A DNA stretch of 64,000 nucleotides from Halobacteriovorax marinus SJ (GCF_000210915.2 NC_016620.1:2356001-2420000); one strand, 5' to 3'. Shown: positions 1 through 64,000, counted from the first letter of the stretch. Notes: generated from the letters alone by a model not told the origin. Numbers and translations are program-made.

Positions 1-384
1 ATCTCCGCCCTCATCTCTTGAGATAAGAAGATACTTTCCATCATTTGTTATATCGGAGAGAGAGCTCGCATTCTCCCCTCCAGTCATCTGAATTGGAAAC
101 TTCTTAGGTCCATTAATTTTCCAAACTTGTCTTACACCCGTCACTCCCCATGTGAAGAACATCGTTCTACCATCTGGGGCTAACTGTCCCATTCCTGTAG
201 AGCGAATTTCATTCTCTGCTTCAATTTCAGTGGATAGTTCTTTTGGAATAGGCTTAGGCGCATACTTAGTTACGATTTCCTGATCAAGAGTCTCTACACC
301 GTGACCAGTATAAGATTGAACTTTCTTTGTAGTACAAGAAGTCAGTAAAAGACAAAATAGAATACAAGTATTTATTATTTTCAT
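1..384 (-). CDS. beta-propeller lipoprotein, likely S9-type peptidase or TolB-like (partial)
   Basis: The gene starts at 384 and runs out of the window, so only about 128 N-terminal residues are visible. A short signal peptide ends in a lipobox LTSC (Cys about residue 18), so the product should be an outer- or inner-membrane lipoprotein. The later residues contain TGMGQLAPDGRTMFFTW and ITNDGKYLLISRDEGGD, which are the PDG and NDG strand repeats of TolB/DPP-IV-type beta-propellers. Such propellers precede the alpha/beta-hydrolase domain of S9 prolyl oligopeptidases, but the catalytic part lies outside the window. A TolB-like protein without a protease domain remains possible. Confidence 0.7.
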   Translation of the reverse strand, partial: MKIINTCILFCLLLTSCTTKKVQSYTGHGVETLDQEIVTKYAPKPIPKELSTEIEAENEIRSTGMGQLAPDGRTMFFTWGVTGVRQVWKINGPKKFPIQMTGGENASSLSDITNDGKYLLISRDEGGD

Positions 385-432
385 ATTAATCTCCGTTTTA
401 AAGCATTATAAACGCAGATTAATAGATGTCCA

Positions 433-864
433 TTACTCAATGGCACATGACTTTTTATCAATACTGTAGAATTCTCTTTGGTTTAAATTTTGCGCTCTGG
501 ATTTTTCTAATTTTAATTGGTGATTAATCTTAGCTAATTCTTTTTTATCAAAGATACTGGCGCAAATTAAATCACTCAACTCGATATACTTAATAAGTGA
601 TCTAACAACTTTCTTCTTTCCACTTTCATTCTCACTTACAGAGGCCATATAACTTACGTCTTTAACTGCTTTAGTATATTCGCTTATCTCTGTTAGCCCT
701 AGAGTTGCAGCAGTACCATAAATGCGATCGACCATTTGTCCGAACTCTTCAAATTTTGATCCATCTTCGAGTTTTGTTTCAATAAGAGTAGAGATTGAAA
801 CGATCATTGATTTTCTGATTTCCTTAATTTCATCAACAAAGAATGTCATCATCTCATTGTCCAT
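433..864 (-). CDS. Hpt-like helical protein lacking the phospho-histidine
   Basis: A 143-residue all-helical protein without signal peptide or membrane segment. Residues 43-58 (QMVDRIYGTAATLGLT) resemble the core of histidine phosphotransfer (Hpt) domains, normally H-x-x-K-G-x-(A/S)-x-x-L-G, but Asp46 stands where the phosphorylated His is expected and Tyr-Gly replaces Lys-Gly. An AGGA ribosome-binding site precedes the ATG. If the fold assignment is right, the protein cannot relay phosphate and could instead bind a receiver domain or act as a structural four-helix bundle. The assignment rests on one motif and is tentative; otherwise it is an unknown cytoplasmic protein. Confidence 0.7.
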   Translation of the reverse strand: MDNEMMTFFVDEIKEIRKSMIVSISTLIETKLEDGSKFEEFGQMVDRIYGTAATLGLTEISEYTKAVKDVSYMASVSENESGKKKVVRSLIKYIELSDLICASIFDKKELAKINHQLKLEKSRAQNLNQREFYSIDKKSCAIE

Positions 865-1049
865 AAATAATCCTAAGGCTAAATATTTATATAAAGTATA
901 AATAGTATCGGGTAAATTAATTAAATTTTTAACTTAACTTTATTAATTTTTCTATATTTTCAATCAATTATACCCGTAAACTCAAGTCAACCATAGGCCA
1001 GACTTATTCTTAAGGTTGCCTATAATTTGAGTAAAAAAGACGTAACTTA

Positions 1050-1078
1050 TTGTAAATTATTTGAAATGGGATTATTAA
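1050..1078 (+). promoter_or_regulatory. sigma-70-like promoter placed for a leaderless mRNA
   Basis: TTGTAA at 1050-1055, a 17-base spacer, and TATTAA at 1073-1078. The expected transcription start falls about seven bases later, on or next to the ATG at 1085, and no ribosome-binding site is visible. This fits a leaderless or near-leaderless message for the metallopeptidase gene. Prediction from consensus only. Confidence 0.4.
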
Positions 1079-1084
1079 TAATGC

Positions 1085-2089
1085 ATGGTCAAACACTTAA
1101 AATATGACCCTGATTTAAGGTCATTTCTACGCACTCCACTTTGCCAAATCCCTCTTAAAAAAAGAGGAAGTATCGCACTCAAGTGCCTTCGGCAAGTGCG
1201 CCAGGAACTGAAGTCTAAGGGAATTAATTTTAACTTTCACTACTGGGCTTCTGACGATTGGTTTTGCCCTGACGGTATCACAGGAGTTGCCATTCCTTTC
1301 TATCTCTTCAATGAGCAAGCTCTAACTCTAGAGCAAAAATATATTGGTCACGCTGAGGGTAAGACAGAAGAGGAATGCTTAAAGCTCATACGTCATGAAC
1401 TAGGTCATGCGATAGATAATGCTTTTCATCTTAGAGACTGTGAAGAGAGAAGAGAGATTTTTGGTGACCATCGTCTAAAATATCCAAAAGAGTATATAAA
1501 GAAACCTTTCTCCAGAAGCTATGTTTTACATCTTGGAGACAACTATGCCCAGGCCCATCCAGAAGAAGATTGGGCGGAGACTTTCGCGGTTTGGCTAGAT
1601 CCAAAATCAAATTGGAAAGAGAAGTATAAAGATTGGAAAGCTCTTAAAAAGTTAGAATATGTTGACTCTATAATGACGGGCCTTAGAGGAAAGAGAGCAA
1701 AGACTATTTGCAGAGATACACTAGATGAAATTTCAACTCTAGGTATTAGCTATAAGTGTTATCTAAGTAGAAAAGTGAAGAATAAATCTAAATACAAAGC
1801 TCCTCTTTTTAAGAAAAATATTAATAGAGTTTTTAGTTCTGGAAAGCGAATCAATGCTCTAAGCTATTTAAAAGTACACGAAAGAGAGATTTGTATAAGA
1901 GTTGCAAAAAATACAAATCAGTATCATTATATTATTAAGGATGTAATGAGAGAGTTAAAAAATGAGTGCCGTGAGAGAAATCTAACTTTGCGCCATACTC
2001 GCAGAGAGACTCACGCTCCACTTATAAATATGCTCTCAAAATCAACCCTACAATATGTCAAACAAGGAAAGCATAAGGTCATCATGTGA
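1085..2089 (+). CDS. putative zinc metallopeptidase (HExxH, gluzincin-like)
   Basis: A 334-residue protein with HELGH at residues 104-108, the two zinc-binding histidines and catalytic Glu. HPEEDWAETFAVWL at about 158-171 supplies acidic residues suitable as third zinc ligand. The stretch WFCPDGITGVAIPFYL (59-74) upstream of the zinc site also looks like a conserved block of uncharacterised bacterial zinc metallopeptidases. No signal peptide is visible, so the product is probably cytoplasmic. The last third is basic and without recognised domain. The stop overlaps the GTG start of the ATP-grasp gene, so the two are translationally coupled and probably act on the same substrate. The substrate is unknown. 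Confidence 0.8.
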   Translation: MVKHLKYDPDLRSFLRTPLCQIPLKKRGSIALKCLRQVRQELKSKGINFNFHYWASDDWFCPDGITGVAIPFYLFNEQALTLEQKYIGHAEGKTEEECLKLIRHELGHAIDNAFHLRDCEERREIFGDHRLKYPKEYIKKPFSRSYVLHLGDNYAQAHPEEDWAETFAVWLDPKSNWKEKYKDWKALKKLEYVDSIMTGLRGKRAKTICRDTLDEISTLGISYKCYLSRKVKNKSKYKAPLFKKNINRVFSSGKRINALSYLKVHEREICIRVAKNTNQYHYIIKDVMRELKNECRERNLTLRHTRRETHAPLINMLSKSTLQYVKQGKHKVIM

Positions 2090-3096
2090 AAGTACTCGTA
2101 TTAATGCATAAAGACCTCGTTCCTCCTACGGATATTAAAGAAGATCAATTCGATAAAGATGAAGTGCCATGGATAACAGAATATGATGTTATTAAGGCGC
2201 TCAATAATTTGGGACACAAAGTTGAAATCTGTGGTGTCATAAGTGATCTAAAACTTATAAAAAATGCTATTGATAAATTTAAGCCAACAGTTATCTTTAA
2301 CTTACTTGAAGAATTTGATGGTGAAGTTCTCTTTGATCAAAATGTTGTGAGTTACCTAGAGCTTTTACGTGTTCCTTATACGGGCTGTAACCCAAGAGGT
2401 CTTATGCTTGCAAGAGACAAGGCCTTGGCGAAGAAAATTCTTCTCTTTCACCGAATCAAAACTCCACACTTTCAAGTCTTTCCTAAGAATAGAAAAGTTA
2501 AAACTTCAAAGCATCTAAAATACCCTCTTATTGTGAAGTGCCTCACAGAGGAAGCTTCATTAGCAATAGCCAAGGCATCAATTGTTTACAATGAAGAGAA
2601 GCTCAAAGAGAGAGTAAAGTATATCAATCAAAAAATTGGTGTCGATGCCATCGTTGAAGAATTCATTGAAGGTAGAGAATTCTATGTGGGAGTTATGGGA
2701 AATTATAAAACTCAAACTCTTCCCGTATGGGAGTTGAAATTTGAAAATGTTGAAAAGCCTGAGAAAGAACTCTACTCCAATAGGGCCAAGTGGAATAATA
2801 AATATCGAGACCGAAAGGGAATTAAAACTGAAGCAGCAACCCTATCCCCTGAATTAGAACTTAAAATTAAAAATATTTGTAAGAAAGTATACAAGCATCT
2901 AAATCTTAATGGATACGCTAGAGTTGATCTTAGAATGAATCCAGCAGGAGAAGTCTACGTCATAGAGGTTAATCCCAATCCTAATATTGCACGTGAAGAT
3001 GAACTTGCCAGTAGCGCATTACACTCCAAAGTAAATTATGAACAATTAATTACGAAGATTTTAAAACTTGCTAAATCATGGGCTAAGAAAGTCTAA
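2086..3096 (+). CDS. D-Ala-D-Ala ligase-like ATP-grasp enzyme
   Basis: A 336-residue protein with the layout of D-alanine-D-alanine ligases: an N-terminal Rossmann-like part with NLLEEFDGE, then YTGCNPRGLMLARDKALAK, VEEFIEGREFYVGVMG and a C-terminal metal-binding segment RVDLRMNPAGEVYVIEVNP. The family normally shows N-x-N-P-G here; this protein has NPNPN, so its amino acceptor may differ from D-Ala. ATP-grasp enzymes of this type join a carboxylate to an amine through an acyl phosphate. The GTG start overlaps the TGA of the metallopeptidase by four bases. A role as a dedicated peptide or amino-acid ligase paired with that peptidase is inferred; a housekeeping Ddl is less likely. Confidence 0.85.
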   Translation: MKVLVLMHKDLVPPTDIKEDQFDKDEVPWITEYDVIKALNNLGHKVEICGVISDLKLIKNAIDKFKPTVIFNLLEEFDGEVLFDQNVVSYLELLRVPYTGCNPRGLMLARDKALAKKILLFHRIKTPHFQVFPKNRKVKTSKHLKYPLIVKCLTEEASLAIAKASIVYNEEKLKERVKYINQKIGVDAIVEEFIEGREFYVGVMGNYKTQTLPVWELKFENVEKPEKELYSNRAKWNNKYRDRKGIKTEAATLSPELELKIKNICKKVYKHLNLNGYARVDLRMNPAGEVYVIEVNPNPNIAREDELASSALHSKVNYEQLITKILKLAKSWAKKV

Positions 3097-3107
3097 GCAG
3101 ACTTTCT
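3086..3107. terminator. hairpin across convergent stop codons
   Basis: AGAAAGTCT (3086-3094) and AGACTTTCT (3099-3107) form a perfect nine-base stem with a four-base loop. The stem contains both stop codons of the overlapping convergent genes. A weak T-rich run follows on the + strand. Probably a bidirectional terminator. Confidence 0.55.
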
Positions 3108-3500
3108 CTTTAATACATCTGAGATCTTATTAATTAATCCTCTCTCATCAAAAGGCTTTATTAAATACTGAGAAACACCATGGTTGATCGCTTCTACAAC
3201 GTGCAGTCGCTCGCTGTCAGAAGTCACCATCAAAAAGGGAATATCGCTAAAGTCTTCATTTCTCTTTAAGTAATCTAAAAAATGAATTCCATCTAACTCT
3301 GGCATTTTCCAATCGGCCAAAATCATATCCACCTTTTTATTATCAATAAATGATTGCTCAATATAATCAAGTGCAATGACTCCATTTACTGCGGTATGAA
3401 TATTTCTAAAGCCATGTTTACGAAGTAAAGTTTTGATATAGTTAATAATATCTTTATCATCGTCGACAATTAGAATACTCATGTTTGGATTTACTTTCAT
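3093..3500 (-). CDS. single-domain response regulator (CheY-like)
   Basis: A 135-residue stand-alone receiver domain. It has the acidic pocket DDD at 13-15, the predicted phospho-acceptor Asp63 in LADWKMPELDG, a Thr in LMVTSDS and the conserved Lys in QYLIKPF. There is no output domain, so it should act by protein-protein contact, as CheY or Spo0F do. No cognate kinase is adjacent. Met7 is an alternative start. A TATACT box lies six bases upstream of the first ATG, so the message may be leaderless. The gene overlaps the ATP-grasp gene tail to tail by four bases. Confidence 0.93.
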   Translation of the reverse strand: MKVNPNMSILIVDDDKDIINYIKTLLRKHGFRNIHTAVNGVIALDYIEQSFIDNKKVDMILADWKMPELDGIHFLDYLKRNEDFSDIPFLMVTSDSERLHVVEAINHGVSQYLIKPFDERGLINKISDVLKRKSA

Positions 3501-3558
3501 AGCGATAGTATATAGAAATACTCTCAGTAAAATCTCACTAATTGTGAATATTTCTACA

Positions 3559-4242
3559 TTATTTTAGGCCATCTAATTGATCTAATAAGACCTTAATTCC
3601 TGGTCTTAGAGGGGCCTTTGAAATCTTAGATTGTGCTTCCAGAGCTTTTAAGAATTGAAATGGAAGTCTCTTTTGAAGCATATTAACTAACCAAATTGGA
3701 AGAGATCCTCTAGGGTCAACTAATAAGGTCATCTGAACACTGGAGTTATTCTGCGCTCTCTTAAAGGCAAGTGTTCCAAAAGTCATATGGGCCCTTACGA
3801 CATCCTTAGGAACGGGATAGTTTTCATAATCAACTGAATAGGTATCGACAATAAGTTCTTTCTTTTCCTTATCAAGCCTGAGTTCATTCATTTGTATCAT
3901 ATCTCTATCGGCAGCAGGCCACGGAAGGTCGTTATTACTATAAGTAATTGCCTTTACATCACTGATCTCTTTTAGCGTTGATTTTTCAATCATATTTGGG
4001 GCCCAACTAATCGTGCCTTCCACATCTCTTAAAGTCGCCAGTATATTCTCAAGAGGAGCCTCTAAAATTGCCTCGGCCCTAAAGCCAACTAGACTTGAGT
4101 GCTTAGACTTTTGTGAGTAAACCACAACTCCACTCTTAGTATAAATTTTCTCCCACCCGTCTGGGTTAAAGAACTCTTTAAAATCTGCATTGGCAAATGT
4201 TGTAAAAGATAAAAGAAAAGTAAAAAGAGCAAGCGTCTTCAA
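3559..4242 (-). CDS. secreted START-domain lipid-binding protein
   Basis: About 227 residues: a signal peptide (LALFTFLLSFTTFANA) and then one START domain, recognisable by VVYSQKSKHSSLVGFRAE, the DVEGTISWAP stretch and NDLPWPAADRDMI. START domains bind lipids or other hydrophobic ligands in a deep cavity; the bacterial ligands are mostly unknown. Location should be periplasmic or secreted. The start chosen is the TTG at 4242, because GAGGA sits eight bases upstream of it. The TTG at 4257 has no ribosome-binding site and no in-frame ATG exists near. It stands alone in a short gap between a receiver gene and a divergent ParB-like gene. Confidence 0.85.
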   Translation of the reverse strand: MKTLALFTFLLSFTTFANADFKEFFNPDGWEKIYTKSGVVVYSQKSKHSSLVGFRAEAILEAPLENILATLRDVEGTISWAPNMIEKSTLKEISDVKAITYSNNDLPWPAADRDMIQMNELRLDKEKKELIVDTYSVDYENYPVPKDVVRAHMTFGTLAFKRAQNNSSVQMTLLVDPRGSLPIWLVNMLQKRLPFQFLKALEAQSKISKAPLRPGIKVLLDQLDGLK

Positions 4243-4411
4243 GATAGCAGTCCTCAAAATAATTATTTCATTTATGGTAGCATAAACTTAGATTTTTTAT
4301 ACGGGAAATATCTAACATTCTTCCTTAATTTCAAGAAGTTAGCTAAATAATCTATTGCGCTCCTCGCAAAGTAAATTTGTCTATTTTAGAGACTTATTAT
4401 ACATTCTCTGC

Positions 4412-5068
4412 ATGAAAATAACTCTCTTACTCACTTTCTTTCTTTCGTTATCTGCTACGGCGACTAAGCTTGAATTCATAAGCCTTTCAAATATTCACCC
4501 AACTCAAGCATTTGTGGGCCACGATCAAATCCCTTTAAAAATAGAAAAGATTCAAAAGAAGTTAAAAAAGAAGAAGCTAGACTCTTATTTAAAAGAGAAG
4601 TGGAGTCCGGCCATTATTGGCCCAGATGAAAAATATTGGATACTTGATCGCCATCACCTGAGTTATGCACTTTTAAAGTCAGATATTGCTGATAAATATA
4701 AAGGCCTCTATATTCGTGTTCTCCATGACTGGTCAAGCTACTCGTGGAATCACTTCTATAATTCTATGAAAAGAGAAAACCTCTTTTATCTAAAGAATTG
4801 TAAATTTGAAGAAATTTCTCCAGAAGAGATCCCCACTCAAATCAATACTCTTGGCAATAATCCCTATAGAAGCTTGGCCTACTTTGCCAGAGAAAAGGGA
4901 TGCTTTAATAAAGTAGACATCCCTTATCTAGAATTTATGTGGGGAGAATTTTTCTATAGGAATGGCCTAACTATTAAAGAGAGTGCCAATAATAAGAAAT
5001 TGATTAAGAAAGCGCTGTCCCTATGCTCTAAAAGTAGTGCCTCCCACTTACCAGGATTTAAGCACTGA
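4412..5068 (+). CDS. secreted ParB-like family protein (ParBc_2)
   Basis: From the ATG at 4412 the product is 218 residues with a signal peptide (ITLLLTFFLSLSATA). The body matches the putative ParB-like nuclease family PF08857: HPTQAFVGHDQ near the start, then the hallmark WILDRHHLSYALL, HDWSSYSWNHFYNSM, NNPYRSLAYFAREKG, a FMWGEFFYR block and LPGF at the end. The family is named for similarity to ParB; its biochemical activity is not established. The upstream TTG would add residues before the signal peptide and is unlikely. The gene overlaps the tatD-like gene tail to tail by 11 bases. Confidence 0.85.
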   Translation: MKITLLLTFFLSLSATATKLEFISLSNIHPTQAFVGHDQIPLKIEKIQKKLKKKKLDSYLKEKWSPAIIGPDEKYWILDRHHLSYALLKSDIADKYKGLYIRVLHDWSSYSWNHFYNSMKRENLFYLKNCKFEEISPEEIPTQINTLGNNPYRSLAYFAREKGCFNKVDIPYLEFMWGEFFYRNGLTIKESANNKKLIKKALSLCSKSSASHLPGFKH

Positions 5069-5714
5069 GTTCTTCGAAGTTTTCTTTGATTCTTGACTTT
5101 ATCTCATCCAAAGTTTTACCTCTTAACTTCGAAGCACGAAGATAGACCTCTTCAATTTTTAAAGAGGAGTCATCAGTTTCAAAGAATAGCTTGGAGAGAG
5201 GAATTAATGTAAAGGACTTGAATCCCTTTGTCTGCTCATTAAAGAGCTTAATTCCATATGAGAAGTAATAACCCCTTCCGATGAGCTCTCTCGTGATTTG
5301 TTCATTTCCATTATAGTCGTGAAAGATAAGCACTCCTTCATAACCCACTTCATTAACGAGTTTTAAAATATCGTTATATGCACGAACACAATGAATAACG
5401 ACAAAAGGATCTTTTCTCTTTTTGGCAAATTCTAATTGAAAACGAAAAAAGTTACATTGAGTTTCAAAATCGACTTCTTTAAATGCACGATCTAAACCAA
5501 TTTCACCAATACATTGATATTCTCTACCTTGAAGTAGTGCTTCTAATTTTTCTAAATTGTAACCAGAGAAGGATTGAATCCACCATGGATGAATACCAAC
5601 ACATCTAAAGTGACCTTTTGAAAACTCATCATCACCCTTTCTTATATCGACATTATAGAATTCAATATGACTAGGGTCCTTACTAAGAATGTGAGTATGG
5701 ATATTGATGTACAT
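5058..5714 (-). CDS. TatD-family metal-dependent hydrolase
   Basis: A 218-residue TIM-barrel hydrolase. Metal-binding motifs in order are HTH near the N-terminus, the IGEIGLD block with catalytic Glu, VVIHC in the middle, a FHDY segment and ETDD near the end. These are the TatD DNase signatures. TatD relatives act as metal-dependent 3'-5' exonucleases or as quality-control hydrolases. The protein is shorter than typical TatD (about 260 residues), mainly in the loops, as in the minimal TatD-like group. No signal peptide. The start has no clear ribosome-binding site. Confidence 0.85.
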   Translation of the reverse strand: MYINIHTHILSKDPSHIEFYNVDIRKGDDEFSKGHFRCVGIHPWWIQSFSGYNLEKLEALLQGREYQCIGEIGLDRAFKEVDFETQCNFFRFQLEFAKKRKDPFVVIHCVRAYNDILKLVNEVGYEGVLIFHDYNGNEQITRELIGRGYYFSYGIKLFNEQTKGFKSFTLIPLSKLFFETDDSSLKIEEVYLRASKLRGKTLDEIKSRIKENFEELSA

Positions 5715-5749
5715 AGGTTTATTATAAGACTTATTTAAAGAAAATAAAA

Positions 5750-6526
5750 TTAATCTCTAGAACAGATTGATTTTACGACTTCCCCAGCAGCAACAAAGCC
5801 AAAAGTCCCCGTCACAAAAGTAGCACTGCCAAAGCCAGTATAACAATCTAGACGATAACTTCTTTGCTGATCCTTTCTTATCTGACAAACCTCACCTTCT
5901 TCATCGGCGAGAAAAGGAAGCTCTGGAGAAAAGACGCTCTTAACACCAAAGAGAGAATCATCCAATGGGAAGTCAAAATCTTTTCGAAGCTTCTTTCTAA
6001 GCTTTTGTAAAAGTCTATCATTCCAAGATTTAGATAAATCATCGACTCTTATCTGAGTAGCGTCTTGCTTTCCACCGGCGCCACCAACTGTAATAATTGG
6101 CAAAGACCTTTTTAGTGCTTCATTTATAAGAATGGCCTTATTGTCTAAAGAGTCGATAGCATCAATAACGTAATCAAATTTTGTGCTCAGAATTTCATTC
6201 ACAGAGTCCGCAGTGAGAAAGTCCTCTATACAGTGAATTTTGACTTCTGGATTGATTAATAGGCATCTCTGCTCTAGGGCCCTAATCTTTAGCTTACCGA
6301 TATTTCCATCTAGGGCGTGGAGCTGTCGATTCACATTAGTAATACAAATATCATCTAGATCCACTAAAGTAATTTCACCAACACCAGAGCGAACAAGGGC
6401 CTCAGCGCTCCATGAGCCAACTCCCCCAAGTCCAATAATACAAATATGTGAGTTCTCTAGTAGCTTTCCAGATCGAGCTCCATATAATCTAGAGATTCCT
6501 GTAAAGCGAAAATTTTCTTCAGTCAT
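5750..6526 (-). CDS. tcdA: tRNA threonylcarbamoyladenosine dehydratase
   Basis: A 258-residue E1/ThiF-type enzyme. The N-terminal RFTGISRLYG is typical of TcdA (CsdL). The adenylate-binding loop GLGGVGSW, the VDLDDICITNVNRQ segment and YVIDAIDSLDNKAIL follow in order. TcdA uses ATP to cyclise t6A to ct6A at tRNA position 37, usually with the CsdA/CsdE sulfur relay; no csdA/csdE is adjacent. Cytoplasmic. It lies divergent to rlmN with only 24 bases between the starts, so two RNA-modification genes share one promoter region. Confidence 0.93.
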   Translation of the reverse strand: MTEENFRFTGISRLYGARSGKLLENSHICIIGLGGVGSWSAEALVRSGVGEITLVDLDDICITNVNRQLHALDGNIGKLKIRALEQRCLLINPEVKIHCIEDFLTADSVNEILSTKFDYVIDAIDSLDNKAILINEALKRSLPIITVGGAGGKQDATQIRVDDLSKSWNDRLLQKLRKKLRKDFDFPLDDSLFGVKSVFSPELPFLADEEGEVCQIRKDQQRSYRLDCYTGFGSATFVTGTFGFVAAGEVVKSICSRD

Positions 6527-6550
6527 ATTTTTCTAATAGCATATCTTCCC

Positions 6551-7651
6551 ATGGTTGCAAAAGTTAAGTTTGCAGAATATATAATAATGATGACATCCAA
6601 AGAAGCAGCACATTCATTTTATAATCAATCCCTTGAAGAGCTCTCTCACACTCTTCACGAATCAGGGTTTAAGCAAAAGAGTGCTGATGAGATTTTTAGA
6701 TTGGTTTACAAGAGATTTAACCCTAACTTTGAGGCTGTCGATACTCTTTCGAGGAGAACTATAGATTTTATTTCTAATCACTACAGATTTGATTTGCCAA
6801 AAATTGTAAAAGTCCAAAACGCTGACGATAACACTGTGAAGTTTCTCGTTGAGCTTGCAGATGGAAACCAGGTTGAATCGGTCCTCATTCCCTTTGCTAA
6901 GAAATATACTATTTGTCTCTCTAGCCAAGTTGGATGCGCAATGAAGTGTAGCTTCTGTTTTACAGGTCTTCAGGGACTCAAGAGAAATCTAGAGGCAAGT
7001 GAGATAATTGGGCAATATATCGTTGCATATAAATGGTTGCGAGAAAATCGACCTGAGAAAATAGCTTCTCCTAATATTGTCTTTATGGGACAGGGAGAAC
7101 CTCTACATAATTTTGATCAAGTAAAGAAAGCAATTGAGATTTTTCTAACAACCGAAGGGCTTCACTTAGGATTTAGACAGATTACTCTTTCAACTGCGGG
7201 GTATTTACCAGGTCTAGAAAGGTTTAGTGAACTTCCAAATATTAATCTAGCACTCTCTCTTCACTCTCCTATTGATGAAGATAGAAATAAACTCATTCCC
7301 CTGAATAAGAGATATAGTCTGGAAAAACTCTTTGAGAAATTAGATCAAATCAAACTTCTAAAAAGACAATTCATCACTTATGAATACTTACTCATTAAAG
7401 ATCTAAATGATAGAGACGAAGACATTACTCTTCTAAATAAATGGCTGGGACAAAGAAGGGCGATAATCAATATTATCCCTTTTAACGAGTTTCCAGGTGC
7501 ACCCTATAAAAGACCTCTCACGAGTAAGGTCAATGAATTTAAAACCAAGCTTGAGCGCCTAGGTCTTACTGTAAAGGTCAGAACAACAAAAGGTAGTGAT
7601 ATTCTGGCAGCATGTGGCCAATTGAATACCTTACAGAGTAAAACCCTGTAA
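6551..7651 (+). CDS. rlmN: 23S rRNA/tRNA adenine-C2 methyltransferase
   Basis: A radical-SAM enzyme with the cluster motif CAMKCSFC (Cys129, 133, 136) and the methyl-carrying Cys in SDILAACGQL (Cys355). FMGQGEPLHNF and TLSTAGY are further RlmN signatures. It methylates C2 of A2503 in 23S rRNA and A37 of some tRNAs. The length matches the family. The start is uncertain: the ATG at 6551 lacks a ribosome-binding site, and two ATGs at 6587 and 6590 directly follow a TATAAT (6580-6585), so the true protein may begin at MTSKEAAHSFY, 12 or 13 residues later. Divergent from tcdA. Confidence 0.95.
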   Translation: MVAKVKFAEYIIMMTSKEAAHSFYNQSLEELSHTLHESGFKQKSADEIFRLVYKRFNPNFEAVDTLSRRTIDFISNHYRFDLPKIVKVQNADDNTVKFLVELADGNQVESVLIPFAKKYTICLSSQVGCAMKCSFCFTGLQGLKRNLEASEIIGQYIVAYKWLRENRPEKIASPNIVFMGQGEPLHNFDQVKKAIEIFLTTEGLHLGFRQITLSTAGYLPGLERFSELPNINLALSLHSPIDEDRNKLIPLNKRYSLEKLFEKLDQIKLLKRQFITYEYLLIKDLNDRDEDITLLNKWLGQRRAIINIIPFNEFPGAPYKRPLTSKVNEFKTKLERLGLTVKVRTTKGSDILAACGQLNTLQSKTL

Positions 7652-7756
7652 TAATTCCAACTTTTCCTTTCATTCATATGACTTTATTACAGACTCGCAA
7701 ATATGAATTGCTAGTTTCTTTTTAAATATGATTTTATATCGTACGAGGGAGAATCT

Positions 7757-9091
7757 ATGCGTAAACTAAATCTACTTATTACACTATCACTACTATTATC
7801 AATAACTGCCTGTGAAGACGAAGTGGCCACTTGTAAGGATACATTTCAGTCTGATTATAAGTCATTGATGCAATCATTCAGTGATGTTTACAATCCAAAA
7901 ACAACTGTTGAAGAATTTAATCAATTCAAAAATAAGATTACTGCTTTCCAAGAAAAATATCCTGAAAAGTGTGCTTTAAATGATGAGATTTATGAACACA
8001 ATAAAGAGCTAGATAAGTTCCTAGCGATGGTAAATCAAAAAACAGTTATTACTCCTAAAGTTATTTACGGTAAGGATGATAGACTTGATATTGCAGACTC
8101 TACAGATGCAAGACACCAACAATGGGCAAAGTCTGTTGCGGTACAGGTTTCTTCAGCTAAGATTGGTGCTGGTGGCGAATTAAATAGTACAACAATCGCT
8201 GATAATATGTATCTATGTGAAGACGAGCCATTTGCAGATCAAATTAATCCTGGAAGATGTTCAGGGTTCCTAGTGGGTGAAAATATTCTCGTAACTGCTG
8301 GTCACTGTGTAGAGAGCCAGAGTGATTGTTCAAATTATAAATGGGTCTTTGGATTTAAGAAAGGCGTATCAAAATTAAGCGATGATCAGATCTACTCTTG
8401 TAAAAGTATTATCTCACAACAATTAAGTAGCTCTACTAAAGCAGACTTTGCTGTACTAGAATTAGATAGAGCAGTAGTAGACGCCGCTCCACTAACATAT
8501 AGAGCTTCAGGTTCTGTTTCAGTTGGTGACCCTATCACAGTAATGGGACACCCTTCAGGACTTCCAATGAAAGTAGCACCTGGTGCAAATATTAGAACAA
8601 ACTCAAACGATTGGTACTTTGTCGCAAACTTAGATACTTTTGGTGGTAATTCAGGTTCTCCAGTTTTCAACTCAGACACAGGTATTGTTGAAGGTATCTT
8701 AGTTAGAGGTGAAACAGACTATACTTGGAAGACAGATAGCAGTGGGAATTCTTGTAGAGTCTCATTTCAATGTGCAGATGATTCATGTCGTGGTGAAGAT
8801 GTTACTCGTATTACGAAAGTGACAGGGCTTCCAAAACAAGAGACTCCTAAAGAGGTTCTTGCTAGCTTTTTTCCTAACTCTACTCTACCACTAGACGCGA
8901 AAGGTATCTCGTTTAAGGTTCAGGTAAAGAATGGTCCAACCAAGTACCTTGCTGGAACAAAATTTCTAGAGGCCTGTGCACTCCATACTGCTGAGAATTC
9001 AGATCCAAGAAATTGGCTAGATTCGATAGTGGCAAATTGTGAAAGAGATCAAGTTCAACTTCTTCAAATAGTTGAAACTTTTAAAGACTAA
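7757..9091 (+). CDS. trypsin-like serine protease lipoprotein
   Basis: A 444-residue lipoprotein with lipobox ITAC (Cys19). After about 120 residues of extension comes an S1-type protease domain. The triad is visible: His183 in VTAGHC, Asp230 in ADFAVLEL and Ser299 in GGNSG. Extra cysteines suggest disulfides. The oxidising periplasm or cell surface is the likely site. The closest style is bacterial trypsin-like peptidases used to digest external protein. GAGGGAG before the ATG is a strong ribosome-binding site. About 100 bases of AT-rich DNA separate it from rlmN. Confidence 0.92.
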   Translation: MRKLNLLITLSLLLSITACEDEVATCKDTFQSDYKSLMQSFSDVYNPKTTVEEFNQFKNKITAFQEKYPEKCALNDEIYEHNKELDKFLAMVNQKTVITPKVIYGKDDRLDIADSTDARHQQWAKSVAVQVSSAKIGAGGELNSTTIADNMYLCEDEPFADQINPGRCSGFLVGENILVTAGHCVESQSDCSNYKWVFGFKKGVSKLSDDQIYSCKSIISQQLSSSTKADFAVLELDRAVVDAAPLTYRASGSVSVGDPITVMGHPSGLPMKVAPGANIRTNSNDWYFVANLDTFGGNSGSPVFNSDTGIVEGILVRGETDYTWKTDSSGNSCRVSFQCADDSCRGEDVTRITKVTGLPKQETPKEVLASFFPNSTLPLDAKGISFKVQVKNGPTKYLAGTKFLEACALHTAENSDPRNWLDSIVANCERDQVQLLQIVETFKD

Positions 9092-9127
9092 AATTCAATA
9101 AAGACTATTTTTAACAAAATCTTCATA

Positions 9128-9166
9128 CTCCTTAGCTAATCTTTAAATAACCTTTTAGCTAAGGAG
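9128..9166 (+). promoter_or_regulatory. stem-loop sequestering a ribosome-binding site
   Basis: CTCCTTAGCTAA (9128-9139) pairs perfectly with TTAGCTAAGGAG (9155-9166) around a 15-base loop. The right arm contains most of AGGAGG (9162-9167), the ribosome-binding site of the gene starting at 9172. In the folded state that site is closed. No T-run follows, so it does not look like a simple terminator. It may act as a translational switch or thermometer. Confidence 0.55.
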
Positions 9167-9171
9167 GAGTC

Positions 9172-9594
9172 ATGCTCACAACACATCTTCACCCTATTTC
9201 TTCTGCAGATGAAGACGAAGTCGAAATGTACTACAAAGTCGAAGAGACCATGGTTGAGAATGGTGACTTAAAAATGTCACAAGAGGAGCTCTATGATGAA
9301 ATAGACTCCCATCACAGTCTTTATATTCTTAAAACTCATGAGCATTTCCATATATTCACACTCATTGTAGCTGCTTTAATTTACTATATTGCCTACGAGC
9401 AATATCTCGCCTTTGACGGACCTTCGATATTTGGAATAATACTGACAATACTTGGAACACTAATGTTAGCTTTAAGCTGGGTTATATCTAATCCGACTCT
9501 AAAGCATGAAACAGAAGTTCAAGATTACTACAAGTCCCATCGTATGCTATTTCTCTACGATAAGGATCATTCAAAAGTTAGAGAATTAAAGTGA
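9172..9594 (+). CDS. uncharacterised two-helix membrane protein
   Basis: A 140-residue protein of no recognised family. An acidic N-terminal cytoplasmic part of about 60 residues is followed by two adjacent hydrophobic helices, FHIFTLIVAALIYYIAY and IFGIILTILGTLMLALSW, with a short loop between, and then a charged tail. This predicts a hairpin in the inner membrane with both ends on the same side. The ribosome-binding site AGGAGG is strong but lies in a perfect inverted repeat, which suggests controlled translation. It follows the trypsin-like gene by 80 bases and could share its transcript. Confidence 0.7.
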   Translation: MLTTHLHPISSADEDEVEMYYKVEETMVENGDLKMSQEELYDEIDSHHSLYILKTHEHFHIFTLIVAALIYYIAYEQYLAFDGPSIFGIILTILGTLMLALSWVISNPTLKHETEVQDYYKSHRMLFLYDKDHSKVRELK

Positions 9595-9602
9595 TTAGAC
9601 TC

Positions 9603-9635
9603 TGGGCTCAGGTGAGCATCGACCACTTGAGCCCA
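9603..9635. terminator. hairpin at a convergent gene junction
   Basis: TGGGCTCAGGTG (9603-9614) pairs with CACTTGAGCCCA (9624-9635), twelve pairs including one G-T pair, around a nine-base loop. It lies just after the + gene and includes the end of the converging minus gene. A bidirectional terminator is likely, though no strong T-run is present. Confidence 0.5.
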
Positions 9636-10240
9636 TCATATTTATAGCTCTGCAATTTTAATGAGTTCTCATTGCACTTCGCACAGGGTTGATACCAAGG
9701 GTCTGAGCGTACGATTTCCCAATCTTCATCAATCGTCTCTGTTAACTCTTCAAGTAACTCTGAACTAGTTTTTCTAAGAACAGCAAAGCGCTCATAAAGA
9801 GTTTTCATCGGAGAGCTAAAGATATCCTCTAGAATTAATGTATTAATCTTTGCAGGAATCTGTGTTGCTATTAAATCTCGTTGGGTCACAAATCGACTTT
9901 GACAATGAGAACAACAGTGGACTTTCAAGCTCTCAAGTTTCTCGTCTTGAAATTCGCTCAACTGAGTTTTTATATCTTTATCTAATTCCAGACATTGAAA
10001 ATAGATTCCAATAATCGCTCTAAGTTTCCAGAATAATGTAAAACTCCAAGGGTCTTGAAAGTGAATATCATTCAAAGTCCCTGCCCCGCCAAAGGCTTTA
10101 GAGTAATGATCATAGGCATCCATTGCATTGGCGTCGACCATCTTCTCCACAGAGTTCATCCAATGGGACCATTGATGATGATTTTCATAATCAAGTAATG
10201 CGCTAAAAGACGCTAGAAAAGATTTTAGATTCTCTTGCAT
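9608..10240 (-). CDS. uncharacterised protein with zinc-ribbon-like cysteines
   Basis: A 210-residue soluble protein of no recognised family. It is mostly helical, with CCSHC at about residues 109-113 and CAKC near residue 188. Two separated Cys-x-x-Cys pairs suggest a structural zinc site closing the two halves together. No signal peptide or membrane segment. The gene converges on the two-helix membrane protein gene, and a hairpin covers its stop codon. Function unknown. Confidence 0.75.
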   Translation of the reverse strand: MQENLKSFLASFSALLDYENHHQWSHWMNSVEKMVDANAMDAYDHYSKAFGGAGTLNDIHFQDPWSFTLFWKLRAIIGIYFQCLELDKDIKTQLSEFQDEKLESLKVHCCSHCQSRFVTQRDLIATQIPAKINTLILEDIFSSPMKTLYERFAVLRKTSSELLEELTETIDEDWEIVRSDPWYQPCAKCNENSLKLQSYKYDGLKWSMLT

Positions 10241-10349
10241 AAAGACCTTCCTGAGTTAAGTATTATATAACAAAATCAAAAGCTTATGTCGTGTAATTCT
10301 TTTCATTTCCATTGTGTTTTCCCCCACTCTCTGCTACTTATTCCCCCTT

Positions 10350-12821
10350 ATGACAAAGAAACCAGAACTTCTACTTCCTGTTGGAAATATTGAGATGTGC
10401 AGGGCCGCCATTCACAATGGCGCCAATGCAATTTATGTAGGTATGCCTGAATTTAATGCTAGAGGTAGAACTACAGATCATAGCTTTGAACAATTAGAAG
10501 AAATTATTCAACTGTGTCACCTCTACGGGGTGAAAGTTCACGTGGCCTTTAATATCGTCATTTTCCAAGATGAACTTGCAAGAGCGATAGAGTTACTACA
10601 GAAGCTACTTCCCCTTGGCCCAGATGCACTAATAGTCCAAGATCTAGGTCTAGTAAGAGTTATAAAAGAGATGGCACCATGGCAGGAAATTCACGCCTCT
10701 ACTCAAATGACCATTACAAATGAGTTGGCCATTGAATTAACTAAAGACCTGCAAATTGAGCGCTACGTTCTAGGTAGAGAAAATAGTCTAAGTGAAATAA
10801 AAACGATTAAAGAGAATACTGATAAAGAAATAGAAGTCTTTGTTCATGGAGCTCTCTGTGTTGCCTATTCTGGACAGTGCTTTACTAGTGAAAGCATTGG
10901 AGGAAGAAGTGCAAATAGAGGTCAATGTGCCCAGAGCTGCCGTTTTGAATACGATCTCATTGTCGATGATAAGAAAGTTGATCTCATCGATCAAAAGTAC
11001 TTGGTCTCACCTCAAGATTTATGTGGAATTAACGAAATCGAATCACTTAAAGAACTTGGTGTAGACTCACTCAAAGTAGAAGGTAGACTTAAGAGTCCTA
11101 ACTTTGTTGCCAGTGTAGCAAGTAGCTATAGAAAGGCCATTGATAAATCTAAATTTACTAAAGAAGATATTGAACAAATGGCCATCAGCTATTCTAGAGG
11201 ATTTTTTCCAGGCTGGCTTCACGGAGTGAACCATCAGGAATTAGTTGATTCAACATTTGGTAGTAATCGTGGATTAAAAATTGGACAAGTTCAAGAAGTA
11301 AGGAAGAGCTCTATTGTCATTGCTTCCGATAAAGACTTAAGCAATGGAGATGGCCTACTCTTTGCCAGTACAAATCGTGAAAAGAAACTAGAACTTGGAT
11401 CTATGATCTACGATATAAAGTCTCTAAAGAATAGAAGATTTGAAATCTTCTTAGCGAAGGATTTTAAAACACAATCTGTTCAAGCAGGATTCAATGTCTA
11501 TCAAACCTCATCACCTTCACTCACTAAAGAATTAACAAAGTCATTTAATGATAGAGAAAAGCTTTTAAGAAGAGAGATATCTATCTCACTAGATGCGAAG
11601 GTGGGAGAAAAATTACAACTTACGGCCTCTATAGATAAACAAGAAGTAACTGTACAAAGTGAATCAGAACTTGAAGTCGCAAAGAATGATATTAACTTAG
11701 ATAATATTAGAAAAGAGCTATGCGCTCTTTCATCGACACCCTTTAAGTGTCAAACTCCAATCATTAATATATCTGAAAACTCTCCTTTTATCGCAAATAA
11801 AGTATTAAAAAATCTAAGACAAAGAGCAGTTAAAGAGTTGAGTGAAAAAATTCTCAAGCATGACTTGGGAGAAGTTCTCTCGGCAAAGCTACCAGATTTA
11901 AGTGAGTCATTTAATCAAAGAGAGAGTAAAATAAGGCCTCTCTTAAGAGAGTTAAGTCAACTTGAGGGGCTCATTCCTCTATTAAACTCTAATCCAAATA
12001 TCAAAAATAAGATTGAATTCATTATTCTAGATTATGAATTTGGAAAAGATTATAAAGAGTCATTAGAGCTACTAAAATCTGCAGGTATAGAGTCTGCTAT
12101 AGCAACAAATAGAATACTAAAACCAAATGAATACCACCATCTAAAAGTCTTAACGAGGCTAGCACCTGACTATGTCTTAGTGAGAAACTTAGGAGCACTA
12201 CAATTCTTCAAAGAGAATGCGAGCAATTTAAAACTCATCGGTGACTTTAGCCTAAACGTTACAAATTCAATCACAGCAGATTACCTCTACTCTAAAGGAC
12301 TAATGACTCTAACACCAAGTTACGACCTCAATAGAGATCAGTTACTGTCCATGGTTAAACATAGTCAAAGAAAGGACTTCGAAGTCACTATTCATCAATA
12401 CATGCCAAGTTTTCACATGGAGCATTGTGTTTATGCTGCCTTTCTCTCAAACGGTAAGTCTTTTAAAGATTGTGGGAAACCGTGCGAAAAACATAAAGTT
12501 GAGCTCCACGACAGCTTTGGAAATAAACACTTTATTAAAGCTGACTCGGAGTGCAGAAATACAATGTATAACGCCGTTGCGATTTCAGCGCCTACATTAC
12601 TTAAAGACTGTTTAGAAATAGGTGTCTCGCGCTTTAGGATTGAGGCTCTACATGAAGAGAGTTCTGTTATCTTTGATAAGCTTAAAACTTTTTGTAAATT
12701 ACTTGAGAATGAATTGTCTCCAAGTGAAGTTAACCTTCACTTAGGTCTCCATGAAAACTACGGCCTTTCTCAGGGACAAATTTTTAAAGAAGATACTTAT
12801 GTAGATAGAAAGAAGAGCTAG
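10350..12821 (+). CDS. U32-family protein, RlhA/TrhP-like RNA hydroxylation type (long form)
   Basis: From the ATG at 10350 the product is 823 residues. The N-terminal half is a U32 domain with HASTQMTITN, GALCVAYSGQC and NRGQCAQSC (cysteines about 170, 177, 193, 197), the likely iron-sulfur ligands of RlhA, TrhP and UbiU/V. The second half ends with MEHCVYAAFLSNGKS, CGKPCEKH and a CRNT segment, a further Cys-rich module. E. coli RlhA is about 650 residues, so this is a long form. U32 proteins of this group hydroxylate RNA bases or quinone precursors rather than acting as proteases; which applies here cannot be told. The GTG at 10314 is a less likely start. It overlaps the next gene tail to tail. 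Confidence 0.85.
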   Translation: MTKKPELLLPVGNIEMCRAAIHNGANAIYVGMPEFNARGRTTDHSFEQLEEIIQLCHLYGVKVHVAFNIVIFQDELARAIELLQKLLPLGPDALIVQDLGLVRVIKEMAPWQEIHASTQMTITNELAIELTKDLQIERYVLGRENSLSEIKTIKENTDKEIEVFVHGALCVAYSGQCFTSESIGGRSANRGQCAQSCRFEYDLIVDDKKVDLIDQKYLVSPQDLCGINEIESLKELGVDSLKVEGRLKSPNFVASVASSYRKAIDKSKFTKEDIEQMAISYSRGFFPGWLHGVNHQELVDSTFGSNRGLKIGQVQEVRKSSIVIASDKDLSNGDGLLFASTNREKKLELGSMIYDIKSLKNRRFEIFLAKDFKTQSVQAGFNVYQTSSPSLTKELTKSFNDREKLLRREISISLDAKVGEKLQLTASIDKQEVTVQSESELEVAKNDINLDNIRKELCALSSTPFKCQTPIINISENSPFIANKVLKNLRQRAVKELSEKILKHDLGEVLSAKLPDLSESFNQRESKIRPLLRELSQLEGLIPLLNSNPNIKNKIEFIILDYEFGKDYKESLELLKSAGIESAIATNRILKPNEYHHLKVLTRLAPDYVLVRNLGALQFFKENASNLKLIGDFSLNVTNSITADYLYSKGLMTLTPSYDLNRDQLLSMVKHSQRKDFEVTIHQYMPSFHMEHCVYAAFLSNGKSFKDCGKPCEKHKVELHDSFGNKHFIKADSECRNTMYNAVAISAPTLLKDCLEIGVSRFRIEALHEESSVIFDKLKTFCKLLENELSPSEVNLHLGLHENYGLSQGQIFKEDTYVDRKKS

Positions 12822-12833
12822 TTTAGCTCTTCT
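12811..12833. terminator. hairpin across convergent stop codons
   Basis: AGAAGAGCTA (12811-12820) and TAGCTCTTCT (12824-12833) form a perfect ten-base stem with a three-base loop. It contains the stop codons of both converging genes, which overlap by four bases. Likely a bidirectional terminator built inside coding sequence. Confidence 0.55.
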
Positions 12834-14833
12834 AATGCAGCATCCATATTCTCTATCGCTTCTTTCATCACTTCAACATCATTATTTTCAACAGCAATCT
12901 CAACCTCTTCAGCTTCTTCTTTTTGAACTTCTACCTCAGTTTGAACTTCTAACTCTACTTTCTTATCTAAGATTTCAAAAAATCCTGCACTTTCATTTCT
13001 TGTATAATACTCTTGTCTCTCACTTGAAAATAGATCGAGAAAAGAATTTGTTTCTAAAGATAATTGTATAAAGATGCTCTCTCCTGCTGACACAGTAAAG
13101 GACATAGGAGGAAGCACAAGTGAAAATTCCCCCTCACTACTATCTTCAAAGTAAATAGAGCTTCTACTAATTCCATAAGTCATATAGTGAGGAACTTCCC
13201 ATGCTCCCTCTTTTGAATAGAAGAGTGAAGCAACAAGTGAAGACTTAAAAAGGGAGCTCTTTGCTTTTAACTTTAATTTAAGTGGACCATTTACGACAAT
13301 TTTCTTATCTGTCGCTACGGTGAAATATGTCTCACCTTTTAACTGAGTTCCTCTTCGATTCGTTATCGGGCTCGTATCCATCTGTGGAACTTCTATGTTG
13401 ATCGAATTAAACATCTCATCAATTTTCGAAGTCGGTTGTGAATTAGAAGTTAGAGTTCGATACTCTTTCTTAAGCTTTGAAAACTCCAAGTTCATAAATT
13501 CATTACCAAAACTAGTTTCTAGGAAATCGCCACAACCGTGTCCACCATGGTGGATATAGAGATAATTATTTTCTGGATACCTACCTTCATCAACTAAGTA
13601 CTTATGGCCCAGAATAGTATCACGACCATCTTGATCATTATTAGTACCAGCAACATGGAAAATAGGAATATGACTCTCTTTTAACTCGTCCAGAATTGAG
13701 CGCTCTAACATATATTCATTTAAACTTCCTTTATCTCTGGCATTAATTAGATCTTGCCAATCAGCAATATCTCTTCCGTAGAGAATATTATCAAACTGAG
13801 AGTATGGAATACCTTGTTTGACAAGATAATTAATTTTCTCTGCAAAGAGATTAATATCTTTATGATTCTCTCTCTCTGCGACATAGGCCAAGAGAGAGGA
13901 CTCAACTGTTTCTGCGGCAGTGAAGGAATCTGTACTAGCATTTGCTGGTGCACTACAGGCAATTGTGTAAAGTAAGCCTTCTGCATTACTGGCAGCAGCA
14001 GCGAGAGCATTATATCCATCATAGGAAACGCCAAAAGAAAACACAGAACCATTTGAGAAGGTTTGATTTCGTATCCAATCGATAGTTTCTTTTGAGTCTT
14101 GAATATTTTTTTCGTGCAACCATTTAAAGTTTCCACTCGAAGCATGCGATCCTCTATTGGATTGAATGACTACATTGTGGCCTTGAGTAATAAAACCTGC
14201 AGCCTTAGTTAAATAATAACCGAAGCTTTCAGTATGTAGATATGGAGTTTTTATGAAACCGACTCTAGAGGCCTTATCATCTTTAGAAAATACTAATGAT
14301 GATATTCTCTCTCCATCACTCATCTTAACGTATCGATGATCAATATTCATATCATCACCTGATAGAAAGTAGTACTCTACAATTTTACCACTCTCATCAA
14401 CTCTAAAGAGTCCGTAGAGAGAGTGAGGGTTTGAGAGCTTAAACTTAATGATAAAAAGTGGGTTATAATCAAATACAATTTGTGTCGATTCGCATACATT
14501 TGAGAGTGAGAGTATATTCTTCATATACGCTTCAAATTGCTGAAACTTAACTTTCTTTGAGAAGTACGCATCAAAGAGAAATGGGTTATCATACGAGCTT
14601 GTTTGAATCATCTGACATAAGTCACGACTTAGGTTACTCACGTATTCACCAGATGATTTCTCTTCATTATTTAATTTAAATGCTGCTTGCTGATTAGCAC
14701 TCACCTGCTGGGCCTGTTGCATATTAAGGTATTCAATTTGAGAAATCTTTCTTGTGTATTCAAAGTCTTTTTCCTTCTTTGAACAAGAAACTAAAGTCAA
14801 AATCGATAAACAGAGTATAAGACTCTTCTTCAT
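12818..14833 (-). CDS. CocE/PepX-like alpha/beta-hydrolase lipoprotein
   Basis: A 671-residue lipoprotein with lipobox LVSC (Cys17). The alpha/beta-hydrolase core shows the nucleophile elbow GVSYDG (Ser270), an Asp region GTNNDQDGRD near 396-405, and His candidates in HHGGHG (428-433). The C-terminal beta-rich part resembles the jelly-roll of X-Pro dipeptidyl-peptidase and CocE esterases. The last 40 residues are a Glu/Val-rich acidic tail. Members cleave peptides or esters; the substrate here is unknown. Location should be the outer or inner membrane surface. The tail may be a coiled coil or simply disordered. Confidence 0.85.
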   Translation of the reverse strand: MKKSLILCLSILTLVSCSKKEKDFEYTRKISQIEYLNMQQAQQVSANQQAAFKLNNEEKSSGEYVSNLSRDLCQMIQTSSYDNPFLFDAYFSKKVKFQQFEAYMKNILSLSNVCESTQIVFDYNPLFIIKFKLSNPHSLYGLFRVDESGKIVEYYFLSGDDMNIDHRYVKMSDGERISSLVFSKDDKASRVGFIKTPYLHTESFGYYLTKAAGFITQGHNVVIQSNRGSHASSGNFKWLHEKNIQDSKETIDWIRNQTFSNGSVFSFGVSYDGYNALAAAASNAEGLLYTIACSAPANASTDSFTAAETVESSLLAYVAERENHKDINLFAEKINYLVKQGIPYSQFDNILYGRDIADWQDLINARDKGSLNEYMLERSILDELKESHIPIFHVAGTNNDQDGRDTILGHKYLVDEGRYPENNYLYIHHGGHGCGDFLETSFGNEFMNLEFSKLKKEYRTLTSNSQPTSKIDEMFNSINIEVPQMDTSPITNRRGTQLKGETYFTVATDKKIVVNGPLKLKLKAKSSLFKSSLVASLFYSKEGAWEVPHYMTYGISRSSIYFEDSSEGEFSLVLPPMSFTVSAGESIFIQLSLETNSFLDLFSSERQEYYTRNESAGFFEILDKKVELEVQTEVEVQKEEAEEVEIAVENNDVEVMKEAIENMDAALEELN

Positions 14834-15199
14834 TACAAACCTTCTTTAAAATGAGTAAAACATTAGATAAGAAGCAAGAATGATGCCGCCTACAACTCAT
14901 TGTTAAGTCGTACTAGAAAGCAAGAAAGTGTCTAAATTTTAAACAGATGAGTTAACTTGAAGACAGTCTTTGAGTTTGTAACTCCCCTAAAAGAAGTTAT
15001 ATTGCCAATTCAATCAGGCTATATTTTCATTTCAATACCTTAGAGTTGAGTTAAATCCTATGCATAAAGGAGGGAGAAAAAACTTTACTTTCTTAACCTC
15101 TGCCATATTCGCACTATATAGAAATCAAGTATGAAGGCATCTTAAGCTCAAAGAGAAATATATGAAATTTAACCTCGAAACTGGTTCAAAGTAGTAGAT
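14834..15199. other. 366-base divergent intergenic region
   Basis: This gap separates the CocE-like gene from the small secreted protein gene and should hold both promoters. It contains two very short open frames on the + strand, 24 codons from the ATG at 15060 and 10 codons from the ATG at 15162. The second ends five bases before the start at 15200 and could be a leader peptide. Neither has support beyond being open. AAAGGAGGGAG at 15065 would be a strong ribosome-binding site but is not well placed for a start. No tRNA-like fold was seen. Confidence 0.4.
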
Positions 15200-15481
15200 A
15201 TGAAAGTAATTATAGCGATGGCCATTATTTTACCATTTCTAAGCCTCAATACGATGGCGGCGTCTTCTAGTGCCAGGGCCACCCTTTTAGTTACTGAACA
15301 GGTAAAGATCACTGTAATAGAAAATAAAGATTCTAAGAGGGTTATAACTAAAAATCGTATTCAAGTGATGCCTCATAGAATGCTTACAATTCAATACGGC
15401 AAAGATTCACAGACAATTTCTTCAGGGGAAAATGGAATCATCTCTAATGATAATAAGAAAAGTAGCGACATATTCTTTTAA
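15200..15481 (+). CDS. small secreted protein beside the pilus locus
   Basis: A 93-residue protein with a clear signal peptide (VIIAMAIILPFLSLNTMAA) and about 70 mature residues of basic, beta-rich sequence without cysteines. No family was recognised. It converges on the minor DUF4402 gene and overlaps it by four bases, so it is next to, but not in, the pilus operon. It could be an accessory periplasmic factor, but nothing in the sequence proves this. Confidence 0.65.
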   Translation: MKVIIAMAIILPFLSLNTMAASSSARATLLVTEQVKITVIENKDSKRVITKNRIQVMPHRMLTIQYGKDSQTISSGENGIISNDNKKSSDIFF

Positions 15482-15888
15482 TAAATCACATCAATAGTAA
15501 ATGAACCGGAATAAGCGCCAGGGGCTTTATTTACACCAATAGCGTTCAACGTAGCTCCGACTTTGACAGTTTGCTTACCTTTAGAGTTAAGTAAACCATT
15601 CGCTCCAGCAGCAGGTCTTGATTTAAAATTTCTGACCTTTATCTTTTGACTCCCGTTACCACCTAGATATATATAAGCTTCCGTAGGCAAGAGAATGGTG
15701 TAGGATGTATTCTTATCGCCTTTAACTAGGAATCTTGCATTATTCGGTTCACTACCCTTGGGAGAAATGACTTTCTTAGGGTCTCCTTGAACTAGAGTAC
15801 CAAAGTCGAGATCTCTCTTATTTGTAACAGAGATGGGTTTTGAATATACCGAAAAACAAAATAGAAATATCAATATTCTATAGATCAT
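15478..15888 (-). CDS. DUF4402 protein, likely minor pilin or tip subunit
   Basis: A 136-residue secreted protein: signal peptide (YRILIFLFCFSVYS), then one DUF4402 domain with RDLDFGTLVQGD, PAAGANGLL, TVKVGATLNA and a final GAYSGSFTIDVIY. The same blocks occur in the 165-residue protein at 19302-19799, so the two are paralogues. DUF4402 proteins are immunoglobulin-like subunits found beside chaperone-usher genes. This copy lacks the Ala-rich low-complexity features of the other and sits last in the operon, which suits a minor or tip subunit. Its ATG overlaps the usher TGA by four bases. Confidence 0.82.
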   Translation of the reverse strand: MIYRILIFLFCFSVYSKPISVTNKRDLDFGTLVQGDPKKVISPKGSEPNNARFLVKGDKNTSYTILLPTEAYIYLGGNGSQKIKVRNFKSRPAAGANGLLNSKGKQTVKVGATLNAIGVNKAPGAYSGSFTIDVIY

Positions 15889-18392
15889 ATTCTAACTCCT
15901 TCGAGAAAGAGGCTATCTCCTTCCTTTGGCATATTAAAAGTCTTTTCAAAGACACGACCATCACAATCATCACAAATAACTTTTAAAGTATACTTTCCAG
16001 GCTTAATTCCTCCTGAATAAAAGTATCCATCTTTATCAGCATGTATTCTCTTTAATATTTTTCCATTCGACACAAGATTAGCAGTAATCTTCTTTCTTTT
16101 ATTCCCATCGATGAAATCAATCTCTCCTTCTATATCACCCTCGATCTGTAGTGGAAACTCAACGCTCGCCGTTTTGCCTACCCTTCCCCAAACTCTCTTC
16201 CCTAAAGTCTTAGGCCTTAAATATATATTTTGTATATTTGTTAAACTTATTTTTATGTCGGTAGGACTAAAGGGCTGAACAAAACTAAAGAAGGCATAAC
16301 CTGTATGATTGGTGCTCTCTCTTTCATTTCCAGATAAGCGATAGAATTCTACATCTCGAATAAGCTCTTCATTATCATTTCTAATGCCATCACCATTTAA
16401 GTCATGAAAGGCAGATGCCTTTATATTTGAGTACTCTGTAGTTCTCTTATTATATAAATTGATTCCAGTGTCCTCATCATAAACAAGTCCATATGAGAGA
16501 TTAACTCCTGCTCCATAATCACCTTTATTCCCTACATCTAGACTTACCCCAGCAAAGAAGTTCCTAAATCTTCTATCAGCTCTAAATCTTAGATTAGTTG
16601 TACTTTGCTCATAGGCATAAACCAATGCAGATGAGTAACTATTCTTCTTTCTATTTGAGAATGTATAACTAAGCTCACTATCCCTCAGTCCTTCTTTTCC
16701 CCATCTATTTTTAAATTTAAATGAAGATTTACCAAAGTTATATCTAGTGAAGATTTCATTGGTAAAAATTGTATTTTCAACGCTCATAGAATTTGAAATA
16801 TAGAAATTTCGAATTGAAAGTGAGATGCGATTTAGAAAATCTGTATAGTTATCATCAATTCCAATTTTCTTCTTATAACTTATTCTATTAAATGTTTGTA
16901 AATTTTTAATAAATCTTAAAGGTAGTAAGAAGTTTGCATTCCACGAATAATCCACAGGGTTGGAATGACCTAGAATGCTAGATTTAACTCCACTATTATT
17001 GATATAGGACAAGTTTGTATTAACACCGAGAGTATTAAATTTAAGCGCTGTTTCTATGGCCCTATTCTCGCCATCATTGATATAATTTAGATCCAACAAA
17101 GTACTATTTAAAAATGTATTGAGCGATCCACCAAAATAATTAGTAGTAACTCCAGTTGTATATTCGTAGGATTTTACAGTATTGAGTTCAAACTGAACTC
17201 TCTTAAATAAGTTCTTTGAGAGACTTAAGCTATAATTCTCTTTATCATTCTCATCAAAACCATAAGCTCCTGCTACATTTACTAATTTGTCTGCTTCAAT
17301 AAATGCGTCAGTTATATTAAGATTTTTACTTTCATACCTTCTCTCACCTTTTGGTCCATAGAAGATAAATTTAAATCTATTCATGCCATAATACAGATCA
17401 ACACCATTAAACTCATAGCGCTGCTTCTCTGCTGTTCCAAGCTCCCTTGCGATGAGAATATCATTTTGATAGAGCTCAACTTCCCAGTCTTTTTCTAAAG
17501 GTCCGGAGAAATCTTCCTTTGTAAAATTTGATGCCTTATAAAGAGAGCGATTTGAGAAATAAATCCCTGTAAGTTTTTGTCCTCCTCCTACTAAGTTCGT
17601 AGTAGGAAGATTGAAGTTCACTACTTTAACTTCACTTAAACCAACATCACCAAATATTCTATTTCTATAATCATTTCTCTCAAGACTTAGCCAAAACGAC
17701 TCCTGCTTCCTATCTACTCCTCTATAATCAGTATAGAGCTCAGACTTTAGAAATTCTGCAGAAAGTGATGTCTCATGCCTTATGGCCCCTCTAGAATCTC
17801 CCGATTGAGATCTATAAATATCTCCCGAAATATCTTGATCAAAATTGAATCCATCAATCCAGTCTCGCTCATTTTTCTCTACCGGGAAGATCGCTCTACG
17901 CTTGGCCTTACCTATTTTTCTCTCACTCCTCTTCTCTTTTTCCTCTGGTGGAAATAGACTGTGATACTCTAGTGTCATTGAAGAGCTAAGTGAGTCGATT
18001 TTTATTTTAATATCTATTAATTTTTCAACTACGGGAGTACTAAGCAGAAGGTAGTCCTCTAGAGGGATAAAGTCATTACACTCAAACTTTTCTTTTCTAT
18101 TTTTTAAATAAAGAACGCATTCATTTAGATCAATTTTGTAAACATTACTTTTTTTAAAAATGAATCCCTGAATTACTCTCTCATTCTTATTGTACTTATA
18201 ATTTGCACCAATAGAATCAAATAAATCCTCCAGCGGAATATACCACTTATTGGATTTACTATATGTAATAAGACCTTCATCCAAGATAAAATTACTTTTA
18301 GACTTAATGAGCATAATTCTTTCATAGTTATACCACTCTTCACTAGCGTGAGTTTGCATAATTGAGAATATGATCAATAAGAATAGTTTCAC
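15885..18392 (-). CDS. non-canonical outer-membrane usher-like protein
   Basis: An 835-residue secreted protein. After a signal peptide, residues 20-140 contain a beta-rich module with WYIPLEDLFDSIGA and FIPLEDYLLL, recalling copper-amine-oxidase-like N-terminal modules. The middle 450 residues alternate short amphipathic strands with YGMNRFKFIFYGPKGE, as in fimbrial usher barrels. AFHDLNGDGIRNDNEE near 670 begins an SdrD-B-like Ig fold, and the last 80 residues form another carboxypeptidase-regulatory-like Ig fold (GYFYSGGIKPGKYTLKV). Such plug and C-terminal Ig folds are usual in ushers. Ushers form the pore through which chaperone-bound subunits polymerise. The GTG start lies two bases after the chaperone stop, so translation is coupled. 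Confidence 0.78.
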   Translation of the reverse strand: MKLFLLIIFSIMQTHASEEWYNYERIMLIKSKSNFILDEGLITYSKSNKWYIPLEDLFDSIGANYKYNKNERVIQGFIFKKSNVYKIDLNECVLYLKNRKEKFECNDFIPLEDYLLLSTPVVEKLIDIKIKIDSLSSSMTLEYHSLFPPEEKEKRSERKIGKAKRRAIFPVEKNERDWIDGFNFDQDISGDIYRSQSGDSRGAIRHETSLSAEFLKSELYTDYRGVDRKQESFWLSLERNDYRNRIFGDVGLSEVKVVNFNLPTTNLVGGGQKLTGIYFSNRSLYKASNFTKEDFSGPLEKDWEVELYQNDILIARELGTAEKQRYEFNGVDLYYGMNRFKFIFYGPKGERRYESKNLNITDAFIEADKLVNVAGAYGFDENDKENYSLSLSKNLFKRVQFELNTVKSYEYTTGVTTNYFGGSLNTFLNSTLLDLNYINDGENRAIETALKFNTLGVNTNLSYINNSGVKSSILGHSNPVDYSWNANFLLPLRFIKNLQTFNRISYKKKIGIDDNYTDFLNRISLSIRNFYISNSMSVENTIFTNEIFTRYNFGKSSFKFKNRWGKEGLRDSELSYTFSNRKKNSYSSALVYAYEQSTTNLRFRADRRFRNFFAGVSLDVGNKGDYGAGVNLSYGLVYDEDTGINLYNKRTTEYSNIKASAFHDLNGDGIRNDNEELIRDVEFYRLSGNERESTNHTGYAFFSFVQPFSPTDIKISLTNIQNIYLRPKTLGKRVWGRVGKTASVEFPLQIEGDIEGEIDFIDGNKRKKITANLVSNGKILKRIHADKDGYFYSGGIKPGKYTLKVICDDCDGRVFEKTFNMPKEGDSLFLEGVRI

Positions 18393-18394
18393 TT

Positions 18395-19174
18395 TCAGAG
18401 TTTAAAGCTATCTTTTGCTACAGGTTGTTTGGCAAATTCATTTTCGTAGAATCGTATTTCATAGACTCCACTCCTCTCCTTAAAATCTTCCATTTTAAAA
18501 GTGAATCGTCTCTCTGGAATATATGAACTGACTCCATTTACAATGGCGACCATCTCTTCTTTTTTATCGCCAACTCTAAAGACTTTAAAAGTTCCAAAGG
18601 GAAAGATTGCTCCCTCTTTTTTCATAACGACATTAAAGTAATTTCCATCTTTATTTTTAGAGATTGAAAAATTCTTTAAATCAACTTTTCCATCAACATT
18701 TCCATGGGTATAAATAATTGGAACATTGATCGCAATTCTTGCATCAATCTTCATCATAACTAGATTGTCTCTCCCACTACCGCTCTCATCTTCTTTCTTG
18801 ATAGGTTCAAATCTAATGTGGGCCCTATAATCTCCCGTGGAGAGACTCGCAGTCTTTCTAACCATAAAGCGCACTACTTGCTCGTCATTTGGCGCTAAAG
18901 TAATCCTACGAGGAGAGAACCTTAAGAATTCAATAATCGAGTGCCCACTTGACCCCGGATCTTCAACCTTCATCATTTGCCCATCAAATGATTGTTTGTA
19001 ATAAACTGCGCTCAATTTATAGGTTGTTTTAAAAGTGGATTTATTTCGAATTGTTACAGTTGCAACCTTTGTTCTAGTCGATAATTTAATCTTTGTTGGA
19101 AACACCTGTAGACTAGCTCGGGAATGCATAGAGAGCAGAAATAATCCGGTTAGCCATAAAAATCTTAACTTCAT
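18395..19174 (-). CDS. periplasmic pilus-assembly chaperone
   Basis: About 259 residues with a signal peptide (LRFLWLTGLFLLSMHSRA). The N-terminal domain has the PapD-like pattern LQVFPTKIKLS, VTIRNKS, FLRFSPRRITLAPNDEQVVRF and GDYRAHIRFEPI; a second beta domain follows. The basic SPRR region is where PapD-type chaperones hold the subunit C-terminus. The role is to cap DUF4402 subunits by donor-strand complementation and bring them to the usher. The ATG at 19174 was chosen because GGAG lies six bases upstream; the GTG four codons earlier lacks a site. It precedes the usher and follows the major subunit across a terminator. Confidence 0.85.
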   Translation of the reverse strand: MKLRFLWLTGLFLLSMHSRASLQVFPTKIKLSTRTKVATVTIRNKSTFKTTYKLSAVYYKQSFDGQMMKVEDPGSSGHSIIEFLRFSPRRITLAPNDEQVVRFMVRKTASLSTGDYRAHIRFEPIKKEDESGSGRDNLVMMKIDARIAINVPIIYTHGNVDGKVDLKNFSISKNKDGNYFNVVMKKEGAIFPFGTFKVFRVGDKKEEMVAIVNGVSSYIPERRFTFKMEDFKERSGVYEIRFYENEFAKQPVAKDSFKL

Positions 19175-19242
19175 TAACTTCTCCACTTTTTCAAGTACTT
19201 ACACATGATTATCCGTAAAAATTGGCTCAAATGTAAGGGGGA

Positions 19243-19272
19243 AATAAAAAACCCCTCACTAGTAGTGAGGGG
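19243..19272 (-). terminator. intrinsic terminator after the major pilin gene
   Basis: CCCCTCACTA (19252-19261) and TAGTGAGGGG (19263-19272) form a perfect ten-base inverted repeat. On the minus strand a T-run (19251 downward) follows directly. It lies between the major subunit gene and the chaperone gene of the same strand. Partial read-through would give abundant subunit message and little chaperone-usher message. Confidence 0.8.
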
Positions 19273-19301
19273 CATAAATAACTTCTATTTTTCTGTAAAT
19301 C

Positions 19302-19799
19302 TTAGTAAACAACGTCTACTGTGAAGTTTGCAGAGTAGTTACCTGCAACTTGAGTTGCACTAAGAGCGTCTCTTGTTGCACCTACATTTAGTGTCTGTGC
19401 CCCAGAACCGTCTAGAAGTCCATTGGCCCCTGCCGCTGGAGTAGAAACAAATGAATTTACTCCAATTTGCTCATCCGCTGTAGCACCTGCACCAGTAATC
19501 ATAGTAACAGTAGCATCGGCCGGAAGAGTGATTGTATAAGCTGTATTGGCCTGTCCTGTTACAGCAAACTCAGCAGCTGTACCATCACCAGGAGCCACTG
19601 TTGAAGCTGCATCACCTTGTACAGATGAACCAAAATCTAGGTCAGAGACCTGAGCAATATTAATGGCCGCTGTTACTACAGCAAGAGCTTGAGCTGTGTC
19701 TGAAGCGGCCTTAGTCACGTCTACTGACATAAGTCCAATAGTTGATAATCCTAGAACACAAGCTGCTGTAGAAAATTTCTTCATCGTCTTTTTCATCAT
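19302..19799 (-). CDS. DUF4402 protein, likely major pilin subunit
   Basis: A 165-residue secreted protein: signal peptide ending near KAASDTAQA, then a DUF4402 domain with SDLDFGSSVQGD, YTITLPADATV, TPAAGANGLLDGSG, LNVGATRDAL and a final GNYSANFTVDVVY. The mature part is rich in Ala, Thr and Gly, as major fimbrial subunits are. The alternating hydrophobic C-terminal strand fits donor-strand exchange. GGGGG just before the ATG is a strong ribosome-binding site. A terminator downstream and a stable leader hairpin upstream suggest high expression. Role as the shaft subunit is inferred from context and composition. Confidence 0.87.
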   Translation of the reverse strand: MMKKTMKKFSTAACVLGLSTIGLMSVDVTKAASDTAQALAVVTAAINIAQVSDLDFGSSVQGDAASTVAPGDGTAAEFAVTGQANTAYTITLPADATVTMITGAGATADEQIGVNSFVSTPAAGANGLLDGSGAQTLNVGATRDALSATQVAGNYSANFTVDVVY

Positions 19800-19818
19800 T
19801 CCCCCTAATTTAGAATGG

Positions 19819-19864
19819 TTAATTTTCTTAATTTCGATACAACTCTATCGGTTAAGAAAATTAA
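19819..19864 (-). promoter_or_regulatory. leader stem-loop and sigma-28-like promoter of the major pilin gene
   Basis: TTAATTTTCTTAA (19819-19831) is repeated inverted as TTAAGAAAATTAA (19852-19864); CGATA/TATCG inside can extend the stem. On the minus strand the segment ACCGATAG lies 11 bases after TCAAGAGT, which resembles the flagellar sigma-28 pattern TAAAGTTT-N11-GCCGATAA (5/8 and 6/8 matches). If this is the promoter, transcription would start within the repeat, so the hairpin would be an operator rather than a full RNA leader. If transcription starts upstream, it becomes an mRNA-stabilising leader. The two readings exclude each other. Confidence 0.4.
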
Positions 19865-19957
19865 CTCTTGAGCAATTTTAACATCTTGAGGGATTATTCT
19901 TTAAGAATCTTTAGGAATCAAGTAGTTGTAAACCTATAAATAATATTTAACTACTTA

Positions 19958-20374
19958 CTAGCTGGCCTTGGAACAAACATAGAGAGTGAGCTGTTTCATG
20001 GTCGTTTTACTATATGGTTTATTGATGAAGAGAATTTTATCAGTTGGTCCAAAGATCTCTAAATAGTCCTCCCAACTATATTGTTGAAAGGCCGTGCAAA
20101 CGATAAATTCAGTCTGAGGATACTCTTCTCTAATATGTTTAATAGTTTGAATACCATCCATACCAGGGGGCATTCTAATATCCATTATGACAAGAGAGTA
20201 TGGCTCTTTATTGCGATAAGATTCCCTCACCTTCAACACACCAACTTCACCTTGAAAGCAGTGATCAAGTTTAAATTGCATTCCAAAATTTTTTGCGTTC
20301 ATGGTTTCAATGATCTTCTTGTAGAGTTCATGCATTTCTTCAGAATCATCTACCATTAAAATTCTATGTTCCAT
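19958..20374 (-). CDS. single-domain response regulator
   Basis: A 138-residue receiver domain without output module. Asp pair at 9-10 in MVDDSEE, predicted phospho-acceptor Asp65 in LVIMDIRMPPGMDG, Thr in VCTAFQQYSW and Lys in FINKPYS. The PPGMDG loop is one residue longer than usual. It lies 158 bases upstream of the major pilin gene on the same strand, so a link to pilus control is possible but unproven. No kinase is adjacent. Confidence 0.93.
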   Translation of the reverse strand: MEHRILMVDDSEEMHELYKKIIETMNAKNFGMQFKLDHCFQGEVGVLKVRESYRNKEPYSLVIMDIRMPPGMDGIQTIKHIREEYPQTEFIVCTAFQQYSWEDYLEIFGPTDKILFINKPYSKTTMKQLTLYVCSKAS

Positions 20375-20451
20375 TATTTAATTGTCGCTTAAATTTAGTT
20401 ATAATTCCTCTAAATTTAATATAAAAATAATGAAAGTTTAGGAATTCTAGT

Positions 20452-21300
20452 ATGATAAAGATCGCCATTTTAACTTGTAATGAAATAGATCCTCTCGCCT
20501 GTAACGATGATCATCAAATTATTCCTTACTTACAAGACCAAGGAATTGAGGCAGTTGTTAAGGTTTGGAATAGCCCCAATGAAAATTGGCAAGATTTCGA
20601 CTTTCTCATTATTCGATCAACATGGGATTACTGTGAAAATATCAGTGAATTTAATAAATTCATTAAGAGTGATGAAATAAAGAATAAGATTTTTAACTCT
20701 CCAGATATTGTTTTAAATAATTATAATAAGTCCTATCTCTTAGAATTAGAGAAAAACCATTTTGAAATTATTCCAACGACAATTTCCCCTCTAGATGAGA
20801 GTGTGATCAAGAGTTCATTTGAAAAGTTTAATACGACGAAGCTAATTGCCAAGCCATTAGTTGGCGCAGGAGCCTCAGGAATTACCGTACTCGAAGAAGG
20901 AAGTTTATCTATTCCTAAATCTGAGCAAGAAATGATGATTCAACCCTTTCAAGAGAGTATTGTAAGTGATGGTGAAGTCTCACTTATTTTCTTTAACTCT
21001 AGATTTTCTCATGGAATTTTAAAGCTTCCTAAGGAAGGAGACTTTCGTTCTCAAGAGGAATTCGGGTCCAAGATAGTAAGTTTCACTCCCGATAAAGAAC
21101 TTGAAGACTATGCTAGAGAAGCACTACTCTCTATGACTAAGGAGAGCCTTTATGCAAGAGTTGATCTCTTAAAAAATAGTGAAGGACACTGGCGATTAAT
21201 TGGTGAAATAGAACTTATAGAACCGGCCCTATACTTAAGTTTTGACCAACAATCTCCAGAGAGATTTGCCAAAGCTATCTCCAAGAGAGTTAAAGGGTAA
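20452..21300 (+). CDS. RimK/glutathione-synthetase-type ATP-grasp protein
   Basis: A 282-residue protein. The N-terminal Rossmann-like part contains DFLIIRSTWDYCEN, a motif seen in ATP-grasp proteins of the glutathione synthetase/RimK and cycloserine-ligase (DcsG) type. LIAKPLVGAGASGITVL forms the glycine-rich ATP-binding strand and LYARVDLLKNSEGHWRLIGEIELIEPALY the metal-binding end. It probably ligates an amino acid or small amine to a carboxylate; the substrate is unknown. AGGA lies eight bases before the ATG. It overlaps the NlpC/P60-like gene tail to tail by 11 bases. Confidence 0.85.
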   Translation: MIKIAILTCNEIDPLACNDDHQIIPYLQDQGIEAVVKVWNSPNENWQDFDFLIIRSTWDYCENISEFNKFIKSDEIKNKIFNSPDIVLNNYNKSYLLELEKNHFEIIPTTISPLDESVIKSSFEKFNTTKLIAKPLVGAGASGITVLEEGSLSIPKSEQEMMIQPFQESIVSDGEVSLIFFNSRFSHGILKLPKEGDFRSQEEFGSKIVSFTPDKELEDYAREALLSMTKESLYARVDLLKNSEGHWRLIGEIELIEPALYLSFDQQSPERFAKAISKRVKG

Positions 21301-21838
21301 TAGCAATTATTTGAGTGCGCTTGATTTTGTCGATCTTATCGCTCCAGCGCACTCCTTGAATTTCATCATTAGAATTTACCTGCAAGAAAATATCCCCCTC
21401 GCCAACTCCACTTTGCTCCCTAGTATCACAAGCATGAGGAGTCTTTGTGCAATCAAATACTCTCACTCTTCGAAGACTCTTCTTTGTACTCATTTCAAGA
21501 TCAATGACTATCGCCATATGACCAGTGTCACCACTTTTTGGAACACTATCTTTTCTCCAGCAAAGAATATCTCCCACTTCAAGCTTGGAGTAATGACTTT
21601 TGAATTCAAAGTGATTCCTTACATAATCGTAGAACTCATAACTTTTAAAATACTTCGCCTCACCAACGATATCTTTATATAACTTTGGTCTTTCAATTGA
21701 GAGTAGTGACGAGAAGAAAGATGCGCAGTCGCAATGGTAGTCACCAGAGTAGGAATAAAATAGACCACCTCTTTTAAATGAAGTGGTCTTAAGACTAGTT
21801 TTAATTTTAAATATAGAATCTAAAAGAGAATGGATCAT
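21290..21838 (-). CDS. NlpC/P60-like cysteine hydrolase
   Basis: A 182-residue protein with the papain-like layout of NlpC/P60 and CHAP amidases: DCASFFSSLL carries the probable catalytic Cys, EVGDILCWRK forms the following strand, and TGHMAIVIDL carries the His. These enzymes usually cleave peptidoglycan stem peptides or other amides. No signal peptide is seen, so a cytoplasmic role such as recycling or toxin-like action is possible. The start codon touches the stop of the nitroreductase gene (one shared base), so both are probably translated from one message. Confidence 0.75.
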   Translation of the reverse strand: MIHSLLDSIFKIKTSLKTTSFKRGGLFYSYSGDYHCDCASFFSSLLSIERPKLYKDIVGEAKYFKSYEFYDYVRNHFEFKSHYSKLEVGDILCWRKDSVPKSGDTGHMAIVIDLEMSTKKSLRRVRVFDCTKTPHACDTREQSGVGEGDIFLQVNSNDEIQGVRWSDKIDKIKRTQIIAITL

Positions 21839-22608
21839 TATTCTAAAATTTTAATAAACTTCTTTCTATCAAAACGAATTTGCTCTCCATAAATTCCTTT
21901 CTCTGATCTCTTTCCTATACTGATAACCATCACAAAGTGAGCACCACTTCCTAGATGTAGTAGATCCTTAATTCGCTTAGAATCTGCTCCCTCCATTGGA
22001 CAAGAGTCATACCCTAGGGCCCTAGCGGCCAACATAATATTTTCACAGGCCAGAGCTGTAGACTTTGAGGCCCAAGTAATCATCTGAGCATTTGAAACAG
22101 GCTCTCTTGGAACAACCTTCTTAAGTCCCGTAATAAAAACAGCAAGTCTTTTAATAAGCCCAAAGAGACCAAAAGGACCTTGCGAATAAGCTAGTGGAAC
22201 TAATTTCTCGTAATAATTCTTAGCGGCATCTGGGACACCTTCAGCGCTATTGAAAATCTCTAACATTTGCTTAGCATTCTCTCTCCATGTATCTGTTCGA
22301 GCAATACACACAATGAGCTCAGGCGCTGTAGCAGCAGCAGGTTGAGAAAGGCAGGCCGAAACGAGTTCTTTTTTCTTCGTTTCATTCTTTACCCAGTAAA
22401 ACTCCCAAGGTTGAAGATTTGAAGAGTTTGGTGCAAGAAGAGCAGCATCTAAAATTTTTTGCATATCTTCTTCTTTAACTGGATCATCTTTAAAGACGCG
22501 CACACTTCTTCTGCTTCTTAAAACTTTAAAGAATTCTTCGCTAATTATCTCTTGGGCCTCTTCTCTGTAGCCTGTATCCTTTACCTCTGAAAATATATCA
22601 TTTCCCAT
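21838..22608 (-). CDS. nitroreductase-family flavoprotein
   Basis: A 256-residue FMN-dependent oxidoreductase. The N-terminal RSRRSVRVFKDDPV and LLAPNSSNLQPWEFYWV bind FMN phosphate and are family hallmarks; AARALGYDSCPMEG and GAHFVMVISIGKRSEKG complete the fold. Such enzymes reduce nitroaromatics, quinones or enones with NAD(P)H. Substrate is unknown. AGGA precedes the ATG. It forms a two-gene unit with the downstream NlpC/P60-like gene. Confidence 0.93.
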   Translation of the reverse strand: MGNDIFSEVKDTGYREEAQEIISEEFFKVLRSRRSVRVFKDDPVKEEDMQKILDAALLAPNSSNLQPWEFYWVKNETKKKELVSACLSQPAAATAPELIVCIARTDTWRENAKQMLEIFNSAEGVPDAAKNYYEKLVPLAYSQGPFGLFGLIKRLAVFITGLKKVVPREPVSNAQMITWASKSTALACENIMLAARALGYDSCPMEGADSKRIKDLLHLGSGAHFVMVISIGKRSEKGIYGEQIRFDRKKFIKILE

Positions 22609-22653
22609 TATTTTTCCTTTTCTTTGAACTCTCTTCTATATAGAGTAAGTTTT

Positions 22654-23007
22654 ATGAAAATATTATTTATTTCACTATTTATTTTATTTGGAACATCCAT
22701 CCAAGCAAAAGATAAGTTTCTTTGTAGCGCCCTTACCCTCTACAAATATAGATCATTAGTGCCTAAAACGGAATTCGATAAGGTTAAACATTGCACTTAT
22801 TCTTGTATTATGGCCAAGAAGTGTGGAGCATTAGAGTCTTGGTCAGTTGGAATTGCAAAAGAAATTGCTGACTTACTCGGCATGGGAACTCCAGATCTAG
22901 AGGATATTGCTGCCAATAAATTAGGAATAAGGCTCTCTAAGAAAATTGATCACATCAATGAATGCCTCCCCTCTTGTCGGGAGTTATACGATAACGGTTA
23001 TCTATGA
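22654..23007 (+). CDS. small secreted Cys-rich protein
   Basis: From the ATG at 22654 the product is 117 residues with a signal peptide (ILFISLFILFGTSIQA). The mature part carries six cysteines in KHCTYSCIMAKKCG, CLPSC and an early LCSA, and a GIAKEIADLLGMG, DIAANKLGIRLS stretch. Similar K-H-C and D-x-x-A-N-x-x-G patterns occur in small secreted proteins and in tails of some polymorphic toxins; no function is known to me. The stop overlaps the MFS transporter ATG (ATGA), so they are coupled. Confidence 0.75.
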   Translation: MKILFISLFILFGTSIQAKDKFLCSALTLYKYRSLVPKTEFDKVKHCTYSCIMAKKCGALESWSVGIAKEIADLLGMGTPDLEDIAANKLGIRLSKKIDHINECLPSCRELYDNGYL

Positions 23008-24161
23008 ATTGGAGACTCATTTCCCTGGCCTACTTAAGCCTCTTTGCACTCTCCCTTCTAGATAATGGTAGATCTCCAACCTATAATGCAATTCTAAAGG
23101 ATTTAAGTCTAGGCCCTGCTAAGGGTTCTTATATATTCTCTATCGCAAGCTTCATAAGCCTCATAGTGAACCTCACGGCCATTAAGTGGCTCCCCAAGCT
23201 AGGTCCTGTCGTCTCAACTAGAATTGCTCTCTCTCTAATGGGAGTGAGCGGATTATCTATGTACTTTACAGGAGTCTGGGTCAGCTATACTTTTCTCATT
23301 ATAAGCTCTATTTTTCTTGGACTAGGTCTCGCTATCTGTACAATAACCATGAATGTCCTAGTCATAAATGGTGCAACACTTAGTGCCCGTAAGAGACTCT
23401 TCTCAGGACTTCATGCCATCTACGGATTCTCATCACTGTTGGCACCTTTTATTCTAAGCTTTCTTATTAAACTGGGTGGAGACTGGAAGGGATACTTTCT
23501 CTTAAGTGGTCTCATCGCTTTCTTTGTCATTATTCTCACCTCTAAAACAAAGACACTTCCTCCTAAGAGTGAGGAAGAAGTGAAATCCAATCAAGATGTT
23601 GCACTTAAGTATAGAGTTGTCTTTGGACTACAACTCGGTTCTTATGTTGCAAGTGAAATCGCCCTTTCAACAAGGCTTCCCTACTACCTCAATCATACGC
23701 AGGGAATAGATGAAGTAAGTGCAGGCTATTACCTCAGCCTCTTCTTTCTTGCTCTATGTGCGGGAAGATTACTTTTTTCATTGAAGAACTTTAATTTTAA
23801 GAATGAACATCTCATTGCTTTTTCTCATATCACAACTCTTATTTCATTCTTTCTAGGTTACTTTATTCATCCTCTCTTTCTCTCACTCTGTGGACTAACT
23901 ATGTCTTATGCATTTCCTATGGCCATGGACTACTTAGTAGAGGTCTTTCAAAGAAAGAGTGACTATATGATTACTTCTGTAATGACATGGATTGGAGTGA
24001 TGCTAGCGCTGATGCACTTTCTCTTTGGTCAAATTAATGAAGTCTTTGGAGCTAAGATAGCGCTACTAATATGCCCGGCCCTTACAATTACTTCTCTTAT
24101 GTCTCTCATTATTTTTAATCTACAAAAAAGGAAGCTTAATGAAAGTAGTGGCCATTTCTGA
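23004..24161 (+). CDS. MFS transporter
   Basis: A 385-residue integral membrane protein with about 12 hydrophobic helices and a charged central loop (KTKTLPPKSEEEVKSNQD near 190). DNGRSP in the first helix and the LPYYLNHTQGIDEVSAGYYLSLFFLALCAGR repeat region fit the major facilitator superfamily, nearest in style to sugar/fucose-type permeases. The substrate cannot be told. It overlaps the upstream Cys-rich gene by four bases and the downstream phosphoesterase by 23 bases, so the three form an operon. Confidence 0.88.
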   Translation: MNWRLISLAYLSLFALSLLDNGRSPTYNAILKDLSLGPAKGSYIFSIASFISLIVNLTAIKWLPKLGPVVSTRIALSLMGVSGLSMYFTGVWVSYTFLIISSIFLGLGLAICTITMNVLVINGATLSARKRLFSGLHAIYGFSSLLAPFILSFLIKLGGDWKGYFLLSGLIAFFVIILTSKTKTLPPKSEEEVKSNQDVALKYRVVFGLQLGSYVASEIALSTRLPYYLNHTQGIDEVSAGYYLSLFFLALCAGRLLFSLKNFNFKNEHLIAFSHITTLISFFLGYFIHPLFLSLCGLTMSYAFPMAMDYLVEVFQRKSDYMITSVMTWIGVMLALMHFLFGQINEVFGAKIALLICPALTITSLMSLIIFNLQKRKLNESSGHF

Positions 24162-24801
24162 CACTCATCAAGCCTATTTAGATAATATGCCTGCTGGAGA
24201 TATTCTGATTCACTCAGGAGACTATTCTCTTTTGGCTAAAAACATAAAAGAAACAAATCCAAGTCTCATGGAAAGTGAGTTAAGAGATTTAGCCGCTTGG
24301 TTTAAATCTATTTCTCATCTCTATCGCCATATGATTTTGGTACCAGGAAATCACGACTGGATATTTGAGTGCGACTACGATTTCGCCTGCTCAATTCTTG
24401 AAGGAGTGAGCGTTCTCAATGACCGATCTATTGAAATTGATGGAATTAAAATTTGGGGAAGTCCTATTAATTTAGAATACAGAGACTGGGCCTTTAATAG
24501 AGCGGCCGGTGACGAAATTTTAAAACATTGGAATGCTATTCCAAAAGATACGGACATACTCGTCACTCATGGACCACCTCTTGGTATTCTTGATCAGGCC
24601 TACCCTCAAGATAATAGTCCCCTTCTCGGAGATATTGATCTTTTAAATACTGTTAAGAATTTAAACTTAAAGGCCCATATCTTTGGCCATATACATGGCT
24701 CTCATGGAACAAAGGAAGAATTTGAAACTTTATTTGTAAATGCGAGTATTATGGATGAGAGTTATAGCCCAACTTTTAAGCCAATCACTTTTGAAATTTA
24801 A
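24139..24801 (+). CDS. calcineurin-like metallophosphoesterase
   Basis: A 220-residue enzyme with all five metal-binding blocks: DTH near residue 8, GDY at about 27, GNHDW at about 70, THGPP near 145 and GHIHG near 180. The compact fold resembles the MPPED-type phosphodiesterases. It probably hydrolyses a cyclic nucleotide or another phosphodiester; the substrate is unknown. Cytoplasmic. It is the last gene of the MFS operon, its start lying inside the transporter gene. Confidence 0.92.
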   Translation: MKVVAISDTHQAYLDNMPAGDILIHSGDYSLLAKNIKETNPSLMESELRDLAAWFKSISHLYRHMILVPGNHDWIFECDYDFACSILEGVSVLNDRSIEIDGIKIWGSPINLEYRDWAFNRAAGDEILKHWNAIPKDTDILVTHGPPLGILDQAYPQDNSPLLGDIDLLNTVKNLNLKAHIFGHIHGSHGTKEEFETLFVNASIMDESYSPTFKPITFEI

Positions 24802-24805
24802 AAAA

Positions 24806-24833
24806 CCAGAGAGATAATATTTTACCTCTCTGG
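24806..24833 (-). terminator. intrinsic terminator of the L,D-transpeptidase gene
   Basis: CCAGAGAG (24806-24813) and CTCTCTGG (24826-24833) form an eight-base stem. On the minus strand a run of T follows at once (24805 downward), so it ends the gene at 24847-26637. It lies between two converging genes and may also slow + strand transcription. Confidence 0.75.
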
Positions 24834-24846
24834 CCTCTTCTGTTCT

Positions 24847-26637
24847 TTAGAATCTGTAAGAGAACTCAATATTACGACCTTGATTTTTCTTAATCGTAAC
24901 TTCGTTCTTGCCGATACTGATGTCGACTGGAGCACTAACTCCCTTCTTAAAGAACCTCTTCACAAACCTTTTAACTTTAGACTTTGAAGAGTTCAGGGTT
25001 TCATTCGAAACAACTAAATCCCATTCATCATCCCCAACTGGCGTTAGTACAAAGTTTGCAAATACCCCAATACCTAACTGTAATCTAATCGTAGGATTAT
25101 TATTTCTTTCAACTTCTGTCCCAGTAATATATAGGTCAGAAATTTCAGTACTAAAGTCTTCTTCTTCAAAGCTTAAATCGGCCTTTCCTCTAGCATCTAC
25201 CTTAACAGAGTCATAATAAACAACTCCTGAATTATCATTCTCTGGTTGATCCTTATCAGCGATATAAACTGCAAGAGACTTATCAATACTCTTATCCATA
25301 ATCATATAGTCAGGTGCGATTTCATCTCTAAAACCACCCTTACCAATTTTCTCGTGCTGAGGGTGAGCATAATCTTCTAAAAGACCTGCATCAACATAGA
25401 GCACACCTTTCATTTTGGACTCGTCAACTCTATAAACGTTACCAGTCGTATTAGTCTTTGCTTCATAAGAACCAAGGTCCTCACCATCAGTGAAGTTGAA
25501 CATTGTTGGATAAGTATCCATAACAAATGTCCCCTCTTCTAATCTTCTATTCATTGGAATATTTCTACTCTCAACCTTTTCTTTATCAGAAGAGAAGTTC
25601 TTAGTAGAATAAGCATTATTCTTAGTTAAGATATAACTCCAATGATTCGTCTTCTTAGCATAATTAGATCTATGCCCATCAAGAAGTGCTTCTTTAGCAT
25701 AGACTTTAATGATCGGAGTCCCTACAGGTAAGATCTCTCTTAAGTAAGCAATCGCCTCATTATTCATTCTAGAACAACCAGAACTTCTTGGATTAGCAAA
25801 AATATTTGTAAACGTTTTCTTAGTCGCTTTAATCAGGTCATCTTTATCTGATCCCCAACCTACAGTTCCGTGTGTCCACTGCGAATGATGGTTAGGACCA
25901 ACCCATGCAGTATACCAACCGAAAGCTCCTCTCATATCACCTTTTTTCTTTCCACCAACTTCTGGCATATACTTATTCTTAAACCATTTTAAGAATGAAG
26001 ATCCCGCCTCAGGTGGCATTGGGTAATTATCTTGATACCAAGATGGGTAGTGAGCGGCATGATCCTGATAGAATTTCCACCAATCAGTTATTCGGTATGA
26101 ACCAACATATGATCTCGTCTCTTTTGTATCTTCACCAATGGCCATCTCTGTTTCCATAACCATTTTATTGAGACAAACATTCTTTGCATCACATGACTTC
26201 TCATAAACTCTAAGTCTCTCAGTCGCCAAGTTTTGGATTACAAAGTACTTACCATTAAAGTCTTTATAGTCTTCGATTCTGTCTAATAAATACTTGAAAG
26301 AAACAAAGTACTTATTTGCTGTTTGAATATTGTGATATCTCATGGATTTAAAAGTCACTTGCACATAATTTTCTTTACCTGCAATTCCCTCTAAACTAAC
26401 AACAGTCACTTTATCGTGTCTTGAAAGTAGACCTAAACGATTACCATTCTCGTCTCTTACAATAAGAGCGGATGTTGTGTAATAGTTATTTCCAACTTCA
26501 ACTTCACTTAGTGAAGTCATGGCACCCATCATTGTTTCATAGGCGGCATTACCAGTATTAGGATACTTTTCATTCCTTCCCCCACAACTCGTGAGAAGAA
26601 CGCCAGACACGGCCAAAACTAAAAGGGACTTATTCAT
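24847..26637 (-). CDS. L,D-transpeptidase (YkuD) lipoprotein with SH3-like domain
   Basis: A 596-residue lipoprotein with lipobox LTSC (Cys18). An SH3-like module lies at about 50-115. The YkuD domain follows, with His256 in HGTVG and the catalytic site SSGCSRM (Cys288, Arg290). About 300 further residues form a beta-rich C-terminal part of unknown role. YkuD enzymes make 3-3 cross-links in peptidoglycan or attach proteins to it. Bdellovibrio is known to use such enzymes to remodel its own and its prey's wall, so a similar use here is plausible. A terminator lies downstream. Confidence 0.9.
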   Translation of the reverse strand: MNKSLLVLAVSGVLLTSCGGRNEKYPNTGNAAYETMMGAMTSLSEVEVGNNYYTTSALIVRDENGNRLGLLSRHDKVTVVSLEGIAGKENYVQVTFKSMRYHNIQTANKYFVSFKYLLDRIEDYKDFNGKYFVIQNLATERLRVYEKSCDAKNVCLNKMVMETEMAIGEDTKETRSYVGSYRITDWWKFYQDHAAHYPSWYQDNYPMPPEAGSSFLKWFKNKYMPEVGGKKKGDMRGAFGWYTAWVGPNHHSQWTHGTVGWGSDKDDLIKATKKTFTNIFANPRSSGCSRMNNEAIAYLREILPVGTPIIKVYAKEALLDGHRSNYAKKTNHWSYILTKNNAYSTKNFSSDKEKVESRNIPMNRRLEEGTFVMDTYPTMFNFTDGEDLGSYEAKTNTTGNVYRVDESKMKGVLYVDAGLLEDYAHPQHEKIGKGGFRDEIAPDYMIMDKSIDKSLAVYIADKDQPENDNSGVVYYDSVKVDARGKADLSFEEEDFSTEISDLYITGTEVERNNNPTIRLQLGIGVFANFVLTPVGDDEWDLVVSNETLNSSKSKVKRFVKRFFKKGVSAPVDISIGKNEVTIKKNQGRNIEFSYRF

Positions 26638-26892
26638 AGATGTCTCCTGACAAACGCATAAATTAAACTTTTACTGGCTTAAAATACATAATTCGACACA
26701 TCGCATCAACACAATACGCCTACTCATGTAAAGATTACTTAATCTAACTAGCTGAAATAACGATATAAATAAATTCATTTACAGGAATCCTTCTGGGAAA
26801 CTAATAGATATTATTAGAAATAATGAAAACTTTCCTTGAAATTCTATGGCAATAGTCCTAGATTCGATGCACCTCACAAACTAGGATATTTA

Positions 26893-27645
26893 GTGAAAAG
26901 TATTGCCCCTATTTGCGCTCTCTTAATACTCACCTTGGCCTCTGGAAATTCATATGCCAGAAACCAATCTTGTGAAGCAACTTGGAAGAAGCTCACCTCT
27001 TCAAAAGAAATAAAAGCAAAATTTAAAAAGCTTATTGGTATTTGCGATAGAGATGCCAAGAGAATACTAGGCCCAATGAGCCGACAGTCTAGAAGTTTAA
27101 GCTATAGATCTGCTCGTGAGAAGATGTTTGGAGCAGTAGATAACCACGGCGGAAAAGTATGTTCTGTGTACTCTAGTGAATGCCTTCGCACCAACTCTAT
27201 TCCAGACCACAGAGTAATGAACGCTGAGCACACATGGCCTAAGAGTAAGGGAGCGAGTAAAAAGCCTGCTGTTAGTGACCTTCACCATATCTTTCCTGCA
27301 AACTCTGAGGTAAACTCTATTAGGTCTAGCTACCCTTTCTGTGAAGCCCAAGAAGTTAAATGGACAAATAATATGTCTAGCCTTGGAAGCGTGAGAGGAC
27401 TTGGAACTTGTTTCGAACCACCAAAAGAGCACCGTGGCAATATTGCCCGCGCCATGTTCTACTTCTCTGTGAGATATAGCCAATCTATTAAAGACGTCGA
27501 AGAAAGCTTCCTAAGAAAGTGGCACTACGATGACCCAGTGGACCAAAATGAAAAAGATCGAAATAGTGAAATTCAACGACTCCAAGGTAACTCAAATCCA
27601 TTTATAGAGCAGCCCGGTCTAGTTGAAGTTATTGAGAATTTTTAG
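26893..27645 (+). CDS. secreted endonuclease I family nuclease
   Basis: From the GTG at 26893 the product is about 250 residues with a signal peptide (SIAPICALLILTLASGNSYA). The catalytic region NAEHTWPKSKGA, DLHHIFPANSEVNS and the later GNIARAMFYFSVRY match the beta-beta-alpha-Me fold of EndA/Vvn-type endonuclease I. Cysteines at several places suggest disulfides. Such enzymes cut DNA and RNA without sequence preference outside the cytoplasm. The GTG is preferred because AGGA lies six bases upstream and it starts the signal peptide; the in-frame TTG at 26836 would add a hydrophilic extension. A role in digesting foreign or prey DNA is inferred. Confidence 0.92.
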   Translation: MKSIAPICALLILTLASGNSYARNQSCEATWKKLTSSKEIKAKFKKLIGICDRDAKRILGPMSRQSRSLSYRSAREKMFGAVDNHGGKVCSVYSSECLRTNSIPDHRVMNAEHTWPKSKGASKKPAVSDLHHIFPANSEVNSIRSSYPFCEAQEVKWTNNMSSLGSVRGLGTCFEPPKEHRGNIARAMFYFSVRYSQSIKDVEESFLRKWHYDDPVDQNEKDRNSEIQRLQGNSNPFIEQPGLVEVIENF

Positions 27646-27677
27646 ATTCCAAAAAATTTAGATAGACCCTTCGCATC

Positions 27678-27728
27678 GACAAGTTTTCACACAAAAATTT
27701 GTCAAGCCCTCTTCTTTACAGGTAATAT
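27678..27728 (+). promoter_or_regulatory. promoter of the peptide-importer operon with overlapping inverted repeat
   Basis: TTGTCA (27699-27704), an 18-base spacer and TATAAT-like TAATAT (27723-27728) form a sigma-70-type promoter 37 bases before the first gene. GACAAGTTTT (27678-27687) and AAAATTTGTC (27694-27703) form an inverted repeat with one mismatch that covers the -35 element. It could be an operator, or a weak terminator of the nuclease gene upstream. Confidence 0.5.
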
Positions 27729-27764
27729 CACTCTTCATACACAAAATTGAGAGAGGTATTATCC

Positions 27765-29360
27765 ATGAAGAAAATGGCAACATTAATGGCCTTTTGCGCA
27801 CTTCTAAGTTCGTGTGTAAAAGAAGGTCCAAGCAAGAAAACTTTTGTTTACTGTTCCGAGGGAAGTCCAACGGCATTCAACCCGCAAATCACAACAGATG
27901 GAACTTCTAATAATGCTTCCGCCCATACAATTTATAACCGCCTTGTTGAGTTTGAATATGGTTCAACAAAATTAGTTCCTGCCCTAGCTGAGTCTTGGGA
28001 TATTTCTGAGGACAAATTGGCCTATACTTTTAAGCTAAGAAAAGGTGTTAAATTCCATACAACAAAGTACTTCACTCCTACTAGAGAGATGAACGCCGAC
28101 GATGTGATCTTCTCGTTTGATAGAATGAGAGATGAATCTAACCCTTACTATAAAGTTAGTGGTGGAACTTATGAGTACTTTAATGGAATGGATATGGGTA
28201 ACCTTATCAAAGATATTATTAAAGTAGACGAGCACACTGTTAAGATTACTCTCACTAAGCCAGAGGCACCTTTTCTAGCGAATATGGCAATGAGCTTCAT
28301 GAGTATCCTTTCAAAAGAATATGCCGATCAATTAATTAAAGAAAATAAACTTGGAAATATTGATAATATTCCAGTTGGTACAGGACCATTTGTTTTCAAG
28401 TCTTACCAGAAAGATAATATTATTAAGTTTGAAGCATTCAAAGATTTCTACGGAGAGAATGCCAAAGTAGATAGACTTGCTTTTGCAATTACACCTGATG
28501 CTTCAGTTCGTTACCAAAAGTTAAAAACTGGTGAATGCCACCTTATCATTGAGCCTTCACCAGCAGATTTAGATTCAATGAAAGAGAATAAAGATATTAC
28601 TCTTCTAGAGGGTCCAGGTCTAAACGTTGGTTACCTAGCGATGAATACGCAAAAGAAGCCTTTTGGTAATTTAAAAGTTAGACAGGCCATTAATCACGCT
28701 CTCAATAAGCCTGCATATATTGATGCGATTTACTTATCTCACGCTAAAGTAGCTAAGAACCCTCTTCCTCCAACAATTTGGTCTTATAACGATGCTGTCG
28801 TTGATTACGATTACAATATCGAAAAAGCGAAACAACTTCTTAAAGAAGCGGGATATCCAAATGGTTTTGAAACAGAAATTTGGACTCTACCTGTAACTCG
28901 TCCTTACAACCCTAACGGTAAGAAGATGGGTGAAATGATGCAAGCGGACTTAGCTAAGATTGGAATCAAAGTGAAGCTCGTTTCATATGAGTGGCCAACT
29001 TACTTAAAGAAGTCGTCGGCCGGTGAACACGCAATGGTTCAACTTGGTTGGACGGGTGACAACGGTGATCCAGATAACTTTCTTTACACACTACTTGGTT
29101 GTTCTGCTGTTGAAGCTGGATCAAACTATGCTCGTTGGTGTAATAAAGACTTTGAGTCACTTGTCGTAAAGTCAAAGAGAATTACAAATATTGACGAGAG
29201 AACAGAACTCTACAAGAAAGCACAAGTGATCTTCAAAGAGCAGGCTCCTTGGGTTCCAATCGCACACTCAATTATCTTCAGGGCCATGAGCAACAAAGTT
29301 AAAGGATATAAGATCGATCCACTAGGTGGAGATATCTTTAAGACTGTGGAACTTAAATAA
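27765..29360 (+). CDS. dppA: peptide ABC transporter substrate-binding lipoprotein
   Basis: From the ATG at 27765 the product is 531 residues with lipobox LSSC. It is a family-5 solute-binding protein: YNRLVEFEYGSTKLVPALAESW, TFKLRKGVKFHTT, PVGTGPFVFKSY, RQAINHALNK and the aromatic-rich QLGWTGDNGDPDNFLYTLLGC are diagnostic of DppA/OppA-type proteins. It captures di- or oligopeptides in the periplasm. A GAGAGG site precedes the ATG. It shares one base with the next gene, and five genes form one operon. The name is by family; the peptide length accepted is not known. Confidence 0.9.
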   Translation: MKKMATLMAFCALLSSCVKEGPSKKTFVYCSEGSPTAFNPQITTDGTSNNASAHTIYNRLVEFEYGSTKLVPALAESWDISEDKLAYTFKLRKGVKFHTTKYFTPTREMNADDVIFSFDRMRDESNPYYKVSGGTYEYFNGMDMGNLIKDIIKVDEHTVKITLTKPEAPFLANMAMSFMSILSKEYADQLIKENKLGNIDNIPVGTGPFVFKSYQKDNIIKFEAFKDFYGENAKVDRLAFAITPDASVRYQKLKTGECHLIIEPSPADLDSMKENKDITLLEGPGLNVGYLAMNTQKKPFGNLKVRQAINHALNKPAYIDAIYLSHAKVAKNPLPPTIWSYNDAVVDYDYNIEKAKQLLKEAGYPNGFETEIWTLPVTRPYNPNGKKMGEMMQADLAKIGIKVKLVSYEWPTYLKKSSAGEHAMVQLGWTGDNGDPDNFLYTLLGCSAVEAGSNYARWCNKDFESLVVKSKRITNIDERTELYKKAQVIFKEQAPWVPIAHSIIFRAMSNKVKGYKIDPLGGDIFKTVELK

Positions 29361-30376
29361 TGCTAAAATACATTTTAAAGAAACTCTTAGATCTAATCCC
29401 TACATTAGTAGGGATTTCTATACTCTCATTCATTCTTATTAGACTCGTTCCAGGTGACCCTGTCATGTTAATGCTAGGTGAAAGAGGAGCTGATCCAATC
29501 GTCTACGCAAAAATGCAAAAGGCCCTAGGTCTAGATCTACCAATGCATGAGCAGTATATTTCATTTGTTAAAAAAGCGTTCACCGGAGATCTTGGAACAA
29601 GTATTGTCTCTAAGAGATCTGTAACGAGTGAGTTCTTTTCTAGATTTCCTGCAACACTTGAGCTTGGAATCTGTGCTATTTTCTTTGCGGCCATAATTGG
29701 TATCCCCTTCGGTATCCTGGCAGCAGTAAAGAGAAACTCCTTCTACGACTACTTCCTAATGGGAAGCTCTCTAGTAGGTTATTCAATGCCTATTTTTTGG
29801 TGGGGACTTATTCTCATACTCTTCTTTTCAGTACAGCTTGGAATCACTCCAGTTTCGGGAAGAATCTCAATTATGTACGATGTACAAGTTGTCACAGGCT
29901 TTATGCTTATTGACACTCTCCTACCACAGAATATTGCAAACGAAGGACTTGGACCATTCTTTTCAACAATTAGTCACCTCTTACTTCCGGCCATTGCGAT
30001 GGGAACAATCCCACTAGCAGTGATGGCGAGAATGACAAGATCAAGTATGCTCGAAGTTCTTGGAGAGGACTACATCAGAACTGCGAAGGCCAAAGGACTT
30101 CCCCTAAGAAAAATCATTGGTATTCACGCCCTAAGAAATGCCCTCATACCTATTGTTACAGTAGTGGGACTTATTTTTGGTTCAATTATTACTGGCGCAA
30201 TTTTAACGGAGACTATTTTCTCATGGCCAGGAATTGGAAAATGGCTTGTGGCCAGTATCAACGCTAGAGACTATCCCGTAATTCAAGGTGGGGTACTCTT
30301 CATTGCCACAATGATAGTTCTAATAAACCTAGCAGTAGATTTTATCTACGCTATCGTTAATCCAAAGATGAGATAA
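29360..30376 (+). CDS. dppB: peptide ABC transporter permease DppB-type
   Basis: A 338-residue inner-membrane protein with about six helices. The N-terminal PTLVGISILSFILIRLVPGDPV, KALGLDLPMHEQY and the EAA loop EDYIRTAKAKGL typify DppB/OppB. The segment of about 30 residues near 180 forms a larger periplasmic loop. It pairs with the following permease to form the channel. Its start overlaps the last base of the binding-protein stop. Confidence 0.93.
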   Translation: MLKYILKKLLDLIPTLVGISILSFILIRLVPGDPVMLMLGERGADPIVYAKMQKALGLDLPMHEQYISFVKKAFTGDLGTSIVSKRSVTSEFFSRFPATLELGICAIFFAAIIGIPFGILAAVKRNSFYDYFLMGSSLVGYSMPIFWWGLILILFFSVQLGITPVSGRISIMYDVQVVTGFMLIDTLLPQNIANEGLGPFFSTISHLLLPAIAMGTIPLAVMARMTRSSMLEVLGEDYIRTAKAKGLPLRKIIGIHALRNALIPIVTVVGLIFGSIITGAILTETIFSWPGIGKWLVASINARDYPVIQGGVLFIATMIVLINLAVDFIYAIVNPKMR

Positions 30377-30381
30377 TTGAA

Positions 30382-31266
30382 ATGGAAAATATATCAGTAG
30401 AAAAAATTGACCACCCATTGGTAGAGTTTTGGCAACAATTCTCAAAGAATAAAGGAGCAATCTTTGGACTAGCGATTATCGTAATCTTTACTTTAATTGC
30501 ACTACTCGCTCCTCTCATTGCACCACACTCTCCTACAGCAATAGACCCTGAGTTTCTAAGAGTCTCTCCAGCATTTTCAGAGGGAGGAACATCTAAGTAC
30601 TTCTTTGGAACAGATGATGTGGGTAGAGATCTACTTAGTCGTCTTATTCACGGTGCTCAAATATCTATGCTTATTGGATTTTTCGTCGTTATCATCTCCT
30701 GCGCTATAGGAACTTTTCTAGGACTTATATCTGGTTACTATGGTGGATGGGTCGATAGACTCATTATGAGATTCATAGATATTCTTATGGCCTTCCCATC
30801 TATTCTCTTGGCCATCGTTGTAGTTTCTGTTATGGGCCCAGGTATTTCTAATGCCATTATTGCTGTTGCTATTGTAGCAATTCCCGGCTTTACAAGAATC
30901 GTCAGAGGTTCTGTACTAGCAGAGAAGAAGAAGCAATATGTAATGGCATCAAAAACATTTGGAGCAAGCTCTTTTAGAATCATGTTCTTTGAAATTCTTC
31001 CAAACTGTATGGCACCGCTCATTGTTCAGGCTTCACTAGGTTTCAGTGATGGGATTCTAAATGCAGCTGCACTAGGCTTTCTTGGACTGGGAGCACAAGC
31101 ACCTACACCTGAGTGGGGAATCATGCTCGCCGATGCCAGGCCATTTATTGAGAGTTCTCCTTGGATGGTAACACTACCAGGGCTTTGTATTCTCTTTGCC
31201 GTATTAGGATTCAATCTCTTTGGAGATGGACTTAGAGATGCACTAGACCCAAGGCTAAAGAGGTAA
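30382..31266 (+). CDS. dppC: peptide ABC transporter permease DppC-type
   Basis: A 294-residue inner-membrane protein with about six helices. HPFGTDDVGRD-type motif (here FFGTDDVGRDLLSRL), the EAA loop KKKQYVMASKTFGAS and GFLGLGAQAPTPEWGIML are family signatures of DppC/OppC. It starts five bases after dppB and ends two bases before dppD, so all are co-translated. Forms the heterodimeric channel with DppB. Confidence 0.94.
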   Translation: MENISVEKIDHPLVEFWQQFSKNKGAIFGLAIIVIFTLIALLAPLIAPHSPTAIDPEFLRVSPAFSEGGTSKYFFGTDDVGRDLLSRLIHGAQISMLIGFFVVIISCAIGTFLGLISGYYGGWVDRLIMRFIDILMAFPSILLAIVVVSVMGPGISNAIIAVAIVAIPGFTRIVRGSVLAEKKKQYVMASKTFGASSFRIMFFEILPNCMAPLIVQASLGFSDGILNAAALGFLGLGAQAPTPEWGIMLADARPFIESSPWMVTLPGLCILFAVLGFNLFGDGLRDALDPRLKR

Positions 31267-31268
31267 AT

Positions 31269-32237
31269 ATGTTACTTGATATTCAAAATTTAAATTTAAA
31301 ATTTCACACCTCTAAAGGGATTCTTCACGCCATTAGAGACCTCAGCTTTCATATAAAAGAAGGAGAGACTCTAGGAATTGTTGGTGAATCAGGTTGTGGA
31401 AAGTCTATTACAAATCTTGCTTTAATGGGACTCCTACCTGACACAGCAGAGCTTACTGCTGACAAGCTTGAATTCGAAGGAAAGGATCTACTCTCTTTTA
31501 ATGAAAAGCAGTGGCAAGGAATTCGCGGCTCTGATATTGCGATGATCTTCCAAGATCCTATGACTGCACTCAACCCATGTTTTACTGTCGGCTATCAAAT
31601 TGAAGAAACATTAGAACTACACCGTAAAGACTTAAGTAAAGAGCAAAGAAAAGAATATGTCTTTGAACTTCTCGATCAAGTTGGCATTCCAGCTCCTAGA
31701 GATAGGGCCAAATCATATGCTCACGAACTATCAGGGGGAATGAGCCAAAGAGTTATGATTGCTGGTGCCATTGCATGTAATCCAAAGCTTCTCATTGCAG
31801 ATGAGCCGACGACGGCACTAGATGTAACAATCCAAGATCAGATTTTAAAACTTTTAAAAGATATTCAAGAAAAGAATAATATGGCGATGATTCTTGTTAC
31901 ACACGACTTAGGAGTTGTGGCCGAGAATGCCGATAGAATACAAGTGATGTATGCAGGTGAAGTTATTGAGTCTGCAAGTTCATCAAGTGTTATTCAATCT
32001 CCCAAGCACCCTTATACTAAAGGACTATTAGACTCTCTTCCAGGTAACGGCAGTGCAGGTTTTAGAACACCATTATCATCAATAGCAGGGATGGTTCCAG
32101 ATCTTAGGTCAAGACCAAGTGGATGCCAATTCAATCCTAGATGCTTTAAGTTTCAGGATGATTGTTCTAGCAACAGACCAAGTCTCAACAGTGACTCACA
32201 CCAAGTTAGCTGTTTTCACCCACTAAGCGAAGGTTAA
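31269..32237 (+). CDS. dppD: peptide ABC transporter ATPase DppD-type
   Basis: A 322-residue ATPase. Walker [10 protein letters not shown]-loop in [12 protein letters not shown], signature LSGGMSQRV, Walker [13 protein letters not shown] and H-loop VTHDLG appear in order. The C-terminal Cys region GCQFNPRC and FQDDC is the oligopeptide-transporter extension that can bind an iron-sulfur cluster in relatives. It works as a heterodimer with the next ATPase. Confidence 0.95.
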
Positions 32238-32238
32238 G

Positions 32239-33174
32239 ATGATTTTAGAAGTTAATAATTTAAAGAAGCACTACCCAGTGAATAAATCATATAACGAGAC
32301 AGCCTTAGTTAAGGCCCTTGATGGAGTTAGCTTTAAGGTTAGCAAGCAGAAAACGCTTGGTATTGTAGGTGAATCAGGTTGTGGAAAATCAACACTTGCA
32401 AAAGCTCTTATGGCACTTGAGCAGAGAACTCAGGGCTCAATTGAAATTGAGAGCAAGAATATTGATGATCTTCACCAAAAGACATTTAAGAGTGCAATAC
32501 AGATGATCTTCCAAGATCCCTACTCTTCTCTGAATCCAAGAAAGAAAGCGTGGCAACTTATCAGTGAGCCACTTCAAATAAACACAAAGCTCTCTAAGAA
32601 AGAGTGTTTCGAAAGAGCGTGTGAGTTAATGGAAAAAGTGGGTCTACGTCCAGAGATGGCCCAGAGATATCCACACATGTTCAGCGGTGGTCAGAGACAG
32701 AGACTAGGAATTGCTCGTGCTCTTGCTCTTCATCCTAAGATTCTTATTTGCGACGAACCTGTATCTGCACTTGATGTTTCTATACAAGCTCAAGTACTCA
32801 ACCTTTTAATGGAATTGCAAGATGAAATGGGTCTGACTTACCTCTTCATCTCTCACGATCTTCACGTCGTAAATCATATCAGTGATGATATTCTTGTTAT
32901 GTACCTTGGAAAGATTGTAGAGTATGGCCCAAGGGATAAAGTTTTTGATAATCCTCTCCACCCATATACAAAAGCGCTTATTGCAAGTTCACCTTCTGTT
33001 AAAACTGATAAAGAGGATCATGAACCAATTAGTGGAGAACTTCCGTCACCACTTAATCCTCCAACGGGATGCGCATTTCATAAGCGTTGTCCTATAGCGA
33101 CTAAGAAATGTGCGGAGTCTTCACCAACTCTCAAAGAAGTAGATGGCAGAAGCGTTTCCTGCTTTGAAGTCTAG
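32239..33174 (+). CDS. dppF: peptide ABC transporter ATPase DppF-type
   Basis: A 311-residue ATPase with Walker [23 protein letters not shown], signature FSGGQRQRLG, Walker B ILICDEPVSALDVS and the C-terminal GCAFHKRC and KKC cysteines. It starts one base after dppD ends and closes the operon. An intrinsic terminator follows at 33242. Together with DppD it powers uptake. Confidence 0.95.
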   Translation: MILEVNNLKKHYPVNKSYNETALVKALDGVSFKVSKQKTLGIVGESGCGKSTLAKALMALEQRTQGSIEIESKNIDDLHQKTFKSAIQMIFQDPYSSLNPRKKAWQLISEPLQINTKLSKKECFERACELMEKVGLRPEMAQRYPHMFSGGQRQRLGIARALALHPKILICDEPVSALDVSIQAQVLNLLMELQDEMGLTYLFISHDLHVVNHISDDILVMYLGKIVEYGPRDKVFDNPLHPYTKALIASSPSVKTDKEDHEPISGELPSPLNPPTGCAFHKRCPIATKKCAESSPTLKEVDGRSVSCFEV

Positions 33175-33241
33175 TAACAAATAAGAATTTGTAAAAATTA
33201 CAGCACGGTGCCCGCTGACACCTAAAAAACAGTATCACTTC

Positions 33242-33270
33242 GGCTCCACAAATCGGTGGAGCCATTTTTC
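33242..33270 (+). terminator. intrinsic terminator of the peptide-importer operon
   Basis: GGCTCCAC (33242-33249) and GTGGAGCC (33256-33263) form a perfect stem with a six-base loop, followed by ATTTTT. It lies 67 bases after the last importer gene. Confidence 0.85.
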
Positions 33271-33304
33271 CAACTCTAACTCTACATAATCATTGTCCAA
33301 ACTT

Positions 33305-33320
33305 TGGCACCAAAGTCGCA
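33305..33320 (+). promoter_or_regulatory. sigma-54-like promoter
   Basis: TGGCAC at 33305 and TCGCA at 33316 keep the invariant GG-N10-GC spacing of sigma-54 promoters, with one mismatch to TTGCA. ACTTTGG/CCAAAGT around the -24 element makes a small inverted repeat. CATTGTCCAA occurs on both sides (33291 and 33325 region). The gene start is 42 bases downstream, a suitable distance. Confidence 0.45.
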
Positions 33321-33361
33321 TTAGCATTGTCCAACAAGCAAAATTCATAAAGGAGAGAGAA

Positions 33362-33895
33362 ATGAAAAGTAATTCGACTATGATTAATGCTTTATTAAAG
33401 AAAGAAACATTCTTTTTAGTACTAGTACTATTTTCTTTAACATCAATTAATGCTCTAGCTGTTGAGAGAGAACTTGTTACGATTACAAATGATGACACTC
33501 CAACAGTCTTTAAAATGGTTATCGACACAGACAATAACTCAGACATTCAGAAGTTCTATAAAGATACATATGAAAGGAATAAGAGAACGAGCCGAGAAAT
33601 TATTCCATTAGATAAAATTGTTGATGGGGTTAATCTTGAGAAGAGAGACAAGTACGAGATAGTAAATCTTAAAAGTGATAACTTTGCAGCTCATAATGGT
33701 GGAGATATCGAGTTGGACACTCTCTACAACGGTGCCAAGGGAACAAGAAAGAGCTATGACTTAGAAATCGAGAGAATTGGTGACTCTTGGGAAATTCAAA
33801 AAGACGGACGTCCAGTAAAAGTTCTTCATCTTAAATCGAATAAGGTTTTTCTACTCGGAACAGTTGGTATCAAAGATATTGAGGTTAAGAAGTGA
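33362..33895 (+). CDS. uncharacterised secreted protein
   Basis: From the ATG at 33362 the product is 177 residues. An N-terminal hydrophobic stretch (FFLVLVLFSLTSINALA) after a basic segment is a signal peptide. The mature part is charged and beta-rich, without cysteines or known motif; repeated D/N-rich turns occur early. AAGGAG is a strong ribosome-binding site. It is flanked by a terminator on each side, so it is a single-gene unit, and a sigma-54-like promoter is upstream. Function unknown. Confidence 0.75.
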   Translation: MKSNSTMINALLKKETFFLVLVLFSLTSINALAVERELVTITNDDTPTVFKMVIDTDNNSDIQKFYKDTYERNKRTSREIIPLDKIVDGVNLEKRDKYEIVNLKSDNFAAHNGGDIELDTLYNGAKGTRKSYDLEIERIGDSWEIQKDGRPVKVLHLKSNKVFLLGTVGIKDIEVKK

Positions 33896-33918
33896 ATTAC
33901 ACTGAACTTCTAACAAAT

Positions 33919-33950
33919 AGGGTAGTTTTTAAAACTACCCTTATTTATTT
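33919..33950 (+). terminator. intrinsic terminator
   Basis: AGGGTAGTTTT (33919-33929) and AAAACTACCCT (33931-33941) form a long stem, followed by TTATTTATTT. It ends the secreted-protein gene. The A/T base of the stem would also give the reverse strand a short U-run, so it may work both ways. Confidence 0.8.
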
Positions 33951-33994
33951 CTCAGTGATGTTGGCCCTAATCTTGAGTCACAACAATGAAATCA

Positions 33995-34897
33995 CTAGGC
34001 GGCTTCTTGCTCTAGTGGACGCTCAATTGAGATCTTAGAGATTTCATGACTCAATTCTTTTTCTACAATATCGACTAAACCACCAAAGAGTTCGTATGGA
34101 GTTTGTTCCTTACATGAGAATGTAATTTCAGAGTAAGGAATGAAAAAGAAGTACTCACATCCATTACTATAACTAGCATTATTCATATTGGAGATATTAG
34201 TAAAACTACTCCCCTTTATATACATATAGTCCTTACCATCTGTAGCATTTGCCTTAAATGACTTTAGAGATTTAAAGTCTTCATGTTTTTGGAAAGCATT
34301 AATATTCATTTTAATGGCAATACTCTCACAACTCTTCAACTTATTAAATGAGTGACCATCAATTGATAAAATCACACCTTGCTTTGAGAATTGAGTTAAC
34401 TTCATTTTCATCTGACTTAAAGGTGAATTATTAACTTCGGCCATTAGCTCAATATTTGCAGAGAGCCTAAATTCTCGTAGAGGAAAGTATCCTGTTAGTA
34501 ATTTTCTATAGACAAAGAAACTATATGTGGACTTATCCATCCAGCGCATTGAAGTCAGAGAGATAAAAGGACCTGCTTCATGATGTAATGAGACCAGTGT
34601 ATTTTTTTGAAAGTCATGCCAAGTGACCTTTAATCTTGGATCAAGGTAAGCTTCATAGAGTTCATAGAGATTTGACTTAACTGACTTCAAATTTCTTTGA
34701 AACCAAATTGTTTTTGTCTTAAGGGCCTCAAGAGTATTATCTATGAAGTCAATTTGATCAATTCCCTTTCCAAGTAAGTCTTTTTGAAGTTTACAAGTCT
34801 CACGCCAATTGGCCCAATGAAAAAAGAGCTCACCATTAGAGCTAATTTCAAAATTATCTTTGAACGTATTCGAATGAATATAATCTACCAACTTCAT
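33995..34897 (-). CDS. PilZ-like protein, degenerate
   Basis: About 300 residues from the ATG at 34897; the GTG at 34906 has no ribosome-binding site. The middle part reads YFPLREFRLSANIELMAEV and, about 30 residues later, TQFSKQGVILSIDG. This copies the spacing of PilZ domains (RxxxR, then D/N-x-S-x-x-G), but the first Arg pair is closer and Gln replaces the acidic residue, so c-di-GMP binding is doubtful. Remaining parts have no recognised domain. The next gene, divergent, is a degenerate HD-GYP protein, which fits a signalling cluster. The fold assignment is tentative. Confidence 0.7.
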   Translation of the reverse strand: MKLVDYIHSNTFKDNFEISSNGELFFHWANWRETCKLQKDLLGKGIDQIDFIDNTLEALKTKTIWFQRNLKSVKSNLYELYEAYLDPRLKVTWHDFQKNTLVSLHHEAGPFISLTSMRWMDKSTYSFFVYRKLLTGYFPLREFRLSANIELMAEVNNSPLSQMKMKLTQFSKQGVILSIDGHSFNKLKSCESIAIKMNINAFQKHEDFKSLKSFKANATDGKDYMYIKGSSFTNISNMNNASYSNGCEYFFFIPYSEITFSCKEQTPYELFGGLVDIVEKELSHEISKISIERPLEQEAA

Positions 34898-35169
34898 AGG
34901 TCCCACTTTGTTTTTTCTAATAGGAAAATGCTATTCAATACTACTATAGAGAAGCTAGGCACAGTTGATAGTAAAATTAGGTTAACTTAAGATATACGTT
35001 TAAAATTGGTGTCTTATCTTAATTTTTAACTAAATAAGAGCATCTCTTAAATCCCAAAATATCGCCCATTTTCTGAGTATTTCAACAGAAATTAGTGAAT
35101 AGAGAGCTCTTTTTGAGTCAATTTATGCCTGCGCTGTAAAGACCTTCAATTTAAAGATATTATTAACTT

Positions 35170-36192
35170 ATGACTGCTTTTGATGCTTTAAAACAAAATT
35201 CACTCAGCTTCCAATTGCTACCAGTTTCAATTAGAGAATTATTTTTTCTAAGTGAAACTCCATGCGATATCTTTGGAATGTCGGATGGACTTTATAAATT
35301 GATTCTAAGAAAGCACTCCTTTGTAAACGCCCAAGTCTTAAAGGACTTAATTGCAAAGAATCACTCTACTATTTTTGTTCATCAAGATATGAGAAATAAT
35401 CTCATTGAGCTTCAACAGAATAACTTAAGAAGTGTTACGCGCTCTCTTTCCATTGGTGACCCAATTGAAAAAGGTCGTAAGCAAATTGGTCTACTCACTT
35501 TGAATATGAGTTATCTTTATAGTGACCCTACAAATGATGACACTCTAAACTTACAGTATCAATCAGTTAAAAATCTATGCGCCTTTCTTTATGAGAGACC
35601 AGAGATTCACGAGAAGCTATATAAAGAGTTTATTAAGCAGAAGCACCATTTTATTTTCGCTCAGCCACTACTTGCATCACTCTTTCTAATTGGAGTGCTA
35701 AAGCAAAGTCACGTCTATAGTTTTAAGGAAGTTGAGTCTCTCTTTATTACGAGTTATTTTAAAGATATTGGCATGAGTGTGATCCCATTAGAGAAATATG
35801 ATCAAACGACACTTTCAGAAGACGATACAGAACTTCTGCGCTCACACCCTCACACAAGTATACAAATTCTTCAGGGAAGAATAAAACTCTCCCCTGCTCA
35901 CTTAGCTGTTATAGAAAATCATCACATGTTTTCACTTTTAACCAACGATCTACATGTTCCAGATACTTCTAAACTAGATGAGAAGAGTGTTCGTATGATA
36001 AGTGGATTTGAAACAATGATCGTCTCTATTACAGATGTCATTGCGGCCATGATTACACCAAGGCCTTATAGAAGTGCGACATCGCTCTTTGATTCTCTCG
36101 ACTTAGTAAAAGCACTAATAAGCGACGACTACCCTACGGAGTTTCGTCTCATTGTTAATTACTTCAAGAGTGTCTTCTTTAGAAATAATTAA
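35170..36192 (+). CDS. degenerate HD-GYP-like protein
   Basis: A 340-residue cytoplasmic protein. The C-terminal 180 residues follow the HD-GYP order: TSYFKDIGMS (190-203) where HD is expected, LLRSHPHTSIQIL (222-234), ENHHMFSLL (249-257) in place of HHExxxGxGYP, and VSITDVIAAMITPRPYRSA (285-303). Lys198 replaces the metal-binding His and the GYP loop is missing, so c-di-GMP hydrolysis is unlikely. It may be a binding or regulatory protein. The first 130 residues are unlike any domain I know. No clear ribosome-binding site is seen. Confidence 0.82.
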   Translation: MTAFDALKQNSLSFQLLPVSIRELFFLSETPCDIFGMSDGLYKLILRKHSFVNAQVLKDLIAKNHSTIFVHQDMRNNLIELQQNNLRSVTRSLSIGDPIEKGRKQIGLLTLNMSYLYSDPTNDDTLNLQYQSVKNLCAFLYERPEIHEKLYKEFIKQKHHFIFAQPLLASLFLIGVLKQSHVYSFKEVESLFITSYFKDIGMSVIPLEKYDQTTLSEDDTELLRSHPHTSIQILQGRIKLSPAHLAVIENHHMFSLLTNDLHVPDTSKLDEKSVRMISGFETMIVSITDVIAAMITPRPYRSATSLFDSLDLVKALISDDYPTEFRLIVNYFKSVFFRNN

Positions 36193-36356
36193 AGTAACCG
36201 ACCTTTCTAGTCTAACTCTGTGAAATTATTTACTTTTTTCTTTTACAATTCGTTTTCACTCATACATCATTAATTATGAGGAAAATTTTGCAGGGATCGC
36301 TAATTTTCCCAAGCTGCTCATTGAAAATTTTACGTTTTTAGTTCTAGGGAGGGAAC

Positions 36357-36578
36357 ATGGCGTCGTATCAAGAAATAAGTCCTGTCACAGGAATCATTGA
36401 CGAATGCCAAGTCGTAATCGACTTTGGTGAACACGAAGGAAAATCAGTACTTGAAGTTGCTGATGAAATTCCTGACTTCTATGACTTTCTTATCGAAAGT
36501 AGAGAAAAAGGCTCTTGCACAATTAGAAGATCTAAAGATAAGTGTTTTAGACTCTACGTGACGTCAACTCTTCAATAG
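36357..36578 (+). CDS. small conserved protein with DUF3820-like motif
   Basis: A 73-residue soluble protein. VVIDFGEHEGKSVLEVADEI resembles the FGKYKGK motif of small DUF3820 and exonuclease-X C-terminal modules, which contact nucleic acid in some proteins. The last residues are basic. GGAGGG precedes the ATG, a strong site. The 160-base leader is AT-rich and repeats AAAATTTT. A hairpin terminator follows. The functional assignment is weak; the gene itself is likely real. Confidence 0.72.
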   Translation: MASYQEISPVTGIIDECQVVIDFGEHEGKSVLEVADEIPDFYDFLIESREKGSCTIRRSKDKCFRLYVTSTLQ

Positions 36579-36595
36579 AGAAGGCCACTACAAAT

Positions 36596-36616
36596 GACCC
36601 CTATTTCATAGGGGTC
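36596..36616. terminator. bidirectional hairpin terminator
   Basis: GACCCCTAT (36596-36604) and ATAGGGGTC (36608-36616) form a perfect nine-base stem with a three-base loop between two converging genes. The T-run on either side is weak. Confidence 0.65.
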
Positions 36617-36621
36617 GAAAT

Positions 36622-38409
36622 TTATTCTCCGCTTACTAGTCCACGACCTCTAATATCAGAAACACCTCTAAGCATTCCATCTTCAAATGAAATGGCCTGA
36701 ACTCTACATCCAAGCTTCTTGTACTCAATTTCATGTTCCATTCGCTTTAGTTCTTTAATCGTTCTCTCAGGCAGTCCACTCTCCTCTACATAGAGAATAT
36801 TTGGCTTCCATTGATGATGCACTCTAGTCGCGGCCATAGACTCATAGAGAGGAAGATTATGATCGATATAATTCATAATCGTCTGTACAACACAAGTTAA
36901 AATTCTCGTACCAGATGGAGAGCCTAGTCCTAGAACAGGTTTTCCATCTTTCATGACAATAGTTGGTGACATAGAACTAAGAGGTCTCTTCTCTGGCTGC
37001 ACTAGATTCTTTTCACCGCCAACTGCACCAAAGAGATTATTTGCTCCAGGCTTAGTAGCAAAGTCATCCATCTCATTATTTAGAAGAATACCAGTTCCAG
37101 GAACAACTACTCCTGAGCCAAGGTAACCATTTAATGTTTGTGTAGAGACAAAAATATTTCCTTTTCCATCTGCAATAGTAAAGTGAGTTGTCTCATTGGA
37201 TTCATGTCTCTTTAATAGCTCTCTTCCCTCTTTTGCATCAAATTTAAATGGGTCATTCATATTTGCCCAGAGAGAGTTGAGGGCTTTATTTTCAGGAATA
37301 GAGAAACGTATATCGTCTGCATATTTCTTTGAAGTAAGACCTGTTACTGGTACGTAAGTGAAGTCAGTATCACCTAAGTAATTTGCGCGGTCAGAAAATG
37401 CGGCCTGCATGGCCGATGCTCTTAAGTGAACAGTTTTAGAGTGCTGTAAACCATAAGTCTTTAAATCATCTTTTCTAAGAATATTTAAAATCTCTACAAT
37501 ATGAACTCCACCAGAGCTTGGAGGACTCATCGAGAAAACTTCATATCCTTTATAGTCACCTCTTATTGGTGTTCTATATTTCACTTCATATTTATCAAGA
37601 TCTTTTTGAGTCATTAGCCCTTTAAGTCTTCTATGTTCTCCAACGAGTGCTCTTGCAATTCTTCCTTTATAGAAGCCGTCTCTTCCATTTTTAGAAATCG
37701 TCTCGATTGTTTTAGCTAAATCTTTTTGAACGAGAAGGTCTCCCTCTTTTAAAACTTCCCCTTTCTTATTACAGAAAATCTCACACGTGGCCTTGTATCT
37801 CTTAATGATATTTTCACGCTTTGAAATTGCGTGGGCCAGCTCCGGGTAGATCTTAAAACCGTTTCGGGCCAGATCAATTGCATCTTTTAACACCATAGCA
37901 AGAGGAAGCTTTCCATGTTTCTTATGTAATTCAAGCATACCGGCAACCATACCTGGAACACCTGCTGAGAAAATTCCATCCAGACTCATTCTAGAAATAA
38001 CTTCACCTTTATCATCTAAGAACATTTTTTCATGAGCATCAATTGGGGCCTTTTCTCTGAAATCAACAGTGAGAGGAAAGTCTTTATTTCTCTTCACATC
38101 ATGAAAGAGCGCGAAACCTCCACCACCTAAGCCTGTAGACTGAGGTCTTTCTACAGCTAATACAAATGAAGCAGTTGTTGCGGCATCAATTATATTTCCA
38201 CCTTTTTTGAAAATAGAGTAAGCCGCCTGAGAAGCGAAGCGTCCCTGCGTGGCTATACTAATATCCTTAGTTAACTTCTCATGATCTTCTCTCGTTTCAC
38301 CGGGAGCCAAATTTACAAAGCGTATTTCTTTTTCATATGGAATAGATGCTTTAAAAGCAGAACAAGAAGAAATAAGGGCCAGTACTGATAGAATATATAT
38401 TTTTTTCAT
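36622..38409 (-). CDS. ggt: gamma-glutamyltransferase lipoprotein
   Basis: A 595-residue lipoprotein with lipobox ISSC (Cys16). Hallmarks of the Ntn-hydrolase GGT family are QAAYSIFKKGGNIIDAA, TGLGGGGFALFHD, the autocatalytic site ETTHFTIAD with nucleophile Thr407, GTGILLNNEMDDF and SPTIVMKDGKPVLGLGSPSG. The precursor cleaves itself before Thr407. It removes or transfers gamma-glutamyl groups from glutathione and related peptides outside the inner membrane. A lipid anchor is unusual compared with the soluble periplasmic E. coli enzyme. Confidence 0.96.
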   Translation of the reverse strand: MKKIYILSVLALISSCSAFKASIPYEKEIRFVNLAPGETREDHEKLTKDISIATQGRFASQAAYSIFKKGGNIIDAATTASFVLAVERPQSTGLGGGGFALFHDVKRNKDFPLTVDFREKAPIDAHEKMFLDDKGEVISRMSLDGIFSAGVPGMVAGMLELHKKHGKLPLAMVLKDAIDLARNGFKIYPELAHAISKRENIIKRYKATCEIFCNKKGEVLKEGDLLVQKDLAKTIETISKNGRDGFYKGRIARALVGEHRRLKGLMTQKDLDKYEVKYRTPIRGDYKGYEVFSMSPPSSGGVHIVEILNILRKDDLKTYGLQHSKTVHLRASAMQAAFSDRANYLGDTDFTYVPVTGLTSKKYADDIRFSIPENKALNSLWANMNDPFKFDAKEGRELLKRHESNETTHFTIADGKGNIFVSTQTLNGYLGSGVVVPGTGILLNNEMDDFATKPGANNLFGAVGGEKNLVQPEKRPLSSMSPTIVMKDGKPVLGLGSPSGTRILTCVVQTIMNYIDHNLPLYESMAATRVHHQWKPNILYVEESGLPERTIKELKRMEHEIEYKKLGCRVQAISFEDGMLRGVSDIRGRGLVSGE

Positions 38410-38552
38410 TGATACCTCTGAATTTTTGGACCCTTAACTCTAGCCATATATCCATCAAGTGACCAGAGGAAACCCTATTTTTTATGTATTTTCAAAAGGT
38501 TATACAACATCGACAAAGCGTCACGCCCCGCAAAGCAAAATCAAATAGTCAT

Positions 38553-38569
38553 CTAACACAATCCTAACA
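38553..38569 (+). promoter_or_regulatory. Pho-box-like direct repeat upstream of pstS
   Basis: CTAACA at 38553 and again at 38564 make a direct repeat with an 11-base period, the spacing used by PhoB/PhoP half-sites. It lies about 70 bases before pstS, and the operon encodes PhoB and PhoR. The hexamer differs from the E. coli CTGTCA, so binding is only probable. Confidence 0.5.
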
Positions 38570-38636
38570 AAGCAGTTTCCATATATTGCTATAAATTAAT
38601 CAAGTATTTTTACAAATGGTTTAGGAGTTCAACACA

Positions 38637-39623
38637 ATGAAAAAGTTATTTTCAATTTTAGCCGTATTACTCATTTCTACTCAAGTACAAGCAGTCACAA
38701 AAGTAAATGGTGCAGGAGCCTCGTTTCCTTACCCTATCTACTCTAAGTGGTTCTCAGAGTATGGAAAATTAAATAAAGACGTTCAATTTAACTATCAGGC
38801 CATTGGTTCAGGTGGTGGAATCAGACAACTCATTAAGCAAACTGTAGACTTCGGAGCTTCTGATGCTCCTATGAAGGACAAAGATAAGAAAAAAGCTGCT
38901 TGGCCAGTAAAGCATATTCCTACTGTACTTGGTGCAGTGTCAGTTGCCTTCAATGTTGAAGTTGGTGGAACTTTAAAGCTAGATGGTCAGACACTAGCAG
39001 ATATCTTCATGGGAACAATTACAACTTGGAACGATGAAAGAATTCAGAAATTAAACCCAGGACTAAAATTACCAGCAAAAGATATCTTAATCGTAAGAAG
39101 AGCCGATGGTTCTGGTACAACGTCAATTTTCTCAGACTACCTCTCTACTGTTTCAAAGAAGTGGGAAGATAAAATTGGTAGAGGGAAATCTCTTAAGTGG
39201 CCAGTTGGTATTGGAGCAAAAGGAAACGATGGTGTAACAGCTGCCGTTAAACAAACTAGTGGAGCAATTGGTTATGTAGAGCTTGCCTATGCACTTAAGA
39301 ATAATCTAGCAACTGTTGCTCTTAAGAATAAAGCGGGAGAATTCCAAAAGCCATCAGTAAAGGGAGTTTCTCTTTCTGCGGCAACTCTTCCAGAGAACGC
39401 TTCTGTTACAGCTTCAATAGTAGATGCCAAAGGAAAAGGTGTTTATCCAATTTCTGCATTCACTTATATTCTACTTCCAGTAAAAGAAGAAACGACTCAA
39501 TTAAAAGAAGTAAAGAAATTCTTAAACTGGGCACTAACTGATGGACAAGAAATGACTGAAGAGCTTCACTACGCTCCTCTACCAAAGTCATTAGTTAAAA
39601 GAATGTTAAAAGAAATTAAGTAA
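38637..39623 (+). CDS. pstS: phosphate-binding protein PstS
   Basis: A 328-residue periplasmic protein with a type I signal peptide (LFSILAVLLISTQVQA). NGAGASFPYPIYSKWF, QAIGSGGGIRQL, DFGASDAPM and RADGSGTTSIFSDYLS are the phosphate-contacting blocks of PstS. It starts a seven-gene operon for high-affinity phosphate uptake and its control. A Pho-box-like repeat upstream suggests activation by PhoB on phosphate starvation. Confidence 0.96.
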   Translation: MKKLFSILAVLLISTQVQAVTKVNGAGASFPYPIYSKWFSEYGKLNKDVQFNYQAIGSGGGIRQLIKQTVDFGASDAPMKDKDKKKAAWPVKHIPTVLGAVSVAFNVEVGGTLKLDGQTLADIFMGTITTWNDERIQKLNPGLKLPAKDILIVRRADGSGTTSIFSDYLSTVSKKWEDKIGRGKSLKWPVGIGAKGNDGVTAAVKQTSGAIGYVELAYALKNNLATVALKNKAGEFQKPSVKGVSLSAATLPENASVTASIVDAKGKGVYPISAFTYILLPVKEETTQLKEVKKFLNWALTDGQEMTEELHYAPLPKSLVKRMLKEIK

Positions 39624-39631
39624 GGGACATT

Positions 39632-40642
39632 GTGATTAGAGATTCTGAAAATATTCATAAAAGTTTTTCCAACGAGATGAAGGAAGATATCTCTAAACAA
39701 TCTAATAGTCCTAAAAAGCTCCTCAGCTACGGTGAGCAAGATAAATTTGCTTATCTCTTAATAAAAAGTATTGCCGTAGCTGTAGTCATTCTTCTGATAG
39801 GAATGATTATTATGCTTATCAATGCCTCATCATTGGCCATCAATGAGTTTGGGTTTGATTTTACTATAAAAGACAATTGGAACCCTGTTGAAGATGAGTT
39901 TGGAGCACTCGCCTTTCTTTACGGAACCATTGTCACATCGTTTATTGCGATTCTTATAGCTGCTCCAATAAGTATTGGAGTGGCCTTGTTTATCAACGAA
40001 GTTCTCCCTAAGAAAATTGCCAATATCGTCTCACTCTTTGTGGAGATGATTGCAGCTATACCTAGTATTGTCTTCGGACTATGGGGAATTTTCTTCTTGG
40101 GACCATTTGTTAAAGAAGTACTCTCACCAATTCTAAAAGAGTACTTAGGCTTTCTTCCGCTTTTTCAGGGAGCAAGTTTTGGGATTGGGATCTTAACAGC
40201 GGCCTTAATCCTAGCAATTATGATTACACCTACTATTACATCGATCTGTAGAGAAGTTCTTAAGACGGTACCCAAAATTCAAAAAGAAGCTGCTCTCGCC
40301 CTTGGCGCGACTAGATTTGAAATGATAAAAATCGCCCTTTTAAAACCATCTTTCTCTGGTCTAATGGGAGGAGTCGTCCTCGGACTAGGTAGGGCCCTTG
40401 GAGAGACAATGGCGGTTGCGATGGTCATTGGGAATTCTGCAATGATTTCAACTTCCCTCTTTTCACCAGCAGCGACTATGGCCTCTGTAATAGCCAATGA
40501 ATACGCTGAAGCAGATAGTGATCTTCACCTTTCAGCACTTTGTTATATTGGTCTACTTTTATTTCTTGTTACCTTTACAGTAAATGCAATCGCCAGAGCT
40601 ATCGTTTGGAAAAAACAAAGAGCAGTAAGGAGTAAGAAATGA
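39632..40642 (+). CDS. pstC: phosphate ABC transporter permease PstC
   Basis: A 336-residue inner-membrane protein. After about 45 hydrophilic residues come six helices. AFLYGTIVTSFIAILIAAP, the MIAAIPSIVFGLWG block and the EAA-type loop KTVPKIQKEAALALGATRFEM identify PstC. It uses a GTG start with GGGA upstream, eight bases after pstS, and overlaps pstA by four bases. An ATG at 39677 would shorten the N-terminus. Confidence 0.95.
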   Translation: MIRDSENIHKSFSNEMKEDISKQSNSPKKLLSYGEQDKFAYLLIKSIAVAVVILLIGMIIMLINASSLAINEFGFDFTIKDNWNPVEDEFGALAFLYGTIVTSFIAILIAAPISIGVALFINEVLPKKIANIVSLFVEMIAAIPSIVFGLWGIFFLGPFVKEVLSPILKEYLGFLPLFQGASFGIGILTAALILAIMITPTITSICREVLKTVPKIQKEAALALGATRFEMIKIALLKPSFSGLMGGVVLGLGRALGETMAVAMVIGNSAMISTSLFSPAATMASVIANEYAEADSDLHLSALCYIGLLLFLVTFTVNAIARAIVWKKQRAVRSKK

Positions 40643-41502
40643 ATTACTTCCAATATAGAAAATTAAAAAATATCGTTTTCCATAGCTGCCTTGTGCTTGC
40701 GGCAATTATTGTACTTCTGCCACTATTTCTCATTGTAAGCTATGTATTTAAAATGGGTGCTACCTCTCTAAATCTAGATTTCTTCTTCTCGCTTCCAAAG
40801 CCAGTAGGTGAAATTGGAGGGGGAATGAAGCACGCTATAATTGGAACACTCTATCTCGTTGCCATTGGAAGTTTAATCTCTATTCCAATTGGCCTCTTTT
40901 GTGGGATCTACCTCAGTGAGTTTGGAAAAGGAAAAGTTGCAACACTACTGCGCTTCTCAATTGATATGCTGACGGGAGTTCCTTCAATTATTATTGGTAT
41001 CTTTGCCTATATTCTCATTGTTGTTCCCCTAAAAGGCTTTTCCGCAATTGCTGGGGGCGTGGCCTTGAGTATAATCATTCTTCCAATTGTTTGTAGATCA
41101 ACTGAGGAAATTTTAAAGCTAGTTCCACAGCACATTAGAGAAGCAGGACTCGCTCTTGGACTACCCAGATGGCGAGTCATTCTCAATATTGTCGTAAAGG
41201 GAAATCTCTCATCACTTATTACAGGAGTAATGTTAGCAATCTCTAGAGCTGCTGGTGAAACAGCCCCCCTACTCTTTACTGCATTTGGAAATATGTACTT
41301 AAGTTACAGAGTGGATGAGCCAATGGCCTCACTACCAGTTCAAATTTATAATTATGCAATTTCTCCTTTCGATGATTGGAGAAGACAGGCCTGGGCAGGT
41401 GCCTTTGTTCTTATTGCCCTAGTACTTGGGATAAATTTACTTGCTAGAGTTCTAGTTAAAGCTCCTAAGTTAAAAAATCTTCTGCAAAAGAGGTCTTCAT
41501 GA
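40639..41502 (+). CDS. pstA: phosphate ABC transporter permease PstA
   Basis: A 287-residue inner-membrane protein with six helices. [35 protein letters not shown] and [19 protein letters not shown] are PstA signatures. It overlaps pstC and pstB by four bases on each side (ATGA type), giving tight coupling. Forms the channel with PstC. Confidence 0.95.
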
Positions 41503-42263
41503 GTAATGATATTGTTTTAGAAGTTAAGAACCTAAATGTTTGGTATGAAGACTTTCATGCTGTAAAAGGGGTCTCAGTTTCTTACCCTAAGAAATCAATT
41601 TCAGCGATTATCGGACCTTCAGGTTGTGGTAAATCGACATTCTTAAGATGCTTAAACCGTATCTATGAAGAAGTTCCAGGCGCAAGGGCCACGGGAGAGA
41701 TTATCTTAGAAGGAAGAAATATCTTAGATAAAGGTGTCGACCCAGTAGAGCTTAGAAGAAGAATTGGAATGGTCTTTCAAAAGCCAAATCCATTCCCATC
41801 AATGAGTATTTATGAGAACGTTGTTATAGGATTAAAGCTTCAAGGAATTAAAGACAAGTCTTACCTTATGAATGTAGCCGAGCAATGCTTACGAAAAGCC
41901 GCACTATGGGACGAGGTTAAGGATAAGCTACATCAACTTGGAACAAGTCTCTCAGGTGGACAACAGCAGAGGCTCTGTATAGCAAGAGCATTAGCGGTCA
42001 ATCCTCCAGTGCTTTTAATGGATGAGCCAACTTCAGCTCTAGATCCAATTGCCTCGGCTAAGATTGAAGATCTTATGAGTGAACTTAAAAAAGAGTATAC
42101 TGTTATTGTTGTCACTCACAATATGCAACAAGCAGCAAGGATAGCAGACTATACTAGCTTCTTTGTTCTAGGTGATCTTATAGAGCATGGGCTTAGTTCA
42201 GATATATTCACCAACCCAAAGCAAAAGAAAACAGAAGATTATATTACTGGTCGATTTGGTTAA
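41499..42263 (+). CDS. pstB: phosphate ABC transporter ATPase PstB
   Basis: A 254-residue ATPase. Walker [28 protein letters not shown], signature [10 protein letters not shown], Walker [14 protein letters not shown] and H-loop VTHNMQQA are in order and typical of PstB, including the NPFP sequence. It energises phosphate import and, in E. coli, also takes part in signalling to PhoR. Confidence 0.97.
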
Positions 42264-42275
42264 TTAGGAAAGTTT

Positions 42276-42950
42276 ATGGAAATTTCTAGCGCAGACTTAA
42301 GAGAAATGATTTTAAAGATGGCAACATCTGTTGAATCTATCGTAGAGAACTCAGCAAAAGAGAATGTCTCTCTACAAGATATTTTTCAAAATGAAAATGA
42401 AGTTAATAAATTTCATACGGATATAGATGATCACGTATTCAAATATATTGCTTTAAAAACACCTGCTGCAACAGATCTTCGAATTGCACTCTCTGTAATG
42501 AAAATCAACTCAGAGCTTGAGAGAATTGCCGACCAAGCGGTAAATATTAAAAGAAGCATGAATAAGCTATCAAAGCCCTATAAACAACTCGCCTCACTTA
42601 GTGATGAAGTTAAGGCCATGCTCAAAAATAGTATTGATGCCTTTGTTAAGCTCGACTCAAAACTTGCAACAGATGTGATTCAGCACGACCAAGAAGTCAA
42701 CGATCTCTACCGCGAGATTATGAGAGACTTCATTAAACGAATGAAAGCAGATAGTGTTGATTTTGATGAGGGATTTGCTGTGATTCGCGTTGCAAAATGC
42801 CTTGAGAGAATTGGTGATCAAACCACTAATATCGCAGAAGATGTTATATTTTTAGAATCAGGTGCAGACATTAGACATAATGCTGATGTAAAATTTGGAC
42901 GTAGAAAGGAAGATAAAATCCTATTAAAAGGACAACAAGAGGATAAGTAA
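42276..42950 (+). CDS. phoU: phosphate signalling protein PhoU
   Basis: A 224-residue all-helical protein built of two PhoU repeats; ELERIADQAVNIKRS and CLERIGDQTTNIAEDV are the twin metal-binding motifs. PhoU restrains PhoR signalling and uptake when phosphate is plentiful. AGGAAAG lies upstream. Its last base is the first of phoB. The C-terminal tail of about 20 residues is charged and longer than usual. Confidence 0.95.
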   Translation: MEISSADLREMILKMATSVESIVENSAKENVSLQDIFQNENEVNKFHTDIDDHVFKYIALKTPAATDLRIALSVMKINSELERIADQAVNIKRSMNKLSKPYKQLASLSDEVKAMLKNSIDAFVKLDSKLATDVIQHDQEVNDLYREIMRDFIKRMKADSVDFDEGFAVIRVAKCLERIGDQTTNIAEDVIFLESGADIRHNADVKFGRRKEDKILLKGQQEDK

Positions 42951-43675
42951 TGGCAAAGGGTCATATTCTAGTCGTTGAAGACGAGAGAGACATTTCAGAT
43001 CTATTAAAATTACAACTTCAATCTATGGACTATCAAGTCACAGTTATTGAAAATGGTGATAGTGCCCTAGAGCTTATCCAGACTCCTGTCGAGCAAAGAG
43101 AAAATAGTACACCTATAGACCTCTACATCTTAGATCGAATGCTTCCCGGAACTGATGGCCTAGAGATCTGTAAATTTTTAAGAATGTATCGCCAGACCAA
43201 AGAAAAGCCAATACTGATGGTAACCGCACTTACTGAGCCTGAACATATTATTGAAGGTCTTGATGCTGGTGGCGACGACTATATTAATAAGCCATTTGAT
43301 ATAAATATTTTAGCAGCAAGAGTTAGATCACTAATGAGAAGATCTACTCAAATGGAAAAATCCAATGCCACAACAGAGGAAGTCATTACACTTGGTCCAA
43401 TCACTCTAGACATGAGCCAATGTAAAGTTTCTATTGATGGAAGTGATTTAGATCTTACCCTAAGTGAATATAAATTAATGGTGGCCTTCTTTCATCAACC
43501 TGGAAAAGTTCTTACTAGAAACCAGTTGGTAGAGTTTATTCAGGACGGTCCCGTTCATGTAACAGATAGAACAATTGATACGCATGTCTTTGGCCTTAGA
43601 AAAAAACTTGGTGATCACTCTGAGTTAATTGAAACTATTAGAGGTATTGGATACCGAGTTAAGAGTTATGTCTGA
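42950..43675 (+). CDS. phoB: phosphate response regulator PhoB
   Basis: A 241-residue OmpR/PhoB-type regulator: receiver domain with EDE near residue 10, predicted phospho-acceptor Asp in YILDRMLPGTDG, Lys in YINKPFD, and a C-terminal winged helix ending IETIRGIGYRVKS. An insert of about eight residues (QTPVEQREN) lies before the phospho-acceptor strand. It activates phosphate-starvation genes, presumably including this operon. Confidence 0.95.
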   Translation: MAKGHILVVEDERDISDLLKLQLQSMDYQVTVIENGDSALELIQTPVEQRENSTPIDLYILDRMLPGTDGLEICKFLRMYRQTKEKPILMVTALTEPEHIIEGLDAGGDDYINKPFDINILAARVRSLMRRSTQMEKSNATTEEVITLGPITLDMSQCKVSIDGSDLDLTLSEYKLMVAFFHQPGKVLTRNQLVEFIQDGPVHVTDRTIDTHVFGLRKKLGDHSELIETIRGIGYRVKSYV

Positions 43676-45476
43676 ACAAAGAGTTAAAGGATTTATAAAC
43701 TCAATTCCTTGGCGATTCTTTAAGAGGATTACACTCTCTCAAATACTGCTAACGACGATAATCATTTTAGTTACAGCGTTCTCTGCAAGGTACTTTCTTA
43801 AAGTCTACATTACAAACCAATCAATTAATCAAGTAACCGAATCACTAGAGCTGATTAAGCACTCAATTACGACTCAAAAAATTGATCCTATCGCTTGGTG
43901 TAAGTCGTTAAAACTCAACTGGGCCACACGCTACACTCTAATAGACTTAAATGGTAAGGTCCTATGTGACAACTACCTCGACTCGACTAAACTTGATAAC
44001 CACCTCTATCGTCCAGAGGTTCAAAGTGCCCTAAAAAAAGGAATTGGAACATCAAAGCGCTATAGTGAGAGTGCCGAAATCGATATGATCTACGGAGCGA
44101 TGAAGTTTAAAACGGATAAGTCCTATATTATTAGACAGGCCGTTCCTCTAAAGCAAGTCTCTATTGCCATGAGAACGCTCGATAGATCGATCATCATCTT
44201 CTTCATTCCCCTATTGCTCTTCACTTCTCTACTAAGCCTTTGGACTTCGTTACAAGTGTCGTTTCCACTTAGGTCATTAATTAAGAAAATTTCAAATTTA
44301 GAGAACTTGAAGCTAACTCCCAAGGGTCTTGAGTCCGCCATGGCCATAGACGATGAGTGGCATCTCGTCGAGAGAACCCTTGACCGCGCAGAGGTTGAGC
44401 TAGCAAATTATATTGAGGAACTACAATTTGAAAATAAGAAGTTCTCAATTCTTATGGAAAGTATCTCGGATGCCATCTTGGCCATTGATATCCATGAAAA
44501 TGTTCTCTTTATAAATAAGAGATTTCAAAAGAGTTTTCTAAATGAAAGAGAGTCTAACTCTAAGAGTGCGAAAGGCTTAAAACTAGTTGAAGTCTCCAGA
44601 AAGAAAGAGGTTCACGAACTACTTAGAGAAACAATTAAAGATAGAACAAGTAGTAAGGTTAGAAATATTGAAATTGAAATGTCAGATAGAACTGAGAAAG
44701 GCTGGTTTGATATCTCTACAAGCCCTCTAATTGCTGATGACGGCCAAATACTTGGGGCCATCTGTACATTTAGAAATATTTCCCATAAGAAGCTAGCTCA
44801 ACAAATGAGAGAGGATTTTGTAACAAATGTCTCCCACGAAGTGAGAACACCTCTTACAGCGATGAAGGGATACGTTCAGATTCTTCTAGGAATGAAAGAG
44901 CTTACAGAGAACCCAACGGTAAAAGAGTCTCTCAGCAAGATTGAACACAACTCCAATCGCCTTGCGATCCTCTTTCAAGAAATACTGAATCTATCTATGA
45001 TTGAGTCTAGACATAAACTTGATCTGGTAAAGTCATCTACTCAAGATATCACCCAAAATGTATTGATGAACCTCAAACAAGTTCACAAGAACTCCAATAG
45101 AAAAATACATTGTGACTATAGTGCAAAAGAAGTTCTCGTCGATAGTTCACTAATTGAACAAGTTCTCACAAACTTAATAGATAACTCGTATAAATACGCT
45201 AATCAAGATGGCGAGAGTTTTATAAAGTGGGAGCAAAACGAAAGTTCATTCACTCTCTTAGTGGAAGATAATGGTCCGGGTATTGAAGCAATTCATCAAA
45301 AGAGAATCTTTGAAAGATTCTATAGAGTCGACTCTAGTAGATCTAGAAGCCTGGGTGGTACAGGGCTTGGTTTAAGTATTGTTAAACATATTGTGCAAAA
45401 GCATAAGGGCACAATCTCTGTTTATAGTAATGACCTTGGAGGTGTTAGCTTCAAGATCATTATTCCAAGTGTGTAG
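43668..45476 (+). CDS. phoR: phosphate sensor histidine kinase PhoR
   Basis: From the ATG at 43668 the product is 602 residues. Two membrane helices flank a sensor loop (about 25-160), then a HAMP-like linker, a PAS domain (SISDAILAIDIHENVLF), HisKA with NVSHEVRTPLTAMKGY and an ATPase domain with NLIDNSYKYA, DNGPGIE and GGTGLGLSIVKHI. A long periplasmic loop is unlike E. coli PhoR. It overlaps phoB by eight bases, supporting a matched pair. Confidence 0.94.
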   Translation: MSEQRVKGFINSIPWRFFKRITLSQILLTTIIILVTAFSARYFLKVYITNQSINQVTESLELIKHSITTQKIDPIAWCKSLKLNWATRYTLIDLNGKVLCDNYLDSTKLDNHLYRPEVQSALKKGIGTSKRYSESAEIDMIYGAMKFKTDKSYIIRQAVPLKQVSIAMRTLDRSIIIFFIPLLLFTSLLSLWTSLQVSFPLRSLIKKISNLENLKLTPKGLESAMAIDDEWHLVERTLDRAEVELANYIEELQFENKKFSILMESISDAILAIDIHENVLFINKRFQKSFLNERESNSKSAKGLKLVEVSRKKEVHELLRETIKDRTSSKVRNIEIEMSDRTEKGWFDISTSPLIADDGQILGAICTFRNISHKKLAQQMREDFVTNVSHEVRTPLTAMKGYVQILLGMKELTENPTVKESLSKIEHNSNRLAILFQEILNLSMIESRHKLDLVKSSTQDITQNVLMNLKQVHKNSNRKIHCDYSAKEVLVDSSLIEQVLTNLIDNSYKYANQDGESFIKWEQNESSFTLLVEDNGPGIEAIHQKRIFERFYRVDSSRSRSLGGTGLGLSIVKHIVQKHKGTISVYSNDLGGVSFKIIIPSV

Positions 45477-45481
45477 ATAAA

Positions 45482-45865
45482 TTACTCTGCGTCTAAATCA
45501 TTTAGGTTATTAAAGAGCTTTCTCTTTTCCTCTAAATGAATCACTTCCTTATCATCAGATAAGCAAACAGAGTGGTAATTATGTGACATAATATCTTCAA
45601 AATTATTGTCACCGATAGAGATATTATCTTCAATGGTCGTAAAGGCCCAAAGCCCTTTTAGATTAATTTCCCCATCAATACGCTGAAAGATAAGTGCTGG
45701 CATTGAGCTCACTTTCTCAAGCCTTCCACCATCATAATTGGCCATAAATATACTGGTAGGAGCAAGATACAGATTACAATTCTGTTCTACATCTCTCACT
45801 TTATAAACTTCGCCAAATGATTTCGCGCAGATACATAGAAATACTAATAGTAGTAAAGCTCTCAC
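45482..45865 (-). CDS. uncharacterised small secreted protein
   Basis: A 127-residue protein with a signal peptide (ALLLLVFLCICAKSFG). The mature part has two Cys residues (near 30 and 98) that may form a disulfide, and a charged C-terminal end. No family was recognised. It converges on phoR with five bases between stops. AAGGAG precedes the ATG. A periplasmic or exported role is inferred from the signal only. Confidence 0.7.
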   Translation of the reverse strand: MRALLLLVFLCICAKSFGEVYKVRDVEQNCNLYLAPTSIFMANYDGGRLEKVSSMPALIFQRIDGEINLKGLWAFTTIEDNISIGDNNFEDIMSHNYHSVCLSDDKEVIHLEEKRKLFNNLNDLDAE

Positions 45866-46056
45866 ATTTATCTCCTTTTATGAAAATATAGCAAGAACTA
45901 ATCTTTAATTTGAATTGAGTGTAATAAAAATAGAGGCCGTCAATTTTTTAGACACGTTTTGTCTTACTCTCTAACACTGTCCACTCGACGCACCAAGGTT
46001 ACAATTCTTTAGACTGATATACAAAAAGCTATTTTTAGAGAGAGTACACCTATGAA

Positions 46057-46767
46057 TTAACAGCCACTCTTGTACGCGTAGTAATAATTTGGCCTCTCTC
46101 CTTTTTTGTAAGGAGTATACCAAAATTCAAGTTTTTCAGTATAACTGATCCCCTCTGCACCACAAGACCCTTTTTCACTAGAGAGCTTTACCCATAGAAC
46201 TCCATCAATCCACTTATATTCTTTTGGTAAAAAGTCTACCTTCTTAGTTCTATTTTCTGAATAACGCTTTAAAGAGTCTGGAATGGTAAAAACTTCACCT
46301 CCAGGAGTTTTAAAAAATTCTATTTTGTTAACATTCGCAGTTATTCCCCTAGGGTCTAGGATTAAGTTTTCAACTTTAGTTATCCGATGATAATTTGATT
46401 TGTGTGTCCAAAAGTATTCACCTTTATAGAACACCTTGTAGAAATCTCCTCTTCTCTCTCTACTATATATTCCCATGAATTTGTAAACCCCACTCTTATC
46501 ATCAAATAGCTCATAAAAGTCCGATTGATATTTACTAGATTCGTTCATGTACTCCACTTCATGCAGGATCGGAGAATTTCTATCAGGATCTTTATATAAA
46601 ACCAATGATTTTAATTTTAGAGTTTTCAAAAAAGTGCCTTCAGCAGTACCAACATTTAACTCAAACAATTCATGAAATGCCTTTGTTGGTCTTGTTCCAT
46701 CTGCTAGTGCACTACTAAACACTAAAGAAAATATAAGAATCGATAATATAGATCTAGAAAAAATCAT
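46057..46767 (-). CDS. uncharacterised secreted protein, beta-rich
   Basis: A 236-residue protein with a signal peptide (ILSILIFSLVFSSALA). The mature part is rich in Tyr, Phe and charged residues, with strands resembling SH3-like modules (LVLYKDPDRNSPILHEV and GDFYKVFYKGEYFW), and only two Cys near the C-terminus. No family was recognised with confidence. AGAGG lies before the ATG. It stands alone between AT-rich gaps of about 190 and 440 bases. Confidence 0.7.
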   Translation of the reverse strand: MIFSRSILSILIFSLVFSSALADGTRPTKAFHELFELNVGTAEGTFLKTLKLKSLVLYKDPDRNSPILHEVEYMNESSKYQSDFYELFDDKSGVYKFMGIYSRERRGDFYKVFYKGEYFWTHKSNYHRITKVENLILDPRGITANVNKIEFFKTPGGEVFTIPDSLKRYSENRTKKVDFLPKEYKWIDGVLWVKLSSEKGSCGAEGISYTEKLEFWYTPYKKGERPNYYYAYKSGC

Positions 46768-47208
46768 AATTTAATCCTCTTTAATTATTAATAAGCATAA
46801 CAGCTTCCGTACTTTCACAATTTTAGCATCTACGTAATATTAAGTCCCCAAGCAAAAGCAGCGTGAATATGTACCTTAAATTATCCTCTATAATTGAAGA
46901 ACAACCAAAATTATTTCTATCGAGAACTTTACCTAAAAGAAATGAGGCAGTTAGAGTAGTAACTATCAAGGTTTCTAAAAGAGTGACTTTTGTACTTTAA
47001 GTTACTGAAGTTAAGAAAAGAAATCACCAACAACCCCATTAACAAAGGATTTCAGAAGGTGGCAATAAATTGTGGAACTGTCTCTCTATTTCTCAAGAAA
47101 TCTTAAACAATTTAATTATTAGGGCCACCCTCCCATGAGAGAGACTTGGGAGGGAGGCAGAGTAATGAGCACTCTAAGTACGAAACGATCTAATCTCGTG
47201 TGAGAAGA
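46768..47208. other. 441-base region with a short open frame and a strong hairpin
   Basis: The + strand has one open frame of 43 codons (46869-47000), basic and without ribosome-binding site or known homology; it may be a remnant or chance. At 47124-47158 GCCACCCTCCCA pairs with TGGGAGGGAGGC (one mismatch) around an 11-base loop, 50 bases after the HPF stop. No T-run follows on the minus strand, so termination by it is uncertain. No other feature was seen. Confidence 0.4.
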
Positions 47209-47514
47209 TTAGAAGAGATTGGCATGTTTTCTATGTAGCCTTTGCTCATACTTTATCTTTCTAGGTAATGAGCTTTTCATTTTTCTAAAAACTTTTAAGA
47301 CAGAGGCGTAAGCGTTACCTGCCTTGCCCTCCATTTTAAAAATCTTACCACTGGCCTTAAATCGAACTGCTGCTTTATAAAGTCCGCCTTCTCTAGAAAT
47401 GTCCCAATTAATGTTTGAGAACTTTTCCTTGTTTTGAGAGAAATGCTTCATCTTCTCTTCAACAAATTCATTTAAAGCATTTGATTTGTCTACGTGATGA
47501 TAACTAACTTGCAT
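47209..47514 (-). CDS. hpf: ribosome hibernation-promoting factor, short form
   Basis: A 101-residue protein of the HPF/YfiA (RaiA) family: QVSYHHVDKSNALNEFVEEKM starts the alpha-beta fold, and KMEGKAGNAYASVLKVFRKMKSSL gives the second helix. The C-terminus is basic. It binds the ribosome mRNA/tRNA channel and stores it inactive in stationary cells. The length fits the short form. In its leader GATAAG and CTTATC form a short inverted repeat, and AGGAGG-like CGGAGG precedes the ATG. Confidence 0.87.
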   Translation of the reverse strand: MQVSYHHVDKSNALNEFVEEKMKHFSQNKEKFSNINWDISREGGLYKAAVRFKASGKIFKMEGKAGNAYASVLKVFRKMKSSLPRKIKYEQRLHRKHANLF

Positions 47515-47738
47515 ACATAACCTCCGATGTTTGATAAGTTTCTATCTTATCTAAGAATTATATTACCCCTTTAAATCGAAAATCTGTCGTAGCTTAGTCA
47601 TAACTTTGTAAAGATTAAGTAAATTAAACCCGACTATTTTACTACCCTTAAAATGACACACCTCTACCTTATAACTAGTTGCAAAAAATTCTCAACTTTA
47701 AGAGAATAGAAGGGATATTTTTATTGTAAGGAGAAATA

Positions 47739-48257
47739 ATGAGAGTAATTGATTATATAGAGCAAGGCGGAGTAATAATGTATATTTTACTGGCCTTAAA
47801 TATCATTGGGTTCGCTATAATGATTTCAAAGTTCTTTATCTTAACTAAAGAGTCAAAGAGATCATCTCAAGTAGCTAACGAATTAAGTGACAGAGTTAAA
47901 ACTGTGACTAAAGATAGCGATACGAACACTATTATTGAAATTGCTAAGCAAGAGCTTTCTAACCACATTGCAGGGCTTGAGAAGGGTTTAAATACGGTTA
48001 AGATCATCGCTTCTATCTCACCTCTACTTGGACTTCTAGGAACTGTTATTGGTGTACTTGTTGCTTTTAAAGTTATGTCACAGACAGGACTTAATAACCC
48101 AGCATCTTTTGCTCAAGGTATTTCCATGGCATTAATAACAACTGTTGGCGGTATGATTGTTGCGATTCCACACTATATTGGTCACAACTACCTTATTGGT
48201 ATGGTTGATCAATTTGAAACAAGACTTGAGAAAGAACTACTCTCCGACGTACTTTAA
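47739..48257 (+). CDS. exbB: ExbB/TolQ/MotA-family proton channel
   Basis: A 172-residue inner-membrane protein with three helices. LALNIIGFAIMISKFFIL begins the fold, and SISPLLGLLGTVIGVLVAFKVM and GISMALITTVGGMIVAIPHYIGHN are the conserved pair of the ExbB/TolQ family. It is shorter than E. coli ExbB. With ExbD it uses the proton gradient to drive an outer-membrane or envelope process. AAGGAG lies upstream; exbD follows nine bases later. No TonB or TolA is adjacent. Confidence 0.9.
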   Translation: MRVIDYIEQGGVIMYILLALNIIGFAIMISKFFILTKESKRSSQVANELSDRVKTVTKDSDTNTIIEIAKQELSNHIAGLEKGLNTVKIIASISPLLGLLGTVIGVLVAFKVMSQTGLNNPASFAQGISMALITTVGGMIVAIPHYIGHNYLIGMVDQFETRLEKELLSDVL

Positions 48258-48266
48258 GGAGCACTC

Positions 48267-48656
48267 ATGAAGAAAAGATCTAGAGAAGCAGCAGCTCCTG
48301 ATATCACTCCAATGATTGATGTCGTTTTTCTCCTACTCATCTTCTTTATGGTTTCGACTGTATTTAAAAAAGATGAGATGGCACTGCTCTTAAATCTACC
48401 TAAAACAGAAAAGGGAGAGAGTGTTCAAAAAGAGCAGAAGACAATTTACATTGAGTTATCAAAAACAGAAATTGCTTACAATGGAGAGAAGACAACTCTT
48501 GAAAATATAGAGGGATCACTTAAGGCCATTGTTAAGAAGACTATGCCAATAGATCTTCGCATTGATAAAGATGTTAAATACGATCGTGTCGTTCAGTTAA
48601 TTGGTAAGCTTAAGAAGTATGAACTCACTAATGTTTCACTCATCACAGATGAGTAG
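48267..48656 (+). CDS. exbD: ExbD/TolR-family protein
   Basis: A 129-residue protein. After a short cytoplasmic start, [20 protein letters not shown] is the single helix with the essential Asp. A periplasmic ExbD domain follows ([29 protein letters not shown]). It forms the proton channel with the preceding protein. It overlaps the glycosyltransferase gene tail to tail by 14 bases. Confidence 0.92.
48638..48654. terminator. short hairpin at convergent stop codons
   Basis: ACTCATC (48638-48644) and GATGAGT (48648-48654) form a seven-base stem with a three-base loop. It includes the last codons of both converging genes. A weak bidirectional terminator is possible. Confidence 0.35.
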
Positions 48657-49779
48657 TATAGAGATTCATTAAGTCATTGGCAGTATTCTTCCAATGAAAT
48701 TTCTGAACAAATTCATGGCCCTTTTGGGCCATTTCTTTTTGAAGCCCCTCATCTCTTAGTATATCCAGCATACCTTTAGAAATATCTTTAATATCGTAAG
48801 GGTCTACATACCTTGAATTCGGCCCTCCAGCTTCCGGAAAGCACCCACCTTTTGAAGTGACCACTGGCGTTTTTGAAAAGAGTGCTTCTATAATCGGAAT
48901 TCCAAAACCTTCATAGAATGATGGAAAAACAAAGAGCTTGGCCAATTGAAAGATGGCGGGAAGATCTTCATCTATCGCCTCGTCTAAAATGCGAACTCTA
49001 TTTGAGAGGTTTTTCTCTTGAATATACTGAATAACTTTTTGCTTATACTTCTTACCTCTCCCTATAAGAATTAAATCCTCCTCAACTTCAGAGTGAATTA
49101 ACTCATAGGCCTTAAGTATTCCTAAAGTATTCTTATTCTCTTCCATCGTTGCGATATGAAAGATAAATGGTTTTTGTATTTTATATTTCTCTTTAATTCT
49201 AATGAGATCATCAATAGATTTATGATAATAGAATTTAGGAGAACAGCTTTGGTAGACGACGTGAATCTTATCAGGTGAAACTTTATAATGCTCTATAATA
49301 TCAGCTTTAGTTTGTTCACAGATAGCAATAATAAGATCACTCTTCTCACAGCTATATGTAAATTTCTTGTGATACGTGAAACGATCTATGGCCGAAAAGA
49401 ATTGAGGGAACTTCAAGTATAATAAATCATGAATAGTAACAACTTTAAGAGCATTGACTCTCTCGATACCAATGGGAAGTTCATGACTTAGACCATGATA
49501 AATATCGATGTGATTATTTTCAATTTCACTTGTGAGCTTAAAGCTTCTCCATAGACTTGGAACCTTGCTAGAAATAAAACCTTGAGGAGAGATTAAATGA
49601 GCATTGTCACCTAAGCCTTGGTACCAAGTTAGTAACTCTTTCTTTTTAGTTTCTGGGGAAAATAGATAGAGTTCATTATCACTATAATGCTCGTCTAAAC
49701 TCTTTATTAATGTTCTACTATAATTTCCAAGACCTCTAAAGTTATGAAGGGCCCTCTTTGCATCAAAACCAATTTTCAT
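48643..49779 (-). CDS. family 4 glycosyltransferase
   Basis: A 378-residue GT-B enzyme. [22 protein letters not shown] is the N-terminal acceptor-side motif and [30 protein letters not shown] holds the E-x7-E sugar-nucleotide site. This resembles mannosyltransferases of the GT4 family. It transfers a sugar to a glycan or lipid; both donor and acceptor are unknown. Cytoplasmic. It is the last of three minus genes, following mltD and a lipoprotein gene. Confidence 0.92.
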
Positions 49780-49811
49780 AACTTCAGTCTATCTTAGAAT
49801 GATGAACTTGC

Positions 49812-51218
49812 CTAGCTTTCACTAGGTATGATTAAACTCTGACCTTTATAGATTCTATGTCCTCTTAAATTATTGGCAACAACAATCTTTCTAATTGAAG
49901 TATTAAACTTTCTAGCAATAACAGTTAAGTTATCCCCTCTTCTTACTTTGTATCTACTGACAGTCATTGGTATAGATAACCTTTGACCAACCATGATTTT
50001 ACTTCCACGAATATTATTTGCTCTTTTAATTTTTCTAATTGGTAAGCCAAATTTCTTAGAAATCCCTGTTAGATTATCTCCTCTCTTAACTCTATAAATA
50101 GAGCTAACCTTTCTAGAAATAGACTGAGAAACAGATCTTCTTGCAACTGGTCTCTTGGTGCTAAAGTTCAAGCTAGCAAACTTCTGAGAGTATCCTTTTG
50201 GAATTAATAATTTAAAAGGTCTTCTTCTTGTTACAGCTACCCAATCTTTCTTTACTTCAGGATTTAAGGTTTTCATATCTTTAAGACTAACTCTTAAACC
50301 CTTTGCAACTTTTGAGAGAGAGAAAGATCTAGTGGCCTCAACCTCTTCAACATTAGTGTAAATATCTGAATGAAATCTCTTTGCTCTTAGGCCATACTTC
50401 TTTCTATTTTCAAAAAGGTACTTAGCAGCAGCAACTTTTGGAACATAGTTTATTGTTTCTCTTGGAATTAATTTCTTTCTAACTAACTCTCTATAGTCCC
50501 TAGTATTCCCTCTTCTAATGGCGTTAATAATTCTATACTCTCCTGCATTATATGCACAAAGAGCAAGTTCCCAACTACCAAAAATATTGTAGAGATCTTT
50601 AAAGTAATTCGCCGCTGCGTGAGATGCTTTATAGATATTTCTTCTCTCATCTAAATATCTATCTATTTTTAATCCGTATCTCTTTCCTGTTCCCTTAATA
50701 AATTGCCAAGGTCCAACTGCCGAGGCGTGAGATCTAATATGAGTGTTATATCCCGACTCAATTAAACCAACATAAAAGAGATCCGCAGGGAGCTTATGTT
50801 CCTTTAAAACTTCTTTAACAATAGATTCAAACTTAACACCATTACTCATATGGCGCTGGAATCTCTCCTTCTCTCTCTTTGAGAAGTATTTCTTCCAAAA
50901 ATTATAATGCTTTTCTTTGTATCTAAGGTTTAAACCTTTCTTATCAACAGATGAGACTGTTGCTGGAAATATTTTTTCTAAAAATGATTTTTCTTGATCA
51001 ATCGGGTCAGTTGTTTGAACAACCTTCTTTTTTACTACAGATTTCTTCTCTACCTTAGGAGTCTCTTCAATATTAATTTTAACGCTATCGTAGCTCTTAT
51101 TTGAAGTGAGAGAGGCGATACTTGATCTAGGCTGGGGCTTTATCTTTCCAAGCAATGGTCCAATATGAGAACAACTAGATGAAACAAGTAATACAAGTAA
51201 AATGCTCAAATTCTTCAC
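49812..51218 (-). CDS. mltD: membrane-bound lytic murein transglycosylase D-like lipoprotein
   Basis: A 468-residue lipoprotein (lipobox SSSC) with GTG start. Residues about 110-260 form the SLT domain; catalytic Glu in YVGLIESGYN and AVGPWQFIKGTGKRYGL and LCAYNAGEYR are diagnostic. Two LysM repeats follow at the end (YRVKRGDNLTGISKKFGL and YKVRRGDNLTVIARKFNT), which bind peptidoglycan. It cleaves glycan strands. The gap between SLT and the first LysM holds a third, weaker repeat-like segment. Confidence 0.95.
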   Translation of the reverse strand: MKNLSILLVLLVSSSCSHIGPLLGKIKPQPRSSIASLTSNKSYDSVKINIEETPKVEKKSVVKKKVVQTTDPIDQEKSFLEKIFPATVSSVDKKGLNLRYKEKHYNFWKKYFSKREKERFQRHMSNGVKFESIVKEVLKEHKLPADLFYVGLIESGYNTHIRSHASAVGPWQFIKGTGKRYGLKIDRYLDERRNIYKASHAAANYFKDLYNIFGSWELALCAYNAGEYRIINAIRRGNTRDYRELVRKKLIPRETINYVPKVAAAKYLFENRKKYGLRAKRFHSDIYTNVEEVEATRSFSLSKVAKGLRVSLKDMKTLNPEVKKDWVAVTRRRPFKLLIPKGYSQKFASLNFSTKRPVARRSVSQSISRKVSSIYRVKRGDNLTGISKKFGLPIRKIKRANNIRGSKIMVGQRLSIPMTVSRYKVRRGDNLTVIARKFNTSIRKIVVANNLRGHRIYKGQSLIIPSES

Positions 51219-51299
51219 GATACAAAATCCTTTAGTAGCTAATGAGTACTACTATTTTACTTAAGGATTTATTTTTTTCAAACGCGGAAAGAATTAGGG

Positions 51300-52079
51300 T
51301 TAAAAACCAGGATTGATTTTTATTAAAAAATCAAATTTTGTTTTGAGTCTAAGATTTGCTTTTGGAACGGCATCAACTTTAAGTCTTATATCAATTGAAA
51401 ATGTTCTATTATTTTTTAAAATATCTTTAACCTTTCCATTATCAATTTTCATTCTAAAACACTTAAAATCACAATTCTCATCAATCTTTCCATCCCTCTT
51501 ATAACTAAAGAGAATGGTAGAATCTTTTCCGTCGTATATAGGATTTGGATTTTCAGTGTCGAGATAAGTCGGTTTAACTTGTGTAATAGTTGCTGGAAGC
51601 TTGTCCACAATAAGAAAGACATCTAATGATTGTACGAAGCTCAGGTCTACAACTTCTTGTGTAGTGGCCTCACCATTTGCATCAACTTTTTCAACTACCG
51701 CTTCAGAAGTGTCAATAAGCCTTACTTCTGCACCTGTAAACTCAACTTCTTTTAAAATATTAAAGTCTATTTCATTTAGCTCAGGAAATTCATAGGTCAT
51801 TGTCTCAAGCTCAATATACTGCCCGTCACCCTCTTGTAATTCAATATCGGCGAAGCTAGCTATAAGACGCTGAAGAATATCCCCGACATCTCCACCTATA
51901 CCTCTGACTTCTGTTCCAAAAGCATCAACGTTTATATCATCAACATCATATGAGAGCTCCACTGCATTGTCCTCTAGCTGTGCCTCAAGGGTCTCTATTC
52001 CAAAAGCAGGAGTTATTTTCTCTTTTGAACAACCAAGAGTGCAAAGAGAGAGAATAAGTAGCAGTGATACAATTTTCAT
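51300..52079 (-). CDS. uncharacterised lipoprotein
   Basis: A 259-residue lipoprotein with lipobox TLGC (Cys17). The mature part is acidic and beta-rich with one Cys pair (CDFKC near 208-212). It contains no known motif. It precedes mltD by 82 bases and may share its transcript. Function unknown; envelope location is inferred from the lipobox. Confidence 0.78.
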   Translation of the reverse strand: MKIVSLLLILSLCTLGCSKEKITPAFGIETLEAQLEDNAVELSYDVDDINVDAFGTEVRGIGGDVGDILQRLIASFADIELQEGDGQYIELETMTYEFPELNEIDFNILKEVEFTGAEVRLIDTSEAVVEKVDANGEATTQEVVDLSFVQSLDVFLIVDKLPATITQVKPTYLDTENPNPIYDGKDSTILFSYKRDGKIDENCDFKCFRMKIDNGKVKDILKNNRTFSIDIRLKVDAVPKANLRLKTKFDFLIKINPGF

Positions 52080-52237
52080 AAGTCTCCAGTCATTTACTAA
52101 CGCAACCAGTCATACCAATAATCTCCATCACAAACAATATCTATGTATAAATTTCAGGAGGATAAATTTATAATAAATACAACAACTTAGCCTTGAGTAT
52201 TTTTTTCATACAGACTATCAATTAAATATTTTTTAAC

Positions 52238-52243
52238 TATAAT
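52238..52243 (+). promoter_or_regulatory. -10 element for a possibly leaderless mRNA
   Basis: A perfect TATAAT ends six bases before the ATG at 52250, so transcription would begin on or next to the start codon. No ribosome-binding site is visible. The -35 region is weak. Confidence 0.4.
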
Positions 52244-52249
52244 GACACC

Positions 52250-53494
52250 ATGCACAACAAACTAAAGCAAACGCTATTTACCGTGGCGATTCTCTTCTCT
52301 AGCGAGATGACTCTGGCCGCCAGCTACGACACTTTACCAAAGGGAGTGCGTCTAGGTGGATATCGTCATGTCTTAACTGATGGAATCAACTCTGACTATG
52401 GATCAAGTAGTACAGAGAGCCAGTACGCTTTAAAAGAAAGCCTTGATGCAAAAAATCTTGAATCAATTAACGATGCAACTAAGCAATACTTTGAGCAATT
52501 AAAAAGTATCAACCCAGGTGCCTATGATAGCTTTACCTTTGGAGAATACGCCGCAGATGCTGAAGGTAGAGTCTCTGTAAATGGCTTTGGCCTTGGTTGG
52601 GGAATCACTAATAACTTAACCGCCTATTTCTCTGTTCCAATCTATAAAGCAAATGTGAAATTAAATATTCACAGAACTAAGGGAAATAACCATAGTGAGA
52701 CTCTTAATCATATTAATCAAAATTCAAACTTAACTGCTGAACAGAAAGTTATCCGTGATATCACGGCTCAACTTCCAGACGCTAAAGAAGAGTTACTTCA
52801 ATCTATTATCGTAAATTACTATCAATATAAGCCAATCGGAAATTGGGAAGCCCAAGGACTCGGAGATATTGAAGTTGGCGCTATCTATAAATTAGTAGAT
52901 GCTGGAGATTATGGACTCGCTGTTGCCGGCGGCGTTGTTCTCCCAACAGGAAGAGAGGATGATCCTGATACACTTCAGGACATATCATTTGGAGATGGCC
53001 AAAGTGATATCTTTGCAGAAGTATTTACTGGAAGAAGTTTCTTTAAACGAAAGCTAGACTTAGATTTAAACTTTAGGCTTACTTATCAAATGTCAGCAGA
53101 AAAGCGCTTAAGAGTTCCAGAGAGCTACGACTTTCCCCTCTCTAGAGAGGTCGATTACTTTAAAGAAAAACTTGGGAATAAAGTAAATCTTTCTTTTGGA
53201 CCTACTTATCACTTTACTCACTGGGCTTCACTATCTTCAACATATGGTTACGAGCTCCAAGGAAAATCGAAATACGAATCATCCCATTCTCAGGCAAACG
53301 ATATACTTGCACACAACTCTGATAGTGAGTCCCACAATATTAGGCTAGCTGCTAGTTTTAGTACAGTGTCTCTCTATCAAATGAAGAAATTTGTTATGCC
53401 TCTATCAGTTTCTCTTAGAGCACAAAAGAAAATTGCTGGAAGAAATACGCCTAAGCATTCTCAGTATGAATTAGATTTTAAGTTCTTCTTTTAA
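52250..53494 (+). CDS. outer-membrane beta-barrel protein, phenol/meta-pathway transporter-like
   Basis: A 414-residue protein with signal peptide (QTLFTVAILFSSEMTLA). The mature part alternates short strands (GLGDIEVGAIYKL, GLAVAGGVVLPTG, LDLNFRLTYQM) like the meta-pathway type outer-membrane proteins, and ends in aromatic residues (FKFFF) suitable for BAM insertion. A central 70-residue hydrophilic insert carries a basic helix. A pore or surface protein is likely; the substrate is unknown. It overlaps the epimerase gene tail to tail by four bases. Confidence 0.8.
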   Translation: MHNKLKQTLFTVAILFSSEMTLAASYDTLPKGVRLGGYRHVLTDGINSDYGSSSTESQYALKESLDAKNLESINDATKQYFEQLKSINPGAYDSFTFGEYAADAEGRVSVNGFGLGWGITNNLTAYFSVPIYKANVKLNIHRTKGNNHSETLNHINQNSNLTAEQKVIRDITAQLPDAKEELLQSIIVNYYQYKPIGNWEAQGLGDIEVGAIYKLVDAGDYGLAVAGGVVLPTGREDDPDTLQDISFGDGQSDIFAEVFTGRSFFKRKLDLDLNFRLTYQMSAEKRLRVPESYDFPLSREVDYFKEKLGNKVNLSFGPTYHFTHWASLSSTYGYELQGKSKYESSHSQANDILAHNSDSESHNIRLAASFSTVSLYQMKKFVMPLSVSLRAQKKIAGRNTPKHSQYELDFKFFF

Positions 53495-54492
53495 TGTAGA
53501 TGGGCCAAGAAAACTTGTCCTCCATCTTCATATAAGTAGTTAAATGGGTCCTTCTCGAGTAATAGAAAACCGTCTAAATCCAAGTAATCTACTCCATAGG
53601 CAATATTAATGGCCGAATTAATTCCTAGAGAAGTCTCAACCATACATCCAACCATTGTCTTTAGCCCTAACTCTCTTGCACTACGTAGTTGGTTAAGTGC
53701 TTTAAAATAACTTCCGGACTTCATCAATTTGATATTTATTCCATGAAATTGATTCGCCAAATCTCTATTCACATCCCCGTTTGTAATGGATTCATCAGCT
53801 ATAATCTCTACAGGAGAAATTGGCTTTAATGCTAAGTATTCTGCATGAGAGTCACTCGAGAATGGTTGCTCTAAGAATTCAATATTGAAGTTTCGAAGAG
53901 GTCCTTCAAAGAGCTTCATAACTTGGTCGGGGTCTTTCCAACCTTCATTGGCATCAATGCGAAGAGGTCCTTTGTAAAACTTCTCTACTTGTTTAAGAAA
54001 TTCAATATCTGACTCTGCGCCTACTTTAAGCTTTAGAGCACTAAAGCGCTCTAGCCTATTGTCAGCAATAAAGGACTCAACTTTTGCTGGATCCATAATT
54101 GGCACAGAGAACGATGTTTTTACTTTTGAGAGTGTATTTGCCCCAATGATTTGGGCCACAGACATATCGGCCACGTGGGCCATATTGTGTATAAAGGCAG
54201 ACTCTATTCCGAATCTAAGAGAGCTACATACATCAGCTTTCTTAAATACCGGTTCTAGATCGGCTAAAGTCGTTAATGATCTTGGACAAAGAGAGATAAA
54301 CTTAGCAAATTGTTCTTTTATCAGCTCTAGAGACTCTCCATACCTTGAATTAAATGCGACCTCTCCTAGCCCAAGAACACTATTGCTATTGTACTCAACA
54401 ATTAAATTCTTCTTAACGTCACAAGAACTCCTTGAGATCGCCCAAGAAAATCGCAGTGGTAACTCTATTTCTCTAATTTTCCAATTACTCAT
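53491..54492 (-). CDS. enolase-superfamily epimerase, Ala-Glu/dipeptide epimerase type
   Basis: A 333-residue protein of the muconate-lactonising subgroup. The acid-base lysines are KLK at 154-156 and Lys258 in NIKLMKSG; metal ligands are Asp180 (LRIDANEGW), Glu208 (EFLEQPF) and Asp233 (IADES). This set is typical of L-Ala-D/L-Glu epimerases, which recycle murein peptides; o-succinylbenzoate synthase has similar residues and cannot be excluded. Cytoplasmic. The gene is divergent from the J-domain gene. Confidence 0.85.
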   Translation of the reverse strand: MSNWKIREIELPLRFSWAISRSSCDVKKNLIVEYNSNSVLGLGEVAFNSRYGESLELIKEQFAKFISLCPRSLTTLADLEPVFKKADVCSSLRFGIESAFIHNMAHVADMSVAQIIGANTLSKVKTSFSVPIMDPAKVESFIADNRLERFSALKLKVGAESDIEFLKQVEKFYKGPLRIDANEGWKDPDQVMKLFEGPLRNFNIEFLEQPFSSDSHAEYLALKPISPVEIIADESITNGDVNRDLANQFHGINIKLMKSGSYFKALNQLRSARELGLKTMVGCMVETSLGINSAINIAYGVDYLDLDGFLLLEKDPFNYLYEDGGQVFLAHLH

Positions 54493-54556
54493 AATGACAA
54501 CTTTTCACTCACAACATATCATAGATAATAATATTACTATTATCCCTCGAATTGCT

Positions 54557-55489
54557 ATGAATTTAAAGCTTGAAGATTTGTCACAATATATAGTTCTTTT
54601 AATTTTTATCCTAGTCATTATAAAAGTTCTAGGGGCAGGTTTCTCAACGACCTTAATGGAACTACTCACAGGAAAAAAGAAAGAGGAAGAATTCGATCTA
54701 GACACCTTAGTTAAGAGAAAGGCCAATCAACTAAACTTCTCTAATCCCCCATCAACACAAGAGAAGCAGAATTTAAAAACAAAATTAAATCAGCTAGAGG
54801 GAGATAAGAAACAGGTCTTAATTGAGCTTTTAAACTCTCTTGAATGGGGAGATATTATAAAAACTGAAGCTCCTGAAAGTACAAAGTTACTCACCGACTT
54901 TCAAAGTACAAGAGGACTTTCTAAAATAGTGAGACACTTCTTTGAAAAATGTTTTACCTCTGACTCTGATGAACTTTATAAGAATTGGCAGAAAGTTTAT
55001 GACAACTCAATTCTTTGGACTTCACTAGTTAACGGGTCCAAGACAGTACCCGAGAAAAAAGCTCTCATACTATTTAGAGTCAATAATATTGAAGAAGTTC
55101 ATAAGATGAAGCCTGAGCAGATTACTAGGGAAATGGAGGCTTCTCTACTTCCAGAACATATTGAGCAAATAAAGTTTAACGATTCAGACTTCACAACTGT
55201 AAAAACTGCGGAAATATTTGAAAATTTCACTAAAAAAACGAATCTTTTCAAAAGCTTATTGCCTATTTCTCCGAAGAGTAAGGAAAATACAAAGGAATGG
55301 GCTTACGAAGTACTGGAGTTAAATGATACGCCTGCAGATGAAGAAGTAGTAAAGAAAAGATATAAAGAGCTAACATCAAGAATTCATCCTGATAAGTTTA
55401 GTTCTCTTAATCTAAACGAAGAAATGCTTCTTACTCTAAATGCGAATCTTGCTCTCGTTAATAAGGCCTATACCTTTTTGAAAAAATAG
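54557..55489 (+). CDS. membrane-anchored protein with C-terminal J domain
   Basis: About 310 residues from the ATG at 54557; the ATG at 54494 would add a hydrophilic extension. One helix (YIVLLIFILVIIKVLGAGF) anchors the N-terminus. The last 70 residues form a J domain, with the essential HPD in SRIHPDKF and a typical final helix LVNKAYTFL. The 180 residues between are helical and unknown. J domains stimulate DnaK. The layout recalls DjlA-type proteins. The deaminase-like gene starts seven bases after the stop, so the two are probably one operon. Confidence 0.87.
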   Translation: MNLKLEDLSQYIVLLIFILVIIKVLGAGFSTTLMELLTGKKKEEEFDLDTLVKRKANQLNFSNPPSTQEKQNLKTKLNQLEGDKKQVLIELLNSLEWGDIIKTEAPESTKLLTDFQSTRGLSKIVRHFFEKCFTSDSDELYKNWQKVYDNSILWTSLVNGSKTVPEKKALILFRVNNIEEVHKMKPEQITREMEASLLPEHIEQIKFNDSDFTTVKTAEIFENFTKKTNLFKSLLPISPKSKENTKEWAYEVLELNDTPADEEVVKKRYKELTSRIHPDKFSSLNLNEEMLLTLNANLALVNKAYTFLKK

Positions 55490-55496
55490 GTGTGTC

Positions 55497-57149
55497 ATGA
55501 ACAAGAAAAGAGAACAACTCGTAAATCAGCTAAAAGTTGAAATTGTAAAAATTATTAGTGAGACAAATGGGATCTCTCTCAGTGACACCCTAGAGCTTTT
55601 AATTCAATCAATTAAAATTAAAGAAAACTCGCTAGTTGAGAAGTCACTTTTGGAGTTCAATCATTTACTAACAGGTTTTCAAATTGATGAAGTCGATATA
55701 GACACGCTCCTCACTCACCCTGTGGGAGAAGCTCTGTTTGGTTTCTTTAAGTCATTTCCTATTCCCTACAATGAAGAACATATTCACTTAACAGGTTCAC
55801 TGAATGCTGAATTTATCTACCCAAGATTAAAGAAACTACTTGAGGGAGAGAATAAGGCCATCTATGAAAAGAAGATTAAAGATGTATACGGCGAAGACTC
55901 AATCCCTATTAACTCCATTGATGATGTAGATAATTTAATTCGCTTAAAAGAAGGTGAACAATTTAATAAATATTTAGAGATTCTCTATCTTGCTAAACTT
56001 GTTCTTGTAGATAGAAAATCTCATGAAGATGCCTCATATCACATGGCAAAAGAGCTTTATACGAAATTCAACGTCGGTCAGATTAGGCTAAAGTTTACCC
56101 TCTCTAGATCGACGACAATTGAAACAGAAAAGATTCCTGGAATTGAAGATATAACAGAAGAAGATGTTGTCCTAGGGCTCTATGATGGATTTAAAAAGTT
56201 TCAACAAGAGAATAACTTCTTTAAGTTCATACTCTCTCCAAGTTTTAGGAAAGAGAATAACTTCTTTGACTCTGAAAATTATGAAACTAAGCAAGATCAT
56301 TTTAATGCACAAGTGAACTCTCTACTGGAAATTCTCGATAAGCACTCCTTTTTACGTCCTTATGTATCAGAGGTAGATACAGTTGGAGACGAGAGGGAGC
56401 TCTATAGAAAAGTTCACTTTAAACAGATGAAGTCAGGCCTTAGAAGATTACAGTACAATGGTTTTCAAATTAGATCACACCACGGTGAAACCTGGAAGAC
56501 TCTAAAGAAAGGTGTGCAGTCTGTAGATAATGCTATGAATATTTGGCATATCGATACTCTAGAGCACGGTCTCTCTCTTGGTATAAATCCAAACTTCTAC
56601 TATCACTCACTTATGCAAAGAGTTTTAGAGAAAAATCAAAAAGAAGAGAAACTCAAAGAAGGAAGTCAGGAGTATAACGAAATTCAAGATATGGAGTGGC
56701 ATGATCAAAATGTTAAAGAAAAAGTTCTTGGCGGTACTCCTTTATCAGATGATGAAATTATAAGCTTTACCAAAACGAAGTTCCATACTGCAAGAGAAGT
56801 TGAACACTACCAGCATGACGTACTCAATCGTATGATTAATAAACAAGTTTCACTAGTGGCACTTCCCTCCTCTAACTTAAAGCTTACCGGATGTTTCCCT
56901 GACTATAAGGACCATCCGTTCTCTTGGTGGGAAAAGAAAGGTGTAAAACTTGGTGTTGGAACTGATAACTACATCACTCTTTCTACAAACTTTATTCAAG
57001 AGATGCTAATACTTCTCTTTTCAGACCCTATTAATTTAAAAATTACAAAATTACTTATGGTCTCTACAAAGGAAAAGAGAAGACCGTTTATTAGTCACTT
57101 ACTCTGGGAAATGAGAAAAGAAATTGTTAAAGGGAAAGTTGAGCCTTAA
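55497..57149 (+). CDS. divergent adenosine-deaminase-superfamily hydrolase
   Basis: A 550-residue protein. The metal and catalytic residues of ADA-like enzymes are in order: EEHIHLTGSL (His95, His97), RSHHGET (His329, Glu331), DTLEHGL (His357) and GVGTDNY (Asp490). LPSSNLKLTG matches the S-N segment. Extensions are unusual: about 90 residues before HxH and a 130-residue insert between His97 and the next site, plus a further insert at 375-420. Deamination of a purine or related compound is likely but the substrate is unknown. It follows a J-domain gene and overlaps waa-type GT gene by 23 bases tail to tail. Confidence 0.85.
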   Translation: MNKKREQLVNQLKVEIVKIISETNGISLSDTLELLIQSIKIKENSLVEKSLLEFNHLLTGFQIDEVDIDTLLTHPVGEALFGFFKSFPIPYNEEHIHLTGSLNAEFIYPRLKKLLEGENKAIYEKKIKDVYGEDSIPINSIDDVDNLIRLKEGEQFNKYLEILYLAKLVLVDRKSHEDASYHMAKELYTKFNVGQIRLKFTLSRSTTIETEKIPGIEDITEEDVVLGLYDGFKKFQQENNFFKFILSPSFRKENNFFDSENYETKQDHFNAQVNSLLEILDKHSFLRPYVSEVDTVGDERELYRKVHFKQMKSGLRRLQYNGFQIRSHHGETWKTLKKGVQSVDNAMNIWHIDTLEHGLSLGINPNFYYHSLMQRVLEKNQKEEKLKEGSQEYNEIQDMEWHDQNVKEKVLGGTPLSDDEIISFTKTKFHTAREVEHYQHDVLNRMINKQVSLVALPSSNLKLTGCFPDYKDHPFSWWEKKGVKLGVGTDNYITLSTNFIQEMLILLFSDPINLKITKLLMVSTKEKRRPFISHLLWEMRKEIVKGKVEP

Positions 57150-58104
57150 TCTCACTGGAAACCATTTCTGGTGTTATATCAACCATACACTTTTGCCAGA
57201 TATCTTGAGAACACTTGCCGCGTCCGTCCTTTGTACACGGTCTGCATGGAAGATCTACTTCCAAGGTCTTAATGTGATCTCCTGTTGCAAAGCCAAAGGC
57301 AGTTGGGCCCATGAGAGAAATCCCTTTTCTTCCTAGTAGATCGGCCACATGAATGAGCCCCGTATCAGCAGAAATTAATAATTTAGTTTTAGAAACAATA
57401 TAACAGCTCTCAATTAAGCTCAATTTTCCAGCAAGGTTCGTTACCCTTTGTGGATCAATCTCTCTGAGTTCCTCGCAAAACTTATCCCCTGGGCCACCAA
57501 GTACAGTAAACTTTAACTCTTTATTTAAAGAAATTAATCTCTTCCAGTAATCCAGTGGCCAGCGCTTCATTTCCCAGGCAGCGGAAGGAGCAATAGCAAT
57601 AGAGTCACTTTCAAATGAAGTTGGAATACTTAACTTAGAAAAGTCCCACTCTGTCGGTTTAAAGTCTCTCGCATCCTCAATTCCCCACTTTAGCAATGGA
57701 GTGAGATAGCTAATTATTCCGCGATATGGATTTTCAAAGTAATTCTTTCTAAACGTAAATAAAAGAATTCTCTTAATCCTCTCCTTACTTCTTCTTATAA
57801 AGTGAGGTGGAAAGAGAAATGAACTTAGAACTCTTGAGCGTAAATTGGAGTGAGCATCATAGACGTGAGTATAATTCTCTTTTCTTAGCTCCCAAGCAAG
57901 TTTTAATAGACCAAGAAATCCCTTCTTCTTATCAAAACTCCAAACTTTATCTACAGATTTATTTAATAATAAGAGCGAGGACATATCACTGCGAGTCACC
58001 CAGTGAACTTCTCCCGGAATATTCTCTTTAACCTTGGGCAAGATACTCATACATTGTACAATATCTCCAAAGCTTGAAAATCTTATTATCAATACTTTAT
58101 TCAT
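57127..58104 (-). CDS. family 9 glycosyltransferase (heptosyltransferase-like)
   Basis: From the ATG at 58104 the product is 325 residues; the TTG at 58140 would add a poor hydrophilic start. VLIIRFSSFGDIVQCMSILP is the GT9 N-terminal motif, and SADTGLIHVADLLGRKGISLMGPT holds the sugar-nucleotide site. Cysteine-rich LPCRPCTKDGRGKC near the end is common in this family. Members add heptose to lipopolysaccharide core or similar glycans. GGAAAG precedes the ATG. Confidence 0.9.
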   Translation of the reverse strand: MNKVLIIRFSSFGDIVQCMSILPKVKENIPGEVHWVTRSDMSSLLLLNKSVDKVWSFDKKKGFLGLLKLAWELRKENYTHVYDAHSNLRSRVLSSFLFPPHFIRRSKERIKRILLFTFRKNYFENPYRGIISYLTPLLKWGIEDARDFKPTEWDFSKLSIPTSFESDSIAIAPSAAWEMKRWPLDYWKRLISLNKELKFTVLGGPGDKFCEELREIDPQRVTNLAGKLSLIESCYIVSKTKLLISADTGLIHVADLLGRKGISLMGPTAFGFATGDHIKTLEVDLPCRPCTKDGRGKCSQDIWQKCMVDITPEMVSSEIKAQLSL

Positions 58105-58186
58105 CTTTCCATCATAACTCATTTTTTTTAATTTGCCCAAGAGCTGAATAAAGTCTTATTATTGAATAATAACAAAAGAGAGAATT

Positions 58187-59431
58187 ATGATGCGTATTTT
58201 ACTTTGCCTAGTCCTATCAATAAACACCTATGCTTCTGTCCAAAATGATGTACTAACCACACTTTGGCACGAATTAGGTCATCCACCAAAGAAGATAGTT
58301 AAAAAAGAGAATGATCAGCGCAACTATCCTAATACTCTGGCTAAGAAAGAAGAAAAGAAAGTCATGCCCATAAAGGAAAAAGAGCTCAGCCCCGGTCAAA
58401 GAAAAATAGAAGAAATAAAAGCGCGCAACAGAAAGTTAATTCAACAAAGAAAGGTAGAGTCTCACGCTTCAGATAATATATACGATCAATATAGAAAGAA
58501 CTTAAGCGATCTAAAAAGACAAACAACGACTACACTTGCCTCTCAAAAAAATATGATCAACAAAACAAGAGAAAGGTGGAGAGCAGCAAGAGATGAGTTC
58601 TTAAAAAATCTCTCTCATTATAAAGAAAATACATTTTCACTTGAAAGTGTCGGTGGAAACTTCCAGCGAGCACCTCTTAAACTTCTTTCAACTTCGACTC
58701 CCCTCTCCAGAGGAGAAGATTACTACGTCGTTAAAAATGCTTTTAAAGTTGGAATTAAAGACCAAGGAAAGAGACCTACCTGTAGTGCATTTGCAGGAGC
58801 CAGTGCGATAGAGATTATGCTAAGGCAAAATCAATCGAATGTGGATGTCTCTGAACAATATCTATATTGGTCCTCAAAGCCCTATTGTCAAAAGTCTCCA
58901 TGCTCTAAAAAAGGAAGCTGGATTAGCTACGCCTATGACAATTCAATCAACTCTAAAGGATTCAACATTCCTAGCGAAGGAAACTGTCCTTATAATAGTT
59001 TATCTAGGCCAGGAAATGAGACTCAGATCCCTCTCAGTTCAAGTTGTCAAAAAGGAGTCGTAAAAGTAGATAGCTATCAGAAAATTTCTACATCTTCTAA
59101 AATCATCGAAGCTCTCGAAAAGGATCGTCCCATCATCATTGGGGTAAAACTCTCTCCTAATTTCTACACCACTTCAGGAATCATTACCTACCAAGATTCA
59201 CTAGTTGGTGGTAAAATGGATCAACATGCAAGTGGTCACGCACTCTTACTTATCGGCTATATGAAGCTGCCTAAAAAGCTCGCCCATGAAGGAAGAGTTT
59301 GTTACATCACTGCAAATAGCTGGACTCAGGGATGGGGAGCTGGAGGCTACGGTTGCCTTAGCGAGAAATGGTTGACTCAATATAAAGTGAATAATCCATT
59401 TCTAGCACTTTCAAAAGTTAGGAGTTTATAA
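58187..59431 (+). CDS. secreted papain-like (C1A) cysteine protease
   Basis: A 414-residue secreted protein: signal peptide, then about 160 residues of basic, coiled-coil-prone pro-region (RQVKRN-type repeats), then a papain fold. The catalytic residues are visible: Gln193 and Cys199 in DQGKRPTCSAF, His351 in SGHALLLIGY and Asn377 in TANSW. Cysteines at several sites can form disulfides. The stop is followed at once by the pilT ATG, so the two are in one operon. Export outside the cell is likely; self-activation by pro-region removal is inferred. Confidence 0.93.
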   Translation: MMRILLCLVLSINTYASVQNDVLTTLWHELGHPPKKIVKKENDQRNYPNTLAKKEEKKVMPIKEKELSPGQRKIEEIKARNRKLIQQRKVESHASDNIYDQYRKNLSDLKRQTTTTLASQKNMINKTRERWRAARDEFLKNLSHYKENTFSLESVGGNFQRAPLKLLSTSTPLSRGEDYYVVKNAFKVGIKDQGKRPTCSAFAGASAIEIMLRQNQSNVDVSEQYLYWSSKPYCQKSPCSKKGSWISYAYDNSINSKGFNIPSEGNCPYNSLSRPGNETQIPLSSSCQKGVVKVDSYQKISTSSKIIEALEKDRPIIIGVKLSPNFYTTSGIITYQDSLVGGKMDQHASGHALLLIGYMKLPKKLAHEGRVCYITANSWTQGWGAGGYGCLSEKWLTQYKVNNPFLALSKVRSL

Positions 59432-60520
59432 ATGCCGTTTACATTACAAAATTTTACAAGTCTGATAAAGGTTGCGGCCCAAAATAATGCCAGTGATGTA
59501 CATATAAGAAGTAATGAATCTCCTAGTTTGAGAATTAGTGGTGAATTAGTTCCCGTTCAATCTAAGCCATTTAGTTCTGAAGATATTGAAGACATTATTA
59601 GAATTATTTCAAAAGATAAAACTCACGAAGTAAATATAGCCGAGTTAACTGAACTCGACGGCGGGATGGAAATAGAGAACCTCTGCCGAATAAGATATAA
59701 TATTTTCAAGTATAATGGTATGTTTGGAATTGTTCTAAGGTTAGTTAAACTTCAAATTCCAACTATAGACCAATTAAACCTGCCACCAATTATTAAGAAG
59801 ATTTCAGAGAATCAAAGAGGGCTCGTCCTAGTAACAGGGGCCACAGGCTCAGGTAAGTCTACTACTCTTACGGCGATGATAGATCACATGAATAAAACAA
59901 GGGCCTCACATATTGTGACGCTTGAAGACCCTATTGAATATATTCACACAAATAATAAATCTAGAATTTCTCAAAGAGAAATTGGTACAGATACACCTAA
60001 TTTTACAGTGGCCCTAAGGTCAGCTTTAAGACAAGACCCAGATATCATTCTCATTGGAGAAATGAGAGATGCGGAGACGATTTCAACAGCTCTCAAGGCA
60101 GCCGAAACCGGTCACCTTGTTCTCTCTACAGTTCATACTACAAATGCTCTATCTACTCTTAGTCGTATTATCTCAATGTTCCCACACGAGGAACAAGATG
60201 AAATTAAAAAGAGGCTTGCAACTTCACTAAAGGCCACCATTTCTCAAAGAATGCTCAAGGCAAATACAAAGTCAGGAATTGCAATAGCCCAAGAGATAAT
60301 GATTACCAACCCTGGTATTAAGGAATGTATCCTTGGAGAGGAGCCTCTAAGTAGAATCGTTAATATTATCAGAGAAGGAAAAGGAAGATCTGGTACAGGA
60401 TCACAAAGCTTTGATCAACATATTATGGATCTATATAACGATGATTTAATTACTAAAGAAACAGCGCTTGGTGCAGTTGAATCAGAGTCAGATTTCTTAC
60501 AAATGTTAGATTTCGAGTAG
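59432..60520 (+). CDS. pilT: type IV pilus retraction ATPase, PilT/PilU-like
   Basis: A 362-residue secretion ATPase. ASDVHIRSNESPSLRI is the N-terminal motif, then Walker A GATGSGKST, the Asp box VTLEDPIEY, Walker B region DPDIILIGEMRD, and the His box STVHTTNA. EIMITNPGIKECILGE is the C-terminal PilT-like segment. It pulls type IV pili back and drives twitching. AGGAG inside the protease gene lies seven bases before the ATG. PilU cannot be excluded. Confidence 0.92.
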   Translation: MPFTLQNFTSLIKVAAQNNASDVHIRSNESPSLRISGELVPVQSKPFSSEDIEDIIRIISKDKTHEVNIAELTELDGGMEIENLCRIRYNIFKYNGMFGIVLRLVKLQIPTIDQLNLPPIIKKISENQRGLVLVTGATGSGKSTTLTAMIDHMNKTRASHIVTLEDPIEYIHTNNKSRISQREIGTDTPNFTVALRSALRQDPDIILIGEMRDAETISTALKAAETGHLVLSTVHTTNALSTLSRIISMFPHEEQDEIKKRLATSLKATISQRMLKANTKSGIAIAQEIMITNPGIKECILGEEPLSRIVNIIREGKGRSGTGSQSFDQHIMDLYNDDLITKETALGAVESESDFLQMLDFE

Positions 60521-60544
60521 TTCTAGCTATTGTCTAGAACTACT
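60516..60544. terminator. hairpin across convergent stop codons
   Basis: AGTAGTTCTAG (60516-60526) and CTAGAACTACT (60534-60544) form a perfect eleven-base stem with a seven-base loop. It spans the stop codons of pilT and the converging RDD gene. Likely a bidirectional terminator. Confidence 0.6.
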
Positions 60545-61176
60545 GTTCCCGAAATATAATCGTGAAGTCCACGCCTTCTTCTATTTAGAGGTATCATCAC
60601 AATGCCAATAACTGAGGCTATCGCAATTGGCTTAGCAAAGTACTCCCTTATGATTATAACCCCTAGCGGTGCCTTTGCCTTAAGAGTACCGATTACTTTC
60701 AACTTTAAAATCTTTTTTCCAAGGGACTTCTGTGTTGAGGCCTGGGGAATAACAACGATTAAAAAATGAATGACTAGCGCTATGACTATACCGCCAATAT
60801 CAAGAGGGATTAAATTAATGATTTCTGGGCCAAGTATTGTTTTAAAAGTTTCTCCGAACTCAGGATAGAAAACAACACCTGCTTGTCCTGCAGCAACGAT
60901 AACAATAAGAAGCGCCAAATCAATAATAAAGGCGATACCTCTTTTCCAATTTGGTGCCGGATCTACGATATCTCTATCTTTTATAGAAGTGCCTCCCGCC
61001 TCTCTTGCCATTTGTCTTCGAGACTTTCTACGAGGAACAGATCCTGCATCTAAATCTATTTTCACTTCTTTTTTAGAATTTTTTAATAATGGTTTATTGG
61101 TAATTTTCTTCTTTTTCTTCTTCGCTGGAGCTTCATCGTCTAGGCTGAAGTTCCAATCATCTTTCTCATCTGACAT
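60523..61176 (-). CDS. RDD-family membrane protein
   Basis: A 217-residue protein. The first 75 residues are charged and lysine-rich. PNWKRGIAFIIDLALLI opens an RDD domain with three to four helices, and STQKSLGKKILKLKVIG and RRRRGLHDYISGTVVL complete it. RDD proteins are of varied or unknown function; some transport ions. It closes a three-gene minus operon with prc and a 75-residue protein. Confidence 0.85.
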   Translation of the reverse strand: MSDEKDDWNFSLDDEAPAKKKKKKITNKPLLKNSKKEVKIDLDAGSVPRRKSRRQMAREAGGTSIKDRDIVDPAPNWKRGIAFIIDLALLIVIVAAGQAGVVFYPEFGETFKTILGPEIINLIPLDIGGIVIALVIHFLIVVIPQASTQKSLGKKILKLKVIGTLKAKAPLGVIIIREYFAKPIAIASVIGIVMIPLNRRRRGLHDYISGTVVLDNS

Positions 61177-61194
61177 AGTATGTTTAACATCCTG

Positions 61195-61422
61195 TTAAAG
61201 GGCCTTAATTTCGGCCACAACTCGATCAACTTCTTTCTTTGCCTCATCACAGGCAGTCTTCCACTCCCCGTGACTTAGGTCTTTATTTAAGTTCATTAAT
61301 AACTCACCTAACTTCTTGGTGGCATTATTAAATTCTCTAAGTTTCTCAACTGCGAGAACTTCATCATCTAAGTTCTCGAGTTTTTCCATAATTTCATCTA
61401 ATTCAGTATTATCAATACTCAT
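61195..61422 (-). CDS. small helical protein between prc and the RDD gene
   Basis: A 75-residue acidic, all-helical protein without signal or motif. Heptad-like leucines (LDEIMEKLENLDDEVLAVEKL) predict a coiled coil. It starts two bases after the prc stop and ends 18 bases before the RDD start, so all three are co-translated. It is not similar enough to XseB to call. Function unknown; a partner of the protease is possible. Confidence 0.68.
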   Translation of the reverse strand: MSIDNTELDEIMEKLENLDDEVLAVEKLREFNNATKKLGELLMNLNKDLSHGEWKTACDEAKKEVDRVVAEIKAL

Positions 61423-61424
61423 AC

Positions 61425-63698
61425 TTATTTAACCGCCGTGAGCTTTTCGCCTTTTTGCATGTGAATCATATCATTTAGAATAAAGAGAGCTTCTTCTAGA
61501 CCTGCATCTTGTCTAAGTTGCTTAGTCCAATCATCATTACGATCTTTGAAGTCTTTCTTCCACTTCTTCTCATCACCTTTTTTAATCTCTTCATGCATAC
61601 GAACACTATCTTCGTAAAATGAAACCATTAGATCTTTATTTTGCTCATCTAACTTTAGTTTTTCAGACATTTCTTTATTTAACTTATCTTCTTTAATTAC
61701 TTTTTGCATATTTAAAGAAACTTTTGTGTCCTCTCTTCTCTTTGTTAAATACTCTACCGATTCTTGAATTTTAGAGAATCTCTTAGAGCTCTTAACCCTC
61801 TTAGAACTTCTCTTCTTAAGAGTTGAAAGATCATACTTATTCTTATCCCAGTGCTTAAATGTGAGCGGCTGAACTCTATCCCAAGGAAGAGCATATTCTA
61901 AATCTTGCTCTCTACTCTTTGTATATTCATAAGGATCTGGAATAGTAATATCTGGAGTTACACCTTTAAATTGAGTTGACCCACCAGTTACTCTATAGAA
62001 CTTTTGGATTGTTACTTTTAGTGCTCCCATTTCTCCACCAAGAAGTTGCTGAATAGGTCCATGGTTTAAGTTTAAAACTGCTTGAACAGTTCCCTTACCG
62101 TGAGAGTGAGCCCCACCTACAATTACAGCTCTACCATAATCTTGTAATGCTGCTGCTAAAATTTCTGACGCCGAAGCTGAGAATCTATTCGTCATAACAA
62201 TCAATGGTCCAGCATAAGTTACTGAAGAGTCAGTGTCGTTTAATACATCTACTTTTCCATCGTGATTTTTAATCTGAACAATTGGACCTTTTTCGATAAA
62301 TAGACCAGACATCTGCTTGGCGTCTTCAAGAGCTCCACCACCATTATTTCTAAGGTCTAAAATTACACCATCAACGCCTTTAGTTTTAATTCTCTCAAGC
62401 TCTGCTCTAACATCAGCTGTACAATTTATTGATGAATTTTCAAAATCTCTATAAAACTTTGGTACGTGAATATAGCCAACCTTTAATCCAAGACCTTTTA
62501 ACTCTAAGACAGAAGATTTCGCGAATGACTCACCAATCTGAACAACGTCTCTTTCGATCTCAATTTGCTTTCTAGAACCGTCAGCTTTCTTAACCTTCAG
62601 TTTTACGATTGTTCCCTTCTTTCCCCTAATATATCTAACAGCATCGTCAACACGCATACCTACGAGGTCTACAAAGTCACCTGTCTCTTGCCCAACAGCT
62701 AGAATTAAGTCATCAACTTCTAATTCCTTCTGTCTCCAAGCAGCTCCACCAGGAACAATTTTAACAACCTTGATATATGGATCTTCTTCCGAGAGAACTG
62801 CTCCGATCCCTTCTAAACTTCCAGAGATATCAATGTCGAAGTCTTCTTTTCTCTTTGGTGGAAGGTATTGTGTATGTGGATCATAAATTGAAGCTATTGC
62901 ATTAAAGAATTTTTCTTCGTAGTCATTTCTATCATCTTTCATAAGACGGCTAAAGAAACTCTTATATTTTTTAGAAATTCCTTCATGAGCTTTTTTTCTA
63001 ATTTGAGCATCTGTTAGGATCTCTACCTTCTCTTCTTTCTTGGCCTTCTTCTTTTTCTTATCTTTTTTCTTATCATCTTTTTTAGGATTCTTTAATTCAT
63101 CCTGCTCTTCTTTCAAACTTAGGTATCTATTTAAAGTTGCCTGCTTAAAAACTTTTCTCCAGTGATTCTTAAGTTCTTTGTGATTCTTAGAGAAGTCTCT
63201 TTTTTCAGGATCTAGCTCTAAGCTCTCATCTAAAGACCAATCGAATTCTTTCTTAAAAATTTCTTGCCTTACCTTATCTACTTCAACAACTCTTTCTCTA
63301 AAGATTTTAATCGCATCATTAACTAATGAATGCTTACCTGAGAGCATTTCATTGTGCATCTCACCTTTATACTTACTGAGAAGCTTAACATCACTCTTTA
63401 AGAAGAATTGCTTACCGTAGTCTATCTTCTTAAAGAATTGATCATAGGCCTTCACCGATAGATCATTATTAATTTTTAACTTTCTATAATGATAAGTCTC
63501 AAGAGCATTTCTTAGGATATTTCCAATAATCTTTTCTTTTTTTACATTTGGAACAATGTCGGCAGTAATTAAATCTACACTTCTCGCTTCTTCCTTCTTT
63601 TTAAAACTCGTTTGAGCCAATTTCTTAGGTTCTTTAGCATTAATTTGAAGGCTTAAAACAAGCGATAAAATTAATAGAAAATTTAATCTTCTTTTCAT
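61425..63698 (-). CDS. prc: carboxy-terminal processing protease (S41, Prc/Tsp-like)
   Basis: A 757-residue secreted protein with signal peptide (LNFLLILSLVLSLQINA). A Tsp N-terminal region is followed by a PDZ domain (GSLEGIGAVLSEEDPYIKVV to about 375), then the S41 core with LDLRNNGGGALEDA, RFSASASEILAAALQDYGRA and the Lys in GKGTVQ. It degrades or trims periplasmic proteins from their C-terminus. A lysine-rich low-complexity insert (KKDDKKKDKKKKK) lies near 215. It leads the operon. Confidence 0.95.
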   Translation of the reverse strand: MKRRLNFLLILSLVLSLQINAKEPKKLAQTSFKKKEEARSVDLITADIVPNVKKEKIIGNILRNALETYHYRKLKINNDLSVKAYDQFFKKIDYGKQFFLKSDVKLLSKYKGEMHNEMLSGKHSLVNDAIKIFRERVVEVDKVRQEIFKKEFDWSLDESLELDPEKRDFSKNHKELKNHWRKVFKQATLNRYLSLKEEQDELKNPKKDDKKKDKKKKKAKKEEKVEILTDAQIRKKAHEGISKKYKSFFSRLMKDDRNDYEEKFFNAIASIYDPHTQYLPPKRKEDFDIDISGSLEGIGAVLSEEDPYIKVVKIVPGGAAWRQKELEVDDLILAVGQETGDFVDLVGMRVDDAVRYIRGKKGTIVKLKVKKADGSRKQIEIERDVVQIGESFAKSSVLELKGLGLKVGYIHVPKFYRDFENSSINCTADVRAELERIKTKGVDGVILDLRNNGGGALEDAKQMSGLFIEKGPIVQIKNHDGKVDVLNDTDSSVTYAGPLIVMTNRFSASASEILAAALQDYGRAVIVGGAHSHGKGTVQAVLNLNHGPIQQLLGGEMGALKVTIQKFYRVTGGSTQFKGVTPDITIPDPYEYTKSREQDLEYALPWDRVQPLTFKHWDKNKYDLSTLKKRSSKRVKSSKRFSKIQESVEYLTKRREDTKVSLNMQKVIKEDKLNKEMSEKLKLDEQNKDLMVSFYEDSVRMHEEIKKGDEKKWKKDFKDRNDDWTKQLRQDAGLEEALFILNDMIHMQKGEKLTAVK

Positions 63699-63859
63699 TT
63701 CTTCTCCGACTTAGACTATTTAGAATTGCGATAGTCCTGTAATTTTACATCTTTATATGATACGTGCAAAATACAACACCATAAAGTGAGAAAAATATCA
63801 CAGATAAGAAAATTAATTGTTATGGGAATGTCAAAATATTAACGTAGCAAAGTATTCGG

Positions 63860-64000
63860 CTATTTAAGCAACTCTTCACACTCTCCTAATACATTTATAC
63901 GATAAACCTCTGCATCCTTAATTGCCTTCTTTAAGAGGTCTGTATAATTGTGTTCAGTTGCAAAGTTCTCCATATACTTATAATCGGCTTTTATAACTGG
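63860..64000 (-). CDS. C-terminal part of an unidentified gene (partial)
   Basis: The last 46 codons of a minus-strand gene whose start lies beyond the window; the stop is at 63860-63862. The sequence is helical and charged (YKYMENFATEHNYTDLLKKA, ending GECEELLK). It loosely recalls the C-terminal end of AMP-forming long-chain acyl-CoA synthetases, but this is not enough for a call. Confidence 0.55.
   Translation of the reverse strand, partial: PVIKADYKYMENFATEHNYTDLLKKAIKDAEVYRINVLGECEELLK

Follow-up and report, generated by a model that had tools for sequence, protein, structure and literature searches.

A probable deep-branching chaperone-usher pilus locus with DUF4402 subunits in Halobacteriovorax marinus SJ

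Introduction

In chaperone-usher pili, the missing strand of a neighbouring subunit is supplied by a donor strand (PMC4654587). The E. coli subunits PapH and FimI donate such a strand and accept none, and thereby end the pilus and hold it in the membrane; each has the full size of a pilin and an Ig fold, in which the P5 pocket is lacking (PMC10673952).

Here we compare the described systems with a locus of Halobacteriovorax marinus SJ contained in a 64,000-nucleotide stretch of DNA ('the window', NC_016620.1:2356001-2420000, from the first letter of which all nucleotide positions below are counted, unless stated otherwise). As in type 1 and P pili (FimD/FimC/FimA, PapC/PapD), there is an usher with a predicted 24-strand barrel, a plug and periplasmic end domains, a PapD-like chaperone and pilins with an N-terminal donor strand, so that the set of gene kinds is equal. 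Unlike in these systems, the pilins are DUF4402 proteins, the putative tip subunit is single-domain rather than a two-domain lectin adhesin, and the usher, which is ~11% identical to theirs by structure alignment, falls on a separate branch. Archaic pili (Csu, CupE) provide the nearest pilin fold, that of CsuA/B, while the usher of the alternative, ECP-type system, EcpC, gives a weak but collinear and full-length profile match to the window usher. We consider it highly probable that the product of the locus is a chaperone-usher pilus and that this pilus belongs to a deep-branching type so far unrecognised. Our literature search, which covered open-licence papers, found no description of ushers of the DUF4402 type and no paper naming DUF4402 (PF14352).

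Results

Organisation and conservation of the locus

Four genes follow one another on the minus strand: the major DUF4402 subunit (19302-19799; 165 aa, with a signal peptide and an N-terminal donor strand; the putative shaft pilin), the PapD-like periplasmic chaperone (18395-19186; 263 aa), the outer-membrane usher (15885-18392; 835 aa) and the minor DUF4402 subunit (15478-15888; 136 aa, without an N-terminal donor strand; the putative tip pilin). Convergent to them, on the plus strand, lies a small secreted ORF of 93 aa (15200-15481), here referred to as the mini-pilin, and the stops of this ORF and of the minor-subunit ORF share 4 nt. The preliminary description of this DNA had taken the four genes for one locus faced by a small secreted ORF, and this holds: all of the ORFs are present and their order is conserved in relatives. 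Since the gene order, the tight packing with overlaps and the 4-nt convergent stop overlap are kept in four other genomes belonging to three genera, the arrangement is not due to chance. The host genome comprises 3.44 Mb in two contigs; comparison of the second (1973 bases) with plasmid records gave no match.

Between the major pilin and chaperone genes, a G+C-rich hairpin with a 10-bp stem and a 3-nt loop is followed by a T-run (19251-19273, minus strand), making it a candidate partial terminator. Hairpins of unlike sequence occupy the equivalent place in six relatives. The hairpin would likely raise the abundance of the shaft protein over that of the other products.

The usher is of ordinary layout

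As judged by its AlphaFold model (pLDDT 87.6), the 835-aa protein is an usher. The model, of a minus-strand product like all parts named here, comprises an N-terminal domain (residues ~23-150), a barrel (residues ~173-650) and C-terminal domains (residues ~655-835). Counted from the DSSP line, the barrel has 24 strands, all within residues 179-639, and a small domain sits between strands 6 and 7, where FimD and PapC have their plug. This plug domain (17313-17486, minus strand; residues ~303-360, WEVELYQND...FIFYGPKGE) is the best-conserved stretch of the usher family and contains invariant columns in alignments of relatives. Each of the top 18 Foldseek matches of the model is either FimD or PapC (best E 4.4e-27); below them, most rows are Ig-domain proteins or unrelated barrels, with E values of 6e-10 and above. 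Aligned by VIA with the FimD pore, the model yields a Z of 20.6 (rmsd 4.5, 375 aligned, with matches that exclude the N-terminal domain), as compared to about 15 for unrelated porins. The usher-like barrel proposed earlier is thus seen in the model.

Profile comparison leads to the same family: 73 usher relatives aligned with 30 PF00577-type ushers at a probability of 99.8% (E 1.4e-27, 781 columns), as opposed to 6% (E 0.006) for the reversed-profile control. Only this profile-profile comparison was significant; hhalign of the usher profile against single FimD or single EcpC was not. PDB sequence searches with the single proteins of the locus gave no matches, and PDB profile searches with the usher and pilin profiles gave domain-level or weak matches only.

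The preliminary description had also seen in the usher a mosaic of copper-oxidase and SdrD modules, a reading that finds no support here. Both kinds of match in the window usher are under the Pfam cut-off, with Cu_amine_oxidN1 (E 0.004) falling in the N-terminal periplasmic domain and SdrD_B and regulatory matches (E 0.0004) in the C-terminal domains, and the modelled layout, a barrel with a plug plus N- and C-terminal domains, is that of an ordinary usher. Among 21 usher relatives, SdrD_B is found in 16 and CarboxypepD_reg in 15. We rejected a copper-amine-oxidase function, the match being sub-threshold and found in two of the 21.

The chaperone is PapD-like

Sequence comparison identifies the 263-aa protein as a PapD-like two-domain periplasmic chaperone. 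PapD_N matches the window protein at E 0.022 and 45 of its 64 relatives (best E 4e-9), several relatives are matched by NCBIfam fimbrial-chaperone models (best E 9e-6), and the hhalign alignment to FimC is near full-length (P 0.0012). When the chaperone profile was run against the PDB, a Gram-positive WxL-interacting protein (E 6e-4) came ahead of PapD (E 0.75); a paper on WxL-interacting proteins mentions neither donor strands nor chaperones.

Two classes of DUF4402 subunits

Both subunits exceed the gathering score of Pfam DUF4402 (E 2.8e-13 for the major and 2.5e-20 for the minor subunit), and these are the only DUF4402 genes in the host genome. The alignment bears out all three motifs that they had been said to have in common: LDFG, PAAGANGLL and G-x-Y-x-x-x-F-T-(I/V)-D-V-(I/V)-Y. 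For the major subunit (AlphaFold pLDDT 87.9, about 97 in the core), chaperone-usher pilins or domains of pilins account for 48 of the best 50 Foldseek rows, although the best E value, 0.003, is modest; VIA ranks the Csu pilin CsuA/B first (Z 8.7, rmsd 2.9, 110 aligned). The model of the major subunit thus has the chaperone-usher pilin fold, in agreement with the donor-strand-type subunit that had been proposed. Taken together, the fold matches and the donor-strand pattern suggest that the Ig fold of the DUF4402 pilin is incomplete.

The donor-strand segment of the major pilin, SDTAQALAVVTAAINI, covers residues 33-48 (19656-19703, minus strand). In 218 aligned matches, columns 29, 31 and 33 of this stretch are hydrophobic in 86-93% of cases and columns 28, 30 and 32 in 11-20%, with Gly or Ala frequent at column 27, and it is this strict hydrophobic/polar alternation that makes the N-terminal stretch look like a donor strand. 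In the alignment with relatives, the minor subunit has no stretch preceding the first core strand: its core begins right after the signal peptide. Profile start positions of 208 DUF4402 subunits are bimodal, with 148 in the first 16 columns and 60 at column 21 or later. Exactly one short-class subunit is found in 52 of the 68 multi-subunit loci, none in 15 and more than one in a single locus. By sequence, then, the subunits appear to form two classes, one bearing a donor strand (the window major subunit) and one without (the window minor subunit). Because a donor strand fills the missing strand of a neighbour, a subunit that has none can only be the distal tip, and we infer a shaft role for the major and a tip role for the minor subunit. 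The donor-strand division between the two subunits had not been part of the preliminary description.

The small convergent protein resembles a donor strand

The nature of the small convergent protein had been missed earlier. It has a signal peptide and a donor-strand-like N-terminus (residues 21-37; 15260-15310, plus strand) without a pilin core, the mature protein amounting to ~73 aa, and its resemblance to DUF4402 proteins is confined to the N-terminus. We tentatively propose that it is a part of the system, a donor strand without a groove, that caps or anchors the pilus base, the cap role being much less certain than the rest of the model. Alternatively, it could act as a regulator or as a chaperone or usher decoy, or be a remnant. 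It is also quite possible, if somewhat doubtful, that it is unrelated to pilus assembly, either as an independent secreted protein or as what is left of a decaying pilin, with a resemblance that reflects Ala/Ser-rich low complexity. The protein is short and fast-evolving, family members sharing 23-37% identity, which speaks for the latter reading; against this, the identical 4-nt stop overlap recurs in 5/5 complete loci (that of the window and those of its nearest four relatives), across three genera.

Outside its own family, a five-member mini-pilin profile matches 17 of 3615 ORFs, 12 of which are DUF4402 subunits (hypergeometric p 2e-12). In the secreted control, one of 179 usher and chaperone ORFs was matched (Fisher p 0.002). 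Those matches that were inspected by residue fall in the signal peptide and the donor strand at the subunit N-terminus. The likeness to donor strands is significant for the group and weak singly (best E 1e-4), and the latter favours an unrelated protein, as does the outcome of looking for mini genes in DUF4402 loci outside the relatives of the window, where none were found. In the family's 129 genomes, the profile picks out one copy at the end of a contig, from a genome where the pilus locus is split over contigs, and another that adjoins an ordinary usher. One similar ORF (L190) stands away from any chaperone-usher gene, again as an unrelated protein might; however, among the seven other genomes with matches, five have a DUF4402 locus (one of them split) and one has an adjoining ordinary chaperone-usher locus.

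The ordinary loci of the phylum also speak against an unrelated protein. A small secreted gene encoding 70-128 aa is present in 28 of 32 PF00577-type loci, mostly among the chaperone-usher genes; in the host genome's own ordinary locus it lies between two pilin genes (L192 3343-3630). The mini-pilin gene is thus common to archaic-type pili and to the window type in this phylum, while the ordinary loci are otherwise unlike the window in having other pilins, a ~300-aa tip protein and PF00577 ushers. The N-termini of their minis read L-x-L-x-G-x-V, which is the donor strand of those pilins, as compared to A-x-A-x-V in the window type. Of two donor-strand matrices, that of the own locus type scores better for 26/28 ordinary-locus minis and for 4/6 DUF4402-type minis, the other two of the six failing to score. 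A score above 0 was reached by 22/28 ordinary-locus minis and by 0.7% of 2593 small control ORFs, a comparison that is partly circular because the candidates had been selected by visual inspection among the small secreted ORFs of these loci. The last six residues of the minis resemble pilin C-termini (mean BLOSUM 6.7; control ORFs -4.9, sd 5.0). We rejected a locus-specific C-terminal match of the mini-pilin with its own pilin (p 0.70).

Like PapH and FimI, the mini-pilin is proposed to provide the last shaft subunit with a strand while accepting none itself; unlike them, it has no Ig core, and a full pilin Ig fold with a closed P5 pocket was not found. Since PapH and FimI end the pilus by donating without accepting, a donor strand without a groove would do likewise, and be far smaller. 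The donor-strand-only mini-pilin may, on this proposal, be a previously unnoticed chaperone-usher component in Bdellovibrionota that ends and anchors the pilus. It would possibly be a terminator in which hardly more is left than a donor strand plus a C-terminal strand like that of pilins, and could span two very different pilus types, in each matching the donor strand of the neighbouring pilin; we hold both points no more firmly than the proposal itself.

DUF4402-type ushers are widespread and likely form a separate lineage

A first genome scan with the single usher sequence recovered no relatives; as search patterns, a 21-row alignment was too diverse and an 8-row alignment succeeded. Usher relatives are present in 7/129 genomes of the order and in 25/291 sampled genomes of the phylum, and a scan of 84,980 species genomes yielded 232, the closest named one being from a Bacteriovoracaceae MAG (usher 61% identical). 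We fetched 79 usher loci, from Bdellovibrionota, Gamma- and Alphaproteobacteria, Acidobacteriota, Desulfobacterota, Nitrospinota and Zixibacteria. Both a chaperone and a DUF4402 gene are present in 61 of them, and many of the remainder are short contigs; the genes co-occur widely, and the lack of co-occurrence that the preliminary description had named as a refutation was not observed. Copies of the usher are also carried on plasmids, some of them conjugative. In the plasmid records checked, it is annotated as 'carboxypeptidase-like regulatory domain-containing protein' or 'hypothetical protein', and its neighbours as 'molecular chaperone' and 'DUF4402'.

In a tree of 70 ushers, one branch (SH-aLRT 100) splits all 37 DUF4402-type from the 33 PF00577-type sequences. 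With named usher clades incompletely sampled and branches long, a separate lineage of DUF4402-type ushers is likely on these sequences, short of proof. It is rather improbable that the locus, while encoding a chaperone-usher pilus, is only a divergent member of a named clade, e.g. an alternative/alpha or ECP-like one. In favour of such a placement, the reference set consisted of FimD, HtrE, YehB, ElfC, EcpC and archaic-type Bdellovibrionota ushers, several named clades lying outside it, and hhalign with a smaller usher alignment gave EcpC a lower P (0.0015) than FimD (0.12). However, EcpC groups with the PF00577-type ushers, on a long branch, and hence across the fully supported split from every DUF4402-type usher; the 21 members, searched at E 0.01, match neither of the alpha-type usher domains TcfC and CooC_C (PF16967 and PF15976); PF00577 matches just one of the 21 (E 0.004); and the subunits are DUF4402 proteins. 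Neither PF00577 nor NCBIfam matches the window usher, the sole PF00577 match of the host genome being a different locus. The tree and the lack of a Pfam or NCBIfam name for the usher back the distinct pilus type that had been suggested. Membership of the archaic (spore coat U) pili was rejected, as the pilins are DUF4402 and the usher falls outside the branch of the archaic-type Bdellovibrionota ushers.

Discussion

The usher and pilin folds, the chaperone family, the linkage of the genes and the presence or absence of donor strands are computed results; from them we infer filament formation, the order of tip and shaft, attenuation and the cap role. Sec would export both DUF4402 subunits, each with an Ig fold one strand short, and the PapD-like chaperone would lend a strand and bring the subunits to the usher. 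The minor subunit, without a donor strand of its own, would enter first and become the tip, after which major subunits would join by donor-strand exchange via the N-terminal SDTAQALAVVTAAINI strand, forming the shaft. The hairpin 3' of the major gene would stop many transcripts, leaving the shaft protein in excess. Finally, the mini-pilin, having a donor strand and no groove, might cap or anchor the base of the finished pilus, in the manner of PapH and FimI. It is very unlikely that the system instead builds a short surface coat other than a pilus, or that it secretes the DUF4402 proteins. In favour of this alternative, the locus is known from sequence, and the pilin profile matches the capsule-like F1 antigen weakly but over the full length (E 0.33); however, F1 too is a polymer formed by donor-strand exchange, and the pilin fold matches range over rod-forming pilins.

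A chaperone-usher pilus of this kind would mean that annotation pipelines seem to overlook a large branch of the best-known pathway by which bacteria assemble adhesive fibres, a branch present in marine Gammaproteobacteria, Sphingomonadales, Acidobacteriota, Desulfobacterota and Bdellovibrionota. A likely role also emerges for DUF4402, so far a family without a known function. With the mini-pilin, the questions of how pilus growth stops and how the pilus is retained in the membrane could be tested in a small system. The relatives of the host suggest that it is a bacterial predator, and in that case these pili would be candidates for attachment before prey entry.

Probable pilus loci in the Halobacteriovorax marinus genome

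Outside the window, the same genome carries a second, ordinary chaperone-usher locus (G000:C1:1571900-1574600, L064; positions 2820-8297 of the genomic stretch L192), which encodes an usher matching PF00577 (E 3.5e-12), a PapD_N chaperone, two subunits and a tip protein of about 300 aa; the mini-pilin gene of this PF00577 locus lies at L192 3343-3630. The DUF4402 pilus locus in the window is flanked by genes at 19958-20374 (-), 12818-14833 (-), 10314-12821 (+) and 20452-22608, among them those for a single-domain response regulator and an S15 peptidase-like protein. The same genes adjoin the pilus locus in two relatives of the same genus (L058, L059), and were not found beside it in representatives of two other genera (L060, L061).

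Usher, subunits and chaperone

In the N-terminal domain of the usher (15885-18392 (-)), the C92/C105 pair is nearly invariant across the 21-row usher alignment, and a C-x-x-C motif near the C-terminus (residues 807/810) is common to the five closest ushers. In some loci (L047 6514-7422 and L049 670-1524; also L085, L088, L098 and L111) the usher has as its neighbour a DUF4402 protein with two domains, about 280-330 aa long and possibly a two-domain tip adhesin. In several Bdellovibrionota loci (L043, L045, L050, L054 and others) a DUF4402 subunit lies opposite in strand to the usher. Outside its own family, the mini-pilin profile finds its best match in one of these subunits, L045 126-614, a possible ancestor of the mini-pilin.

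Finally, the family profile of the window chaperone (18395-19186 (-)) aligns almost end to end with EfmWxLIP1, a WxL-interacting protein of solved structure (E 6e-4), and matches PapD less well. This similarity may point to a link between chaperone-usher chaperones and Gram-positive WxL clusters.
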